Part shown: positions 1 through 64,000 of the stretch, piece after piece
How the letters are laid out: every line of letters starts with the position of its first letter
Position numbering within the stretch: position 1 is the first letter of the stretch
Assembly: GCA_951799405.1 (NCBI GenBank)
Contig: OX637333.1
Span: forward strand, 16,987,960 to 17,051,959
DNA length: 64,000 bases
From: Agapetus fuscipes
Lineage: Eukaryota > Arthropoda > Insecta > Trichoptera > Glossosomatidae
Direction: 5' to 3'
Made by a program: the position numbers and the translations under genes
Notes under the pieces: model-generated
The model's database searches: none
What the model was told of the DNA's origin: nothing
Seen by the model: only the letters and a program-made list of their open reading frames with translations

Positions 1-242
1 GCAGAAACTCATAGAGATATTGCCTTGACAGTAATTGTCTCTGTCTGACACATATGCTTCAAATTCACGCCCTGATCCCAAATGAGAAAGATATATTTTG
101 TAAGCTACTTTTACATGCAAACTTTCAAAAAAATACGCTAGATGGCAAGTAATCATTAAAGTGAGGGTAGGTAGTTTTTTTTGAAATTCAAATTTTGTTC
201 CAATCAAAACATGAGACAGTAGAAATTTGTTGTCTGTGTTTA

Positions 243-341
243 ATGGCGTCAGCTGAAAAAAATGACAAAAGTAACCTTTTGTTCTTCAAACAATTACGGA
301 AAAAATGCGCTTTTTCATTCAGTCATTGGACATTTTTATGA
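243..341 (+). other. Short conserved ORF (32 codons) in duplicated unit
   Basis: An ATG-initiated 32-codon reading frame starts MASAEKNDK and ends with the same stop position in the partner copy at 37048-37146, where about 27 of 32 residues are the same. The shared start and stop could reflect coding constraint or simply recent duplication. No domain is recognised. Confidence 0.2.
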
Positions 342-1182
342 AGTGTTTCATTTTTACAAGAACTGAATCTACCGTAAGCGGTATTGGAAATCCAAGTAAG
401 TTGCAGTTTATTTTATATTTTTTAATGTGCATGTAATCTGTCATCGATTTTGTAAAATGTTTAAGAAATAACGTTTGGTCGACACTTAATTTTGAAAAAC
501 GCTTGTATTTAACACCATTGCTTGGATTCAATTGTCATGGACGGTGTCAGATAGTATTTTCCGTTTTGGTATTTTTGTCTTATTTAAATCTTAGTACAGC
601 AAGTTTATTAGCCTTCATAAGAAATGTGAAACGTTTTTATGGGAGCAAGGAAACTTCCATTGAATTTCACATCGATGAGATTAGCAAAAACAATATTATC
701 TTAGACCTTCCTTCTTTCTTGCAAATTTTGAACCCATAAACTAATTCTTCTTTTTTTATTTATGTTTCAGAAATCGATTCTTCCGATTCCCACAATTTTC
801 ATCATACTACCAGTCAGTCACTGAAAACGACCAACCCCATAAAAATACCACCACGCCGTGAAAGCGAAACGTCGGCAGATAAAAAAGTTGCAAATGGACC
901 ATGGTCTGACCTGCAATAACACAAAAGGAATACATCAGATAAAACAGATCATGAAAGTGAATGTGAAAGTGTAAAATTTTATTTAAAAACTGTTTGGTTT
1001 TACGACGAGTTATTAGGTTAAATGGAAACTGTGGGTAAAACCATAAATAGGTTAGAAATTCAACTATGTAAATTAAATAGTTTGATTATTATTATGAGAA
1101 AACATTGAACTATTTTCTCCAAAAGATATAAAAATAATTGTTTCAAGTTTATACCATAATATTTTATTCAATTTATTCTTCA

Positions 1183-1521
1183 TAGGCATAAAAAAACGCA
1201 ACTAAGCTACACATATAGTGTAACATCTTGCCGCGTTATCCCCGAAGGGGTCGCATGTGGCGAGTGGAACCTATTTATTTTTACAGGTAAGTGGGTCGGC
1301 CTTACGCCAACCTCTTCAGTTGAAGTGGGGGTTTCCCAGCTCCCGAGAGGCTGGTTCTCATTTGTGGTTAAGGCTGAGTAAACCTTGCCGGTATTTTGAT
1401 TTGAGGTTTGAAATAAACACCGAAACGGATAATCATTTCTGACACCCTGCCTCGGTGGGATTCGAACCCCAGCTCACGGCATGGAATGCAAGCACTCTAC
1501 CAACTGAGCTATCTAAAATAT
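1183..1521 (-). repeat. SINE-A, tRNA-derived, near full length
   Basis: Read on the - strand, the head at 1521-1445 resembles a tRNA. It has an A-box-like TAGCTCAGTTGGTAGAG and a B-box-like GGTTCGAATCC spaced as in a pol III promoter. The body continues to a 3' end near TTGCGTTTTTTTATG. Further copies or pieces occur at 28970-29086, 33805-34050 and 38040-38366. It is not a functional tRNA: the acceptor stem does not close. Confidence 0.8.
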
Positions 1522-1559
1522 TATGTATTAATGTAATCACGTATCAATAACAATAATGT

Positions 1560-1787
1560 ATCACCCATAGTGTAAAAAATGGTTCACTTTGCCAATGTCA
1601 CCTCTGTTTCAGGGAAGGTCGGCAAGAGTTGCAGGGCTTATGTTCACTTGAGATTGGGTTTTTAGATTGTAGGTCCACATGCGGCATGTGTTAGCGCGAA
1701 ATGGTACATGTCTGCTTGTGGGAATTCGTTTAATATGAATCTTAAATGGTACATATCTTTGCAGCTTAGATTTAGATTTTAGAATGT
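1560..1787 (+). repeat. R250 repeat
   Basis: Member of the most abundant short repeat in the window. Sense orientation is taken as beginning near TTCCTTGACTTATAGG and ending in AGATT repeats. This copy starts near TCACCCATAGTG and ends with the TTTGCAGCTTAGATT block. The partner is in the second segmental copy at 38400-38636. Confidence 0.85.
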
Positions 1788-2082
1788 ACAAGCTTTATTT
1801 CATTGTAAATTTGTATTATAATTCACTCCTTAAAATATTAATAAAAAATATATCTATGTAATAAAACGTTGTTTTTCTTGTGAAATAAGTATGGCAGAAA
1901 CAAAAATATATTTTTTAAGAAGAAGAAGAAGTCCCCAGGGGGGGTTTGTACAGAAACCTTACGCCCCGAAGTATAGATGACTCTTTTTACTATTTCCATA
2001 TACCTTGTTTTTCTTACATAATGCACTGAAACAGGGTTCAGTGGCACATCTATAATACGTAGTATTATAGTATACTTATCTA

Positions 2083-2333
2083 TGGAAAGATGAATAAAGT
2101 CATTTTTGTGTAATGATTATACCGGAATATTGAATAATAATATGTTTTTTTAAAAAATGCAAAACTTATGTAGATATTTTTGCATTTTTTTAAATTCATT
2201 ATCTTGACTTACTCCAAAATGTAAGTATAGATAATTTTGTACTACTTTCTCTTGAAAAAATAATATTTTCATTTTAAAGAAAATATATTTATCAGTTCTT
2301 TTTAAATCGTGCTTGTTTTTATCAAAAAGGATC
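2083..2333 (+). repeat. Left unique part of the element carrying the 185-bp satellite
   Basis: This segment, continued after the foldback insertion at 9305-9345, is collinear with the reverse complement of about 40895-41195. There it also leads directly into 185-bp satellite monomers. It is therefore the left non-tandem edge of a dispersed element whose interior is satellite 2. Confidence 0.7.
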
Positions 2334-2377
2334 ACCGGTGTGAAGACAGCCTGACAGGTGCCAGCCTGACAGTTGGG
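2334..2377 (+). repeat. Left terminal inverted repeat of the foldback element
   Basis: 44 bp matching the reverse complement of 9253-9296 at 42 positions. It contains a 10-bp direct repeat AGCCTGACAG twice, a possible transposase-binding arrangement. Confidence 0.85.
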
Positions 2378-2639
2378 AAAAATTTAATTTCCCCACATTA
2401 TAAAAATAATTATAAAAAGTAAATTTAAATGTGATGAAAGTACAAATTAAATAAATTAAATAATACAAACAAATAAAGCATACGTAAAACTACTGAAAAA
2501 TACATAAAAATTGACCACATACCCCAGTTCTTCATAGTAAATGCACATTTAACGGTATGGAATTTTGTGCTACAACGAAACATACAAACTATATTTTTAT
2601 ATTTTTTAATGATGGCTAAGTATATAAGGAAGTAAACAA

Positions 2640-5600
2640 AGCAATAAAATTTTTGTGCATATTTTTTAAGGTTGTGAAAAAAAAATCTGAAATTTTTTCA
2701 TATTTACAGATTTCAAAATTTTTGTGCTGGAAGATTGTGGGAGAACGAAATCATAAACATCCCCTTTTTTTCTTCCAAAATGATAGTGAAGCTATTCATA
2801 AAGCATTATATGCAGTCACATTTTTGTGCATATTTTTTAAGTTTGTGTAAAAAAAATCTTAAAATTTTTCATACTTTACAGATTTCAATATTTTTGTGCT
2901 GGTAGATTGTGGGAGAACGAAATCATAAACACCCCCTTTTTTTCTTCCAAAATGATAGTGAAGCTAATCATGAAGCATAATATGCAGTCACATTTTTGTG
3001 CATATTTTTTAAGGTTGTGAAAAACAATCTTAAAATTTTTCATACTTTACAAATTTAAAAAATTTTGTGCTGGAAGATTGTGAGAGAACCAAATCATAAG
3101 CACCCACTTTTTTCTTCCGAAATAATAGTTATACTAATCAGGAAGCATTATATGCAGTCACATTTTTGTGCATATTTTTTAAGGTTGTGAAAAATAAATC
3201 TTAAAATTTTTCATACTTTACAGATTTCAAAATTCTTGTGCTGGAAGATTTTGGGAGAACGAAATCATAAGCACGCATTTTTTTCTTCCAAAATGATAGT
3301 GACACTAATCAGCAAGCGTTAAATGCAGTCACATTTTTGTGCATATTTTTTAAGGTTGTGAAAAATAAATCTTAAAATTTTTCATACTTTACAGATTTCA
3401 AAATTTTTGTGCTGAAAGATTGTGGGAGAACGAAATCATAAGCACCCACTTTTTTTCATTCGAAATGACAGTGACGCTAATAATGAAGCATTATATGCAG
3501 TCACAATTTTGTGCATATTTTTTAAGGTTGTGAAAAATAAATCTTAAAATTTTTCATACTTTACAGATTTCAAAATTTTTGTGCTGGAAGATTGTGGGAG
3601 AACGAAATCATAAGCACCCACTTTTTTTCATCCGAAATGACAGTGACGCTAATAATGAAGCATTATATGCAGTCACATTTTTGTGCATATTTTTTAAGGT
3701 TGTGAAAAATAAATCTTAAAATTTTTCATACTTTACAGATTTCAAAATTTTTGTGCTGGAAGATTGTGGGAGAACGAAATCATAAGCAGCCACTTTTTTT
3801 CATCCGAAATGATAGTGACGCTAATCATAAAGCATTATATGCAGTCACATTTTTGTGCATATTTTTTAAGGTTGTGAAAAATAAAACATAAAATTTTTCA
3901 TACTTTACAGATTTCAAAATTCTTGTGCTGGAAGATTGTGGGAGAACGAAATCATAAGCACCCACTTTTTTTCTTCTAAAATGATAGTGACACTAATCAG
4001 GAAGCGTTAAATGCAGTCACATTTTTGTGCATATTTTTTAAGGTTGTGAAAAATAAATCTTAAAATTTTTCATACTTTACAGATTTTAAAAATTTTGTGC
4101 TGGAAGATTGTGAGAGAACGAAATCATAAACACCCACTTTTTTTCTTCCGAAATGATAGTGATACTAATCAGAAAGCATAATATGCAGTCACATTTTTGT
4201 GCATATTTTTTAAGTTTGTGAAAAAAAAATCTTAAAATTTTTCATACTTTACAGATTTCAAAATTTTTGTGCTGGAAGATTGTGGGAGAACGAAATCATA
4301 AGCACCCATTTTTTTTCATCCGAAATGATAGTGACGCTAATCATGAAGCATAATATGCAGTCACATTTTTGTGCATATTTTTTAAGTTTGTGAAAAATAA
4401 ATCTTAAAATTTTTCATACTTTACAGATTTCAAAATTTTTGTGCTGGAAGATTGTGGGAGAACGAAATCATAAACACCCACTTTGTTTCTTCCGAAATGA
4501 TAGTGACACTAATCAGAAATCGTTATTTGCAGTCACATTTTCGTGCATATTTTTTAAGGTTGTGAAAAATAAATCTTAAAATTTTTCATACTTTACAGAT
4601 TTCAAAATTTTTGTGCTGGAAGATTGTGGGAGAACGAAATCATAAAAACCCCCCTTTTTTTCTTCCGAATTGATAGTGAAGCTAATCATGAAGCATAATA
4701 TGCAGTCACATTTTTGTGCATATTTTTTAAAGTTGTGAAAAAAAAATCTTAAAATTTTTCATACTTTACAGATTTCAATATTTTTGTGCTGGTAGATTGT
4801 GGGAGAACGAAATCATAAACACCCACTTTGTTTCTTCCGAAATGATAGTGACACTAATCAGAAATCGTTATATGCAGTCACATTTTTGTGCATATTTTTT
4901 AAGGTTGTGAAAAATAAATCTTAAAATTTTTCATATTTACAGATTTCAAAATTTTTGTGCTGGAAGATTGTGGGAGAACGAAATCATAAACATCCCCTTT
5001 TTTTCTTCCAAAATGATAGTGAAACTATTCATAAAGCATTATATGCAGTCACATTTTTGTGCATATTTTTTAAGTTTGTGTAAAAAAAATCTTAAAATTT
5101 TTCATACTTTACAGATTTCAATATTTTTGTGCTGGTAGATTGTGGGAGAACGAAATCATAAACACCCCCTTTTTTTCTTCCAAAATGATAGTGAAGCTAA
5201 TCATGAAGCATAATATGCAGTCATATTTTTGTGCATATTTTTTAAGGTTGTGAATAAAAATCTTAAAATTTTTCATACTTTACAAATTTAAAAAATTTTG
5301 TGCTGGAAGATTGTGAGAGAACCAAATCATAAGCACCCACTTTTTTCTTCCCAAATAATAGTTATACTAATCAGAAAGCATTATATGCAGTCACATTTTT
5401 GTGCATATTTTTTAAGTTTGTGAAAAATAAATCTTAAAATTTTTCATACTTTACAGATTTCAAAATTCTTGTGCTGGAAGATTGTGGGAGAACGAAATCA
5501 TAAGCACCCATTTTTTTTCTTCCGAAATGATAGTGACACTAATCAGCAAGCGTTAAATGCAGTCACATTTTTGCGTATATTTTTTAAGGTTGTGAAAAAT

Positions 5601-7036
5601 AAATCTTAAAATTTTTCATACTTTACAGATTTCAAAATTTTTGTGCTGGAAGATTGTGGGAGAACGAAATCATAAGCACCCACTTTTTTTCATCCGAAAT
5701 GACAGTGACGCTAATAATGAAGCATTATATGCAGTCACATTTTTGTGCATATTTTTTAAGGTTGTGAAAAATAAAACTTAAAATTTTCATACTTTAGAGA
5801 TTTCAAAATTTTTGTGCTGGAAGATTGTGGGAGAACGAAATCATAAGCACCCACTTTTTTTCATCCGAAATTATTATAGTGACGCTAATCATGAAGCATA
5901 ATATGCAGTCACATTTTTGTGCATATTTTTGAAGTTTGTGAAAAATAAATCTTAAAATTTTTCATACTTTACAGATTTCAAAATTTTTGTGCTGGAAGAT
6001 TTTGAGAGAACGAAATCATAAGCACCCACTTTTTTTCATCCGAAATAATAGTGACGCTAATCATGAAGCATAATATGCAGTCACATTTTTGTGCATATTT
6101 TTTAAGTTTGTGAAAAATAAATCTTAAAATTTTTCATACTTTACAGATTTCAAAATTTTTGTGCTGGAAGATTTTGAGAGAACAAAATCATAAGCACCCA
6201 CTTTGTTTCTTCCAAAATGACAGTGACGCTAATAATGAAGCATTATATGCAGTCACATTTTTGTGCATATTTTTTAAGGCTGTGAAAAATAAATCTTAAA
6301 ATTTTTCATACTTTACAGATTTCAAAATTTTTGTGCTGGAAGATTCTGGGAGAACGAAATCATAAGCACCCACTTTTTTTCATCCGAAATGATAGTGAGG
6401 CTAATCATAAAGCATTATATGCAGTCACATTTTTGTGCATATTTTTTAAGGTTGTGAAAAATAAATCTTAAAATTTTTCATACTTTACAGATTTCAAAAT
6501 TTTTGTGCTGGAAGATTGTGGGAGAACGAAATCATAAGCACCCACTTTTTTTCTTCCGAAATGATAGTGACACTAATCAGGAAGCGTTATATGCAGTCAC
6601 ATTTTTGTGCATATTTTTTAAGGTTGTGAAAAATATATCTTAAAATTTTTCATACTTTACAGATTTCAAAATTTTTGTGCTGAAAGATTGTGGGAGAACG
6701 AAATCATAAGCACCCACTTTTTTCATCCAAAATGACAGTGACGCTAATAATGAAGCATTATATGCAGTCACATTTTTGTGCATATTTTTTAAGGTTGTGA
6801 AAAATAAATCTTAAAATTTTTCATACTTTACAGATTTCAAAATTCTTGTGCTGGAAGATTGTGGGAGCACGAAATCATAAACACCCACTTTTTTTCTTCC
6901 GAAATGATAGTGACACTAATCAGAAAGCGTTATATGCAGTAACATTTTTGTGCATATTTTTTAAGGTTGTGAAAAAAAAATCTTAAAATTTTTCATACTT
7001 TCCAGATTTCAAAATTTTTGTGCTGGAAGATTGTGG
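2640..7036 (+). repeat. 172-bp satellite array, left arm
   Basis: About 25 tandem monomers with a period of 172 bp (GCAGTCACA landmarks at 3669, 3841, 4013, 4185). Variants differ by single bases, for example GAAGCTAATC versus GACGCTAATC. A block beginning near 2694 recurs almost unchanged near 4928, an offset of about 13 monomers, so part of the array grew by duplication of a multimer of about 2.2 kb. Confidence 0.95.
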
Positions 7037-7052
7037 AATGAATATGCTGGAA

Positions 7053-9104
7053 GAAATTTTAAGATTTATTTTTCACAACCTTAAAAAATATGCACAAAAA
7101 TGTGACTGCATATAATGCTTCATTATTAGCGTCACTGTCATTTAGGATGAAAAAAAGGGGGTGCTTATGATTTCGTTCTCTCACAATCTTCCAGCACAAA
7201 AATTTTGAAATCTGTAAAGTATGAAAAATTTTAAGATTTATTTTTCACAAACTTAAAAAATATGCACAAAAATGTGACTGCATATTATGCTTCATGATTA
7301 GCGTCACTATCATTTCGGATGAAAAAAAGTGGGTGCTTATGATTTCGTTCTCCCACAATCTTCCAGCACAAAAATTTTGAAATCTGTAAAGTATGAAAAA
7401 TTTTAAGATTTTTTTTTCACAAACTTAAAAAATATGCACAAAAATGTGACTGCATATTATGCTTCATGATTAGCTTCACTATCATTTTGGAAGAAAAAAA
7501 GGGGGTGTTTATGATTTCGTTCTCCCACAATCTTCCAGCACAAAAATATTGAAATCTCTAAAGTATGAAAAATTTTAAGTTTTTTTTTACAACCTTAAAA
7601 AATATGCACAAAAATGTGACTGCATATTATGCTTCATGATTAGCTTCACTATCATTTCGGAAGAAAAAAAGGGGGTGTTTATGATTTCGTTCTCCCACAA
7701 TCTTCCAGCACAAAAATATTGAAATCTGTAAAGTATGAAAAATTTTAAGTTTTTTTTTTCACAACCTTAAAAAATATGCACAAAAATGTGACTGCATTTT
7801 ATGCTTCATGATTAGCTTCACTATCATTTCTGAAGAAAAAAAGGGGGTGTTTATGATTTCGTTCTCCCACAATCTTCCAGCACAAAAATATTGAAATCTC
7901 TAAAGTATGAAAATTTTAAGTTTTTTTTTTCACAACCTTAAAAAATATGCACAAAAATGTGACTGCATTTTATGCTTCATGATTAGCTTCACTATCATTT
8001 CGGAAGAAAAAAAAAGGGGGTGTTTGTGATTTCGTTCTCCCACAATCTTCCAGCACAAAAATATTGAAATCTCTAAAGTATGAAAATTTTAAGTTTTTTT
8101 TTTCACAACCTTTAAAAATATGCACAAAAATGTGACTGCATATAATGCTTCATGATTAGCGTCACTATCATTTCGGATGAAAAAAAGTGGGTGCTTATGA
8201 TTTCGTTCTCCCACAATCTTCCAGCACAAAAATTTTGAAATCTGTAAAGTATGAAAAATTTTAAGATTTATTTTTCACAACCTTTAAAAATATGCACAAA
8301 AATGTGACTGCATATAATGCTTCATTATTAGCGTCACTGTCATTTCGGATGAAAAAAAGTGGGTGCTTATGATTTCGTTCTCTCACAATCTTCCAGCACA
8401 AAAATTTTGAAATCTGTAAAGTATGAAAAATTTTAAGATTTATTTTTCACAAACTTAAAAAATATGCACAAAAATGTGACTGCATATTATGCTTCATGAT
8501 TAGCTTCACTATCATTTCGGAAGAAAAAAAGGGGGTGTTTATGATTTCGTTCTCCGACAATCTTCCAGCACAAAAATATTGAAATCTCTAAAGTATGAAA
8601 AATTTTAAGTTTTTTTTTTCACAACCTTAAAAAATACGCACAAAAATGTGACTGCATTTTATGCTTTATGATTAGCTTCACTATCATTTCGAAAGAAAAA
8701 AAGGGGGTGTTTATGATTTCGTTCTCCGACAATCTTCCAGCACAAAAATATTGAAATCTCTAAAGTATGAAAATTTTAAGATTTTTTTTTCACAACCTTA
8801 AAAAATATGCACAAAAATGTGTCTGCATATTATGCTTCATGATTAGCTTCACTATCATTTTGGAAGAAAAAAAGGGGGTGTTTATAATTTCGTTCTCCCA
8901 CAATCTTCCAGCACAAAAATATTGAAATCTCTAAAGTATGAAAAATTTGAAGTTTTTTTTTTCACAACCTTAAAAAATATGCACAAAAATGTGACTGCAT
9001 ATTATGCTTCATGATTAGCTTCACTATCATTTCGGAAGAAAAAAAGGGGGTGTTTATGATTTCGTTCTCCCACAATCTTCCAGCACAAAAATATTGAAAT
9101 CTTC
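7053..9104 (-). repeat. 172-bp satellite array, right arm (inverted)
   Basis: About 12 monomers of the same satellite in reverse orientation. The switch occurs at 7034-7053, where the left arm stops mid-monomer and a short linker leads to an inverted monomer that also starts mid-unit. The right arm is less than half the length of the left, so the palindrome is imperfect. Confidence 0.95.
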
Positions 9105-9252
9105 ACTAACGAAAAGACAATTGGTGTGCTGTGCAAGACAGCTGGTTTAATGTAAAAAAACTTAAGGAATGAATAAATAGAATTAAATTCCCATGAAAAT
9201 AAAATTCATACATGTAGGGAAACGGCTTTTTTTGTTTACATTCCCAGATTTC

Positions 9253-9296
9253 CCCAGCTGTCAGGCTAGCACCTGTCAGGCTGTCTTCACACCGGT
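9253..9296 (-). repeat. Right terminal inverted repeat of the foldback element
   Basis: Reverse complement of 2334-2377 with two mismatches, followed immediately by the second copy of the 8-bp target duplication. Confidence 0.85.
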
Positions 9297-9345
9297 AAAG
9301 GATCAAGGGTCACAACATTAAAAGATGTACACAAAAAAGTTAGTC

Positions 9346-10818
9346 TAAAAAGCAAGAAAATATAGAACTTTGAATAAAATTCAATAGGACCCAAATCAGC
9401 TGCCTCCTCTTTTGACACTAGTGATTTGTATCGGTTTTCATACAAGCATAGACTTTTATATATTTTTTCTCAAAAAGTATAAATGGTCTCAACTTTTAAC
9501 TATGTGCAATTAGTAGTTTATATCATTAACTAGAAAATATTAAATTTTGAACAAAATTTAACGAGTCCCTAGGACCCAAATCAGCTGCCTCCTCTTTTGA
9601 CACTTGTGATTTGTATCGGTTTTCATACAAACTTAGACTTTTATTTTTTTTTTCTCAAAAAGAATAAATGGTCTCAACTTTTAACTATGTGTAATTAGTA
9701 GTTTATATCATTAACTAGAAAATATTAAATTTTGAACAAAATTTAACGAGTCCCTAGGACCCAAATCAGTTGCCTCCTCTTTTGACACTAGTGATTTGTA
9801 TGGGTTTTCATACAAACTTAGATTTTATATTTTTTTTCCCAAAAAGTATAAATGGTCTCAACTTTTAACTATGTGTAATTAGTAGTTTATATCATTAACT
9901 AGCAAAATATTAAATTTTGAACAAAATTTAACGAGTCCCTAGGACCCAAATCAGCTGCCTCCTCTTTTGACACTTGTGATTTGTATCGGTTTTCATACAA
10001 ACTTAGACTTTTATTTTTTTTTTCTCAAAAAGTATAAATGGTCTCAACTTTTAACTATGTGTAATTAGTAGTTTATATCATTAACTAGAAAATATTAAAT
10101 TTTGAACAAAATTTAACGAGTCCCTAGGACCCAAATCAGCTGCCTCCTCTTTTGACACTTGTGATTTGTATCGGTTTTCATACAAACTTAGACTTTTATT
10201 TTTTTTTTCTCAAAAAGAATAAATGGTCTCAACTTTTAACTATGTGTAATTAGTAGTTTATATCATTAACTAGAAAATATTAAATTTTGAACAAAATTTA
10301 ACGAGTCCCTAGGACCCAAATCAGTTGCCTCCTCTTTTGACACTAGTGATTTGTATGGGTTTTCATACAAACTTAGATTTTATATTTTTTTTCCCAAAAA
10401 GTATAAATGGTCTCAACTTTTAACTATGTGTAATTAGTAGTTTATATCATTAACTAGCAAAATATTAAATTTTGAACAAAATTTAACGAGTCCCTAGGAC
10501 CCAAATCAGCTGCCTCCTCTTTTGACACTTGTGATTTGTATCGGTTTTCATACAAACTTAGACTTTTATTTTTTTTTTCTCAAAAAGTATAAATGGTCTC
10601 AACTTTTAACTATGTGTAATTAGTAGTTTATATCATTAACTAGAAAATATTAAATTTTGAACAAAATTTAACGAGTCCCTAGGACCCAAATCAGCTGCCT
10701 CCTCTTTTGACACTTGTAATTTGTATCGGTTTTCATACAAACTTAGACTTTTATTTTTTTTTTCTCAAAAAGTATAAATGGTCTCAACTTTTAACTATGT
10801 GTAATTAGGAGTTTATAT
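9346..10818 (+). repeat. 185-bp satellite array, left block
   Basis: About eight monomers with a period of 185 bp (ACGAGTCCCTAGG landmarks at 9561, 9746, 9931). A three-monomer higher-order unit of about 555 bp is repeated: the variant AGAATAAATGG occurs near 9661 and 10216, and a TTTCCCAAAAAG variant one monomer after each. The block is cut by the gypsy insertion and resumes at 18034. Confidence 0.95.
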
Positions 10819-11289
10819 TGTTACGTAATTAGGGTTCAATTGTCTTCAAATTAAAAATACACAGGTCTTCTTCAATAGTTATTTATTTTACACTGTTACA
10901 AAATTTATTTTCACACTACTTTCTCGATTATTCCATTGGTTTCGGTTCACTGATCAGATGGCTTCGATGTGTTTGTTAGTCGCTATGATACTGGCCCGCT
11001 CTGCAGGCCATTCGCACCTTTATACTCTTCAGAGCAGTATGATCCAGAACTAAAGTCGCCAGACGGTTCCAGAGTAATTATTACTTCTCGATGTTTCACG
11101 TACTACCTAGACACAACCAAAATCCTACCTACCAATGCAATACAGTATTCCTATAATTATAACAAATACCTACTTAGCCTAGAGAATTCTACACTTATAC
11201 ATAATTATCGATCTTACCTACCAATACTTTTGAGGATTCTTATAACTATAACTATCCATACTTATTTCAATATTTATATTTACATAACA
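10819..11289 (-). repeat. 3' LTR of the gypsy element
   Basis: 471 bp, on the + strand starting TGTTACGTAATTAGGG and ending TTTACATAACA. It matches 17563-18033 base for base by eye. The 111-codon + strand frame inside it is antisense to transcription and unlikely to be a gene. Confidence 0.97.
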
Positions 11290-11303
11290 CTACCCCCCAC
11301 CTA
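11290..11303 (-). promoter_or_regulatory. Polypurine tract of the gypsy element
   Basis: On the - strand the 14 bases abutting the 3' LTR read TAGGTGGGGGGTAG, the expected plus-strand primer. The last pol codons (Gly-Gly-Gly-stop) are written within this tract, so coding sequence runs right up to the LTR. Confidence 0.8.
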
Positions 11304-14300
11304 GACTGTTTCGTCCCGGAACAGTCTTGACTCTGTGTAGGTAGGGGCATGCTGATCCACGTCGACACCCTGTGGTCAGGAAGAAGTGGCAGTCCACGGA
11401 TTTCTCCCCACTGGCTCTCGGCTGCGCTTGCTCGCAGCACACCATGACGCTGATGCCGACTCCCGAGAACACTGCTTCAATCATACTCCGGATTATCCGC
11501 CAGTCTCGATTAGCGCGGCCGCCACCCATCTTCGGTATTGCCAGACGCGCCTGCTGATCCTCCAACATGTAGTCACGCAGCTCAACAAGGCCGTCCCACA
11601 ATGCCTTGTAGTCCTCTTCCAGGTTGCTGGAATCCGGGACAACCAGGCAGTATGCTTGTTGACGCCCCTTCGGTAGTCTCAGAGCTCTTCCTTGCGGGCT
11701 GCTCGAGGGTTGCGGTTCTCCGAATTTGTATCGGAAGACCCGTGCAATTCCTCTAGACATATCTAGATCTTCCGGTACACTGCATGCCAGTGTGTGGTCC
11801 CTAGTGACCTCAAATAAGTCCTTGTGGACTTCTGTGGTCACTCCATGGCGAAACTTCTGCCCTGACTTCGCGTTCTCCCAAAACGTCTCAAAGGCTGGTG
11901 ATCTTTCGGATGCGACGCACTGTCGTACTTTTTGGGCTGGTTGGTCATCATTATCGCCTAGGTATGGTGAGAGGCGATTGTAGTGCACGACCCTTGGTTT
12001 TCCGTTTGGTCTCTTTTTTATGCGGTAGACCACATCGTTGATGCGCTCCAAGATCTCGTACGGCCCGTCCCAGGAACGCTGAAGTTTCGGACAGTATCCT
12101 TGGCGCCTCTTGGGGTCAAAAAGCCACACCCAGTCACCAGCTTTGTACCCCATGCTGTCAGCTCTGGTGTCATAGCGCTCCTTCATTTGATCGCTGGCTT
12201 CCCCGATGTTCATGCGGACCTGATCATGGATGTCATCCAGCCTCCTGCGAAGGTCTGTCACATAGTCTTCTCCGGCTAGGTCTTCACCTGGTTTGCAGCC
12301 AAATTTGAGATCACAAGGAAGTCGCATTTCTCGCCCAAACAGTATGCTGCTGGGAGTCTTCTTCGTCGTTTCCTGAACAGCCGACCGGTAAGCCAATAAG
12401 AACAAAGGCAGATGTCGGTCCCAGTCCCGCTGATGGCTGGACACTACTTTGGCTAAGTACCTCCCCACGGTACGGTTCATCCTTTCCACCATTCCATCAG
12501 ACTGTGGATGTAGCGCAGTGGTCCTGGTCTTGTAGATCCCTAGCCGCTCACACATTTGCTGGAAGATAGCAGCTTCAAAGTTCCTTCCCTGATCAGAATG
12601 TAATTCCAGGGGTACGCCAAACCTGCTGATAAATTCGGTAACTAGAACTTCAGTCACGGTTACGGCCTCTTGGTTAGGGATTGAGTAAGCTTCCACCCAC
12701 TTGCTGAAGTAATCCATCACCACCATGATGTACTTGTTACCCTTCTCAGTTGTAGGAAATGGGCCAGCTATGTCGATGGCAATTCTTTCAAAGGGGCTGC
12801 CAACATTGTACTGACGCATTGGTGCTCGCCTTTTCCTTTGCGGTCCATTGGCCGTTGCACAGGTTACACATTTTCGACACCAATCTTTGACGTCTTCGCT
12901 GCAGTTGATCCAGTAAAATCGCTCTTTCACTTTCTCCAGCGTCTTCTTAACGCCTAGATGTCCTCCAGAAGTTCCTCCATGCAGCAGTCCAAGGATTTCC
13001 GGTACTCGGCTCCTCGGAACGAGGGTTTGCTTTCTTCTAAGTGTGCCGTCTTCCTTCTCGATCTTTCGTTTCAGAAACCCTCCTTCTATCACTATGGATC
13101 CCCATTGAGCCCAATAAGCCTTGACAGTTGGTGATAAGGGGGCGAGTTTTTCCCAGGTTGGCCTTTCTCCTTCTCGCGCCCATTCCATCACATACTTCAA
13201 GTCCGGATCATTCAGTTGGTCTTGCGCCAATTTTTCATCTTGCCAGTCCTCATCTTCGGTGGTCGTCCTTTGGACAATTGCTACCTTGTCCTTCATCTTG
13301 CTGCAATGTTTGCAGTCACTGGCGCATGGTCGTCTGGATAATGCATCCGCATTTCGATGAAGCGTGCCAGGTCTATGTTCGGAGTCATAATCATACTCCT
13401 GGAGCCTTTCAATCCATCTAGCCACTTGCCCTTCTGGGTTTTTGAATTTCAGAAGCCAAACCAGTGCAGCATGATCAGTCCGTAGTGTGAATTTTCTCCC
13501 GTACAAGTATTTGCGGAAGTGTTCCACTGATTTTATCACGGCAAGAAGCTCTCGTCTGGTCACGCAATAATTTCGTTCTGGCTTGGAAAGCACTTTACTG
13601 AAGTAACCCAGAACAGTCTCATGCCCATCCTGTATTTGGGAAAGGACGCCTCCTATCCCCACATTACTAGCGTCGGTATCCAGGATGAACTTTCCATCTT
13701 TTCGTGGGTAGCTCAAGATGGGGGCACTTGTTAATCTTCCCTTAAGCTCTTCAAATGCTTGTGCGCAGGAATCACTCCAATGGAAGCGAGTGTTTTCTTC
13801 CGTAAGCTTGGTGAGCGGTTTTGCAATGTCCGCAAATCTTGGCACAAACCTCCTGTAATAAGTGCACAGCCCCAGGAAACTCCTAGTTTCATGTTTGTCC
13901 TTCAGCACGGGCCAGTCTCTTACTGCCTTGATTTTGGCAGGGTCAACTTCAACTCCACGTTGAGAAACTATGTGTCCCAGGTAATTTACTTGTTTCTTGA
14001 ACAGGTTACACTTTTTCGGGTTGAGCTTCAGTCCAGCGTCTTGTAGTCGCCCGAAAACTTGCTCCAGATTTCTCAACTGATGGTTGAAGTCCTTTCCCAG
14101 GATGATTATGTCATCCAAGTATACCAGGCAGGTTTCCCATGACAGTCCTCGCAGCACATTCTCCATCAGCCTTTCAAACGTGGCGGGGGCATTGCATAAG
14201 CCAAATGGCATCACGGTGAACTGCCAAAGTCCAGATCCAGTCGAGAATGCAGTTTTCTCCTTATCTTTGGCATCCAATTCAACTTGCCAGTAGCCACTTT

Positions 14301-15552
14301 TCAGGTCCAATGTGGAAAAAATGGTGCATCCTGCCAATGTGTCCAAGGTGTCGTCAATCCTTGGCAGAGGGTAACTATCCTTTTTCGTAACATCGTTGAG
14401 CAGTCTGTAGTCCACACAAAATCTCGTGGTACCATCCTTCTTTTTCACCAGTACCACCGGGGATGTCCAAGGGCTACTTGATGGTTCTATGATGCCATCC
14501 TTGCTCATGTCTTTGATGATCTTGTCAGCTTCTTCCCGCTTTGCAAAGGGTAGTCTTCTCGGAGCCTGTTTTATTGGTCTCGCTTCTCCGGTGTCTATGC
14601 TATGTCGCACTACCTTGGTTCTTCCCAGACGGCCATTAGAGTCCTCGAAAATGTTCTGGTAGCGGCAGATCAAACTCCTCACTCTCCGTTTGTTTTCCTC
14701 GGTTAGACCTTGGGAAGCGTCGTGGACCAGGGCTTCCAATTGTGTTGACAATTTGTTTCCTTCGCATGACATGTTTGTCATCTGTTGCACAATGGAAGTT
14801 ATCCTCTCACATCTGCCCAAAACAAAACCTTCATTCATTTTAACTGGGTAGCTGTTCACATTCATGATCTTGACAGGAATGGTCTCCTTTGCGCGAATCA
14901 CTGTTCTTGCCACCATGACTCCTTTGTTAACATTGTCCATGTTCTCCGGTTCTATCATACAGATTTGGTCATTTGTACTACTGGAATCCAGGCGGGCACT
15001 CACTATCATCTCGGATCGCCCCTTCACTTCGGTATTCTTGGCTAGGATAACACGTGCAGCCAGTTCTTTCCGTCTTTGCAGGATGACTTCTTCATTTCCA
15101 ATTTTAATGGACCCTTTCTTTAAATTTAAACTGCACCCAAATCTGTCCAGTATGTCCATTCCCAATATAACGTCTTCTTCAATGTTGGCCACCAACGTCC
15201 GATGATCAAAAGTGGTGCTGCCAATTTGGAAGGTGGCAATCGTCTCCCCATACACCTGTGCTGACTCTCCCGTGGCGGTGTGCAGAGACCACTTTGTTGG
15301 TGCAATCTGCTTACCTCGCGCCACTATGTCGCGTCTCAGAATTGTCCTGGTTGCTCCCGTGTCCACCAGTAGTTCACGAGTTACTCCATCTATTATGCCA
15401 TTGATAAAAATGCTGCTGGCTTTTCCTCTCACGGTTGCGACAGTAGCAGCAGATTTCAGGGCCTCTCCAGCGTGGGTCAACGGTTGCCCCTTCCCATTAA
15501 CCCTTTCTAGTTTTCCGCAGCCTGTTTTCTGGGTTTCTGAGGCTTGGGACAC
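11290..15552 (-). CDS. pol: Gypsy Pol polyprotein with C-terminal macrodomain and CCCH finger
   Basis: 1420 codons, uninterrupted, overlapping gag by 46 nt in the -1 frame, so expression probably uses a -1 frameshift. Aspartic protease: LVDTGA at residues 62-67. RT: about 325-500 with YLDD at 478-481. RNase H: about 620-740 (DTDAS at 625, E668, D693). Integrase: H858, H865, C895, C898, then D927, D987 and E1023, giving the canonical D,D-35-E spacing. A GPY/F-like module lies near 1163-1165. An unusual extension of about 210 residues follows: a TARG1/OARD1-like macrodomain (about 1240-1371) and a CCCH zinc finger (C1388, C1396, C1402, H1406). The enzymes copy element RNA into DNA and integrate it. 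The extension has no standard role in Ty3/gypsy elements. Confidence 0.95.
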   Translation of the reverse strand: MSQASETQKTGCGKLERVNGKGQPLTHAGEALKSAATVATVRGKASSIFINGIIDGVTRELLVDTGATRTILRRDIVARGKQIAPTKWSLHTATGESAQVYGETIATFQIGSTTFDHRTLVANIEEDVILGMDILDRFGCSLNLKKGSIKIGNEEVILQRRKELAARVILAKNTEVKGRSEMIVSARLDSSSTNDQICMIEPENMDNVNKGVMVARTVIRAKETIPVKIMNVNSYPVKMNEGFVLGRCERITSIVQQMTNMSCEGNKLSTQLEALVHDASQGLTEENKRRVRSLICRYQNIFEDSNGRLGRTKVVRHSIDTGEARPIKQAPRRLPFAKREEADKIIKDMSKDGIIEPSSSPWTSPVVLVKKKDGTTRFCVDYRLLNDVTKKDSYPLPRIDDTLDTLAGCTIFSTLDLKSGYWQVELDAKDKEKTAFSTGSGLWQFTVMPFGLCNAPATFERLMENVLRGLSWETCLVYLDDIIILGKDFNHQLRNLEQVFGRLQDAGLKLNPKKCNLFKKQVNYLGHIVSQRGVEVDPAKIKAVRDWPVLKDKHETRSFLGLCTYYRRFVPRFADIAKPLTKLTEENTRFHWSDSCAQAFEELKGRLTSAPILSYPRKDGKFILDTDASNVGIGGVLSQIQDGHETVLGYFSKVLSKPERNYCVTRRELLAVIKSVEHFRKYLYGRKFTLRTDHAALVWLLKFKNPEGQVARWIERLQEYDYDSEHRPGTLHRNADALSRRPCASDCKHCSKMKDKVAIVQRTTTEDEDWQDEKLAQDQLNDPDLKYVMEWAREGERPTWEKLAPLSPTVKAYWAQWGSIVIEGGFLKRKIEKEDGTLRRKQTLVPRSRVPEILGLLHGGTSGGHLGVKKTLEKVKERFYWINCSEDVKDWCRKCVTCATANGPQRKRRAPMRQYNVGSPFERIAIDIAGPFPTTEKGNKYIMVVMDYFSKWVEAYSIPNQEAVTVTEVLVTEFISRFGVPLELHSDQGRNFEAAIFQQMCERLGIYKTRTTALHPQSDGMVERMNRTVGRYLAKVVSSHQRDWDRHLPLFLLAYRSAVQETTKKTPSSILFGREMRLPCDLKFGCKPGEDLAGEDYVTDLRRRLDDIHDQVRMNIGEASDQMKERYDTRADSMGYKAGDWVWLFDPKRRQGYCPKLQRSWDGPYEILERINDVVYRIKKRPNGKPRVVHYNRLSPYLGDNDDQPAQKVRQCVASERSPAFETFWENAKSGQKFRHGVTTEVHKDLFEVTRDHTLACSVPEDLDMSRGIARVFRYKFGEPQPSSSPQGRALRLPKGRQQAYCLVVPDSSNLEEDYKALWDGLVELRDYMLEDQQARLAIPKMGGGRANRDWRIIRSMIEAVFSGVGISVMVCCEQAQPRASGEKSVDCHFFLTTGCRRGSACPYLHRVKTVPGRNSLGGG
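11335..11391 (-). other. CCCH zinc finger at the C-terminus of Pol
   Basis: Residues 1388-1406 show C-x7-C-x5-C-x3-H, the spacing of single-strand RNA-binding CCCH fingers, with aromatic or hydrophobic residues at the usual places (HFF after the first Cys, PYL before His). It sits about 17 residues after the macrodomain and 14 residues before the stop. An RNA-binding role is inferred from the family. Confidence 0.7.
11440..11835 (-). other. TARG1/OARD1-like macrodomain region of Pol
   Basis: Residues about 1240-1371. Landmarks: KDLFEVTRDHTLACSVPEDL aligned with the N-terminal strand and loop of TARG1; MSRGIARVFRYKFG aligned with its Met-Gly-Ala-Gly-Ile-Ala loop; QAYCLVVP strand; YKALWDGLVELRDYM helix; AIPKMGGGRANRDW aligned with the Pro-Arg-Ile-Gly-Cys-Gly loop; then helix and strand IIRSMIEAVF / ISVMV. 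From memory, TARG1 catalysis needs a Lys after the YLIT strand and an Asp after the GCGL loop. Here those positions are Pro and Ala, so ADP-ribose binding without hydrolysis is the likelier activity. Assignment is by motif order only. Confidence 0.65.
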
Positions 15553-16889
15553 TTGGTGCTAAGGTGGCCCAGCTGTCCGCAGTTCCAGCAGCGTGGGTCT
15601 CGTCTTCGAGGTCTCAGACGTTCCAGCACTTTTTCAATTAGCTCCTCGGTTGTAGGTAGCTTGACCTCCTCTGCCTCGACTGCACGAACCCTGGCGTGGC
15701 CCCTGATGGACTGTTTGACAGCCTCAAACTCGAGAGCTTGGCTGAGCGCCTCGTTCAAAGCCTTGGGATGGGCCAGTTTTACGGCTTGTTGCGTCTCCCA
15801 TTCCCGCAATCCATTTAGGAACTTGTCCACTGCCAAGCTCTCACAGATGTCGTCGGAGGCTGTCGGGTAAGCGTCTCGTACCAGGCGGGCGATGTCCATT
15901 TCAAACTCCTGGAGGCTCTCGTTGGGCTTCTGCACCCTTGTGTTCAGCTGCGACTTGTACAGCTGCTCCAGGCACTTGTGGCCATAGCGCATATCCAAGC
16001 GCTGCTTCAGCTGCCCAAAGTCACCACGGTTGTCCAGGGGTATGGCCTGCAGAACCCTGAGAGCGTCTCCTCGGAGCGACAGGCTGAGAACCGAAGCCTT
16101 CTTCTGCTGGCTCTAGGCTCCCATCATGGCAGCCGTCTCAAAGAGGGTCAAATACTCCTCCCACGACGTCTTCCCGTCGAAGGTCGGAAGGTTGTGCTTC
16201 GACAGCGAAGGGTCGTCATCCCCTCTAGTGACCCTGGTTGGAGTTGAGCATCCCTGGTCGGTCTCGTCGTGAAGGCCGCCTTTGGGGGATATTCTGGTGG
16301 ACTCCATCTGACACTTGTCAGCCAGCTCGGCACGCAGACGATCCTCCAGGCTTGCCACACGGGCCTCAATCTCCGACATTGCTCGCGAGCTTTCTGCCAC
16401 TTTCTTCTCCAGCCCGGCTAGGTTGCTGGTCATCTTCTCCTCCAGCCCAGTCATCTTCTCCTCCAGCCCGGTCAGGTTGCTGGTCATCTTCTCCTCCATG
16501 GTTGCCAGGTCCTCCTTCAGGGTCTTGGCGTTGTCAGCCATCTCAGTCTTCAGTCCTGTCAGGTTGGTGGTCATCTTCTCCTCCAGCCCGGTCAGGTCCT
16601 CCTTCAGGGTCTTGGCGTTGTCAGCCATCTTCTCCTCCAGGGTCTTGGCGTTGTCAGCCATCTCAGTCTTCAGTCCTGTCAGGTTACTGTTGATGCTGAT
16701 ATTTAGCTCGTCCAAGGCGCGGTCCCCTCCAGACGCCATGACAAAATATGCCGGGTCTTCGCCTGACTGTTCCAAGGCCTCTATGAGGCGTGCTTGTAAG
16801 GCTGCCTTTCCTCCTGAGGTCTCCAGGTCCCTCTCCAGAAGCTCATTTTTAAGCTCAGTGACTTTGAGGTCCTTGACTTTAGTTGCCAT
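15507..16889 (-). CDS. gag: Gypsy Gag with SAP domain, coiled coil and CCHC knuckle; one in-frame TAG
   Basis: The ATG at 16889 opens a frame of 461 codons interrupted once by TAG at 16113-16115. Before the stop: an SAP-type DNA-binding motif (about residues 6-40, LKVTELKNELLERDLETSGG), then a charged coiled coil built of near-repeats such as TGLKTEMADNAKTL and GLEEKMTSNL (about 75-165). After the stop, in the same frame, capsid-like sequence continues (SLRGDALRVLQAIPL) to a CCHC knuckle CWNCGQLGHLSTKC. A SAP domain in Gag could help nuclear or chromatin association (inference). The stop may be a point mutation or a programmed readthrough codon; gypsy elements with continuous Gag are usual. 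Confidence 0.9.
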
Positions 16890-17542
16890 TTTTTTTTTTC
16901 AAAATTTACGTCAAAACAAAAATATTTTCAAATTTATTTAATACAAGTTTTGAGTTTTATATATATAGCTGTTTTGAATACGTACTTTAGCAAAAATAAT
17001 AATTTGTCTGATTACACTGATTGGTAGGTAGGTACTGTCTTTTAATATTTATTTTTAATTCACCAATATTTTTAACATAATAATGTCTGATAGTACATAA
17101 TTATTTATTTCGTCTCAAGTCTTTCAAACACACAGGTAGGTACTTAATGTACATTCACACACTTGTAAACAAAGGATAGTTATTCAAAAACTTTTTCTCG
17201 ATGAATCTGGAACGTTCTTTTGTAATATTTTTCAAGATTTTTATTTATTTATTTTATTTTTTTAATCACACACAATAATAAAAAAACTATGGTCCAATTT
17301 GATGACTTTCTCAATGCGGTAAAATAGTCATTATGTTATGTCCAGAATTATGTCCAGAATTATGTTCCATATGATGTTCCAGAATTTATAAGCAACTTGC
17401 TTTTGCGTCTTTTCTTTTAACAAAAATTTATTTAAACACTTGTTTTCACAAAAGTCAGTTCACACAAAGTTCAATTTGAATAAAGTTCATTTTAACACTA
17501 TTTTATTTATTTTTAGACAGAAGATCTTAATTTTTCTTGACA
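16890..17542 (-). other. Gypsy 5' leader
   Basis: About 650 bp of AT-rich untranslated sequence between the primer-binding region and the gag ATG. It contains several GGTAGGTA-type repeats and no supported frame. It should carry the packaging signal, but none can be pinpointed. Confidence 0.7.
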
Positions 17543-17560
17543 ATTCCGCACCTGACGCCA
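17543..17560 (-). promoter_or_regulatory. Primer binding site of the gypsy element
   Basis: Two bases inside the 5' LTR the - strand reads TGGCGTCAGGTGCGGAAT. The leading TGG pairs with a tRNA CCA end. I could not identify the tRNA with confidence. Confidence 0.7.
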
Positions 17561-17562
17561 AT

Positions 17563-18033
17563 TGTTACGTAATTAGGGTTCAATTGTCTTCAAATTAAAA
17601 ATACACAGGTCTTCTTCAATAGTTATTTATTTTACACTGTTACAAAATTTATTTTCACACTACTTTCTCGATTATTCCATTGGTTTCGGTTCACTGATCA
17701 GATGGCTTCGATGTGTTTGTTAGTCGCTATGATACTGGCCCGCTCTGCAGGCCATTCGCACCTTTATACTCTTCAGAGCAGTATGATCCAGAACTAAAGT
17801 CGCCAGACGGTTCCAGAGTAATTATTACTTCTCGATGTTTCACGTACTACCTAGACACAACCAAAATCCTACCTACCAATGCAATACAGTATTCCTATAA
17901 TTATAACAAATACCTACTTAGCCTAGAGAATTCTACACTTATACATAATTATCGATCTTACCTACCAATACTTTTGAGGATTCTTATAACTATAACTATC
18001 CATACTTATTTCAATATTTATATTTACATAACA
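17563..18033 (-). repeat. 5' LTR of the gypsy element
   Basis: 471 bp identical by eye to 10819-11289 and followed by the second ATAT target copy and resumption of the 185-bp satellite. The AATAAA-containing stretch near the - strand 3' side (reverse complement of TTATTTATTTTA) is a plausible polyadenylation signal. Confidence 0.97.
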
Positions 18034-21000
18034 ATATCATTAACTAGAAAATATTAAATTTTGAACAAAATTTAACGAGTCCCTAGGACCCAAATCAGCT
18101 GCCTCCTCTTTTGACACTTGTGATTTGTACCGGTTTTCATACAAACTTAGACTTTTATTTTTTTTTTCTCAAAAAGTATAAATGGTCTCAACTTTTAACT
18201 ATGTGTAATTAGTAGTTCATCTCATAAACTAGAAAATACAAAATTTCTAACAAAATTTAACGAGTCCCTAGGACCCAAATCAGTTGCCTCCTCTTTTGAC
18301 ACTAGTGATTTGTATGGGTTTTCATACAAACTTAGATTTTATATTTTTTTTCTCAAAAAGTATAAATGGTCTCAACTTTTAACCATGTGTAATAAGTAGT
18401 TCATTTCATTAGCTAGAAAAAACAAAATTTTTCACAAAATTTAACGAGTCCCTAGGACCCAAATCAGCTGCCTCCTCTTTTGACACTTGTGATTTGTATG
18501 GATTTTCATACAAACTTAGACTTTTATTTTTTTTTTTTCTCAAAAATTATAAATGGTCTCAACTTTTAACCATGTGTAATTAGTAGTTTATATCATAGAC
18601 TAGAAAATATTAAATTTTGAACAAAATTTAACGAGTCCCTAGGACCCAAATCAGCTGCCTCCTCTTTTGACACTAGTGATTTGTATGGGTTTTCATACAA
18701 ACTTAGATTTTATATTTTTTTTCTCAAAAAGTATAAATGGTCTCAACTTTTAACTATGTGTAATTAGTAGTTTATATCATTAACTAGAAAATATTAAATT
18801 TTGAACAAAATTTAACGAGTCCCTAGAACCCAAATCAGCTGCCTCCTCTTTTGACACTTGTGATTTGTATCGGTTTTCATACAAACTTAGACTTTTATTT
18901 TATTTTTCTCAAAAAGTATAAATGGTCTCAACTTTTAACTATGTGTAATTAGTAGTTTATATCATTAACTAGAAAATATTAAATTTTGAACAAAATTTAA
19001 CGAGTCCCTAGGACCCAAATCAGCTGCCTCCTCTTTTGACACTTGTGATTTGTATCGGTTTTCATACAAACTTAGAATTTTTTTTTATTTTTCTCAAAAA
19101 GTATAAATGGTCTCAACTTTTAACTATGTGTAGTTAGTAGTTGATATCATTAACTAGAAAATATTAAATTTTGAACAAAATTTAACGAGTCCCTAGGACC
19201 CAAATCAGCTGCCTCCTCTTTTGACACTTGTGATTTGTATCGGTTTTCATACAAACTTAGACTTTTATTTTTTTTTTCTCAAAAAGTATAAATGGTCTCA
19301 ACTTTTAACTATGTGTAATTAGTAGTTTGTATCATAGACTAGAAAATATTAAATTTTGAACAAAATTTAACGAGTCCCTATGACCCAAATCAGCTGCCTC
19401 CTCTTTTGACACTAGTAATTTGTATGGGTTTTCATACAAACTTAGACTTTTATATTTTTTTTCTTAAAAAGTATAAATGGTCTCAACATTTAACTATGTG
19501 TAATTAGTAGTTCATCTCATAAACTAGAAAATACAAAATTTCTAACAAAATTTAACGAGTCCCTAGGACCCAAATCAGTTGCCTCCTCTTTTGACACTAG
19601 TGATTTGTATGGGTTTTCATACAAACTTAGATTTTATATTTTTTTTCTCAAAAAGTATAAATGGTCTCAACTTTTAACCATGTGTAATAAGTAGTTCATT
19701 TCATTAGCTAGAAAAAACAAAAATTTTAACAAAATTTAACGAGTCCCTAGGACCCAAATCAGCTGCCTCCTCTTTTGACACTTGTGATTTGTATGGGTTT
19801 TCATACAAACTTAGACTTTTTTTTTTTTTCTCAAAAAGTATAAATGGTCTCAACTTTTAACCATGTGTAATTAGTAGTTTATATCATAGACTAGAAAATA
19901 TTAAACTTTGCACAAAATTTAACGAGTCCCTAGGACCCAAATCAGCTGCCTCCTCTTTTGACACTAGTGATTTGTATTGGTTTTGATACAAACTTAGACT
20001 TTTATATTTTTTTTCTCAAAAAGTATAAATGGTCTCAACTTTTAACCATGTGTAATTAGTAGTTTATATCATAGACTAGAAAATATTAAATTTTGAACAA
20101 AATTTAACGAGTCCCTAGGACCCAAATCAGCTGCCTCCTCTTTTGACACTAGTGATTTGTATTGGTTTTGATACAAACTTAGACTTTTATATTTTTTTTC
20201 TCAAAAATTATAAATGGTCTCAACTTTTAACTATGTGTAATTAGTAGTTTATATAATTAACTAGAAAATATTAAATTTTGAACAAAATTTAACGAGTCCC
20301 TAGGACCCAAATCAGTTGCCTCCTCTTTTGACACTAGTGATTTGTATGGGTTTTCATACAAACTTAGATTTTATATTTTTTTCTCAAAAAGTATAAATGG
20401 TCTCAACTTTTAACTATGTGTAATTAGTAGTTTATATCATTAACTAGAAAATATTAAATTTTGAACAAAATTTAACGAGTCCCTAGGACCCAAATCAGCT
20501 GCCTCCTCTTTTGACACTTGTGATTTGTATGGGTTTTCATACAAACTTAGACTTTTATATTTTTTTTCTCAAAAAGTATAAATGGTCTCAACTTTTAACT
20601 ATGTGTAATTAGTAGTTCATTTCATTAGCTAGAAAATATTAAATTTTGAACAAAATTTAACGAGTCCCTAGGACCAAAATCAGCTGCCTCCTCTTTTGAC
20701 ACTAGTGATTTGTATTGGTTTTGATACAAACTTAGACTTTTATATTTTTTTTCTCAAAAATTATAAATGGTCTCAACTTTTAACTATGTGTAATTAGTAG
20801 TTTATATAATTAACTAGAAAATATTAAATTTTGAACAAAATTTAACGAGTCCCTAGGACCCAAATCAGCTGCCTCCTCTTTTGACACTTGTGATTTGTAT
20901 CGGTTTTCATACAAACTTAGACTTTTATTTTTTTTTTCTCAAAAAGTATAAATGGTCTCAACTTTTAACTATGTGTAATTAGTAGTTTATATCATTAACT

Positions 21001-22600
21001 AGAAAATATTAAATTTTGAACAAAATTTAACGAGTCCCTAGGACCCAAATCAGCTGCCTCCTCTTTTGACACTAGTGATTTGTATGGGTTTTCATACAAA
21101 CTTAGATTTTATATTTTTTTTCTCAAAAAGTATAAATGGTCTCAACTTTTAACTATGTGTAATTAGTAGTTTGTATCATAGACTAGAAAATATTAAATTT
21201 TGAACAAAATTTAACGAGTCCCTATGACCCAAATCAGCTGCCTCCTCTTTTGACACTTGTGATTTGTATCGGTTTTCATACAAACTTAGACTTTTATTTT
21301 TTTTTTCTCAAAAAGTATAAATGGTCTCAACTTTTAACTATGTGTAATTGTAGTTTATATCATTAACTAGAAAATATTAAATTTTGAACAAAATTTAACG
21401 AGTCCCTAGGACCCAAATCAGCTGCCTCCTCTTTTGACACTTGTGATTTGTATCGGTTTTCATACAAACTTAGACTTTTATTTTTTTTTTCTCAAAAAGT
21501 ATAAATGGTCTCAACTTTTAACTATGTGTAATTAGTAGTTTATATCATTAACTAGAAAATATTAAATTTTGAACAAAATTTAACGAGTCCCTAGGACCCA
21601 AATCAGCTGCCTCCTCTTTTGACACTTGTGATTTGTATCGGTTTTCATACAAACTTTGACTTTTATTTTTTTTTTCTCAAAAAGTATAAATGGTCTCAAC
21701 TTTTAACTATGTGTAATTAGTAGTTTATATCATTAACTAGAAAATATTAAATTTTGAACAAAATTTAACGAGTCCCTAGGACCCAAATCAGCTGCCTCCT
21801 CTTTTGACACTTGTGATTTGTATCGGTTTTCATACAAACTTTGACTTTTATTTTTTTTTTCTCAAAAAGTATAAATGGTCTCAACTTTTAACTATGTGTA
21901 ATTAGTAGTTTATATCATTAACTAGAAAATATTAAATTTTGAACAAAATTTAACGAGTCCCTAGGACCCAAATCAGCTGCCTCCTCTTTTGACACTTGTG
22001 ATTTGTATCGGTTTTCATACAAACTTTGACTTTTATTTTTTTTTTCTCAAAAAGTATAAATGGTCTCAACTTTTAACTATGTGTAATTAGTAGTTTGTAT
22101 CATAGACTAGAAAATATTAAATTTTGAACAAAATTTAACGAGTCCCTATGACCCAAATCAGCTGCCTCCTCTTTTGACACTTGTGATTTGTATCGGTTTT
22201 CATACAAACTTAGACTTTTATTTTTTTTTTCTCAAAAAGTATAAATGGTCTCAACTTTTAACTATGTGTAATTAGTAGTTTATATCATTAACTAGAAAAT
22301 ATTAAATTTTGAACAAAATTTAACGAGTCCCTAGGACCCAAATCAGCTGCCTCCTCTTTTGACACTTGTGATTTGTATCGGTTTTCATACAAACTTTGAC
22401 TTTTATTTTTTTTTTCTCAAAAAGTATAAATGGTCTCAACTTTTAACTATGTGTAATTAGTAGTTTGTATCATTCACTAGAAAATATAAAAAATTTAACA
22501 AAATTTAACGAGTCCCTAGGACCCAAATCAGTTGCCTCCTCTTTTGACACTGGTGATTTGTATTAGTTTTCATGCAAAACTAGACTTGGTTTTTTCAAAA
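18034..22600 (+). repeat. 185-bp satellite array, right block
   Basis: About 25 monomers continuing the array broken by the gypsy element. Diagnostic variants recur at multiples of the monomer: the TTCATCTCATAAACTAG form near 18216 and again near 19510 (about seven monomers), and a GTTTGTATCAT form several times further right. The final monomer diverges and passes into the right-hand unique edge. Confidence 0.95.
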
Positions 22601-22715
22601 AATATCAATGTTTACATTTTTTAAGTATGTTCATATAAAAGTTAGACTTATTAACTAGAAAACATAAAATTCTAATAAGTTTTATCGAAACTAAAGCTAC
22701 TAAGTTGTTTATGTT
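22601..22715 (+). repeat. Right unique edge of the satellite-bearing element
   Basis: The sequence from TTTACATTTTTTAAGTATGT to TATCGAAACTAAAGC aligns with the reverse complement of about 40291-40390, the equivalent edge of the short copy. Similarity stops near 22715. Confidence 0.7.
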
Positions 22716-22825
22716 GCGTTTAAAGTTTTATGTTTCATGTGTAGTGGACTTTTTTTTAAATAAATAATTATTGATTGTAACTACTCCACAACATGAATTA
22801 ATGCTAAGGGCCCTGTCCCGTTTTA

Positions 22826-23114
22826 ATGGGGCATCCACACGCTTGCCAACCTAGCACAAGTCAAGCGCACAGTGTGTCGTCTAGAACATGCTAGCTGGAC
22901 AAAATTTTGTCTAATGGACTAATTTTGTCCAGCTAGCATGTTCTAGACGACACACTGCACACTTGGCTTGTAGCTAAGCGCACAGTGTGTCGTCTAGAAC
23001 ATGCTAGCTGGACAAAATTAGTCCATTAGACAAAATTTTGTCCAGCTAGCATGTTCTAGACGACACACTGTGCGCTTGACTTGTGCTAGGTTGGCAAGCG
23101 TGTGGATGCCCCAT
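22826..23114. mobile_element. Palindromic MITE with nested hairpins
   Basis: 289 bp between TA dinucleotides. The ends are inverted repeats starting ATGGGGCATCCACACGCTTG. The inside holds two further large inverted repeats, each with the arm GTGTGTCGTCTAGAACATGC and an AATTTTGTCC core, so almost every base is paired in a four-armed fold. A TA target site suits Tc1/mariner-type mobilisation, but no transposase or other copy is visible. Confidence 0.8.
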
Positions 23115-23571
23115 TACATAATCAAAATTTAAAGTTTTTCGAATCTCGAACAGACAAACGTTGCAACGCATAAAACAAAAAATTTCTCTAGTCCAGTATT
23201 TGTACACACTTAAAAATATGGTACAAATGTCAAATGTGTGCTCTTTACAATAGCATATTACAGTTGTCGTTGAATCTTTACACACGATGACACATTTCTT
23301 TTTAAACGTCGATCAAGCCAAGAACACACTAACTGCTTACACTCTGTCTCTCTTTCACACACGCGATACATTGGCTAAGGCTCTGCGCTCTTCGCACAGC
23401 GATATCCAATAGTGCAATATGGGATAACATTTTGTAGACGTCATGTCGATGGGTAATAAATACATCGTAGCGAAAAAATGAAAACAATTTTTAAGACCTA
23501 TGTTTTTTAGGTTTTCACTTTTTTCTTTATAAACTGTTTTTATGGCTATGTCCAGAGTGCATCAATCTAAT
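23115..23571. other. No gene seen
   Basis: AT-rich sequence with no supported frame. A degenerate CT/CA-rich patch lies near 23340-23370. A run of AATCT repeats at the right edge belongs to the next R250 copy. Confidence 0.5.
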
Positions 23572-23822
23572 CTAATCTAATCTAAGCTGCAAAGATATAT
23601 ATCATTTAAGATTTATACTAAATGCATTCCCACAAGCAGATATGTATAATTTCGCGCTAACACATGCCGCATGTGGACCTACAATATAAAAACCCAATCT
23701 CAAATGAACATAAGCCTTGCAACTCTTGCCGTCCTTCCCTGAAACAGGGGTGACATTGGCAAAGTGAACCAATTTTTATATTATGGGTGGTCAGCCGCAT
23801 AACAACCTATAAGTCAAGGAAC
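23572..23822 (-). repeat. R250 repeat, apparently the 3' end of the adjacent LINE
   Basis: Full-length copy lying directly downstream (in - orientation) of the LINE frame at 23925-24710. Its 3' end is an AGATT-type tandem tail. This arrangement, also seen at 62706-63297, suggests R250 is, or was taken from, the LINE 3' untranslated region. Confidence 0.85.
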
Positions 23823-23924
23823 ATACATGACAAATTACATTTTTTAAAATCAAAGAATAAAAATAACAATATATACATGGACATAAAAAACTAAATCATA
23901 AAACCAAATTCACTTTAACAAACC

Positions 23925-24725
23925 CTAGCCGCCAACATCACAGATCAACCGCCATTTCTTTCTATCCTTGCATACTTCTTTCATTTCCTCCAGAGTCATA
24001 ACCTTCTTCATACAAGCTCTTCTTTTATTATGACTCTGGATATTCCATTCATTCGCAATTTCGGATATTTGGTCCATCCATACCTTTCTCGGTCTTCCTC
24101 TACCACGACATCCATCTATTCTACCAACATATACTTTCTTCGTCAGTCTTTCCTCATTCATTCTCTCCATATGCCCAAACCATCTTAACAAACTTCTTTT
24201 AATCTTCACTTTCACACTTTCTTTTGCACCACATTCTTTTCTTACAAAATCATTCCTCACCCTGTCACTCCGTTTTTTCCCAATCATACTTCTTAGAAAG
24301 TCCATTTCAACAGTATGGACTTTACTAATTTCACTTTCATTCACCGTCCAGGCCTCGCTTCCATACATCAAGGTGGGTAAAAGTATGCCACTGCGTACCG
24401 CCAATCGAGCATTTTTAGAAATGTTTTGATTTTTGGCGATACAAGCTGTGGCACCCAGTACACACCTGCCCTTCATTACTCTTCTTTCAAGTTCACCTGT
24501 CATTCTTCCATCTTTCTCAAACTTACTTCCCAAGTATACAAACTCATTTACCACATCAACATTCATTCCGTTTATTCTAAATTCGTAGTTCGTATTTTCT
24601 TCATTTCTTTCAAAAATCAAAACTTTCGTCTTACTTGCATTCAATTTCAAATAACTACCTAGCAGAGCTTCGTTCAATCTAGAGAGCATCGTTTGCAATT
24701 CTATATTCAATAATCGTCAATCAAT
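23925..24725 (-). pseudogene. LINE-A: C-terminal part of a non-LTR reverse transcriptase, 5' truncated
   Basis: A 261-codon frame without RT active-site motifs. It begins in the thumb region (LKLNASKTKVLIF, EFVYLGSKF, LPTLMYGSEAWT) and ends in the hallmark tail LLRWFGHMERM ... GRGRPRKVWMDQI ... RRACMKKVM ... DRKKW. These motifs are common in insect non-LTR elements with a restriction-like or AP endonuclease. The clade is not certain. Truncation at 24725 is typical of abortive reverse transcription. Related pieces lie at 26418-26548, 28814-28960, 42770-43465 and 63060-63297. Confidence 0.85.
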
Positions 24726-25339
24726 ATAAATATATTTTATTTATATCGATGTCAGAGTGCAAATTACGACTAAAAAGAGGGAGAATTCTGACTCGAACTT
24801 CTAAAAAGTACTTCTGGCAAATAAAATATTGCAATTCATATTAGTTTTTCATAATATTAGTCACAAATTTGGTCATTTTCTTTGTGCAAAAAAATGTTTA
24901 CATAATATGCCAATGATTCACATTCGGGGATAAAACGGCCACAGTTGCACATAATAATTTACATAAATAAAAACAACATACCTATAGAAAAAAAACTGTT
25001 TTTTGTTAATCTTTATTATTCTTTTAGTTACAAATACAACAACAACCTACAAATTATTAATATTCAGTTACAGAATGAATCCAATACATTTTTCAAAACT
25101 GGCATGTGAGATAAAGATTTGTTTACAACATCTTGGTTTGTTTACACTGCGCGCATTCCTTTTGTTTTTTTTAAACAGAAACTGGTTTGATTTAATATGT
25201 CAAAACAACTAAGTTGCGTAAAGGCGGCTTCATTTGTGCATGGAAATCATTGATTCAATATTCCCAAATGGCAAAGTGAAACACGCCAGCCGGGTACAGC
25301 TAGTAATACAATACAATCTTAGTTGTAAAGATAATTATG
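24726..25339. other. No gene seen
   Basis: AT-rich sequence. Short open frames here have no recognisable content and lack neighbours that would support them. Confidence 0.5.
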
Positions 25340-25512
25340 ATAATATATATATATCTATAGCCTCGTCCAGGAAAGAGAAAGCTACTCCTAACAATACACC
25401 AGGTACTCGCCCGCCCCCCACTACACCCCCTCAGCAACTGCATCGCATGACAACAAGACAAAAGAAAAGAGAAATGCAGCCCCCCCCCCCTCCTCAACCC
25501 GCCCAGCACTGA
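25340..25512 (+). pseudogene. Tail of a basic, proline-rich retroelement ORF
   Basis: An open frame ending at 25512 reads a basic motif (RKEKATPNN), proline-rich runs (PPPTTPPQQ) and TTRQKKREMQ before the stop. The first part overlaps AT repeats and may be unrelated. It lies 58 bp upstream of the hammerhead-like motif, as expected if both are part of one retroelement 3' region (Penelope-like elements and other ribozyme-bearing retroelements). No catalytic domain is present, so assignment is tentative. Confidence 0.35.
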
Positions 25513-25569
25513 CCCGCAACAAAACACATCACAAATCAGTCGAAGGCCAACCCTACACACAGAAGGACC

Positions 25570-25609
25570 GCCCTGATGAAGGATCGTGATACCGATCCGA
25601 AACGTCGGC
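25570..25609 (+). ncRNA. Hammerhead-ribozyme-like core
   Basis: The core CTGATGA (25573-25579) is followed by a perfect 6-bp stem GGATCG/CGATCC with a 6-nt loop (25581-25598), then GAAA (25599-25602), CG and the cleavage triplet GTC (25604-25606). GCC before the core (25570-25572) pairs with GGC after the triplet (25607-25609), forming stem I. Stem III is reduced to ACGT, as in the minimal or dimer-acting hammerheads known from Penelope-like elements and retrozymes. Order and spacing of all invariant bases fit; activity is untested. Confidence 0.6.
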
Positions 25610-25654
25610 TATAAAATAGCAAATTAACGGATTACCCGAAAACCTATCAACACG

Positions 25655-25658
<4 letters not shown>

Positions 25659-25690
<32 letters not shown>
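25659..25690. repeat. (TA)n microsatellite
   Basis: About 16 TA units at the 3' end of the CR1 fragment on the - strand; probably the element's simple-repeat tail. Confidence 0.9.
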
Positions 25691-25693
<3 letters not shown>

Positions 25694-26313
25694 ATAATTT
25701 ATTTTAATGTACACATAATTGAAGAGCGCCGTTTTTGTGTGTGTCACACCTCAAGGGCCCTCTCAAATCACGGATAAGATTTCTTGTAAAGATGTGTCTT
25801 TAGTGCTCCTTTAAAGACACCAACAGTCTTTGCCTTCCTCACATTAGGTGGCAGTCTGTTCCACTCCATTGGTCCCGCAAACCGGAAAGCACGGTCCCCA
25901 AAATTAGTCCGTGTCTGACGGTGTGGCTGAACCAAGTCCACCACGCCATCCCCTGCAGATCTGAGCGTTTGGCGCCTCAAATCCCTCTCAACGGGTGTAC
26001 ACATGTCAGCCAAATATGAAGGAGCTGTACCATTTACAGCCTTATACACCATCAGACAAACACGGTAGACCACCCTCTCCGGAAAACGAAGCCAATGCAG
26101 TTTCCCTAACAATGGAGTAATGAGAGTAAATTTAGACATCCCGAATATGAGTCTTGCCGCTGAATTCAGCACAGACTGAAGACGGTTGAACTGTTTTTTC
26201 GGCTGACCTATGTACAGCGTTGAGCAATAGTCAACTCGTGACATCACAAAGGCATTCACCAGGGTCTTGACTGCTCCCGACTGATAATATTCATATAAAG
26301 TGCGTTCCCACAA
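25691..26313 (-). pseudogene. CR1-type LINE, C-terminal fragment and 3' tail
   Basis: A 181-codon frame shows the classic CR1-clade C-terminus: VNAFVMSRVDYCSTLYIGQP, LQSVLNSAARLIFG, ITPLLGKLHWLRFPERVVYR, YKAVNGTAPSYL, FGDRAFRFAGPMEWNRLPP and a FKGALKTHL end. The RT palm is missing, so the copy is 5' truncated. The 3' untranslated part (25767 to 25691) carries TTGAGGTGTGACACACAC and ends at the TA repeat. That tail resembles the 3' end of SINE-B elsewhere in the window. Confidence 0.9.
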
Positions 26314-26425
26314 ACAAACACGTGTTATTTCGCGCTTACAAATACGTACAAATTAAAATGCAAACCTCAAATAAATATAAGCCCTACAACTTTTGCCGAC
26401 CTTCCCTTAAACAGGAGTGACATTG
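26296..26425 (-). repeat. R250 repeat, partial
   Basis: Central part of the repeat (from TTCCCACAAACAAACACG to the CAGGAGTGACATTG block), diverged. Confidence 0.6.
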
Positions 26426-26548
26426 TGACTGTAACTCTGTCGCCATTCCGCAAGAGGTGGCCAGTGCCTCTGCAGAGCTGCCTCCATTTTTTCCTATCCT
26501 TACATACATCTTTCAATTCTTTCACATCCATCACCTTTTTCATTCATT
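26418..26548 (-). pseudogene. LINE-A 3'-terminal coding fragment
   Basis: On the - strand it reads the last approximately 35 codons of LINE-A (a KKVMDVKELKDV-like helix, then CKDRKKW-like text) and a stop-proximal segment. An inverted copy lies at 28814-28960, bracketing the LINE at 26820-28813. Confidence 0.7.
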
Positions 26549-26550
26549 TT

Positions 26551-26803
26551 GACTTATAGGTTGTTATGCGGCTGACCACCCATAATATAAAAATTGGTTC
26601 ACTTTGCCAATGTCACCCCTGTTTCAGGGAAGGACGGCAAGAGTTGCAAGGCTTATGTTCATTTGAGATTGGGTTTTTATATTGTAGGTCCACATGCGGC
26701 ATGTGTTAGCGCGAAATTATACATGTCTGCTTGTGGGAATGCATTTAGTATGAATCTTAAGTGATATATATCTTTGCAGCTTAGATTAGATTAGATTAGA
26801 TTG
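26551..26803 (+). repeat. R250 repeat, full length
   Basis: Starts TTGACTTATAGGTTGTTATG and ends with four AGATT units. It is nearly the mirror image of the copy at 23572-23822. Confidence 0.85.
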
Positions 26804-26819
26804 ACAAATTTGTCATAAT

Positions 26820-28813
26820 ACTAAAACAAAGTCTAAAGTACAGATACGTGTCGTTTGACACAAGTCTTAAATACCTCTAAGGGCGCCTAGCTCACTCAAT
26901 TCGTGTCTTTCTTCTATCAAAATTCTTAAATCTGAAATTTACAAAATTTTATCTAATGTTGATGAAACAAAGGGTGTTGGCTCAGACAGAATTGCTCCAA
27001 TTTTCTTGAAAAGATGTGCTAGTCATATTGTTAAGCCTTTATATATTATATTTAAAAAAAGTATCGATGAAGGCAATTTTCCACGTAAATGGAAAGCAGC
27101 TAATGTGACTCCTTTGTACAAGTCAGGTGACAGATCAGACGTAAGGAATTATAGGCCTATATCAATTTTATCTTCCATATCAAAGATTTTCGAATCTATT
27201 GTTAGAGAACAAATGACATTCTTTCTTAAGCCGTATCTGCTGATTGAACAGCATGGTTTTATACGAGGTAGATCGACGGTCACTAATCTTATCTCATACT
27301 GTGACTATCTGTTTTCTGCGTTGGACGGTCGAGTTCAGGTAGATGCAATTTATACAGATTTCCAAAAGGCTTTCGACAAAGTTGATCATCGTATATTATT
27401 GAGAAAGTTGGAAACTCATGGTATACATGGAAGCCTTTTGAGATGGATTTCATCTTATATTTCTAATAGACTAATGACTGTCAAACTAAATGGATACTCA
27501 TCGGAAAGCATCGTAATTACTTCTGGTGTTCCACAGGGCTCTGTTTTGGGTCCATTGTTGTTTACTATATTCGTTAATGATATTGGTAGCTGCTTTAGAC
27601 ATTCTGAGTTCCTATTATTTGCAGATGATCTCAAAATTTTCCGTCAAATTCGATCATCATACGACTGTGAATTGCTTAATGAGGATTTAAATAGATTACA
27701 TGATTATTGTTTTAATAATAATTTGTTTTTGAACCTCAATAAATGTAATTCAATTACATTTACAAAAAATAAAGTGAAAATTGACCACAATTACAAAATA
27801 AATGGCTACAGTTTATTGAGGGTTCATAGGATTAGGGATTTGGGTATCACATTTGATTCTAAACTTAACTTCGACGAACATGTAAATAAAATCACTGAGG
27901 AAAGTAATAAATTACTGGGTTTCATCTTGAGGACTACTAAACCTTTCAAATTTGGTGAATCTTCTTTGTTTTTGTACATGTCACTTATTCGTTCTAAGCT
28001 TGAATACTGTTCGACCGTGTGGAATCCACATTTTAAGAAATATATTGATCAGATTGAAAGAACTCAAACACGTTTTATTAAATTGATGAAGAAAAGACTC
28101 CCCAATAGTACTTTATTTGAAACACTACCTAAACTTGAATCAAGAAGAACTTTGATAGATGTTTGTAATCTCAGAAAGGTGTGTGTATCTGAGTTTGACG
28201 CGCCCAATATTTTAAATAAAATCAATTTTAGATTACCTAATCTCACTAGGTCTTGTTTTCCATTTTATCTCCATAAAACCAATACTTTTGCAGGTTCGAG
28301 AAATCCAACCTATAGAATGTGTGATGTTTATAATAAGAGCTTTTCGCAGTGTGAACTATTTGAGACCACTAAATATAAATTCAAAAAACAAATACGTTTA
28401 CTTATTTTTGGATCTGATATTGTTTCTGGGGTGGGTTGAGTATCGGGCTATTTTTCTATTTTCTATTTTTTATTTTTCATTTTCACTTTCTATTTTTATT
28501 TTTATTTTCTTTTTATTTATTTTTGTTCTTTTTTTTTAATTGTTTGGGGGCAAGTGACAAATTTATGTGTGTATTAGATTTATTTTAAAGAAATATTGTA
28601 ATGGTGTGAATGCTGTGTATGCTTCTAGTGTTGTATAGCTGTGATTGCCTGCGTGATGTTTGTGTGAAGATGTATGCTTGTGTCTATTGATGTAGTGTGC
28701 ATAGTTTGGATGATTGGTTATTTGTATTACTGTTGCTTATTTTTTTTTTTTTATTGTTTATATGTACCAATTGTCTGTATTGCACCTCTTAATAAATAAA
28801 TAAATAAATAAAG
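26820..28813 (+). mobile_element. Jockey-like LINE, 5' truncated, with (AATA)n tail
   Basis: Contains the RT frame at 26899-28439, an AT-rich 3' untranslated region (28440-28785) and an AATA tandem tail (about 28786-28813), a common LINE 3' terminus. The endonuclease half is absent. Confidence 0.85.
26899..28439 (+). CDS. Non-LTR reverse transcriptase (RT to C-terminus), partial
   Basis: An open frame of about 513 codons with no internal stop; the 5' boundary is truncation, not a true start. RT landmarks in order: KGVGSDRIAP, FPRKWKAANVTPLYKSGD, NYRPISILSSISKIFE, EQHGFIRGRSTVTNL, DFQKAFDKVDH (palm Asp), SGVPQGSVLGPLLFTIFVND, and LLFADDLKIF with the FADD catalytic box. Thumb and C-terminal segments follow (SLIRSKLEYCSTVW). 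Best placed in the jockey/CR1 group. An intact frame in a truncated copy suggests fairly recent insertion. Confidence 0.9.
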
Positions 28814-28960
28814 AAGAAAATGCATGAAAAAGGTGATGGATATGAATGAATTGAAAGAGGTATGTAAGGATAGGAAAAAATGGAGGCAGCTCTGCAGAGG
28901 CTTTGGCCACCCCTAGCGGAATGGCGACAGAGTTACAGTTACAGTTACAGCTGTAACCTA
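28814..28960 (+). pseudogene. LINE-A 3'-terminal fragment with (TTACAG)n tail
   Basis: Reads the terminal LINE-A helix (ATGAATTGAAAGAGGTATGT and the GATAGGAAAAAATGG block) through GGAATGGCGACAGAG into TTACAG repeats. This second tail type differs from the AGATT tail of R250, suggesting two LINE-A subfamilies. Confidence 0.65.
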
Positions 28961-28969
28961 ACCTTATAC

Positions 28970-29086
28970 TACAACATCCGGCCCCCTTGCCTGTAAAAAT
29001 AAATAGGTTCAACTCGCCACATGCGACCCCTTCGGGGATAACGCGGCAAGAAGTTACACTATATGTGTAGCTTAGTTGCGTTTTTT
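28970..29086 (+). repeat. SINE-A 3' portion
   Basis: The 3' third of SINE-A from CCCCCTTGCCTGTAAAAAT to TTAGTTGCGTTTTTTTT, lacking the tRNA-like head. Confidence 0.75.
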
Positions 29087-29089
29087 TTA

Positions 29090-29300
29090 TGTCAATTTGT
29101 TTTTATTGTAATTACACATACAGCATGTGTATGCGCACACTTACATAATTTTGATTGTAAGTATGTCTCTAATATGAATCTTAACTGTTAATTAAACTTC
29201 GTTGTAGACTATTTATATATAGATGTAAAGATAAGAATAAGTGGAAGAGACTCTATAAAGATTCTGGCCATGCCTACTGAAAATATGGCGTTATTAGATA
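29090..29300 (+). repeat. Degenerate R250 and LINE-A tail fragments
   Basis: Diverged R250 3' half (ACAGCATGTGTATGCGCACA; CTAATATGAATCTTAA) followed by a weak LINE-A 3' coding match (GTAAAGATAAGAATAAGTGG; GGCCATGCCTACTGAAAATA). Confidence 0.45.
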
Positions 29301-31756
29301 TAACTATAAAAGTTAATAATTATTGACCAGTATCTGTTTATGGTTCAATTCCTAATCAATCTCAATTTTAGGTTTTTGGGACAATTGGGATGCGGGACTT
29401 CCTTTTTGTTTCCTAAATATGTTTTCGATAATGAAATGTCATGTAAAAGTAAAAGCATATACGGGAGACCTATGTCTAGCAGTGAATTATCAGAGATTTA
29501 CAAAAAATATTTAAAACATATTGCATTTGATAATACGATACTATGTAATATGTATTGACATTACGCACTTTCAAAGTTACTTCACTCACTGTGATACGCG
29601 GGAGATCTCCGAGAGAGAATGTAAAAGTACGAAATATCGCTTTTATACAAAGTTAAAGTTGATTTACCTTTTTAATTTATATATATTTTGTACATAAACA
29701 CCTTTTAAAACATAGCTGAGGTTTTTTTTTACTCTTCCATATCGGCATTTTGATTTTAAGTCATATTTTTTTCCGCAGAAACGACAAGCGTGCTCTCCCG
29801 TCAACGATCCATCTCACACTGAATTATTTGCCGCTTGTATTTGGGCAAATTTAAGTCATCTTTTAAAAATCTTAATAAAATACAGAAAATGATTGTAATT
29901 ATTAATATATACAGAAACCAACAGATTATTATGTGAACTTTGATTATAACAGTAAGAAAAAACAGAAAACAAAACAGAAAAGCTAGTTTTTGAGCACTAA
30001 AAATTTATATTTTCGGCACATTTTTGGGGTTCCTAAAAGTGTTGATTTTACTTTCAAGTTACAAAAAACAAAAAAAAACGTCAATTAGCATTGTTAACAA
30101 CAATATTTTCTACAATATTGTAGAACATTTATAATACAAAAAAATTGACGTATGTACTAGTTAATGAGAGTTCAAAAATGCCTTTTTTGTAGAAATGCGT
30201 AATCGACTTCCCGTATTTAATTTTTAGTATTTTAAATTGAGCTTTAATTTTAATTTTAAAATAAAATAATTAAAGTTAATACTTGCCATTTTCTATTTCT
30301 AAGCATCAAAATTCATTATTGTCGTTAATAATATACATAAATAAACCTCGAAAACACTAAAAAACGGCGAATTTCAGCAACTGTTCGAAAATATTGGGAC
30401 AGCGTCGTTAAAATGATGATTTTATATAGTATTTTTGTTTCACAAAAATGACTGGATGTCAAATAATTGTATTTTTAAATGAATGTAGGGATATTTTGAA
30501 TTTCCCGCTTTGTTTTATTTAACTGTTTCCGGGGGCTATCTTTTATATCCGGAGGCGGTTTTCACAGGTCCCCATGATAGCTTTATTTCAATTTTAAAAT
30601 AAACAAGGCGGGTATTAAGGGGGATTTGAGACCCAAAACAACTTTGGCTGTTCAAAAAAAAAAATATATGGTCGTCTTCCTGTATATTTAAACGAAATGA
30701 AAATATTTTTTTTTTTTTTTTTTGCCTTCCAATCAGCTGGAAATATGCAAAAAACTATTTAAAAAAGGCTCATTTTCCAATGCAACTCACGTTTCTTTTA
30801 TTAATATTTCAAATCCAAATATTCAATTTAATGATAGAGTATGTATTCAGCTAAATTACCAGGATTTCCGAAAATTCATTATTTACTTAGTTACTGAGTT
30901 ATTAATTTTTTTGAAAATGTATTTACGTAATTTTTTTTCGTACGCGTTTTAAGTTCCTCCGAGTAATTTTCCGAAAAAATCACATCGTGATTAAATTAAA
31001 GAAATGTTTTTAATTATTTTCGTAAATTTTTCATTTGTTTAACTTAATCAGCTAATTTTATATTTTTGTACTGTTTTATTTTTTGCACAGATGGCGGTTT
31101 CTTCCCCGTTTGGGTATTTTGCCGATTGCAATGGCGGACGGAAGACCGAACCACTAATGTATCATTATGATACTGCATAAGCAATATACGTATGAGTATA
31201 TATGTATAAAAAAAACTCCGAGCCATGGAAAAGAGTAATAATAGGAATTCCAATGGAATTAATAATATTGCGGCAGCCGGCGAAACACACTTTACTATCT
31301 CGTTTCATGCATTCCTCTTCATAAATCTATTTTAAAAACACATCCTTAACACAGCCTTACACCAACTGGGTCTTGCTTGAGAATTGTCGCTTATGATTTT
31401 AGCTGATTATTGAGTTCGTTGCATTGAGATATATATATAGAGTCGCAATCATCATACAATCAGGAAAAAAATGTCAAGCCGAAGTCCGTTGGAAACGTTT
31501 TAATGCAGATGCAAGGAGACAATCAGTTTTTATCCCGCTTCTGCCTCGAATAACGCGCACTGTACTCTCAGGTTAAAACGAGATAGCAATAATTTTACGA
31601 AACACATGGCACACTTCAAACACGACAAAAAGGGTTGAGATCTCATTATTCTATGATACAGAATTCCCCTACAGTTATTATATTAAAATATGCATGTCAG
31701 AATAAAATGAAATTTCCAGAATAACATTTTACATTTAACAAAGGTTTCATAAAATC
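29301..31756. other. Anonymous AT-rich region
   Basis: No frame here is supported by content. It contains homopolymer runs (near 30700-30722), a repeat shared in inverse orientation with 40086-40225 (see 30405-30550) and a short SINE-B-like piece near 31346-31390 (CACCAACTGGGTCTTGCTTG). Confidence 0.5.
30405..30550 (+). repeat. Inverted partner of 40086-40225
   Basis: The segment with TATATAGTATTTTTGTTTCA and TTTGAATTTCCCGCTTTGTT reads as the reverse complement of 40086-40225 with minor changes. Its right end, GGGGGCTATCTTTT followed by a GAGGCGGTTTTCACA-like motif, also resembles the sequence just upstream of the TAF10 start codon (about 41383-41413). Confidence 0.7.
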
Positions 31757-32002
31757 TAATCTAATCTAAGTTGCAAAGATATGTTACATTGGAGATTCAC
31801 ATTACATGCATTCTCACAACCAGACACATACAAGTTGGCGCTTGCACATGCCTCATGTGAACCTACAATATAAAAACCAAATCTCAAATGGACATACACC
31901 CTGCAACTCTTGCCGTCCTTCCCTGAGACAGGGGTGACATTGGCAAAGTGAACCATTTTTACAGCATGGGTGGTCAGCCGCATACCAACCTATAAGTCAA
32001 GG
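31757..32002 (-). repeat. R250 repeat, full length
   Basis: On the + strand it runs from AATCTAATCTAAGTTGCAAA to CCTATAAGTCAAGGAA, the usual boundaries. Confidence 0.85.
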
Positions 32003-32754
32003 AATAAGTAAATAAAGAATTCAGATAATTGAAATATGCTGTAGGAAAAGTTAGACTAACACTTTACTCCCCTACAATTTATAAATGTACTACATTCCTC
32101 TGGAAATATGAAAGTCATAACTCATAATACAGTATATTCAGATATATGCTCACAATAGATTTTAAGCGTTCTCCGCATAGATGTTCCAAAGTTGTTTTTT
32201 TCTCGGCGGGCAAACATGACACTTTTACGTAATTTTGCTCCTTAACTACTAAAAAAATATGAGTTTGTCTTCAACCAGCAACCCGGTAGTATAAAACCTT
32301 ATGTCTATGTTAAATGTGTGAAATTAATGAAAATATATTTAAGAAAAATTTTTTTTTTACAAAAATAAATTATATCACACGTAATATTTTTAAAATTGCA
32401 AACAGTGCATGAGTTAATAAACATTATTGGTATACAAAAGCTCTTACGTTCTTTCGTATTTTTATTAATATTTTTTTCCCTACTTTTAGGGGAAAAAATA
32501 TGTAGCTCTACTTATGCGTTCGATGTCGGTTTGACTTCACAGCGACGAAATATTTAAAGTTAAACAATTGTTTTAATAATTAATTTGTGCTAGGATCCCA
32601 TGTGTTTTTAACTTGTGCATGTTTTATAATTGATCAAGTTCACAAACAAAGGTGTTTGAGAACTCCAATCACAATATTTAGCCATTTATAGCAGTATGTA
32701 TTAGCACCTGTCACGTCCGCTCGCTGAGTAAGTCTGCGTGAGACTGACGGGCCG
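32003..32754. other. No gene seen
   Basis: AT-rich, no supported frame or recognised repeat. The last eight bases are the left target duplication of the next element. Confidence 0.5.
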
Positions 32755-33328
32755 CAGTGTTGCCACCTTAGTTTTAGGAATTGGGGCAATTGAAGAAGCT
32801 AAAAAGGGCTAGATCGGGCTAAAACGAGCACAAAAAGAGTTGGTGTAAAAAAAGGCTAAAAAAACACCTGGACTAATGATTTCAATTATGTATTTATTTT
32901 TTAGTATGAATCACAATATTTTTTTTCAAAATTAGATTCAAAAATTAAAAACATTAGTTATTTTACAAACTAAAATTAACAAATTTTCCGTTTAGAATCA
33001 TTTAGTTGCCATAGATAATATCTATGTTAGACATAGATAACATAACATAGATAACATATTATGTTGCCATAATCGAACAAATGGTATCTACCAAAAAAAA
33101 CAATATAAATATTATATATATATTGTTTTTTTTGACAAAATTGACAAATATGACAAAAATCGCGAAAGTTCGATGTTAGCATGGCGCTAATTTCAGATTT
33201 TCGTACAATATTTTCAAGTAAATGAAAAGGGCTAGATAGCCCCTTTCGGGCTAAATCATTAAACAACGAGTTCACCTACAGTAAAAAGTGCTAGATCTAG
33301 CCCCAAAAGGGCTAAGGTGGCAACACTG
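32755..33328. mobile_element. hAT-type MITE
   Basis: 574 bp with inverted ends CAGTGTTGCCACCTTAG and an exact 8-bp duplication ACGGGCCG on both sides (32747-32754; 33329-33336). CAG-type ends plus 8-bp duplications are the hAT signature. Subterminal GGGCTAGAT motifs recur near both ends. No coding sequence is present. Confidence 0.9.
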
Positions 33329-33336
33329 ACGGGCCG

Positions 33337-33600
33337 TTTTTCTCGAGTATGACTTTCTACCATACTACAGGGTACCTAGTGTTTCGAGAAGAGTTACTTC
33401 TCTAGTATATATACCTCAATGGTTCGTTGACAAAATATAGGTTTCTATTTAAGGCTGACCCCCTATGCTATACAAACTTAATTCACTTTTGCCAATCACA
33501 CCACGTATTAGGGAATGGCAGCAGAGGGCCTTTCCTAATGGGCAAGAGAGAGCGGTGGTGGAGGTGGCCTTGCGTCAACCACTTAGGTTTCCAAGCTCCC
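33337..33600. other. Unannotated patch with SINE-like debris
   Basis: Contains diverged R250-like and SINE-A-like text (CACTTTTGCCAATCACACCA; GGCCTTGCGTCAACCACTTA) but no bounded copy. Confidence 0.4.
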
Positions 33601-33800
33601 AATGGGCCTGAATGGAAGGTTGTGAGTTCGAATCCCGGCGGAGCACAAAAAATATTGCATTTATATTTTCAAATTTGCTCTTCGCTGGGTTGAAAAATTC
33701 ATACACCTTTACCAATGACCGGTCACCAAAGGTCTATCCAGCTTTACAGCAACTGGGTCTTGCTTGACAATTGGCGCTTTGTAGCGACGACGACCAAGCT
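33601..33800 (+). repeat. SINE-B, 5' two-thirds
   Basis: A tRNA-like B box (GAGTTCGAATCCCGGCGGAG) is followed by the SINE-B body (GACCGGTCACC, CAACTGGGTCTTGCTTGA, GACGACCAAGCTCG). It stops where SINE-A begins. Confidence 0.75.
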
Positions 33801-33804
33801 CGTA

Positions 33805-34050
33805 AAAAGTTCGATAGCTCAATTGGTAGAATGCTTGCATTCCATGCCGAGAGCAAGGGTTCGATCTCAAGGCTTACTCAGACTTCACAAGAAATGAGAA
33901 CCAGCCCTCGGGAGCTGGAAAACCCCCACTTCAACTGAAGTGGTTGGTGTAAATCTGGTCCCCTTACCTGTAAAAATAAAAAGGCTCGGAATCGCCCCAT
34001 GGGACAACGCAGGCAAGAAGTTACACAATATGTGTAGCTTAGTTGCGTTC
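33805..34050 (+). repeat. SINE-A, near full length
   Basis: A-box-like TAGCTCAATTGGTAGAATG and B-box-like GGGTTCGATCTC head, then the SINE-A body to TTAGTTGCGTT. Confidence 0.8.
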
Positions 34051-34127
34051 TGTGCTCCACCGGGAATTGAACTTACGACCTTCCGATTATAAGTTGGAAG
34101 CGTAACCACTAGACTACGGACCGATCT
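34051..34127 (-). repeat. SINE-B head only
   Basis: On the - strand the tRNA-like head GGTCCGTAGTCTAGTGGTTA through GTAAGTTCAATTCCCGGTGG, abutting the 3' end of SINE-A. Confidence 0.7.
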
Positions 34128-34532
34128 TTAGCACGCATTAGGAAAAAAATCACGAATTCTAAGATTATAATATTATTAATGAATATAATAATAAAAATGG
34201 AATTCAAGTTTTTACCCGAACAAATAAGAAATATTATTACGTAGGTATTATATAACAAGTAGGTAGGTACCTTTTGTAGTATTTTGGCAGTGTCTTCGAG
34301 TTTCTGGGTCTCCATACTATTATTATTTGCAATGCACGTGTTCAACCATTTAATGCGTTAGGGCTGTCAAAAATATATTGTCTTCATGCGTGAAATAAAT
34401 TTAAAAATATTTTTTCGTTACTTTGGCTTAGCTTAAAATCTATAATCTATAAAGCCCTATTGCCATTTAAGTACGGCATATATTTAATGCATAACCTCAC
34501 ATGTTGTACAATAATAGTAAAAAATATAATAT
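34128..34532. other. No gene seen
   Basis: AT-rich with ATA/TAA runs and GTAGGTAGGTACC; no supported frame. Confidence 0.5.
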
Positions 34533-34823
34533 TAGGATGATTTATTCGATGAGCGCTGTTTTTGTGTGAATCACACCCTCCCTCCCTCGAGCCCTCTGCG
34601 AGCTTGGTCGTCGCTGTAGAAAGCTCCAATTCTCATGCAAGACCCAGTTGTTGAAAGGCCGGATCGATTTATTATGACCGACCTTTGACAGAGACAGATT
34701 AATTTTGCAACCCAACGAAGCGCAAATTTTAAAAATGATATATTTTTTGTGCTCCGCCGGAATTCGAACCCACTTTTTTCCAATCTGGATTCAAAGTTGT
34801 GACCACTTGACTGCGGACCGGTG
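34533..34823 (-). repeat. SINE-B, full length
   Basis: From the tRNA-like head at 34823 (CGGTCCGCAGTCAAGTGG) to the 3' tail with GGTGTGATTCACACAAAAAC and AATAAATCATCCTAATA. The tail resembles the end of the CR1 fragment at 25691-25767. Confidence 0.8.
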
Positions 34824-34837
34824 TGCCTTTTTATGTG

Positions 34838-34978
34838 TAGGTTCCTACAAAATAAATCAAATCTCACATGAACATGAACTTAGCAACTCTTAACGCCGTG
34901 TTTTGAAATCGGGGTGGCAATTGCAAAAGTGAACCAAGTTTGTTTCAGTATGGGGGTCAGCCTCATACCAAACAACTA
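34838..34978 (-). repeat. R250 repeat, 5' half
   Basis: Diverged copy retaining AACATGAACTTAGCAACTCT, GTGAACCAAGTTTG and GGGGGTCAGCCTCATACCAA. Confidence 0.65.
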
Positions 34979-35271
34979 GTAAAGATAAATAGATAAAGGC
35001 ATTATTTTCTCTAAACTTACTCATTTGATCTCTCTTTAAATAATATTAATTTATGTTGACAGACTGCATTTGCGTCAACCCTTGTGAGTGATAAAAAATA
35101 TGTGCATGTGTCGCCGCTACACAAACGTGTAGCGGCGAAAAAACACACACTGTAATGTTTTTTTTTGTATATTGATGGGATAGCTCCAAAACTTAATATA
35201 TACATTTTGTATTATTTTCAAAACAAATCAAAGATTTCAAAATAAAATTGACAGTTAATTGTGACAGGTTT
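34979..35271. other. Unique sequence with a strong hairpin
   Basis: No gene seen. At 35111-35138 a perfect 12-bp stem (TCGCCGCTACAC / GTGTAGCGGCGA) encloses the loop AAAC, GC-rich in AT-rich surroundings. Confidence 0.6.
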
Positions 35272-35415
35272 GTAGTTCAGTAGTAACACTTCGAACTCTG
35301 AATGGAAGGTTGTGGGTTCGATTCCCGGTGGAGCAAAAAAAAAACATCTATATTTTCAAATTTGCTCGGCTGGGTTGAAAATTCATAAACCTTGACCAAA
35401 GACCGGTCATCAAAA

Positions 35416-35662
35416 CGTACGCTTAATAATAAAGAGCAATAACTCAAAAAATAAGAATGTTGGGAAATCACGTTTGAAGTTCAGACAGCCAGTACAACTT
35501 GTATGGGATGAAAAAGGCGACCGATTTTTTATCTCGGTCATATTCGTCCAAATTTAACGACTGTCGCATTCTACCTATTCTTCTCGCATTGTTCTTGCGT
35601 TTTATTATAAAATCTCGACTTTCCCAATTTTTGAGTTATTGCTCTGTATTATTAAACGTGCG
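35416..35662. mobile_element. Small MITE with ~30-bp inverted ends
   Basis: The ends pair over TTAATAATA-AGAGCAATAACTCAAAAA (left TAAAGAGC, right TACAGAGC). About 247 bp, no coding sequence. The target duplication is not clear because the flanks are A-rich. Confidence 0.65.
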
Positions 35663-35680
35663 AAAAGGTCTATCCAGCCT

Positions 35681-36210
35681 CACGGCCGTAGCTAGGGGGG
35701 GGGGGGGGGGGGGAAGGCATTGTGGGGCAATGCCCTACCTTGAAATCACAATGCCCTACCTTAAAAATACCAAAAACTAAGACAAATTATTATAATTAAA
35801 TTGTTTGTTCATAGCTTGAGATAAAAAAAATGTAGAAATTAACCAAACTTTACGCAGATCAGTTTAAACAAAATCAGTTGATCTGAACGAAGTTCTTCGC
35901 ATTTTTAATAACATGGGGAATCGTAAAACTCAGATGTTTTAAATATTTTTATTATTATGTTAATGGAGAGATTTCACATTTTTTTTAAATATTTTTTTTA
36001 TTAAATATTTTTGGCTAACCAAATAATTTGTACTTACGTGATTTTTTTTTCAAAATTCTCATTACTTTATTATTTTGTGGGAAAACAAAAAATCACCATG
36101 TACATTACTGACCCGTGCTTCAAGGGCAGATATTATGATATTTTTTTTACTTCCGCCCTACTTGTAACCAATGCTGCCCTACATCAAATTCGACTCTAGC
36201 TACAGCCCTG
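35681..36210. mobile_element. hAT-type MITE with poly-G tract
   Basis: 530 bp, with imperfect inverted ends CACGGCCGTAGCTAG / CTAGCTACAGCCCTG and an exact 8-bp duplication TCCAGCCT (35673-35680; 36211-36218). A run of 19 G lies just inside the left end (35695-35713). The interior has repeated TGCCCTACCTT-like motifs and no frame. Confidence 0.85.
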
Positions 36211-36320
36211 TCCAGCCTTACAGCAACTGGGTCTTTCTTGAGAATTGGCGCTTTCTAGAGCGACGACCAAGCTCGCAGAGGGCTCTTGAGGTGTGATACA
36301 CATAAAAACAGCGCTCACCA

Positions 36321-36802
36321 AATAAATCAGCCTATTTTTTATTTTTTTAAATAACATCGATTTGGAGCTCCCTACGTTTGACAGTATGCCACAGACCGGA
36401 TAGCAGACAGAGTGCAAAATATCTATGTATTGGTAGGGTCTGGTCGTCTTAGTGTGGAATTGTAGAAAAAATATGATTATTTTAGTTAGCACATCTGCCT
36501 TAACACAGTCAAAGTTAAACATTATAAAAAAGTGCTGACCTTATTTAGTTACGACATTTATCAACAGATTACGAATTTTACGTTTTGTTACGAATTCCGT
36601 GTATCTATAACTTGCCGTTAAAGGCTCGTTTACACCCACGATTTTTTTTTTAATAAGTTTCGATAGTGACGTCAAGCAAGATGGCCGCTCCGAAGTGACA
36701 GATGTTGGCAATTTTGATATTATGATGATTGTCAGACATTTCCACCAGGCTCCTGTCACTGGGAACAAATGAACCAGCATTTTAAAATTAAATATGATTT
36801 CA
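36321..36802. other. No gene seen; repeat fragment near 36630-36690
   Basis: The segment GTTTACACCCACG to GATAGTGACGTCA is the reverse complement of the CRE-bearing tandem unit at 39834-40085. Otherwise unique AT-rich sequence. Confidence 0.55.
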
Positions 36803-38039
36803 AGCAGAAACTCATAGAGATATTGCCTTGACAGCTGTTGTCTCTGTCTGACACATATGCTTCAAATTCACGCCCTGATCCCAAATGAGAAAGATATATT
36901 TTGTAAGCTTCTTTTACATGCAAACTTCCAAAAAAATACGCTAGATGGCAAGTAATCGTTAAAATGAGGGTAGGTAGTTTTCTTTTTGAAATTCAAATTT
37001 TGTTCCAATCAAAACATGTGACAGTAGAAATTTGTTCTCTGTGTTTAATGGCGTCTGCTGAAAAAAATGACAAAAATAAACTTTTGTTTTTCAAACAATT
37101 ACACAAAAAATGCGCTTTTTCATTCAGTAATTGGATATTTTTATGAAGTGAAGTGTGAATGTTTACAAGAAATGAGTCTACCGTAAGCGGTAGTGGAAAT
37201 CCAAGTAAGTTGCTGTTTATCTTATATTTATTCATGTGCATGTAATATGTCATTGATTTTGTAAAATGTTTAAGAAATAACGTTTGGTCGACACTTAATT
37301 TTGAAACGCTTGCATTTAACACCATGACTTGGATTCAATTGTCATGGACGGTGTCAGATAGTATTTTCCATTTTGGTATTTTTATCTTATTTAAATCTTA
37401 GTACCAGCAAGTTTATTATTAGCCTTCATAAGAAATGAGAACGTTTTTATGGGAACGAGGAAACTTCCATTGAATTTCACATCAATGAGATTAGCAATAT
37501 TATCAATATCATTAGCAATAACAATATTATCTTAGACCTTCCTTCTTTCTCGCAAATTTTTAAGCCATAAACTAATTATTATTTTTTATTTATGTTTCAG
37601 AAACCGATTCTTCCAATTCCCACAATTTTGATCATACGTACTTCCAGTCAGTCACTGAAAACAAGCAACCCCATAAAAATACCACCACATCGCCTTAAAA
37701 ATCCTGGCCGTGAAAGTGAAACGACGGCAGATAAAAAAGTTGCAAATGGACCATGGTCTGACCTTCAAGAACACAGAAGGAATACATCAGATAAAACAGA
37801 TTATGAAAGTGAATGTGAAAGTGTAAAATTTTATTTAAAAACTGTTTTTTTTACTACGAGTTATAAGGTTAAATAGAAACTGTTGGTAAAACCATAAATA
37901 GGTTAGAAATACAAGTATGTAAATGAATAGTTTGATTATTATAATGAGAAAACATTGAACTTTTTTCTCCAAAAGACGTTGCAAACTGTCCAAAAATAAT
38001 TGTTTCAAGTTTATACCATAATATTTTATTCTTCATCGG

Positions 38040-38366
38040 CATAAAAAAAACTAAACTAAGCTTCACATATAGTGTAACTTCTTGCCGCGTTATCCCCGAA
38101 GGGGTCGCATGTGGGGGAACCAATTATTTTTTACAGGTAAGGGGGTTGGCCTTACGCCAACCTCTTCAGTTGAAGTGGGGGTTTCCCAGCTCCCGAGAGG
38201 GCTGGTACTCATTTCTGGTTAAGGCTGAGTTAACCTTGCTGGTATTTTGATTTAGGGTTTGAAATAAACACCGAAACGGATAATCATTTCTGACACCCTG
38301 CCTCGGTGGGATTCGAACCCCAGCTCACGGCATGGAAAGCACTCTACCAACTAAGCTATCTAAAAT
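38040..38366 (-). repeat. SINE-A, near full length
   Basis: Same insertion as at 1183-1521, with the tRNA-like head slightly shortened (a deletion between the anticodon-like region and the A box). Confidence 0.8.
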
Positions 38367-38399
38367 ATTATTTATTAATGTTATCACGTATCAATAACA

Positions 38400-38636
38400 C
38401 TAATGTATCACCCATACTGTAAAAAATGGTTCACTTTGCCAATGTCACCCCTGTTTCAGGGAAGGTCAGCAAGAGTTGCAGGGCTTATATGTTCACTTGA
38501 GATTGGGTTTTTATATTGTAGGTCCACATGCGGCATGTGTTAGCGCGAAAATGTACATGTCTGCTTGTGGGAATACATTTAATATGAATCTTAAATTATA
38601 CATATCTTTGCAGCTTAGATTAAGATTTAGATTTTA
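38400..38636 (+). repeat. R250 repeat
   Basis: Same insertion as at 1560-1787 in the partner copy. Confidence 0.8.
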
Positions 38637-38821
38637 GAATGTACAAGCTTTATTTTATTGTAAATTTGTATTACAATAAAATATCTATGTAATAAAACGT
38701 TGTTTTTCTTGTGAAATAAGTATGGCTTTTTACTATTTCCATATACCTTGTTTTTCCTACATAATGCACTGAAACAGGGTTCAGTGGCACATCTAGTAGT
38801 ATTATAGTATACTTATCTATG

Positions 38822-39394
38822 ATTTCCACTTCGGAGTTAAAATGTCTGAAAAGTCAAAGACAATAATGCTTCGGACTCGAAAATTTTGGTAGGTATTTAA
38901 AAAATTAAAACTCGAAAACCTTTACTTTCTGTGAATACCATAGAGTAAGGGTGAATAATAAAAATAATTTGGAACATAAAAAATAATTGTTAACCCCTTG
39001 AAAATAAAAACAAAGTAGGTAATAATTAAATTGAGTTTGTTCTTACTTTTGCATTGACAACATTTTTTTTTTCACAGCGGTGTTTTTTTTCATTGCAACG
39101 TTTTAATTATGAAATGATTCCGTGAAACTTTTCACGGAAGAAACATGTTAATCCACTATTTTTTGTAGGTCGTAAATAATTTCAGTCGTAAGGGAAGTTT
39201 TAAATTCAATGTTGGTCTTGGCAAATAAGCGCCAAAAACAATGACGCTATATAAATATAATGTTTACACAATATATAATACCAATGCAATAATATTGCAT
39301 TCTGTTTCATAAAAATATTTTTGAGGTTAAGAACCCGTAATATATTTTCACAACTAACATTGGAATATTCAGCCAGTTTGTACAACACCACGAT
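38822..39394. other. No gene seen
   Basis: Unique AT-rich sequence with poly-A/T runs; no supported frame. Confidence 0.5.
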
Positions 39395-39650
39395 CTAAAT
39401 CTAATCTAAATCTAAGCTGCAAAGATATGTATCATTTGAGATTCATATTAAATGCATTCCCACAAGCACACATGCATAATTTCGCGCTTACACATGCTGC
39501 ATGTGGACCTACAATATAAAAACCCCAATCTCAAATGAACATAAGCCCTGCAACTCTTGCCGACCTTCCCTGAATCAGGGGTGACATTGGCAAAGTGAAC
39601 CATTTTTTACAGTATGGGTGATCAGCCGCATACCAACCTATCAGTCAAGG
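39395..39650 (-). repeat. R250 repeat, full length
   Basis: Standard boundaries (AATCTAATCTAAATCTAAGC to CCTATCAGTCAAGG). Confidence 0.85.
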
Positions 39651-39833
39651 TCAACGATGTCAAAGTCAACGATGAATTTTAAATTATCTGTATGATTCTT
39701 TTTTTTACCGATGCATAGTTAAACTTAACACGTATTAAAATAATTTAATTTTTACATTATTTTAATCCCATTCGATGTTTGAATAAACCGCAACAGCTAA
39801 ATGCCATTAGAAGAAAAAGATTCTGTTTTGTTC

Positions 39834-40085
39834 AAAAAATATTTTGTTCAAATGTGTGTGGAGACGGAAAACCGATAGTTGCCGCTAAAAATCGCTGTCT
39901 GACGTCACTATCGAAACTTATTCAAAAAATTTTCGTGTGTCTAAACTGAGCTTTAATAAAATATTTTGTTCAAATGTGTGCGAAGACGGAGAAACCGATA
40001 GTTGCCGCTAAAAATCGCTGTCTGACGTCACTATCGATACTTATTAAAAAAATATTCGTGGGTGTAAACAATGGTGTAAACTGAG
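39834..40085 (+). repeat. 125-bp tandem duplication carrying CRE palindromes
   Basis: Two adjacent copies (39834-39957; 39958-40085) share AATATTTTGTTCAAATGTGT, AACCGATAGTTGCCGCTAAA and TCTGACGTCACTATCGA. Each contains the full CRE octamer TGACGTCA. A third, inverted copy fragment is at 36630-36690. Confidence 0.75.
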
Positions 40086-40225
40086 CCATGAAAGATAGCC
40101 CCCGGAAACAGTTAAAAAAACAAAGCGGGAAATTCAAAATATCCCTAATTCATTGAAAAATATAATAATTTAACATCCAGTCATTTTTGTGAAACGAAAA
40201 TACTATATAAAATCGTCATTAGCAT
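40086..40225 (-). repeat. Inverted partner of 30405-30550
   Basis: Shares GATAGCCCCCGGAAACAGTT and AAAGCGGGAAATTCAAAATA with the other copy in inverse orientation. Confidence 0.7.
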
Positions 40226-40290
40226 TAATTCATGTCATGGAATAGTTGTCATGTCGACATGTTGTCAAGTTGACATGTCGTGGAAACAAT

Positions 40291-41195
40291 TTAGTGGCTT
40301 TAGTTTCGATAAAACTTATAAAAATTTCATGTTTTCTAGCTAATTAGTCTTACTTTTATTTTAACATACTTAAAAAATGTAAATATTTATACTTTTTGAG
40401 AAAAAAAGTCTAGATTTGCATGAAAACTGATACAAATCACTAGTGTCAAAAGAGGAGGCAGATTTTTTTTTTAAATTTTATATTTTCTAGCTAATGAGAT
40501 TGACTACTACATAAGTAATAACACAAAGTTAAAAGTTGAGACCACTTATACTTTTTGAGAAACAAATATAAACGTCTAAGTTTGTATGAAAACAAAAACA
40601 AATCACTAGTGTCAAAAGAGGGGGCAGCTGATTTGGGTCCTACGGACTCGTTAAATTTTGTTCAAAATTTTATACTTTCTAGCTAATGACATTAACTACT
40701 AATTATACATAGTTAAAAGTTGAGATCATTTATATATATATATTTTTTTTAATATAAAAGTCTAAATTTGTATGAAAACTGATACAAATCACTAGTGTCA
40801 AAAGAGGAGGCAGCTAATTTGAGTCCTATTGAATGTTATTCAAATTTCTTTATTTTCTAGCTTATTAGACTGACTATTTTGTTTATATCTTTGAATGTTG
40901 TGACCCTTGATCTTTTTGATAAAAATGATTGCCAAATTTTGTATCGCTCGTCTTGTTATGGTTTTAGTCAAGTAAGATTTAAAAAGAACTGATAAATATA
41001 TTTTGTTTAAAACGAAAATATTCCATTCTATAGGTTATGTTTAATATAAAATTATCTTAACTTACATTTTGGAGTAAGTCAAGATTGTGAATTGACAAAA
41101 ATATCTATACAAGTTTTGTATTTTTTAACAAACGATATTATTATTCAATATTCCGGTAAAATCATTCCACAAAATGTCAGACTTTATTCATCTTT
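40291..41195 (-). repeat. Short copy of the satellite-bearing element (empty site)
   Basis: Read as reverse complement it gives the left edge (as 2083-2333), uninterrupted flanks of the foldback target (AAAAAGATCAAGGG), about three 185-bp monomers and the right edge (as 22601-22715). It lacks both the foldback element and the gypsy element. Confidence 0.8.
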
Positions 41196-41423
41196 CTATC
41201 GTTCCATTACATAAACATTTACGTGTTTTTTGTTTTTCCCTACACTAATCCATCTTTACCACCGCTGTTTTTGAATTTTTAGATTTCGCGCTTTATTTTA
41301 GCCCCCTAACCATAGACAATGTTTCTGTAAATGAACGTTTTATTTTCCCTACATTTGGGGAATCGTTTTTGTTTACAGCATAGGGGGCTATCTTTTGAGG
41401 CTGTTTTCACAAGAGTAGTAAAA
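41196..41423 (+). promoter_or_regulatory. Presumed TAF10 promoter and 5' UTR
   Basis: About 230 bp between the end of the satellite-bearing copy and the start codon. No TATA box can be placed with confidence. The last 45 bases resemble a motif near 30534-30576. Extent is inferred. Confidence 0.35.
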
Positions 41424-41589
41424 ATGAATTATAATTCCGGCTCTTCTCAAGCGAATAAAACAAATTCTTCCGTTCACAATCAAGAGGAGCACACCTCTGG
41501 CCAGGCGCTCAGTGATTTTCTTTTACAATTGGAGGACTATAGCCCCACAATACCTGATGCTGTTGTCGCCCATTACCTCAACATGACAG
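41424..41589 (+). CDS. TAF10: TAF10, exon 1 (coding)
   Basis: TAF10 is a histone-fold subunit of the general transcription factor TFIID and of the SAGA coactivator in the nucleus. This exon encodes 55 codons plus one base. A low-complexity Ser/Asn/Gln-rich N-terminus is followed by the highly conserved entry to the histone fold, ALSDFLLQLEDYSPTIPDAV, then VAHYLNMT. The ATG at 41424 (AAAAATGA) is chosen because upstream in-frame text is not protein-like. The donor is ACAG|GTAACA, phase 1, joining exactly to exon 2 to give the conserved [11 protein letters not shown] junction (vertebrate NRAGFEASDPR). Confidence 0.95.
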
Positions 41590-41766
41590 GTAACAAAACA
41601 AGAAGTTCTCATATTTTGTTTATTATTTCCCACTGACATATATACCTCAATGTTGTTTCCAAATTCCAATAGTCCAGCAATTGGTCCCCAGGAACAGAGT
41701 GTAATAAGATAATATTATGTATGAGAATAGTGATGAATGTCGAGAAGGTAGATGTTAGAGGTATAT

Positions 41767-42062
41767 TAATTAGGATGATTTATTTGGTGAGCGCTGTTTT
41801 TTTGTATGTATCACACCTCAATAACCCTCTGCGAGCTTGGTCGTCGCTGTAGAAAGCGACAATTCTCAAACAAGACCCAGTTGTTGTAAGGTTGGATGGA
41901 CCTTTCAGTGACCGGTCTTTGGTAAAGGTTTATGAATTTTTCAACTCAGCGAAGAGCACATTCGAAATATAAATGGTATATTTTTGTGCTCCGCCGGGAT
42001 CCGAATCCACAACCTCCCATTTACGAGTCCGAGTGTTGCCACTGGACTACGGACCGGTCCAA
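41767..42062 (-). repeat. SINE-B, full length
   Basis: Best-preserved copy: head GGTCCGTAGTCCAGTGGCAA at 42059, B-box-like GGATTCGGATCC, body with ACCGGTCACTGAAAGG, and tail GGTGTGATACATACAAAAAA ... AAATAAATCATCC. Confidence 0.85.
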
Positions 42063-42169
42063 GATGCCAACGACACGCGGTGTACCTGAGCGGTAACCTA
42101 CTGTCCACGCCCAATGTTGCTTAACTTCGGTGATCTATGGGAACCGGTGCTTACAACATGGTAACGTCG

Positions 42170-42335
42170 TTGACTGGTGTAGAGATGCAGTCAACACCAA
42201 ATTTTGGCAAAAAGATCAGCAAGTTGCAGTTGCAGGGCTCATTTGAGATTGGGTTTTTATGTTGTGAGTCCACATGCGACATGTGCAAGCGTGAACTTTT
42301 ACGTGTTCTACTTGGAATACATCCAATGGGCCTAG
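42170..42335 (+). repeat. R250 repeat, partial
   Basis: Diverged copy: GGCAAAAAGATCAGCAAGTT, TTTGAGATTGGGTTTTTATG, CCACATGCGACATGTGCAAG. Confidence 0.65.
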
Positions 42336-42661
42336 ATATGTTCAGTGAAGCCATTGAAAGCTGGGTACAACACCTTCCTTCAGTGGAACCTCTCTTAATG
42401 AGCACCACATAACAAATAATTCACACAAAGAGCAAAAAAATAAAGTGAAATAAATTGCACAGAATCTGCACTTGACTTTCTTGCAAAAATTAACCCTCTG
42501 TATGAAGTATGTAAAGCTATAATCATCTACCAGCTTATGCAGTTTCAATGAAAATATAATATATCGATAATAAATCAATTTTATTCCACCGCGGTGTGTT
42601 CCTGCATACCCGTGCGAGTATGGAAATAGCCATATAAATTCTTAAGTGAATAAAAAATATT
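42336..42661. other. No gene seen
   Basis: Intron sequence without recognised repeats. Confidence 0.5.
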
Positions 42662-42765
42662 TGTATGATTTATTTGGTGAGCGCCGTTTTGTGTGAATCA
42701 CACCTCAAGAGCCCTCTGCGAGGTTGGTCTTCTCTGGAAAAAGCGCCAATTACACAAGAAAGATC
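42662..42765 (-). repeat. SINE-B 3' third
   Basis: Tail portion (GAGCGCCGTTTTGTGTGAAT in + orientation) ending where LINE-A debris starts. Confidence 0.7.
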
Positions 42766-42769
42766 CTTG

Positions 42770-43465
42770 ACTCATAGGTTGGTATGAAGCTGACCTCTGT
42801 ACTGTACTGTATCCTGCCACCGTTTCATTAGGGGTGGCCGGTTCCTCCGCAGATGCGCCTCCACTTTTTGCTGTCATCACCTTTTTCATACATACTCTTC
42901 TCTTATTCTCACTCTGCAGGATCCATTCTTTCGCAATCTCACCTATTTGGTCTAACCATTCTTTCCTCAGCCTTCCCCTTCCGCGCTTTCCTCTGACATT
43001 TCCTTTGTACACTTTCTTCGTTAGTTGTTCATCATCCATTCTTTCAAGATGTCTGAACCATCTCATCGTACTTTTTTGTACTTTCATTCTCATATTCTCT
43101 TTTATATCACACTCGTTCATCACTCAAGCATTACGTACTCTATAACTCAGTGTCTTTCCAGCCATTGCTCTCAGGTAAGCCATTTCAACCGTACTTACAT
43201 ACTTTACTCAGCTCACATTCATTAAGCCTCACTTCCACCAACCAATATGCCATTGTGGACCGCCGATCTCATATTCTTCATAAGTTTCCTATTCCTTGTA
43301 ATGCTTCCAATCGTTTCCATTACACTTCTTCCTCTACTAGCGCGTTTTTCCAATTATTTCGTCAATTTCGCATTCAACTCAAACTTGCTTCCCAGATAAT
43401 CAAATTCTTTCACGACCTCCACTCTTTTTTCATTCAGTCATCTCAATTTTCTCGCATTTCTCAGT
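42770..43465 (-). pseudogene. LINE-A reverse transcriptase C-terminus, decayed
   Basis: On the - strand, broken frames carry the LINE-A hallmarks: EFDYLGSKFE-like text at the start, then STMRWFRHLERMDDEQLTKK, GRGRLRKEWLDQIGEIAKEW and RRVCMKKVM. The 42698-43123 frame is the longest remaining piece. The palm is missing. It runs opposite to TAF10. Confidence 0.8.
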
Positions 43466-43469
43466 CCTC

Positions 43470-43605
43470 CCAAAGTGTAAAAAATAATTCACTTTGTTAA
43501 TGTCACCCCTGTTTCAAGGAAGGTTGGCAAGAGTTGCAGGTTTTATGTTCATTTGAGATTTGGTTTTAATTTGTAAGTACAAATTCAGCATTCGTAAGCA
43601 TTTCA
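43470..43605 (+). repeat. R250 repeat, partial
   Basis: Diverged copy from AGTGTAAAAAATAATTCACT to AATTCAGCATTCGTAAGC. Confidence 0.7.
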
Positions 43606-44589
43606 GCTCTTCGGAAGCCATCTTGAATTTTCAAAAAAGTAAAAAAAAAATTATTACGAATTAAAGTGATAAGCTCGTTCTTTCTATCAAATCTAAAATA
43701 AATTTAAATATCTTGCATTTTAATAGGTTTTTGTAATATTTTCGATTTAAAATTTCAGGTCATGTAAACGGTGCTTTATATTTATTTTTTCAAAAAAATT
43801 TTTTTGTAAATTTGTCATAGATAATAGAGATGAAGTCCAGGCCAAAATAATGTCCCCTTTTTTTTGGACTGAAGCGCTGAACCTCGATCCGCGTGCAATT
43901 TGTAATGCTCGGTCTTGGTCTCATTATTTCTCCAGCGCTCGGATGTGTGAAAGGGCGCAAAAATAGATCCGAAAAAATAAAATAAATGTATGAAATCACA
44001 TTTCACATGTAAATTTATGTTTTTAATACGCTAATTAACGTTTTATTTATATTTTGTATGAATTATTGACAGGCGCGTGCTAGAAGAGTGCGTCTACTTT
44101 AAAGATAGTGTTCTACCGTGTGAAAGAAAGGGGCAGCAGCGCCCAGGGCTGTACTCGAAATAATCGAGCCTCTTGAAAAATATTTTCCACTGACTACTAA
44201 AAAATAAAGTGGCACAAAAATGATAATTTTAGGAATTCTTCGACTAATAAATGGAATATATGTACAAAAAAAATGAGGCTTAATACGGTATACTCTTGCA
44301 AAAGTCGCTATGATATTTGACAGTTCAAATTATAACAACTCATATTATACGTAACTTAGCGAGTTTTGAAATAGTACAATAAAATACAGAATAACATTTT
44401 TTTAAATCCAATGCAACGACAGCCATTGCAAAAAAAACTTTTTTTTAAACTAAGAGTAATTTGCAAGTGGATTCCTCGATTATTTCATCTAAATTACTGT
44501 GGTTACAATTTTAAACGAGTCGTATTATTTTTAAAATTAAAATAATAAAATCTTTAATTGATGAGGCATTCACTTTGTAACCTTTCTAT
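43606..44589. other. No gene seen
   Basis: Anonymous intron sequence. Short frames near 43790-44006 lack recognisable content. Confidence 0.5.
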
Positions 44590-44675
44590 ATTCTACAATC
44601 TAAGTTGCAAATGTATATTTACATTAAAAACTCATATCAAATGCATACCCACAAACCAAAACGTGTAGTTCGCGC
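44590..44675 (-). repeat. R250 repeat, split by hAT insertion (part 1)
   Basis: On the + strand it begins ACAATCTAAGTTGCAAATGT and runs to GTTCGCGC, where hAT element 1 is inserted. The copy resumes at 49822, is broken again at 49944 and ends at 50869-50883. Confidence 0.85.
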
Positions 44676-45967
44676 TAGGGCATGGATACCGGTATACCGA
44701 AATACCGGTATACCGACTGTTATTTTCGGTATTTTGAAACCGGTATTTGAGGATAAAATACTGGTATTTCGGTTTTTCGTAAAAATATATCAATTATTAT
44801 TGCAAAGGTGTTTAAAAACTATGCAGAACGCTCGATTTATATGGTTCACAGTGTTGTTCATACTTCAGATGAGTTTTCATATGAGACGAATCACGATTAT
44901 TAGAAAAAATCATCACAATATCAACTATGCAAAATTCTGCATGCTTAAGAGCGCTCTCAAAAATTTTTGATTTCAAAATTCGTGTTCGTTTAGTTAGTAT
45001 ATCTGGCACCGTTGCGCGCTCCGCGCTCTGTTCTCGCGTTCGTTTGTAGTAAATTCCAAGGTACGTATATTAACTTATAATATCTGTGGACTAGAAATTA
45101 TTTTAACCAAAAAAATCATATATATATATATGTCTTAACTTACTTACGAAAATGGTCATTAGTAATAAAAATAACAAAGAACTTCACAGTTGCATTTCCA
45201 TGTGTACAAAAAACTCGGCAGAACGAAAAAAAAATCTTGAATGTTGGTACCATTTCAAATAACGGCTGCGACTAGACCGGAAATAGCTAGAGTTGACAGA
45301 TAACACACGTTATAAATATTGTGATCGCCAAAATTCGTGCCAAAAAACTTTATCACTCATTTCATTAAAACCACTGCAACGTGTGACAGGAGAGAAACGC
45401 AAGTGGTAGCATGTCGATGTTTTAGTTCTTGTTTGCCGTATAGACCATTAAGCTAATTTTACATGAGCAATGTTTGCATGTGTACTGGACCAATGTGTCT
45501 TGAAAACAGGAAATTGATTTCAAAAATATTTCAAACAACTCTCACATTATCGAATTTTACGTTTTTTCTTAGCTCAGATTGTGTAGAATTTGATTCTTAA
45601 GAGATTAAAAAGTCATATTTGACAGAATTGGTGTATCGGGCAAACAAGAACTTGGGGAGCGAAGATGTATCCCATCAGCAAGTAAGTTTCCGCTCCTCTA
45701 TGTAATAACTCATGGGTAGGTATGTCCCACATTTTTTCTACGCCATTTTTAATGCAATGCAGATAGGCTCAACCTTTTCAATTGTTGTATAAATTACATC
45801 ACAAATATTTCATATTTCAAAAGAGGAAAGAGCGGTACTAAAAATGTATTTGATTGGATGGGTAGACTGAGATGTGAATAAAAGATGAAATATTTATTAA
45901 CTTCCTTAGTTTTATTTTATCAAAGAAATAATAGTTTCAAAATTTATATTTTTAGTAATAATAATAT

Positions 45968-46135
45968 CAGGATGATTTATTTTGCGAGCGCAGTTTTGTG
46001 TAAATTACACCTCAAGAGCCCTCAGCGAGCTTGGTCGTCGCTAAAGAAAGCGTCGATTCTCAATCAAGACCAAGTTGCTGTAGAGCTGGATGAACTTTGG
46101 TGACGGGTCTTTGTAATGGTTTGTGTATTTCCAGT
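45968..46135 (-). repeat. SINE-B, partial
   Basis: 3' two-thirds in - orientation; + strand text AGGATGATTTATTTTGCGAG ... AGCCCTCAGCGAGCTTGG. Confidence 0.75.
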
Positions 46136-46459
46136 ATATTAATTCATTAGAACTTTGAAAAACATGTAAATAAAAAAAAACAAGTTTTTAGTTTCTCGTA
46201 AGCGTAACTACAGATGTTATGGATATGTGAAGGTTCCAAGGAATTTTATGAAAAAAGTGGTCAATATAGTGCATACACGCAGAATTTCTTAGTAAATATT
46301 TAGTTTTCACATACTGTAAAATTGCGTTTCCTTTCTCGCAATTTCGCTTTCTTGATGACTAAAATTATTTTTTAGCGTAAAATCCGTAGGAAGTAGAATG
46401 TCGACCGATTATTTCTAAAATAGTAATAGTAAATTTCTAAGTTAAGTATCAAAGTCGTA

Positions 46460-47618
46460 CCCCCGTATTCACGATCAAAACTGATTTAAGTGCCTTACTC
46501 AAGCGCTACACTTACTCAAGGGTCGACATTCTGGAGCGTTTTGTTTCACAAAGAACACTCAAGCAGTAATCAGCGTAGTGCCCAACCCCCAGGAGACGTA
46601 CGGGTTTGTCATTGGCTCTCGAAAAAACCCAGCTCTGTAATTGGTCAGTACCTTCCGACCGATATTCGGCGTACTTCACTCTTATCATTGCCGCCTCTTT
46701 CAAATTTCAATGTCATATCAGCTTTGCATAAAACTTGACAACAAATAAGTACGTATAACGCAATTACTACTTTAAGTAAACCGTAAGTACGAATTTGTTT
46801 GTTTACAATTTCTATTAGTTTTTAAAAATACATTTATGTAATATCCAATGTAAAGTGTTTTGATCGATTTCAGCGCCAAAAAGATGTTGTTTTCTCCAGC
46901 GGAAAAGGAGCTGCTGGTGGCTCTGATTAAAGAAAAACCTGTAATAGAAGATAAAATAACAGATGGAAGAAATCGTTGGCTTTGCAACCCTCAATGAGCA
47001 ACGGCAAAACTGTATACAGAACGACGCATTTTTTCAATCAAAAACGTCTTCTAAATTCTTCCTCTTCGTAATACGTAAATGGGTCTTTACAGTCTTTGAT
47101 ATATTTTCTTGGGACACTATTTTTGAACAAAACAATGTTATTATTCTCGTTGAAGTCAACTGTATCGAAAGAATTCATTATTTTATGTAAATAATTCACA
47201 ACCAAACAAAAAATGTGCTGATGAAATGCGGCGGAATATTTTGACAGTTCATCTGTCATTGCAGTATGGTCCTAGACCATACCGGAGAACAAACCCAATT
47301 CTGATGGTCAAGCAATGTAAATGAACTCGTCAAAACAATGTTAATACACTTGTAAAAATCATGTTTATAGTAAGAATTCATTTTTTCATGTAAATTCACA
47401 ATCAAACAAAAAATGTGATAACAATGAAATATGACGGAATATTTTGACAGCGCTTAAGCGTTGGTTAATATACGTGTCGACCTTACTTACCTGAGTGCTA
47501 GTTTTTGGAGCGCTTACGCGCTAATTTTACCTTAAGTATTGTTCTTGAAATGAATTTCCCCAATCTAAGCGCTAGTTTGCCCTTAAGTAAGTGCCAGTTT
47601 TGATCGTGAATACGGGGG
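46460..47618 (+). mobile_element. PIF/Harbinger-like non-autonomous element
   Basis: 1159 bp with 24-bp inverted ends beginning CCCCCGTATTCACGATCAAA. The flanking trinucleotides are GTA and TTA, compatible with a degraded 3-bp TWA duplication. Subterminal AAGCGCT/AGCGCTT motifs occur on both sides. It retains a Myb/SANT-like coding fragment, the accessory gene of PIF/Harbinger elements, but no DDE transposase. Confidence 0.75.
46884..47000 (+). pseudogene. Myb/SANT-like DNA-binding fragment
   Basis: From ATG at 46884 the frame reads MLFSPAEKELLVALIKEKPV followed by IEDKITDG, matching the first helix and start of the second helix of the Myb/SANT-like domain (FTxEEKxLLxxLVxxYKPIIExKxTD). It then hits a stop near 47000 before the third helix. 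Preceded by GATTTCAG, a possible splice acceptor. Confidence 0.7.
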
Positions 47619-47619
47619 T

Positions 47620-47817
47620 TAATCTAAATTAAAGTTGCAAAGATATATATCATTTCAGATTCATATTAAATGCATTCCCACAAGCACACACATAGAAGTT
47701 GAACATAAGCCCTGCAACTTTTGCCGACCTTCCCAGAAACAGGGGTGACATTAGCAAAGTGAACCATTTTTGTACAGTATGGGTGGTCAGCTTTATACCA
47801 ACCTATAAGTCAAGGAA
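47620..47817 (-). repeat. R250 repeat, internally deleted
   Basis: Begins immediately after the Harbinger-like right end; central block around the GCGCGAA motif is missing; ends CCTATAAGTCAAGGAA. Confidence 0.8.
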
Positions 47818-48884
47818 TGTCTTATTAACAAATTGTTGATTGCAAAAAATAATATTTATTTAAAACGTAACATGGAAAATATTCACTGTGAAAATGTTGC
47901 GTATCACTTGCTGACGTAATTCAAAGTAGTAGAGAGTGTTTTTTGTAGCTAAAAGCCAGCGCGGTATAGGTCCGCTTTCGGCGAGCTCCTGAGAGCGAAT
48001 GGAAGATAATAGGAAAAACATGAAATATAAAGCCATTTGTAAAATTATAAAATAAATAGATCTTATGAAAAATAAAATTTGAAAAAAATTACAAGTAAAC
48101 TTAAGATTCTATTTTTTAATATTTGAAAATTATTGGTCACAAAAAACGATTTTTTGAGATTTTATTTGGAGATACAATACACACTTTTTTTAAAGTTTTT
48201 GCTTCTAGATTTTTTGTTTTATTCCAGTTTTCTTAATCTGAATCACATTTTAAATCACACCACGAACTAAAACAGAATATAAAGTATATTTGTAATTTTT
48301 TTTTAGATTTCAAAATACCACCAATTTACAGAAAAACTGGTTCAAAAATTGTATGTTTTCCACTTACCGCAAGAAGGTGTTGGTAATTTTTATTTTTTCA
48401 AGTAATAAAAGCGTTTATACACATATATTATTTGATGCATATTGCAAATGAAATGTTTAACTAACACTTGAAGTTATCAAAATTTTATATTTGTCCATAT
48501 TTATTGAAAAAAAACCACGTCAAAAACTGTGTTTTCGAGAAATTTCCTAGCACCCTCTTAATAGTATCTAGTTGGTATTTAATGATATCGCTTTCAGTTA
48601 TTCGTCTAATGTTTTACTTCTACAAATAAACTGCTACCGGCACTCGCGCACGCTCGGACACAACACAAGACGATACGTAAGTACGTAAGCGCTATATCAT
48701 ACATCTTTCTCTCTCTCTCATACATTGGATTAGTATTAAACCTCTCGCTCGGTTCTTTTTGGGCATCCGGGCACTATGGTCTACGCTCCACCCCTCCCTC
48801 AATCTATGACCACAAATCAAAACAGATCCCAGGTTGGCCAGATCGGAGAGGAAGAAGAAGATAATATTCAAACATTGATTTGAG
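47818..48884. other. hAT element 1 interior, no frame seen
   Basis: AT-rich interior sequence. A short (CT)n patch lies near 48708-48720. Confidence 0.5.
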
Positions 48885-49125
48885 TGGTACGAGGCTGACC
48901 ACCCGTACTGTAAAAATCGGTTCACTTTTGCCAATGCCACCCCGGTTCAGGGAACGGCGGCAGGAGTTGCAAGGTTTATGTCCATTTGAGGTTTTCTTTT
49001 TTTGTATGCACACATGCAGAATGTGTAGGTGCGAACCTACATGTGCCTGTCTGTAGGCATGCATTTCATATGAGCCTTAAATGCTTACATATCCTTGCAG
49101 CTTAGATTATAGATTATAGATAGAT
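48885..49125 (+). repeat. R250 repeat, full length, diverged
   Basis: From GAGTGGTACGAGGCTGACCA to the TTTGCAGCTTAGATTATAGA type tail (here CCTTGCAGCTTAGATTATAG). Inserted directly before the transposase remnant. Confidence 0.8.
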
Positions 49126-49129
49126 TCGT

Positions 49130-49349
49130 ATTGAAATGACATTGTATGAAAATGGAGGTACTAGAGGCAGATTTTTGGACATAGCTTACAAGTACCTCTT
49201 AAGCATTCCACCGACGAGCGTTGAGTCAGAAAGGGCATTTTCAGCTGCAAGTTACATTATGTAACAAAATAAGATCATCTCTAAACGACGCAAGTTTGGA
49301 CGCGTTATGTTTTCTTCGCATGATTTTCCAACAAACGCGATCTGACTGA
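49130..49349 (+). pseudogene. hAT transposase C-terminal dimerisation domain, frameshifted
   Basis: The first frame gives FLDIAYKYLLSIPPTSVESE followed by RAFSAASYIM and a stop. A one-base shift resumes with IRSSLNDASLDALCFLRMIF and a stop at 49347-49349. This is the hATC signature (PPTSVESERAFSAAG ... IRSSL). One frame change and one stop interrupt it. Confidence 0.9.
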
Positions 49350-49821
49350 AAAATAAATTTAAGTTAATTGCGCCTGCGCCTATATTTTTGGTTTATTTAA
49401 GAAAAGGAAACAATTTGATTTTGTTTTAACTTATGTACGCTATATAAGAAATTCTCGTTGCACGATTTCATAAAATTTGAGAGTAAGACTGATTTTAATA
49501 CCAATGTGATTGTGATGTTTGTGCCTTTAAAACAACTTAAATAATTCTTGGATCCAATAACGTATTTTATTTAATATTACCTTAACTATAATAACTCAAT
49601 AAATGGTTTTTACTGAGTTGATCAATAGTTCGAGTGTTTTTGACAAATAGCTTAGAAAACTGCTTCAATGACTTACTTATCGTTTTTGGCGTCATTTAAC
49701 CAGTAATTAGCAGTATTTAATAAAATACCGAAAAAATACCGATATTTCGGTATACCGGTATTGGAAATTTCAATATCGGTATCAATACCGGTATGAAAAT
49801 TATTCCGGTATTCCATGCCCT

Positions 49822-49943
49822 AGTTCGCGCTTACAAATGCTGAATGCTTATAAATAAAATCGTAGCCTTAAATGAAACAGGGGTGACATTGGCAAAGTGA
49901 ACCATTTTTTACAGTATGGGTGGTCAGCCTCATACCCTATAAG
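49822..49943 (-). repeat. R250 repeat, part 2, broken by hAT element 3
   Basis: Continues part 1 (44590-44675) from the hAT 1 target site to CCTATAAG, where hAT element 3 is inserted; the last bases are 50869-50883. Confidence 0.85.
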
Positions 49944-50868
49944 TAGGGACTGGAAAAAAGTGGTGTTATTTTTTGCGAAATTCGCGTTATTTTTTTGGGA
50001 AATTCGCGTTATTTTTGATCAAAAACAGGGAAATTCGCGTTATTTATTAACAACAATATGTACCTTAAAAAACAATGAATAAACAACATCTGAATCAATA
50101 CGAGTTACAACTTACAAAAAACCATTGATTGAAAAAGTATTAATATTTGAATGGCACTCCGAAAACCCTGCAATCTCCTTTTAAAATATTAAATTTAGTC
50201 TCTCTAATGAGGGTTATCTAATTTTTTCGAGGGATGTTGGCTTTTATGAAAGCCTTAAGTTGTGCTCTTGGCTAATCCAGCAGCAGCTTAACTCCTTGAT
50301 GTATTTCCTATTTCATTGATGTCACGATTCAAGTCTGTTTGGATGTCCAGGACAGTGCTGCTTATGATTTATTTTTTTAATAAAATATATTTGTGAATAG
50401 GAATGCAATTCACCAACCTACTCTGCCTGGCCAGAAACAGGTATTAATATCATTAATGAAAAATTCATTACGAGTATTGTTCATTTTAATTAATTATTAA
50501 TTTATAATTACCCAATTACATTTGTTGAACCAGGGTCAAATGACCCAGGCGGGGATCGAACCCCGCGTCTAGCGTTCTAGCGTGTTTCAACGTTGAAAGA
50601 TCAGCCCACTTGGCCCCCTCGGCTATAACACCGACCATTTTTTCTGTGCTTTGCACCTTGCAAAGGGTTTTCACAGGAATCTTTTCTTTCCCACAAAATA
50701 GTTGCGTTGCAGAAGCGACACATAACAACTTTTTCGCACAATTTCTACCAAAAGTACGAAAATTCGCGATATTTGCGTAAAACCTCAAATTTCGCGTTAT
50801 TCGCGTAAAAACTTAAAAATTCGCGAATAAATTCGTTTTATCGCGATCGCGAAATTTTCCAGTCCCTA
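49944..50868. mobile_element. hAT-type MITE (element 3)
   Basis: 925 bp with ends TAGGGACTGGAAAA / TTTTCCAGTCCCTA and an exact 8-bp duplication CCTATAAG (49936-49943; 50869-50876). AATTCGCGTTATT-type subterminal repeats lie at both sides. SINE-C is inserted inside. Confidence 0.9.
50380..50640 (-). repeat. SINE-C, tRNA-derived
   Basis: The - strand head at 50640-50540 has A-box-like TAGCCGAGGGGGCCAAGTGG and B-box-like GGTTCGATCCC. The extra arm-like spacing suggests a Ser/Leu-type tRNA ancestor. The body ends in GGTGAATTGCATTCCTATTC and an A-rich tail. The 3' part recurs in the TAF10 3' UTR at about 53053-53160. Confidence 0.75.
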
Positions 50869-50883
50869 CCTATAAGTCACGGA

Positions 50884-51136
50884 AATTTGTTTTTTTAGTA
50901 TTAAAATGAAATCATGTTTTCGAAATTGGTTGTAGGTACATTAATAAATTTGACTCGTCCTGTAACCATATACAACTTATATTTAGATTTTTCATAATTA
51001 AATATTAAAATCTTTTTTGTTTTATTATGTATTCTTACCCTGAATCGGCTCTGGTAACCATTTTTTGCAAGAGCCATGTGTTACCGTTATTCTCGTAAAA
51101 GGTCTGTACATACATGTATGGTTTTTAAGTCTATAT
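50884..51136. other. No gene seen
   Basis: Short anonymous intron segment. Confidence 0.5.
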
Positions 51137-51392
51137 CTATTATCTATAATCTAAGTTGCAAGGATATATTCATTCAAAGCTCTCAGATGTATGCCCACAA
51201 ACAAACACGTGTAGTTCGCGCTTACAAATGCTGATTGTGTACTTACAAATAAAATTCAAACCTCAAATGAACATAAGCCCCACAACTTTTGCCGATCTTC
51301 CCTGAAACAGGGGCGACACTGGCAAAGTGAACCATTTTTTACAGTATGGGTGGTCAGCCTCATACCAACCTATAAGTCAAGGAATGAAAAGT
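51137..51392 (-). repeat. R250 repeat, full length
   Basis: Standard boundaries; closely similar to the copy at 62706-62946. Confidence 0.85.
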
Positions 51393-51599
51393 GATTTAAT
51401 ATTATTGTTCACACCCATAATGAGAAAAAATCACTTTGTGTATGGTGCTTTACATTATCACAAAAATAATATTTCGTAGCATCCATTGGTTTAATCGTGT
51501 GGGCAGAGCGAGACAAATGTATATTTACCTCGCTCATAATGTTTAAAAGAGCTATTAGATGAACAATAAAGCTTTAAACACAAGAGTGCACGGCTGAAG

Positions 51600-52340
51600 A
51601 TGCAAAAAAAAAAATTTTGTGCACTACAAGTTTATACCTATTTGTGATAAATCTTGTACTTTCGTTAATTTACTCTCGTTGAGTTGGGTCCATATTTGTA
51701 TGTTCCTTTTGTAGGAGACACACAGTCTATTTATTAGTATGTCAATGTAGTCAGCACAAAAAGGTTCACTATGTTGCAAGACAAGTTGCAGACAGTGGAA
51801 GATCATCAGACTCTCAGATATCTTGCTCTGTGTCCCTAGGTCTGTGTCTACGCTCACTCAAATAATCTTCATCATCAGAAGTCTCCTGGTCTGACAATGG
51901 AGACTCAGGCTCACACTATTGGAAAATTGAAAACAAACGCTGCCGTTCAGCCCCTTCTGGGTCCATTTACTAATTACCTACAAAAACCACAAATAAAATA
52001 GATCAAACTATATAATTATCAGCAACTTAAATTGTAAACAATAACAAAAAAGAAGTAAAAAATGATAAAAACACGGACAATAAAGAAAATAATAACTACA
52101 AAAAAATGGCGCAAAATTGTTACACCAACTGCGGGGATGGGTCTCACAGACCTTTTTCAACTTTGTGCCCCTGTAACTCTCACTGCGGCTATCGTAGGAC
52201 TAACTTGTTACCTGCAACGCATAGAGTAACTGAACAGCTCCAGCTATTGAGAAGAACGGCAATATCGCACATATAGTAACCGAACTAGAAGCGAAATAAA
52301 ATGTGACGGGTCTCACAGACTCAACCCCAATGACGCCGGG
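51600..52340 (-). mobile_element. piggyBac-like remnant
   Basis: The right edge is TTAA at 52341-52344 followed on the - strand by CCCGGCGTCATTGGGG and two copies of GTCTGTGAGACCC, like piggyBac ends and subterminal repeats. About 370 bp inward, at 51968, a - strand ATG opens MDPEGAERQRLF, a stop, then the acidic text ESPLSDQETSDDED and DTEQDI, typical of piggyBac transposase N-termini. The left end was not located; the 51624-51857 frame is unassigned. Confidence 0.5.
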
Positions 52341-52344
52341 TTAA

Positions 52345-52380
52345 GAGTCCGAAACGTTACCACTAAACTACGGACCTGAC
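52345..52380 (-). repeat. SINE-B-like tRNA head fragment
   Basis: On the - strand GTCCGTAGTTTAGTGGTAAC and GTTTCGGACTC, cut at TTAA by the piggyBac-like element. Confidence 0.5.
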
Positions 52381-52642
52381 GGTTTATGTAAATTATTTTT
52401 CTGTTGCTAGTTTATGACCATTCTATGAGCTCCACATTTTTACTAGCAATTTGTATTAAACACTATCTATGCTTAATATATCAATGACAAGAACAGTTGA
52501 AACACATCTGCGGAGATACTGGGCACCCCTTAGTGGAATGTCGGCTGGATGCTAGTACAAGGACAAGTACAAATGGCTTCACAACACTGACTTATTTTTA
52601 ACTTTTTGAAACCTATAATCACTTTTATATGCACTCCACCAG

Positions 52643-52914
52643 GTTTCGAGAGTCAAGATCCAAGATTAATCCGTCTGATTGCCATCGCTGCCCAAAAATT
52701 CATGTCGGATGTGGCCAATGACGCACTGCAGCACTGCAAGACACGCTCCACGTCCTCCTCGTCAGGGGGAGCCAGCGGAAGCGGGGGCGCAGGGGGTGGT
52801 GGCAGGGGCGGCCGGGCAGGCAGGGACAGGCACTATGCCATGAGCATGGAGGACCTGGTGCCAGCCCTGCAGGAGTATGGCATCTCAGCCAGGAAACCGC
52901 ACTACTTTGTTTAG
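52643..52914 (+). CDS. TAF10: TAF10, exon 2 (coding end)
   Basis: Acceptor CTCCACCAG|GTTTCGAG, phase 1. It encodes the remaining histone fold: [32 protein letters not shown], a 30-residue Ser/Gly-rich linker, then the conserved C-terminal helix [20 protein letters not shown] and PHYFV before TAG at 52912-52914. The combined protein is 145 residues, shorter than human TAF10 mainly at the N-terminus. The linker is locally GC-rich and repetitive (GGC/GGG codons) compared with the AT-rich surroundings. Confidence 0.96.
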
Positions 52915-53410
52915 GATCATCGTTAGCTCGCAGGAAAAAAGTGACTGCAAGTATGGGAGATTTCAGAAATTACAATCTACAGTCCAAACCTCTTCTTGCC
53001 TTCTAATTTATCTGCAGCAGTGCGGCCATTCAACCAGGAAATCACACTACATCATTTAGGATTATATTTTTTTTAAATAGATTTGTGAAGCGAAATGCAA
53101 TTCACCAACCCATTTTGCATGGCCAGAAACAGGCATAAATATCATCAATTACTCATAAGTTATTTCGCAGAAAGGAATGATTACAAGTACAGGAGATTTT
53201 AGAAATCACAACCTACAGTCCGAATACCTTCTTGGTCTCTCAAATACTGCGCCTCCAATTCCTCTGCAGGAGTACGGCATTTCAGCTAGGATATCACACT
53301 ACTTCATTTAGGAATATTAACATCTCGCAGAAAGCAAAGGTTGCAAGTACAAAAGTTTTCAGAATTGTCTCTCTCTCTAATGGCATCTTCTTCTTCAATA
53401 GCGCTCCAGC
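52867..53410 (+). repeat. Tandem repeats of the TAF10 C-terminal codons
   Basis: Three units start with CTGCAG at 52867, 53012 and 53264. Each reads 16 codons ending [33 protein letters not shown] and [15 protein letters not shown]. Each is followed by similar non-coding text (CTCGCAG, GCAAGTA, GATTTCAG or GTTTTCAG). Spacing is 145 bp, then 252 bp because a SINE-C tail of about 107 bp sits in unit 2. A fainter trace of the non-coding part is near 53687-53735. Confidence 0.85.
53053..53160 (-). repeat. SINE-C 3' fragment in the TAF10 3' UTR
   Basis: Shares AATGCAATTCACCAACC and TGGCCAGAAACAGGYATAAATATC-like text with 50382-50470, in the same orientation, with an A-rich 3' tail. 5' truncated. 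Confidence 0.75.
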
Positions 53411-54609
53411 CGAGCTCGAGCCTTGGCCTCCTTAAAACCCCTGCCACCAACTCCGCCTGTCCTTTGAATTCGCTCTCCAATTTGCAACTTGTAGAAGCAG
53501 AGGTCTCTCCAATGGAATTGCAGCCTAAATCTCTCTGACCTCCCAAATGTTGCCCCTGTAACTACTGTCCCCTGCAGCCATCCTCCAACTGGCCACCTGG
53601 AGTACCTGCATAGAAATTCTCCTCACTTTGTCCTGAAGAGTTTCAAGAATGAAGATGGAGAGATATAGATGAGGATCAACCTAATATTGCAGAAAAAAGT
53701 CGCTGCCAGCACATGTGATGTCAGATTTCATCTACAAATCTTAAATTTTAAAGGATTTGAGGTTGTGTTTTGTACAAGTCTCGAAAACCAAAGATGTAGA
53801 CATCCGCAAATGCAAACATCCTGCTTTCTGAAGTTTGACCTGGCATCTGAGCCAACACTCTTTTGTTTAGAATTAATGTGACACCTGTTAACTGAGGGGT
53901 TAAGCTATTATGTGGGGATCAAACAAGCAGTACACGTCTAACATATGCCAGAACTATCATCCTTGTTTCACATAAATCTTCAAGAGGTTTTTTGTAGTTT
54001 GGAAGTAGCTTTTTAATCAAATTGAAATTTCTCCAATGTTGGTCATCCTTCCTTGCAATATTTAGACGGGTCATCTCAACATTTTCTCATTTTAACTTGT
54101 CAGATTCTTAGAAATCTAAATGAAGGAATGTAACAAGAAATATGAATTATTGTTTATTTTTATGTGGATACTAAAATGTGTGTACTTGTATGTAACAGGT
54201 TTTAAAGATAACTGGTACCTTTAGTATAGAACATAGCATAAATTCCCTACCATCATGCAAATAGAGCTAATGTATGTAAACTAAACCACTCGCTAAGGAT
54301 GCTGTTGTATCTTCCATACACTTTTTATTTACTCAATGGGGGGATTTTACGCAATGTTTTATATGGGGGTGCTGGATGTAAAGTTGATGACACCTTGGCA
54401 CAATTGACACCTTGATTCACAAGCAATACTTAAGAAATCATACTGCTAAGAGTGAATTGTAAGAATTGTACACTTTGAATTCAAGCTAAGCATTGTGAAT
54501 TTTCAGTACTGTTTCTGAATACAGGTGTGTTTAAAATTTATATATGTTTTATCAATTGACTAGAACTGTACCTTTGTGCAAATGAAATGTGAACCAATAT
54601 TTTACATTG

Positions 54610-54615
54610 AATAAA
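54610..54615 (+). promoter_or_regulatory. Candidate polyadenylation signal
   Basis: AATAAA about 1.7 kb after the TAF10 stop codon; no better hexamer context was noticed between them. Confidence 0.5.
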
Positions 54616-54630
54616 AAATTATTGATTCTT

Positions 54631-55462
54631 TAACTATTATAAACATCAAATAGTCTTGTGTTGTTTTTATTTGAAATGTATATATTATTTTATAAACCAT
54701 AAAATACATTTCGAATTTACAAAAATCGAGTTTCACAGCACTAGTTGTTTGCTAAACAGGCTCCTAGCTAGGTGGCCGATTTTTAGGTGACAGTTTGACT
54801 CGTGAAACTCAACGTACGTTAGGTACCCGTTTAAGAGTCTCTTATATTTAAATACTTTTAACTAGGTGACGGTTTAGAAGGAGTCGGTGAAAATTGGCAT
54901 TTGTCTGTTTGTGGGCATGTATTTAATATGGATCTCAAGTAATCATAATCATAAGGTCTTTATTGTTTATATCAATATGTACATAATAATATAACAATTA
55001 AAAAAATCTAATCCTTAATTATATTGTCCTTCGTGGTCGTCAATCGCTTGGAGTTTCAAAATTAATGCCACAGCAGATGAAACACATTCCCGATCTATGG
55101 CAAATCAAATTTTGTATATATACTGCAAAAAATGTAAGTGTGTTTGAAAAGCCAATTCCAATACACTTATAATATCATGTAACTTCTTTCAGTATTTACC
55201 AAAATATTTTTTTTTTTCGTAAAACAGTAGTTTTTTGTAGAAGTAATTATAATTTCTGAAAAAAGTATTTTTAAAAGAGTCCGCTCAATTTCTATAGACC
55301 TCTTTGTGTTTGTATTGAAATGTATGAAAATGTATGAAGAAAATATAGATATCTAGCGGCAAAATTGGAAAGTTTTTTTTTTTTGTTTCGATATTTTCTT
55401 TTATTTGATACAAGTCAATAAAGCAACAAACAAACAAGTAAAAATGGATTTAAATCTGGAAT
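54631..55462. other. No gene seen
   Basis: Intergenic AT-rich sequence. A short R250 tail fragment lies at 54885-54935 (+ strand; GTGGGCATGTATTTAATATG). Confidence 0.5.
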
Positions 55463-55625
55463 CTTAGTTGCAAAGATATATAGATATATATATATATATA
55501 TTTTTTAAATTACATCATATTACATTTGAGATTCATATTAAATGCATTCCCACAAGCAGACACGTATAAGTTCGCACTTACACATGCCCCATATGGACGT
55601 ACAGCATAAAAACCCAATCTAAGGA
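55463..55625 (-). repeat. R250 repeat, 3' half
   Basis: Contains an extra (TA)n block near 55480-55500, then the usual CATTCCCACAAGCAGACACG to AAAACCCAATCT text where the copy stops. Confidence 0.8.
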
Positions 55626-55649
55626 TATTATGTACAGATACTATTAATT

Positions 55650-58480
55650 TACAGAGAGAGACTAGCCACCGAAGCTGACGGTGGGAGCTCTCTGCAAAAT
55701 ATTTATTTTTGAAAGGTTTTTAATAAATAATTGGGGTTTTCTGCGTGAAAAGGGGAAGGCAAAAACTTTCTTAATTTAAAAGTGCAATGTGTATTGTAAG
55801 TCTTAAAAAGTCTATAATTAAATTAAATTTGCTTTGTGTTAAATCACAAGTAGGTGCCGAAGCGTGCATAATGCAGTGTCATTGTGAGAGAATAATATCG
55901 CCGCTGTACGTACTCGATACCTATCAAACTCCTACTCCCAGCTTGTGTGTGTGTGTGCGTTGTTGTGCGGAATAACATCGGAGCCGCTGTGTGTGTGCGT
56001 ATATGTCACTGCTCAACCGTACTGTTCACACGGGGATAGTACGCGTGTACACACTAACCCAGTTAAAGGACATTCTTTTGTTGAATAACCCGTGTAACAA
56101 ACAACAAACAAAAGGATGGCCGAACACCATCCTACGGCGACGCGGGAGGAGACCCGGCAAGAGAGGGGGACGAAGGCTGTGCTACACAGCGCAGCCGACG
56201 GCATTGCTTTTGTCGGCAGAACGGAGTTGCGGTGATGACCGCAGTCCCAGCATTCAACCCTCAGTGGCACCTCCACCTTTAACCTCTCTCCCAGCTGGCT
56301 GCAGAGGAAGACATCATAGAATTGTGGAGAGAGGGGTGATATTAGGATGCTGGAATGCGCGGTCGATATCCAGCAAAGTAGATGATATAGACAACCTGTA
56401 AAAGTCATGGTCTTGACGTCCTCGCACTGACGGAGACATGGCATGAGAGTCATGATTCAGTTCCCCTAAGAAGATTACTCGCACTGGGATATGCGACGAT
56501 CGAGGAAGCACGGGCAAGGCCGCGTCGTGGAAATGGTACAGAGAGTATCTCTTGGACCAACCACGGCGGTGTTGCCTTGTTAGTGCGATCAGGATTTCGT
56601 ATGGAGAAGGTAAAAATTTTCCCCACAAAATCTTTTGAATGCCTTGTGTGACGTGTGTCCTCCAGTGCAGCGCTCACCATAGCTGTAGTTTATCGCCCCG
56701 GCTCTAAGCCTGTAACGGCTGAGTTTTTCAGGGAGCTTCGAGAACTATTTGAATCATTAGTGACTCGCAATGAGACGTTTCTGTTGGTCGGGGATGTCAA
56801 CGTCAGACTTGAGCGTAGAGACGACACAAATAGTGTGGCTCTCACTGCCTTGCTAGCGGACTATGGCTGCAGACAGTGGGTTAGCGCGCCGACTCACGAT
56901 CCGGGTGGCCTACTGAATATAGTCATCACCAGAGAGTAGGATGCTCCTTTAAAGACAGAGGTTTGGGACGTGGGTTTGTCGGACCACAGGTTGGTGATAA
57001 CAAATATTGATGTGAGTCGCCCTGTTCCGGTGTATCGAAGATTACTTCTAGGTGCTGGAACGGGTTTGATATTAGATATTTTTAGGAGAGATCTTTCACT
57101 CTCGCCGATCTGCTGGCTCAATGCATCCGGATGATTTGGTTGATGTGTACAACAAACCTTGAGCGATTTGATAGCTTTGCATGCTCCTATTCAGACGAAA
57201 ATAGTGAAAGAACGCAACAGTGCTCTTTGGTTTGACAGCGAATGCCGCACGCTTAAGCGCAATATGCGCAGGCTGGAGCGAAATTATAGAAGCAGCAAGC
57301 CAGGTAGCACTAGAGCAGCATGGATGGACGCTCAGGGTGTGTACAGGTCGACCATACTCAAGAAGAAATCCACCTATTATTGTACAAAGATCTCTGAGGC
57401 TAAATCTCCTCAGCAGGTGTGGTAACTTCTGAAGAACTTGTCTGGGAGTGCTCGGGTTGGTGTAGGTTTGACGTCGACTGCTTGTGATTTTGCCACGTAC
57501 TTTGAGAATAAAATACCTCATATGCGCTCTGTTCGGGTCGAGGGTACTCCTGCCTGTGCCAGTCTGGGTACTCAAAGAATGCATCTCACAGCTGGCTCCA
57601 TTTATTGTTAAGGTTATCAATGGATGCCTGATGGATGCCACTGTTCCCTCTTCTTTGAAGGTAGCTCACATTTCACCAATTTTATAAAAGCCCCAGTTGG
57701 ATCCTGGTGACCCTTCAAACTTTAGACCTGTGTCAAATTTGCTATTCTTGTCGAGGGTGCTTGAACGGATTGTCTCTCGGCGGTTGGTGTCGTATCTAGA
57801 TGCAAATAGATTAATGCCTAAGAGGCACTCGGCATACCGGAAATATCATTCAACAGAAACCGGTATGCTCAAGATTGTATGGGATATGATATCGGCTGTA
57901 GAGTGTGGCGATCTGGCCTTGCTGGCGCTTCTTGACATGAGTGCGGCTTTTGACACAGTAAGTCATCTGATTTTTATTGAGAGGTTGGAGGTGTCGTATG
58001 GTTTGACCGGCGGAGCTTTAGCATGGTTCTCTTCCTATCTGGTGGAACGCAGGCAGGCGGTGCGTGTTTGTGATAGTGTCTCACCTACCTACTCGCTGTC
58101 CTCTGGGGTTCCACAGGGCTCTGTGCTGGGTCTGATCCTTTTTATATTGTATACTGCTGACATTGAGAGTATTGTTGAAAAATGGGGCCTCATCTCACAT
58201 TCATATGCAGATGACTGGCAAATATACTCTCACTGTCGGCCAGACATGGCTGAGGACCTCAGTTGTAGGGTCTCTGGAAGTATCTCGGAGGTCGGTGAGT
58301 GGATGGTGAACAATGGCCTAATCCTGAACATGGATAAGACGGAGATACTCTGGGCAGCCACATCTAGGCGCGACCATCTATTGGTCAATGGGGTAGCACT
58401 CTCTATAGGAGGTAAGCTGATCCAGCCTTCAAATTTTATAGGAATTCAAACAATAAAAAGTACAATAATATGAATAAAAG
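55650..58480 (+). pseudogene. CR1-type LINE with endonuclease and RT, multiply broken
   Basis: Successive frames carry an ORF2: a basic lead-in (RRRGRRPGKRGGRRLC), endonuclease pieces (GCWNARSISSKVDDIDNL; LDVLALTETWHESHDS; NHGGVALLVRSGF; IAVVYRPGS; FLLVGDVNVRLE), the linker (ALWFDSECRTLKRNMRRLER), and RT (DPSNFRPVSNLLFLSRVLER; LLALLDMSAAFDTVSHLI; SGVPQGSVLGLILFILYTAD; SYADDWQIYSHC, with a YADD box). At least five frame changes or stops break it (for example 56399-56401, 56937-56939, 57423-57425). The thumb and C-terminus are lost near 58430. Same broad group as the fragment at 25691-26313. Confidence 0.9.
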
Positions 58481-58744
58481 TAATTATTTTGCCCTATTTT
58501 ATGTAAATTAATAAATACATGGATTTTCCTTATTTAAAAAACATTCGTCTTGGGATACTTGCCCAATAAATAATTTAAATAATATTTTTTACAGAACACA
58601 TTTCTTTAAACACCTACATACATCGTCTCGGCGAGGAGCTGATTTTACAAAAGCTGAATGCTGATGTACACGGATTGTGATAAACATGGTGAAAAGTGTA
58701 ACTACTGGCGACATCTTGTGCAATGTCATTTTTAATAATCTAAT
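58481..58744. other. No gene seen
   Basis: AT-rich spacer after the truncated LINE. Confidence 0.5.
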
Positions 58745-58835
58745 AGAACTACAAGAACTACACGTGTTGGTTTGTGGGCATACATCTGAGAGCTTTAAAT
58801 GAATATATCCTTGCAACTTAGATTATAGATTATTA
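58745..58835 (+). repeat. R250 repeat, 3' fragment
   Basis: Tail fragment (CACGTGTTGGTTTGTGGGCA to CTTGCAACTTAGATTATAG). Tail-to-tail with the next copy. Confidence 0.8.
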
Positions 58836-58841
58836 TATTTA

Positions 58842-59092
58842 TAATCTAATCTAAGCTGCAAGGATATATATCATTTAAGATTTATATTAAATGCATTCCC
58901 ACAAGCAGACATGTATAATTTTGCGCTAACACATGCCGCATGTGGACCTACATTTTAAAAACCCAATCTCAAATGAACATAAGCCCTGCAACTCTTGCCG
59001 TCCTTCCCTGAGACAGGGGTGACATTGGCAAAGTGAATCATTTTTCACAGTATGGGTGGTCAGCCGCATACCAACCTATAAGTCAAGGAACA
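58842..59092 (-). repeat. R250 repeat, full length
   Basis: Standard boundaries; forms a short inverted pair with 58745-58835 joined at their AGATT tails. Confidence 0.85.
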
Positions 59093-59770
59093 ATGCAGCA
59101 TGAAGTTAGGCATGTTATCCCACTTGTAGATTTTACTTTAAATTTTGATGATAAAAAAAACACATAAAACCCTCAAAGTTATGAGAAATAGTGTCAGGGT
59201 GGTTTTGTAAAAGACTAACTAAAGAACTTTTAATTAATTTAGTTAGTAGCCCTTAGCATCACAGCAACGCCCTCACCTACGTTCATTACGGTCCGTGTAC
59301 TTTAAAAATTTATGTAACAAATAGTCACATTCACAAATGTGTTATCTGATTATTATCAGGCTATTCACGGAGGTATATTCAATGGAAGGGCTATAAATGT
59401 GATTTAGTACCAATCGACATGATGCAACGACTTTGACACCATACATATACAATAGTGCTGTCTCTCTCACAACATATTAAATGCTTTTGTTATTTTCTAT
59501 GTAAGCAACGTGTCTCTACCTCGTCTTCAATCTATGTACATATCACCATGGAAACCCATGAAATCACTATGGTAACGGTATTTGTTACTTGTGTTGTAAG
59601 TATGAAAATATCTGATAAATTCTGAATTCAAAAATGTTCCGACCTCATTGTGTACTGGATAACTTTCACAAGTATCTCTTAGCACGAGCATAGAAGTCAT
59701 ATACTTGAAGAAGCAAGTACCTATATAATATTTGAACATCACTAGTTCTAGAACAAAATATTTCGACAAA
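59093..59770. other. No gene seen
   Basis: Unique sequence; no supported frame. Confidence 0.5.
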
Positions 59771-59920
59771 CAAAATAGCAGGGCTGATATGATTTAAATC
59801 GGTTGATTTAAATCAGTGATTTAAATCGCGATTTAAATCAAATGATTTTTTTGAAAAATCGCGTGATTTAAATCACTTTTTTCTCTCCTGTGCCTTAGCT
59901 CTGTGTGAACGCTCCTTACA

Positions 59921-60235
59921 GTGTATAATGTAAACACGCCTTTCGACAAGACTCAAAGTGACAAGTGCACAATTTCCGAAGTGTGCAAGTATATGATAAA
60001 TCCAAAACTTTCACAAGGTAAATTATCAGCGAAGGAATCTGAAGAAGCCTTGACATTTTTGCAGGATAAATACGGACACAAAGGATTTTTTTTTTCTAAA
60101 TAAAATAATTACAAGATGAATGCAAAAACCGAGCCATTCACAGGGGTCCTAATGGACGAAGAGGTAATGAAAAACACTGACGCCCTAGACTGGTGGCTCG
60201 CCTTAGCAAACATTAAGAAATGTATACTTACTTAA
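59921..60235 (+). pseudogene. hAT transposase middle fragments
   Basis: Two frames: 59921-60103 ending in a charged helix (KESEEALTFLQDKYGHKG) and 60116-60235 with FTGVLMDEEVMKNTDALDWW, the Trp-Trp stretch that precedes the hAT dimerisation domain. N-terminal zinc finger and catalytic Asp regions are not recognisable. Confidence 0.65.
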
Positions 60236-60239
60236 TAAA

Positions 60240-60415
60240 AATGAGTTAGGCAAGAGTTGCAGGGCTGATGTTAATTTGAGGTTTGGGTTTTTAAATAGCT
60301 AGTACACATGCTGCGTGTATAAGTGCGAACTTACATGTGATTTTTGTGAGCGTGCATTAAATATGAATCCAAAGTAAATGTTACAATATCCTTGCAATTT
60401 AAATTATATAGATTT
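60240..60415 (+). repeat. R250 repeat, 3' two-thirds
   Basis: GGCAAGAGTTGCAGGGCTGA to CCTTGCAATTTAAATTATAT; inserted within the hAT 2 transposase remnant. Confidence 0.8.
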
Positions 60416-60565
60416 ATTAAGGAGGCCCTGTTTTTGTGTCAAGCACATTTGAGGAGCCTATCATAGGGTAAAATATGCACTCTAAATTAAAATTAATATT
60501 GGAATGTAAAAATAATGGTATATTTTCACTCAACTTATTTATGTAACTTGCATTAAGTAACTGAT

Positions 60566-60736
60566 GATGATTTGGATATAATCAAACAGCTACTCACAGC
60601 CACCGCTTCTTCTGCGGGTGTGGAGCGAGTATTTTCCTCATTTAATTTAGTCCACAGTAAAATTAGGAATAGGCTGGGCACGGAAAAGGCGGCCAAATTG
60701 GTGTTTTTAGTTAAAAGTTTAAATAAAAATAAATAA
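60566..60736 (+). pseudogene. hAT transposase C-terminal domain fragment
   Basis: Open for 56 codons to a stop: DDLDIIKQLLTATASSAGVE, then RVFSSFNLVHSKIRNRLGTE and KAAKLVFLVKSL. This is the hATC signature (SAGVERVFSS ... KIRNRL), probably the true C-terminus of the ancestral protein. Confidence 0.85.
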
Positions 60737-61248
60737 GGTAAAATATGTAAAACATATGTATTGTATTATACAATATATATATGAATATAATGCCGCCTTT
60801 ATTACATTATATAAGTCATATTTCTGATATCAATCATTAAAAAACTATTGGTTAAAGGTACTGGATTTTTCATTTTACATGCTTTAATTTAGGTATTCAA
60901 TAAAATCAAAAAAATCTGATTTAAATATCAAAAAAATCCGATTTAAATCAAATTAATCGGATTTTTTTTATTTTTTTACAAAAATTATGATTTTTATCAA
61001 CCCTGCAAAATAGTTATTTATGCCACTGCCTAGTAATGATAGTCTATGTAACACGAGTGCTAGTTTGTGTTCATAGACAGCACGAGTGTTACAAAGGCTA
61101 ATTACGTGCAGTGGCATACAATACTTTTTCTACCACCATGAGATAAATAACAAAATAGTAAATAATAGTCATTATGTACTCATCCAATTGAAGTAATTAA
61201 AACCTTACTTTTGTCAAAACGTATAATTTATCATTCCCTTTGCTTATC

Positions 61249-61475
61249 TAATCTAATCTAAATTGCAAAGATATATTACATTTAGGATTCATATCAAATT
61301 CATGCCCACAAGCAGACACATATAAGGTCACGCTTATACATGCCGCATATAAGCTTAAACATTCAAACCCAAAACTCAAATAAACATATTATGCCCTGCA
61401 ACTGTATTGGCAAAGTGAACCAGGGTTTTACAGCATAGGTGGTCAACCTCATACCCACCTATTAGCCAAGTAACT
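61249..61475 (-). repeat. R250 repeat, diverged
   Basis: Starts ATCTAATCTAATCTAAATTG; lacks part of the GGTGACATTGG block; ends CCCACCTATTAGCCAAGTAA. Confidence 0.75.
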
Positions 61476-62427
61476 GTTTGAGTTTGTTTATTTTTTGCGG
61501 TGAAAATATCTTGTATTATTCTCCTTTCAAGACTTTTCTTTTCTTTTGAAAAAAGGAAAGCTGTTTCTTGGAGTATTTCGATAAATAAATTTGATGAATT
61601 TTGGCACTATTAACAATTTTTATTTGACTCTACACATAAAATTTAATTATTTGCATTTGAACAAAGATTAAATATAGTGGGGAGGAACAATGAGTAAGAT
61701 GACAATATTATTGTACTTGCTGCACTATTAACAACTTTTATTTGACTCTACACATAAAATATACTTATTTTCATCTGAACAGGGCTGGAAGTCTCATCAC
61801 CATGGTAATTCCTACCTACCGAATATCGGTAATATTTGTATGAAGACTAAGCAGCTGTTCAATTGCGGCCACAATTAGTTGATATTTAAAGGTTGATATT
61901 TGAAATTAAAAAATGCGCATCTCTCCGTTTTTTCCCAATCATACTTATAAAGTTTCCTTTTGCTTTTTTAATTTTCTGTGTTTTGTGCGCCACGAAGTGA
62001 TTTTTTTGGAAAAATAACCTGAATTCTTAAATTTTGATAAAAAGGACATAAACAAATCTCACAAACACGATATATAAAACATGTCAGCTGTCAGCACATT
62101 TAAAATATCCCTTGGCTATGTGATACCACGCATGGTAAAAAAATGATCCCGATAATCAGGGTTTTTATTTTATTTCACAGCTTTACTGAATGGCGTAACA
62201 TCAGTTTGAGCACATTTGGGATTTTCATTTATCTACCTAGCAACATTGTGAAATAACTTTTGTTGGTCAAATTAAGTGTGCATAGTTAAAATTGCTCCTA
62301 CAGCAGGGATGGATTGTGAGATTTAGTATTCATTTGTGGCATTTTTTGGATGCAATGTAAAATGTAAATAACTAATATACACAGAGAAATAACCTACACA
62401 GCTGATGTCACTTGTAGAACAAAAGAC
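61476..62427. other. No gene seen; small tandem duplication
   Basis: The sentence GCACTATTAACAA-TTTTATTTGACTCTACACAT occurs at 61605 and 61723, an imperfect 118-bp tandem duplication. The last part is presumably the 3' UTR of the - strand gene at 62428. Confidence 0.5.
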
Positions 62428-62536
62428 TTATTCTGCTTTTGGTTTGGCTTTCTGCTCCTTGAGAGATGTCTTGCACTCCTTGTGCAGACCAACAAGATCA
62501 AACGCAGCTTTTATGTTGTCTTCTGAGAATAAGAAC
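62428..62536 (-). CDS. Terminal coding exon of an unidentified gene
   Basis: On the - strand a pyrimidine-rich acceptor (TTAATTTGTTTCAG|GTTC) opens a 109-nt exon. In phase 1 it reads FLFSEDNIKAAFDLVGLHKE then CKTSLKEQKAKPKAE and TAA (62428-62430). Codon use is GC-richer than the surroundings and the tail is Lys-rich, typical of a genuine protein C-terminus. I do not recognise the protein; the helix SEDNIKAAFDLVGLHKEC could belong to a small globular domain. Upstream exons are not visible within the remaining 1.4 kb. Confidence 0.6.
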
Positions 62537-62705
62537 CTGAAACAAATTAATGAAATTCATGATAAAATTTAATTTATATAAAATGTCATCTCCATGTGGA
62601 ACGTGATAATTTTCTATTAGCGTGTTTTAAATAAAACAACGCTAGTTTGATTCCCGTCAGGCTACTTGCCGAAAACTGTAACTGGTTCAAGAGATGTCGT
62701 CGGGT

Positions 62706-62946
62706 CTATAATCTAAGTTGCAAGGATATATTCATTCAAAGCTCTCAGATGTATGCTCACAAACAAACACGTGTAGTTCGCGATTACAAATGCTGATTGT
62801 GTACTTACAAATAAAATCCAAACCTCAAATGAACATAAGCCCTGCAACTCTTGCCGACATTCCCTGAAACAGGGGTGACATTGGCAAAGTGAACCATTTT
62901 TTACAGTATGGGTAGTCAGCCTCATACCAACCTATAAGTCAAGGAA
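62706..62946 (-). repeat. R250 repeat, full length, downstream of LINE-A
   Basis: Lies 3' of the LINE-A coding remnant 63060-63297 on the same strand, repeating the arrangement at 23572-24725. Confidence 0.85.
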
Positions 62947-63059
62947 TATGAGCAATAAATAACATTTAAGCATAAAAAAAAACAACAAAACTTTAAAATT
63001 AATCTATACAAAAAAAAAGTAAAAATTTTCTTATGCAAAAAATGTAGCAAACTAATAAA

Positions 63060-63297
63060 CCAACATTACAAATCAGCATTGCAGATTAGCCGCCACTTCT
63101 TCCTGTCCTTGCATACTTCTTTCATTTCATCCAGAGTCATAACCTTTTTCATACAAGCTCTCCTTTTATTATGACTCTGGATATCCCATTCACTCGCTAT
63201 TTTGAAAATTTGGTCCATCCATACCTTTCTCGGTCTTCATCTTCCACGACATCCATCAATTCTTGCAGCATATACTTTCTTCGTCAGTCTTTCCTCG
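63060..63297 (-). pseudogene. LINE-A C-terminal coding fragment
   Basis: Reads EERLTKKVYAARIDGCRGR, a stop, RPRKVWMDQIFKIASEWDIQ, RRACMKKVMTLDEMKEVCKD and RKKWRLIC. One in-frame stop and 5' truncation at 63297, where another LINE fragment begins. Confidence 0.85.
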
Positions 63298-63615
63298 TTT
63301 TTATGATGAATTAAGTAAATCCGATACTAATATTGATGACAACTCTACCAATGTTAATGCAGCTTGGCAGACCCTCAAGAATGTGATCGACCATTCTATT
63401 GAGAGACATGTACCTATGACCCGTAAAAAAGCTTCACATAACATAAATAAACCGTGGATAGACTCGGACATACTTGCATTTAGAGATGAAAAAGCCAAAC
63501 TATGGCATAAGTACAGACTGGAAAACACAGATGAAGCTTACAATAAGTATAGGAAAGCTAACAACAAAATTGTTGGTATGGTTCGCAAAGCTAGGAAACA
63601 ATACGAAAAAGGGGT
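63298..63615 (+). pseudogene. Jockey-like LINE fragment (endonuclease-RT linker)
   Basis: The frame reads NVNAAWQTLKNVIDHSIERH, VPMTRKKASHNINKPWIDSD, AKLWHKYRLENTDEAYNKYR and a basic helix ending RKARKQYEKG, the segment between endonuclease and RT in jockey/CR1-group LINEs. Neither flanking domain is present. It may be the same family as 26820-28813, which begins where this fragment ends. Confidence 0.75.
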
Positions 63616-64000
63616 CCCAAGTCTTTCATACTTTTTTTTTATTAGACAAACAAACAGTTATACATGTAATATATGTGAATAACAACATAGTTATAATAAT
63701 TCAAAAACCAGCAAAGTTTGCAAACATAATGTAGTGTAAGCTTAATTAAGAAGGAGAAACAAGAAAAATTTAGAAAGTAATATGAGAAAAATGAAGAAGA
63801 AAAAAAAAGAGAAAACGACTATCAACTTAATCATCACGTAAAGAGAGGAAAAGGAATGGGGGGAAGAATAGGAAAGGGAAGGAAAAGGAAAAGCATCCAA
63901 CGATTAAACCCCATGAGACCCCGCTGTCATAAGGGATATTTTTACAGCTTCATTGAATTGCAGTATGGTGGTGTTAAACAGATCAATGTTGACAAAAAAA
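63616..64000. other. No gene seen
   Basis: Begins with a T-run (63630-63640), then A/G-rich text (GAAGAAAAAAAAAGAGAAAA, GGAAAGGGAAGGAAAAGGAA). Possibly the 3' end of another retroelement on the - strand, running off the window. Confidence 0.35.

Follow-up and report, generated by a model that had tools for sequence, protein, structure and literature searches.

In a 64,000-nucleotide stretch of DNA from the caddisfly Agapetus fuscipes (the window), a Ty3/gypsy LTR retrotransposon was identified whose Pol is fused to a TARG1-type macrodomain and a CCCH zinc finger (Table 1). The TARG1 catalytic residues are kept in nearly all relatives of this element and replaced in the element itself, where the domain has nevertheless been preserved, which points to a contest between element and host over the ADP-ribose tag. 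The reading favoured here, to which we give a probability of about one half, is that a TARG1-type domain was captured which would be an active ADP-ribose eraser in most relatives and a binding-only module in the branch to which the window element belongs.

Structure of the element and identity of its Pol tail

The element was assigned to the Ty3/gypsy LTR retrotransposons on the basis of its paired LTRs, its target-site duplication and the order of its Pol domains. The LTRs, of approximately 471 bp, aligned over 476 bp (10817-11292 with 17561-18036) with one difference (99.79% identity), and a 4-bp target-site duplication, ATAT, was read from the flanks at 10815-10818 and 18034-18037. The element sits inside an array of a 185-bp satellite that ends at 10818 and restarts at 18034, the two parts of the array being 9385-10818 and 18034-22587. 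Adjoining this is an array of a 172-bp satellite (2649-7036 and 7054-9102), which flips to an inverted copy near 7040. Open frames at 27006-28439 and 57697-58473 resemble, by eye, non-LTR reverse transcriptases.

Table 1. Features of the retrotransposon in the window
Feature	Position	Strand	Basis or remark
Whole Ty3/gypsy LTR element	10819..18033	-	LTR match, target-site duplication and satellite interruption
3' LTR	10819..11289	-	LTR alignment, edges from flank sequence
Pol open frame	11290..15552	-	1420 aa, intact
CCCH zinc finger, C-x7-C-x5-C-x3-H	11335..11391	-	PF00642, 21.4 bits, cut-off 20.5
TARG1/OARD1-class macrodomain	11437..11844	-	PDB sequence match, predicted-structure fold matches
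Codon at TARG1 D125 place, here Ala	11512..11514	-	Alignment to TARG1
Codon at TARG1 K84 place, here Pro	11635..11637	-	Alignment to TARG1
Gag frame	15507..16889	-	N-terminal SAP, coiled-coil-like repeats, capsid region, CCHC knuckle
5' LTR	17563..18033	-	LTR alignment, edges from flank sequence

The Gag frame of this copy is split by one in-frame stop into ORFs at 16113-16889 and 15507-15998. At its N terminus a SAP domain was found (PF02037; 16770-16889, minus strand; E = 3.5e-8, 33.3 bits, cut-off 23.9), together with a zf-CCHC match elsewhere in Gag (E = 4.1e-6). Scanning of Pol in pieces with Pfam identified protease, RT, RNase H, H2C2, rve, SH3_Tf2-1 (29.7 bits against a cut-off of 30) and Integrase_p58_C. 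Past the integrase, Pol continues for a tail of approximately 210 residues consisting of a linker, the macrodomain and then the CCCH finger, and its stop codon abuts the 3' LTR.

The macrodomain matched the TARG1 PDB sequence with an E-value of 7.5e-11, and the macrodomain fold of the tail was well predicted, with TARG1 being the top match by both sequence and fold. A chance motif match as the source of the macrodomain call was ruled out by these two results. The finger possesses the C-x7/8-C-x5-C-x3-H spacing, with a Pfam score above the cut-off. A sequence-only reading of this DNA had proposed a TARG1-like macrodomain and a CCCH finger fused to Pol, with structure prediction of the extension as a check; the proposal is borne out by the sequence match and the PF00642 score, and by a predicted structure with a macrodomain fold to which TARG1 is closest.

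Comparison with known systems showed the TARG1/OARD1 (C6orf130), ALC1-like class to be the best match in sequence and fold, including G43 and G123, which are kept in the window domain; unlike TARG1, the window domain is part of a retroelement Pol that also carries a CCCH finger, and K84 and D125 are gone in its lineage. The macrodomain of the DarG antitoxin was a weaker match than TARG1, and the lysine common to DarG and TARG1 is absent in the window domain. Work on viral macrodomains, most of it on RNA viruses, has treated them as antagonists of PARP-based defence; those of alphaviruses and other RNA viruses, which belong to RNA-virus polyproteins, scored below TARG1. Chromoviruses, which carry a chromodomain at the integrase C terminus, likewise have an added module past the integrase in a Ty3/gypsy element. 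No chromodomain was among the eight Pfam families matched at E <= 1 by the C-terminal Pol piece, in a search whose program filters may drop weak matches.

Fish epsilon-like endogenous retroviruses, which are also reverse-transcribing elements, have been described as having macro domain reading frames (Basta et al. 2009, as cited in PMC4977317). According to that citing description the macro domain forms additional open reading frames, whereas in the window it lies in frame at the C-terminal end of the Pol of a Ty3/gypsy element. In the titles and abstract beginnings covered, with repeat databases and most subscription papers outside this scope, no macrodomain in the Pol of an LTR retrotransposon was found.

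Copies, relatives and origins of the fusion

The genome of Agapetus fuscipes (618 Mb, 148 contigs) was found to contain at least 150 copies whose tail is near 100% identical, these being the best 150 of 1413 candidates, and the full 1422-codon frame is present in 107 of the 150 copies scored. Some copies have frames of 1834-1861 codons (e.g. C2:12625331 and C9:5832879), as if Gag and Pol formed one frame. A genome search with P0101, a protein with the catalytic pair intact, gave as best matches family A, that of the window copy, and family B (150 of 1083 candidates scored); twelve further pieces read from these matches all belonged to A, its subfamily A' or B.

In a first protein search using the integrase-plus-tail piece of the window, with the tail scored, three proteins were matched, and the tail of P0002 as query returned 98 proteins at E <= 0.001 among 202 candidates. 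Most of the 98 come from Aromia moschata and contain integrase or other element domains; PF02037 is precomputed for 50 of them, all from this species. Also included are four other retroelements (P0095, P0096, P0098 and P0099) and seven beetle proteins that lack Pol domains (P0086, P0088-P0091, P0093 and P0094). These seven and P0126 appear to be beetle host genes with a TARG1-like macrodomain in which the catalytic pair is present, P0089 having in addition a PAM2 motif and P0126 a second, weak macro-like match. P0097, also among the 98, is an RNA-virus polyprotein in which a TARG1-like macrodomain accompanies methyltransferase, helicase and RdRp. A profile search gave 134 matches, and the 120 listed include proteins from additional beetles, OARD1 proteins of insects and a Macrosteles protein; contaminating DNA probably accounts for the matches labelled Erysiphe and Klebsiella. 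The 58 pattern matches in viral contigs included no relative.

Among P0001-P0124, the macrodomain is followed by a CCCH finger in 92 of the 113 proteins having at least 40 residues beyond the domain; the 21 without one comprise 11 from other lineages, virus or host genes and 10 altered or cut copies. In P0108 the protease is followed directly by macrodomain and finger, as if the stretch from RT to integrase had been deleted. With 98 related proteins and at least 150 genome copies, a private artefact of a single copy was ruled out, and the fused architecture that the sequence-only reading had suggested looking for in other genome copies was present in the copies of the family examined and in many relatives.

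In the tree, the C-terminal-class macrodomains form one group (support 96/78), and the Macrosteles protein sits in the same clade as the window-type fused macrodomains. It had been supposed that a young family made the capture. The copy is indeed young, with 1 difference in 476 bp between its LTRs, but the fusion must be much older, because it is common to elements of several beetles and the Macrosteles protein falls in the clade. Identity of the RT to that of the window was 72-77% for nine C-terminal-class members with long alignments, 62% and 80% for two partial matches, and 42-44% for the four other Ty3/gypsy proteins. The macrodomain of P0095 is N-terminal, ahead of the protease, as is probably that of P0099, the record of which begins inside the domain; in P0096 and P0098 it lies between RNase H and integrase. 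That of P0098 groups weakly with human TARG1 in the tree, with P0095 and P0099 separate.

One origin for all retroelement macrodomains was disfavoured (p-AU 0.03), which is not a strong rejection because the groups were named after the first tree, 28 of 96 rows were omitted and P0140, a Rhamnusium protein that is only a putative element, was counted. Placement of P0096 with the C-terminal clade was not rejected (p-AU 0.59). This placement aside, several captures would be the simplest reading of the sequences. It may be, and we suggest it tentatively as something short of an even chance, that Ty3/gypsy elements caught TARG1-type hydrolases repeatedly and independently, at three places in Pol, and that one long-lived branch is now a non-catalytic ADP-ribose reader under selection.

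Catalytic residues and selection on the macrodomain

As described in a review (PMC7050489), Lys84 and residue 125 of TARG1 form a catalytic dyad needed by the described mechanism; residue 125 is printed there as Glu125 and is Asp in the TARG1 PDB sequence used here. Among the 99 proteins matched by the integrase-plus-tail and P0002-tail queries, the K84 place is K in 98 and the D125 place D in 97, the remainder being gaps. In the window domain the pair is replaced by P and A, a loss absent from the sequence-only reading and added by alignment. The corresponding residues are P and A in subfamily A' and in P0100, R and A in family B, and G and A in P0108, and the window, family B and P0108 form a clade with support of 100/99. 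The loss in this branch is old, since the macrodomains of families A and B differ at half their residues. A separate loss was identified in P0114 (K to R, D to G), the nearest relative of which, P0111, still has K and is gapped where D125 would be.

The TARG1 mutants G43E, I44E and G123E have been reported to lose ADP-ribose binding (PMC5928194). Both of these glycines are retained in the window macrodomain, and family B has V at the I44 place. The pocket of the window domain is altered, as H32 is replaced by C and C122 by G in addition to the changes at K84 and D125. Taken from sequence, the window branch has most likely lost catalysis and kept the fold and the pocket glycines.

Macrodomain dN/dS between family A and subfamily A', whose tails are 74% identical, was 0.177 (bootstrap 0.092-0.305) for L032 and 0.181 (0.096-0.311) for L033. 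Purifying selection, which had been put forward as a check on the extension, was therefore found, at dN/dS of 0.18 with an upper bound of 0.31, and has persisted after catalytic loss. The same value of 0.18 was obtained for A against B, with dS near saturation, and for A_window against L029 (0.04-0.60). Two close pairs gave 0.91 (A_window and L031) and 0.42 (Ap_L032 and Ap_L033), both uninformative for the macrodomain, with bootstrap ranges passing 1. On the integrase side, dN/dS was 0.062 (0.038-0.090, 500 codons) for the L032 copy, and 0.050 (0.017-0.080, 361 codons) and 0.114 (0.050-0.211, 137 codons with one stop) for the L033 copy, so that constraint on the macrodomain is weaker (0.18 versus 0.05-0.11 in these three stretches). 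Macrodomain identity in the window/B pair is 50% at 86.7% integrase-core identity, compared with 58-63% at 87-88% in four intact pairs; the macrodomain of the window branch thus diverges somewhat more.

Proposed role of the tail and its alternatives

It is proposed that an ancestor of an insect Ty3/gypsy clade acquired a cellular TARG1-type ADP-ribosylhydrolase domain, which would have been retained with a CCCH finger as a C-terminal Pol tail directly past the integrase. For most members of the clade the domain is still expected to be an active ADP-ribose eraser, which may shield the RNA, cDNA ends or proteins of the element from ADP-ribosylation by the host. Catalysis would have been abandoned in the window branch, with the fold and pocket glycines retained, and the tail may now be a binding module for ADP-ribose or poly-ADP-ribose, in which RNA would be held by the macrodomain surface and the CCCH finger. 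This reading of eraser to reader is weakened because the macrodomain is less constrained and more diverged and its pocket is altered, and because loss of both residues is no proof of inactivity: neither is present in the Streptomyces protein SCO6735, which is given as a hydrolase (PMC7050489), so the window domain cannot be called dead with certainty. It might still be an ADP-ribosylhydrolase through another mechanism, as SCO6735 must be, and its retained fold and pocket glycines under purifying selection would fit this. However, four pocket positions (H32, K84, C122 and D125) jointly differ from TARG1, whose own mechanism needs two of them and whose K84A mutant did not rescue bacteria from DarT (PMC8501950), making such activity quite improbable. 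A different possibility is that the tail serves to bind or package RNA, with the macrodomain as an RNA surface beside the finger and ADP-ribose uninvolved. TARG1 binds RNA, as do its pocket mutants (PMC5928194), and a finger after the domain is the usual arrangement in the relatives; yet RNA binding alone does not require the catalytic pair that nearly all of them have, and the net charge is -2 for the window macrodomain and 0 for family B, against +1 to +15 for 14 relatives and +5 for TARG1. This alternative is considered unlikely.

The position of the tail directly past the integrase C-terminal domain, and that of the window copy within a satellite array, would suit tethering of integrase to ADP-ribosylated chromatin by the tail, much as the chromodomain acts in chromoviruses. 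The flanks of 40 copies were fetched and the 3' flank was readable in 37, three having no recognisable LTR end. The flank reads TA at positions 2-3 in all 37, with A or G at position 1 in 34 and C or T at position 4 in 35. In 40 control stretches, RTAY occurs at 2.0% of positions. The target of the family is palindromic and of RTAY type, local sequence being its clear preference. Satellite targeting by the family was not seen: none of the 37 flanks matched the window satellites or was tandem. Dispersed-repeat targeting was suggested by 92 sharing flank pairs versus 2 among 20 controls and was rejected with 40 controls, a common dispersed repeat being found in 17 of 37 flanks and 14 of 40 control sites at fixed coordinates (p 0.36), with flanks scored against each other and controls against the 17 flanks, a slightly different scoring. 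This repeat, SINE-like by impression, was matched at 30 places of the window (1187-62967) using whole flanks as queries, so that more than one repeat may be counted. With no satellite matches and no enrichment of the repeat, chromatin tethering is without support from the flank data and is regarded as improbable. That the macrodomain is a decaying passenger without function could be argued from the catalytic residues gone in the window branch, the changes in P0114 and P0111 and the close pairs showing no constraint, but it is judged unlikely from the A versus A' selection result and, with the frame intact in most copies scored and the fold well predicted, very improbable.

With this prolific family and its relatives, some retaining the catalytic pair and others not, isolated domains would suffice to test whether hosts act against retrotransposons through ADP-ribosylation, and relatives with and without the pair would form a natural series from eraser to reader. 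If repeated captures and a reader branch are true, animal hosts would have in ADP-ribosylation a permanent defence against retrotransposons.
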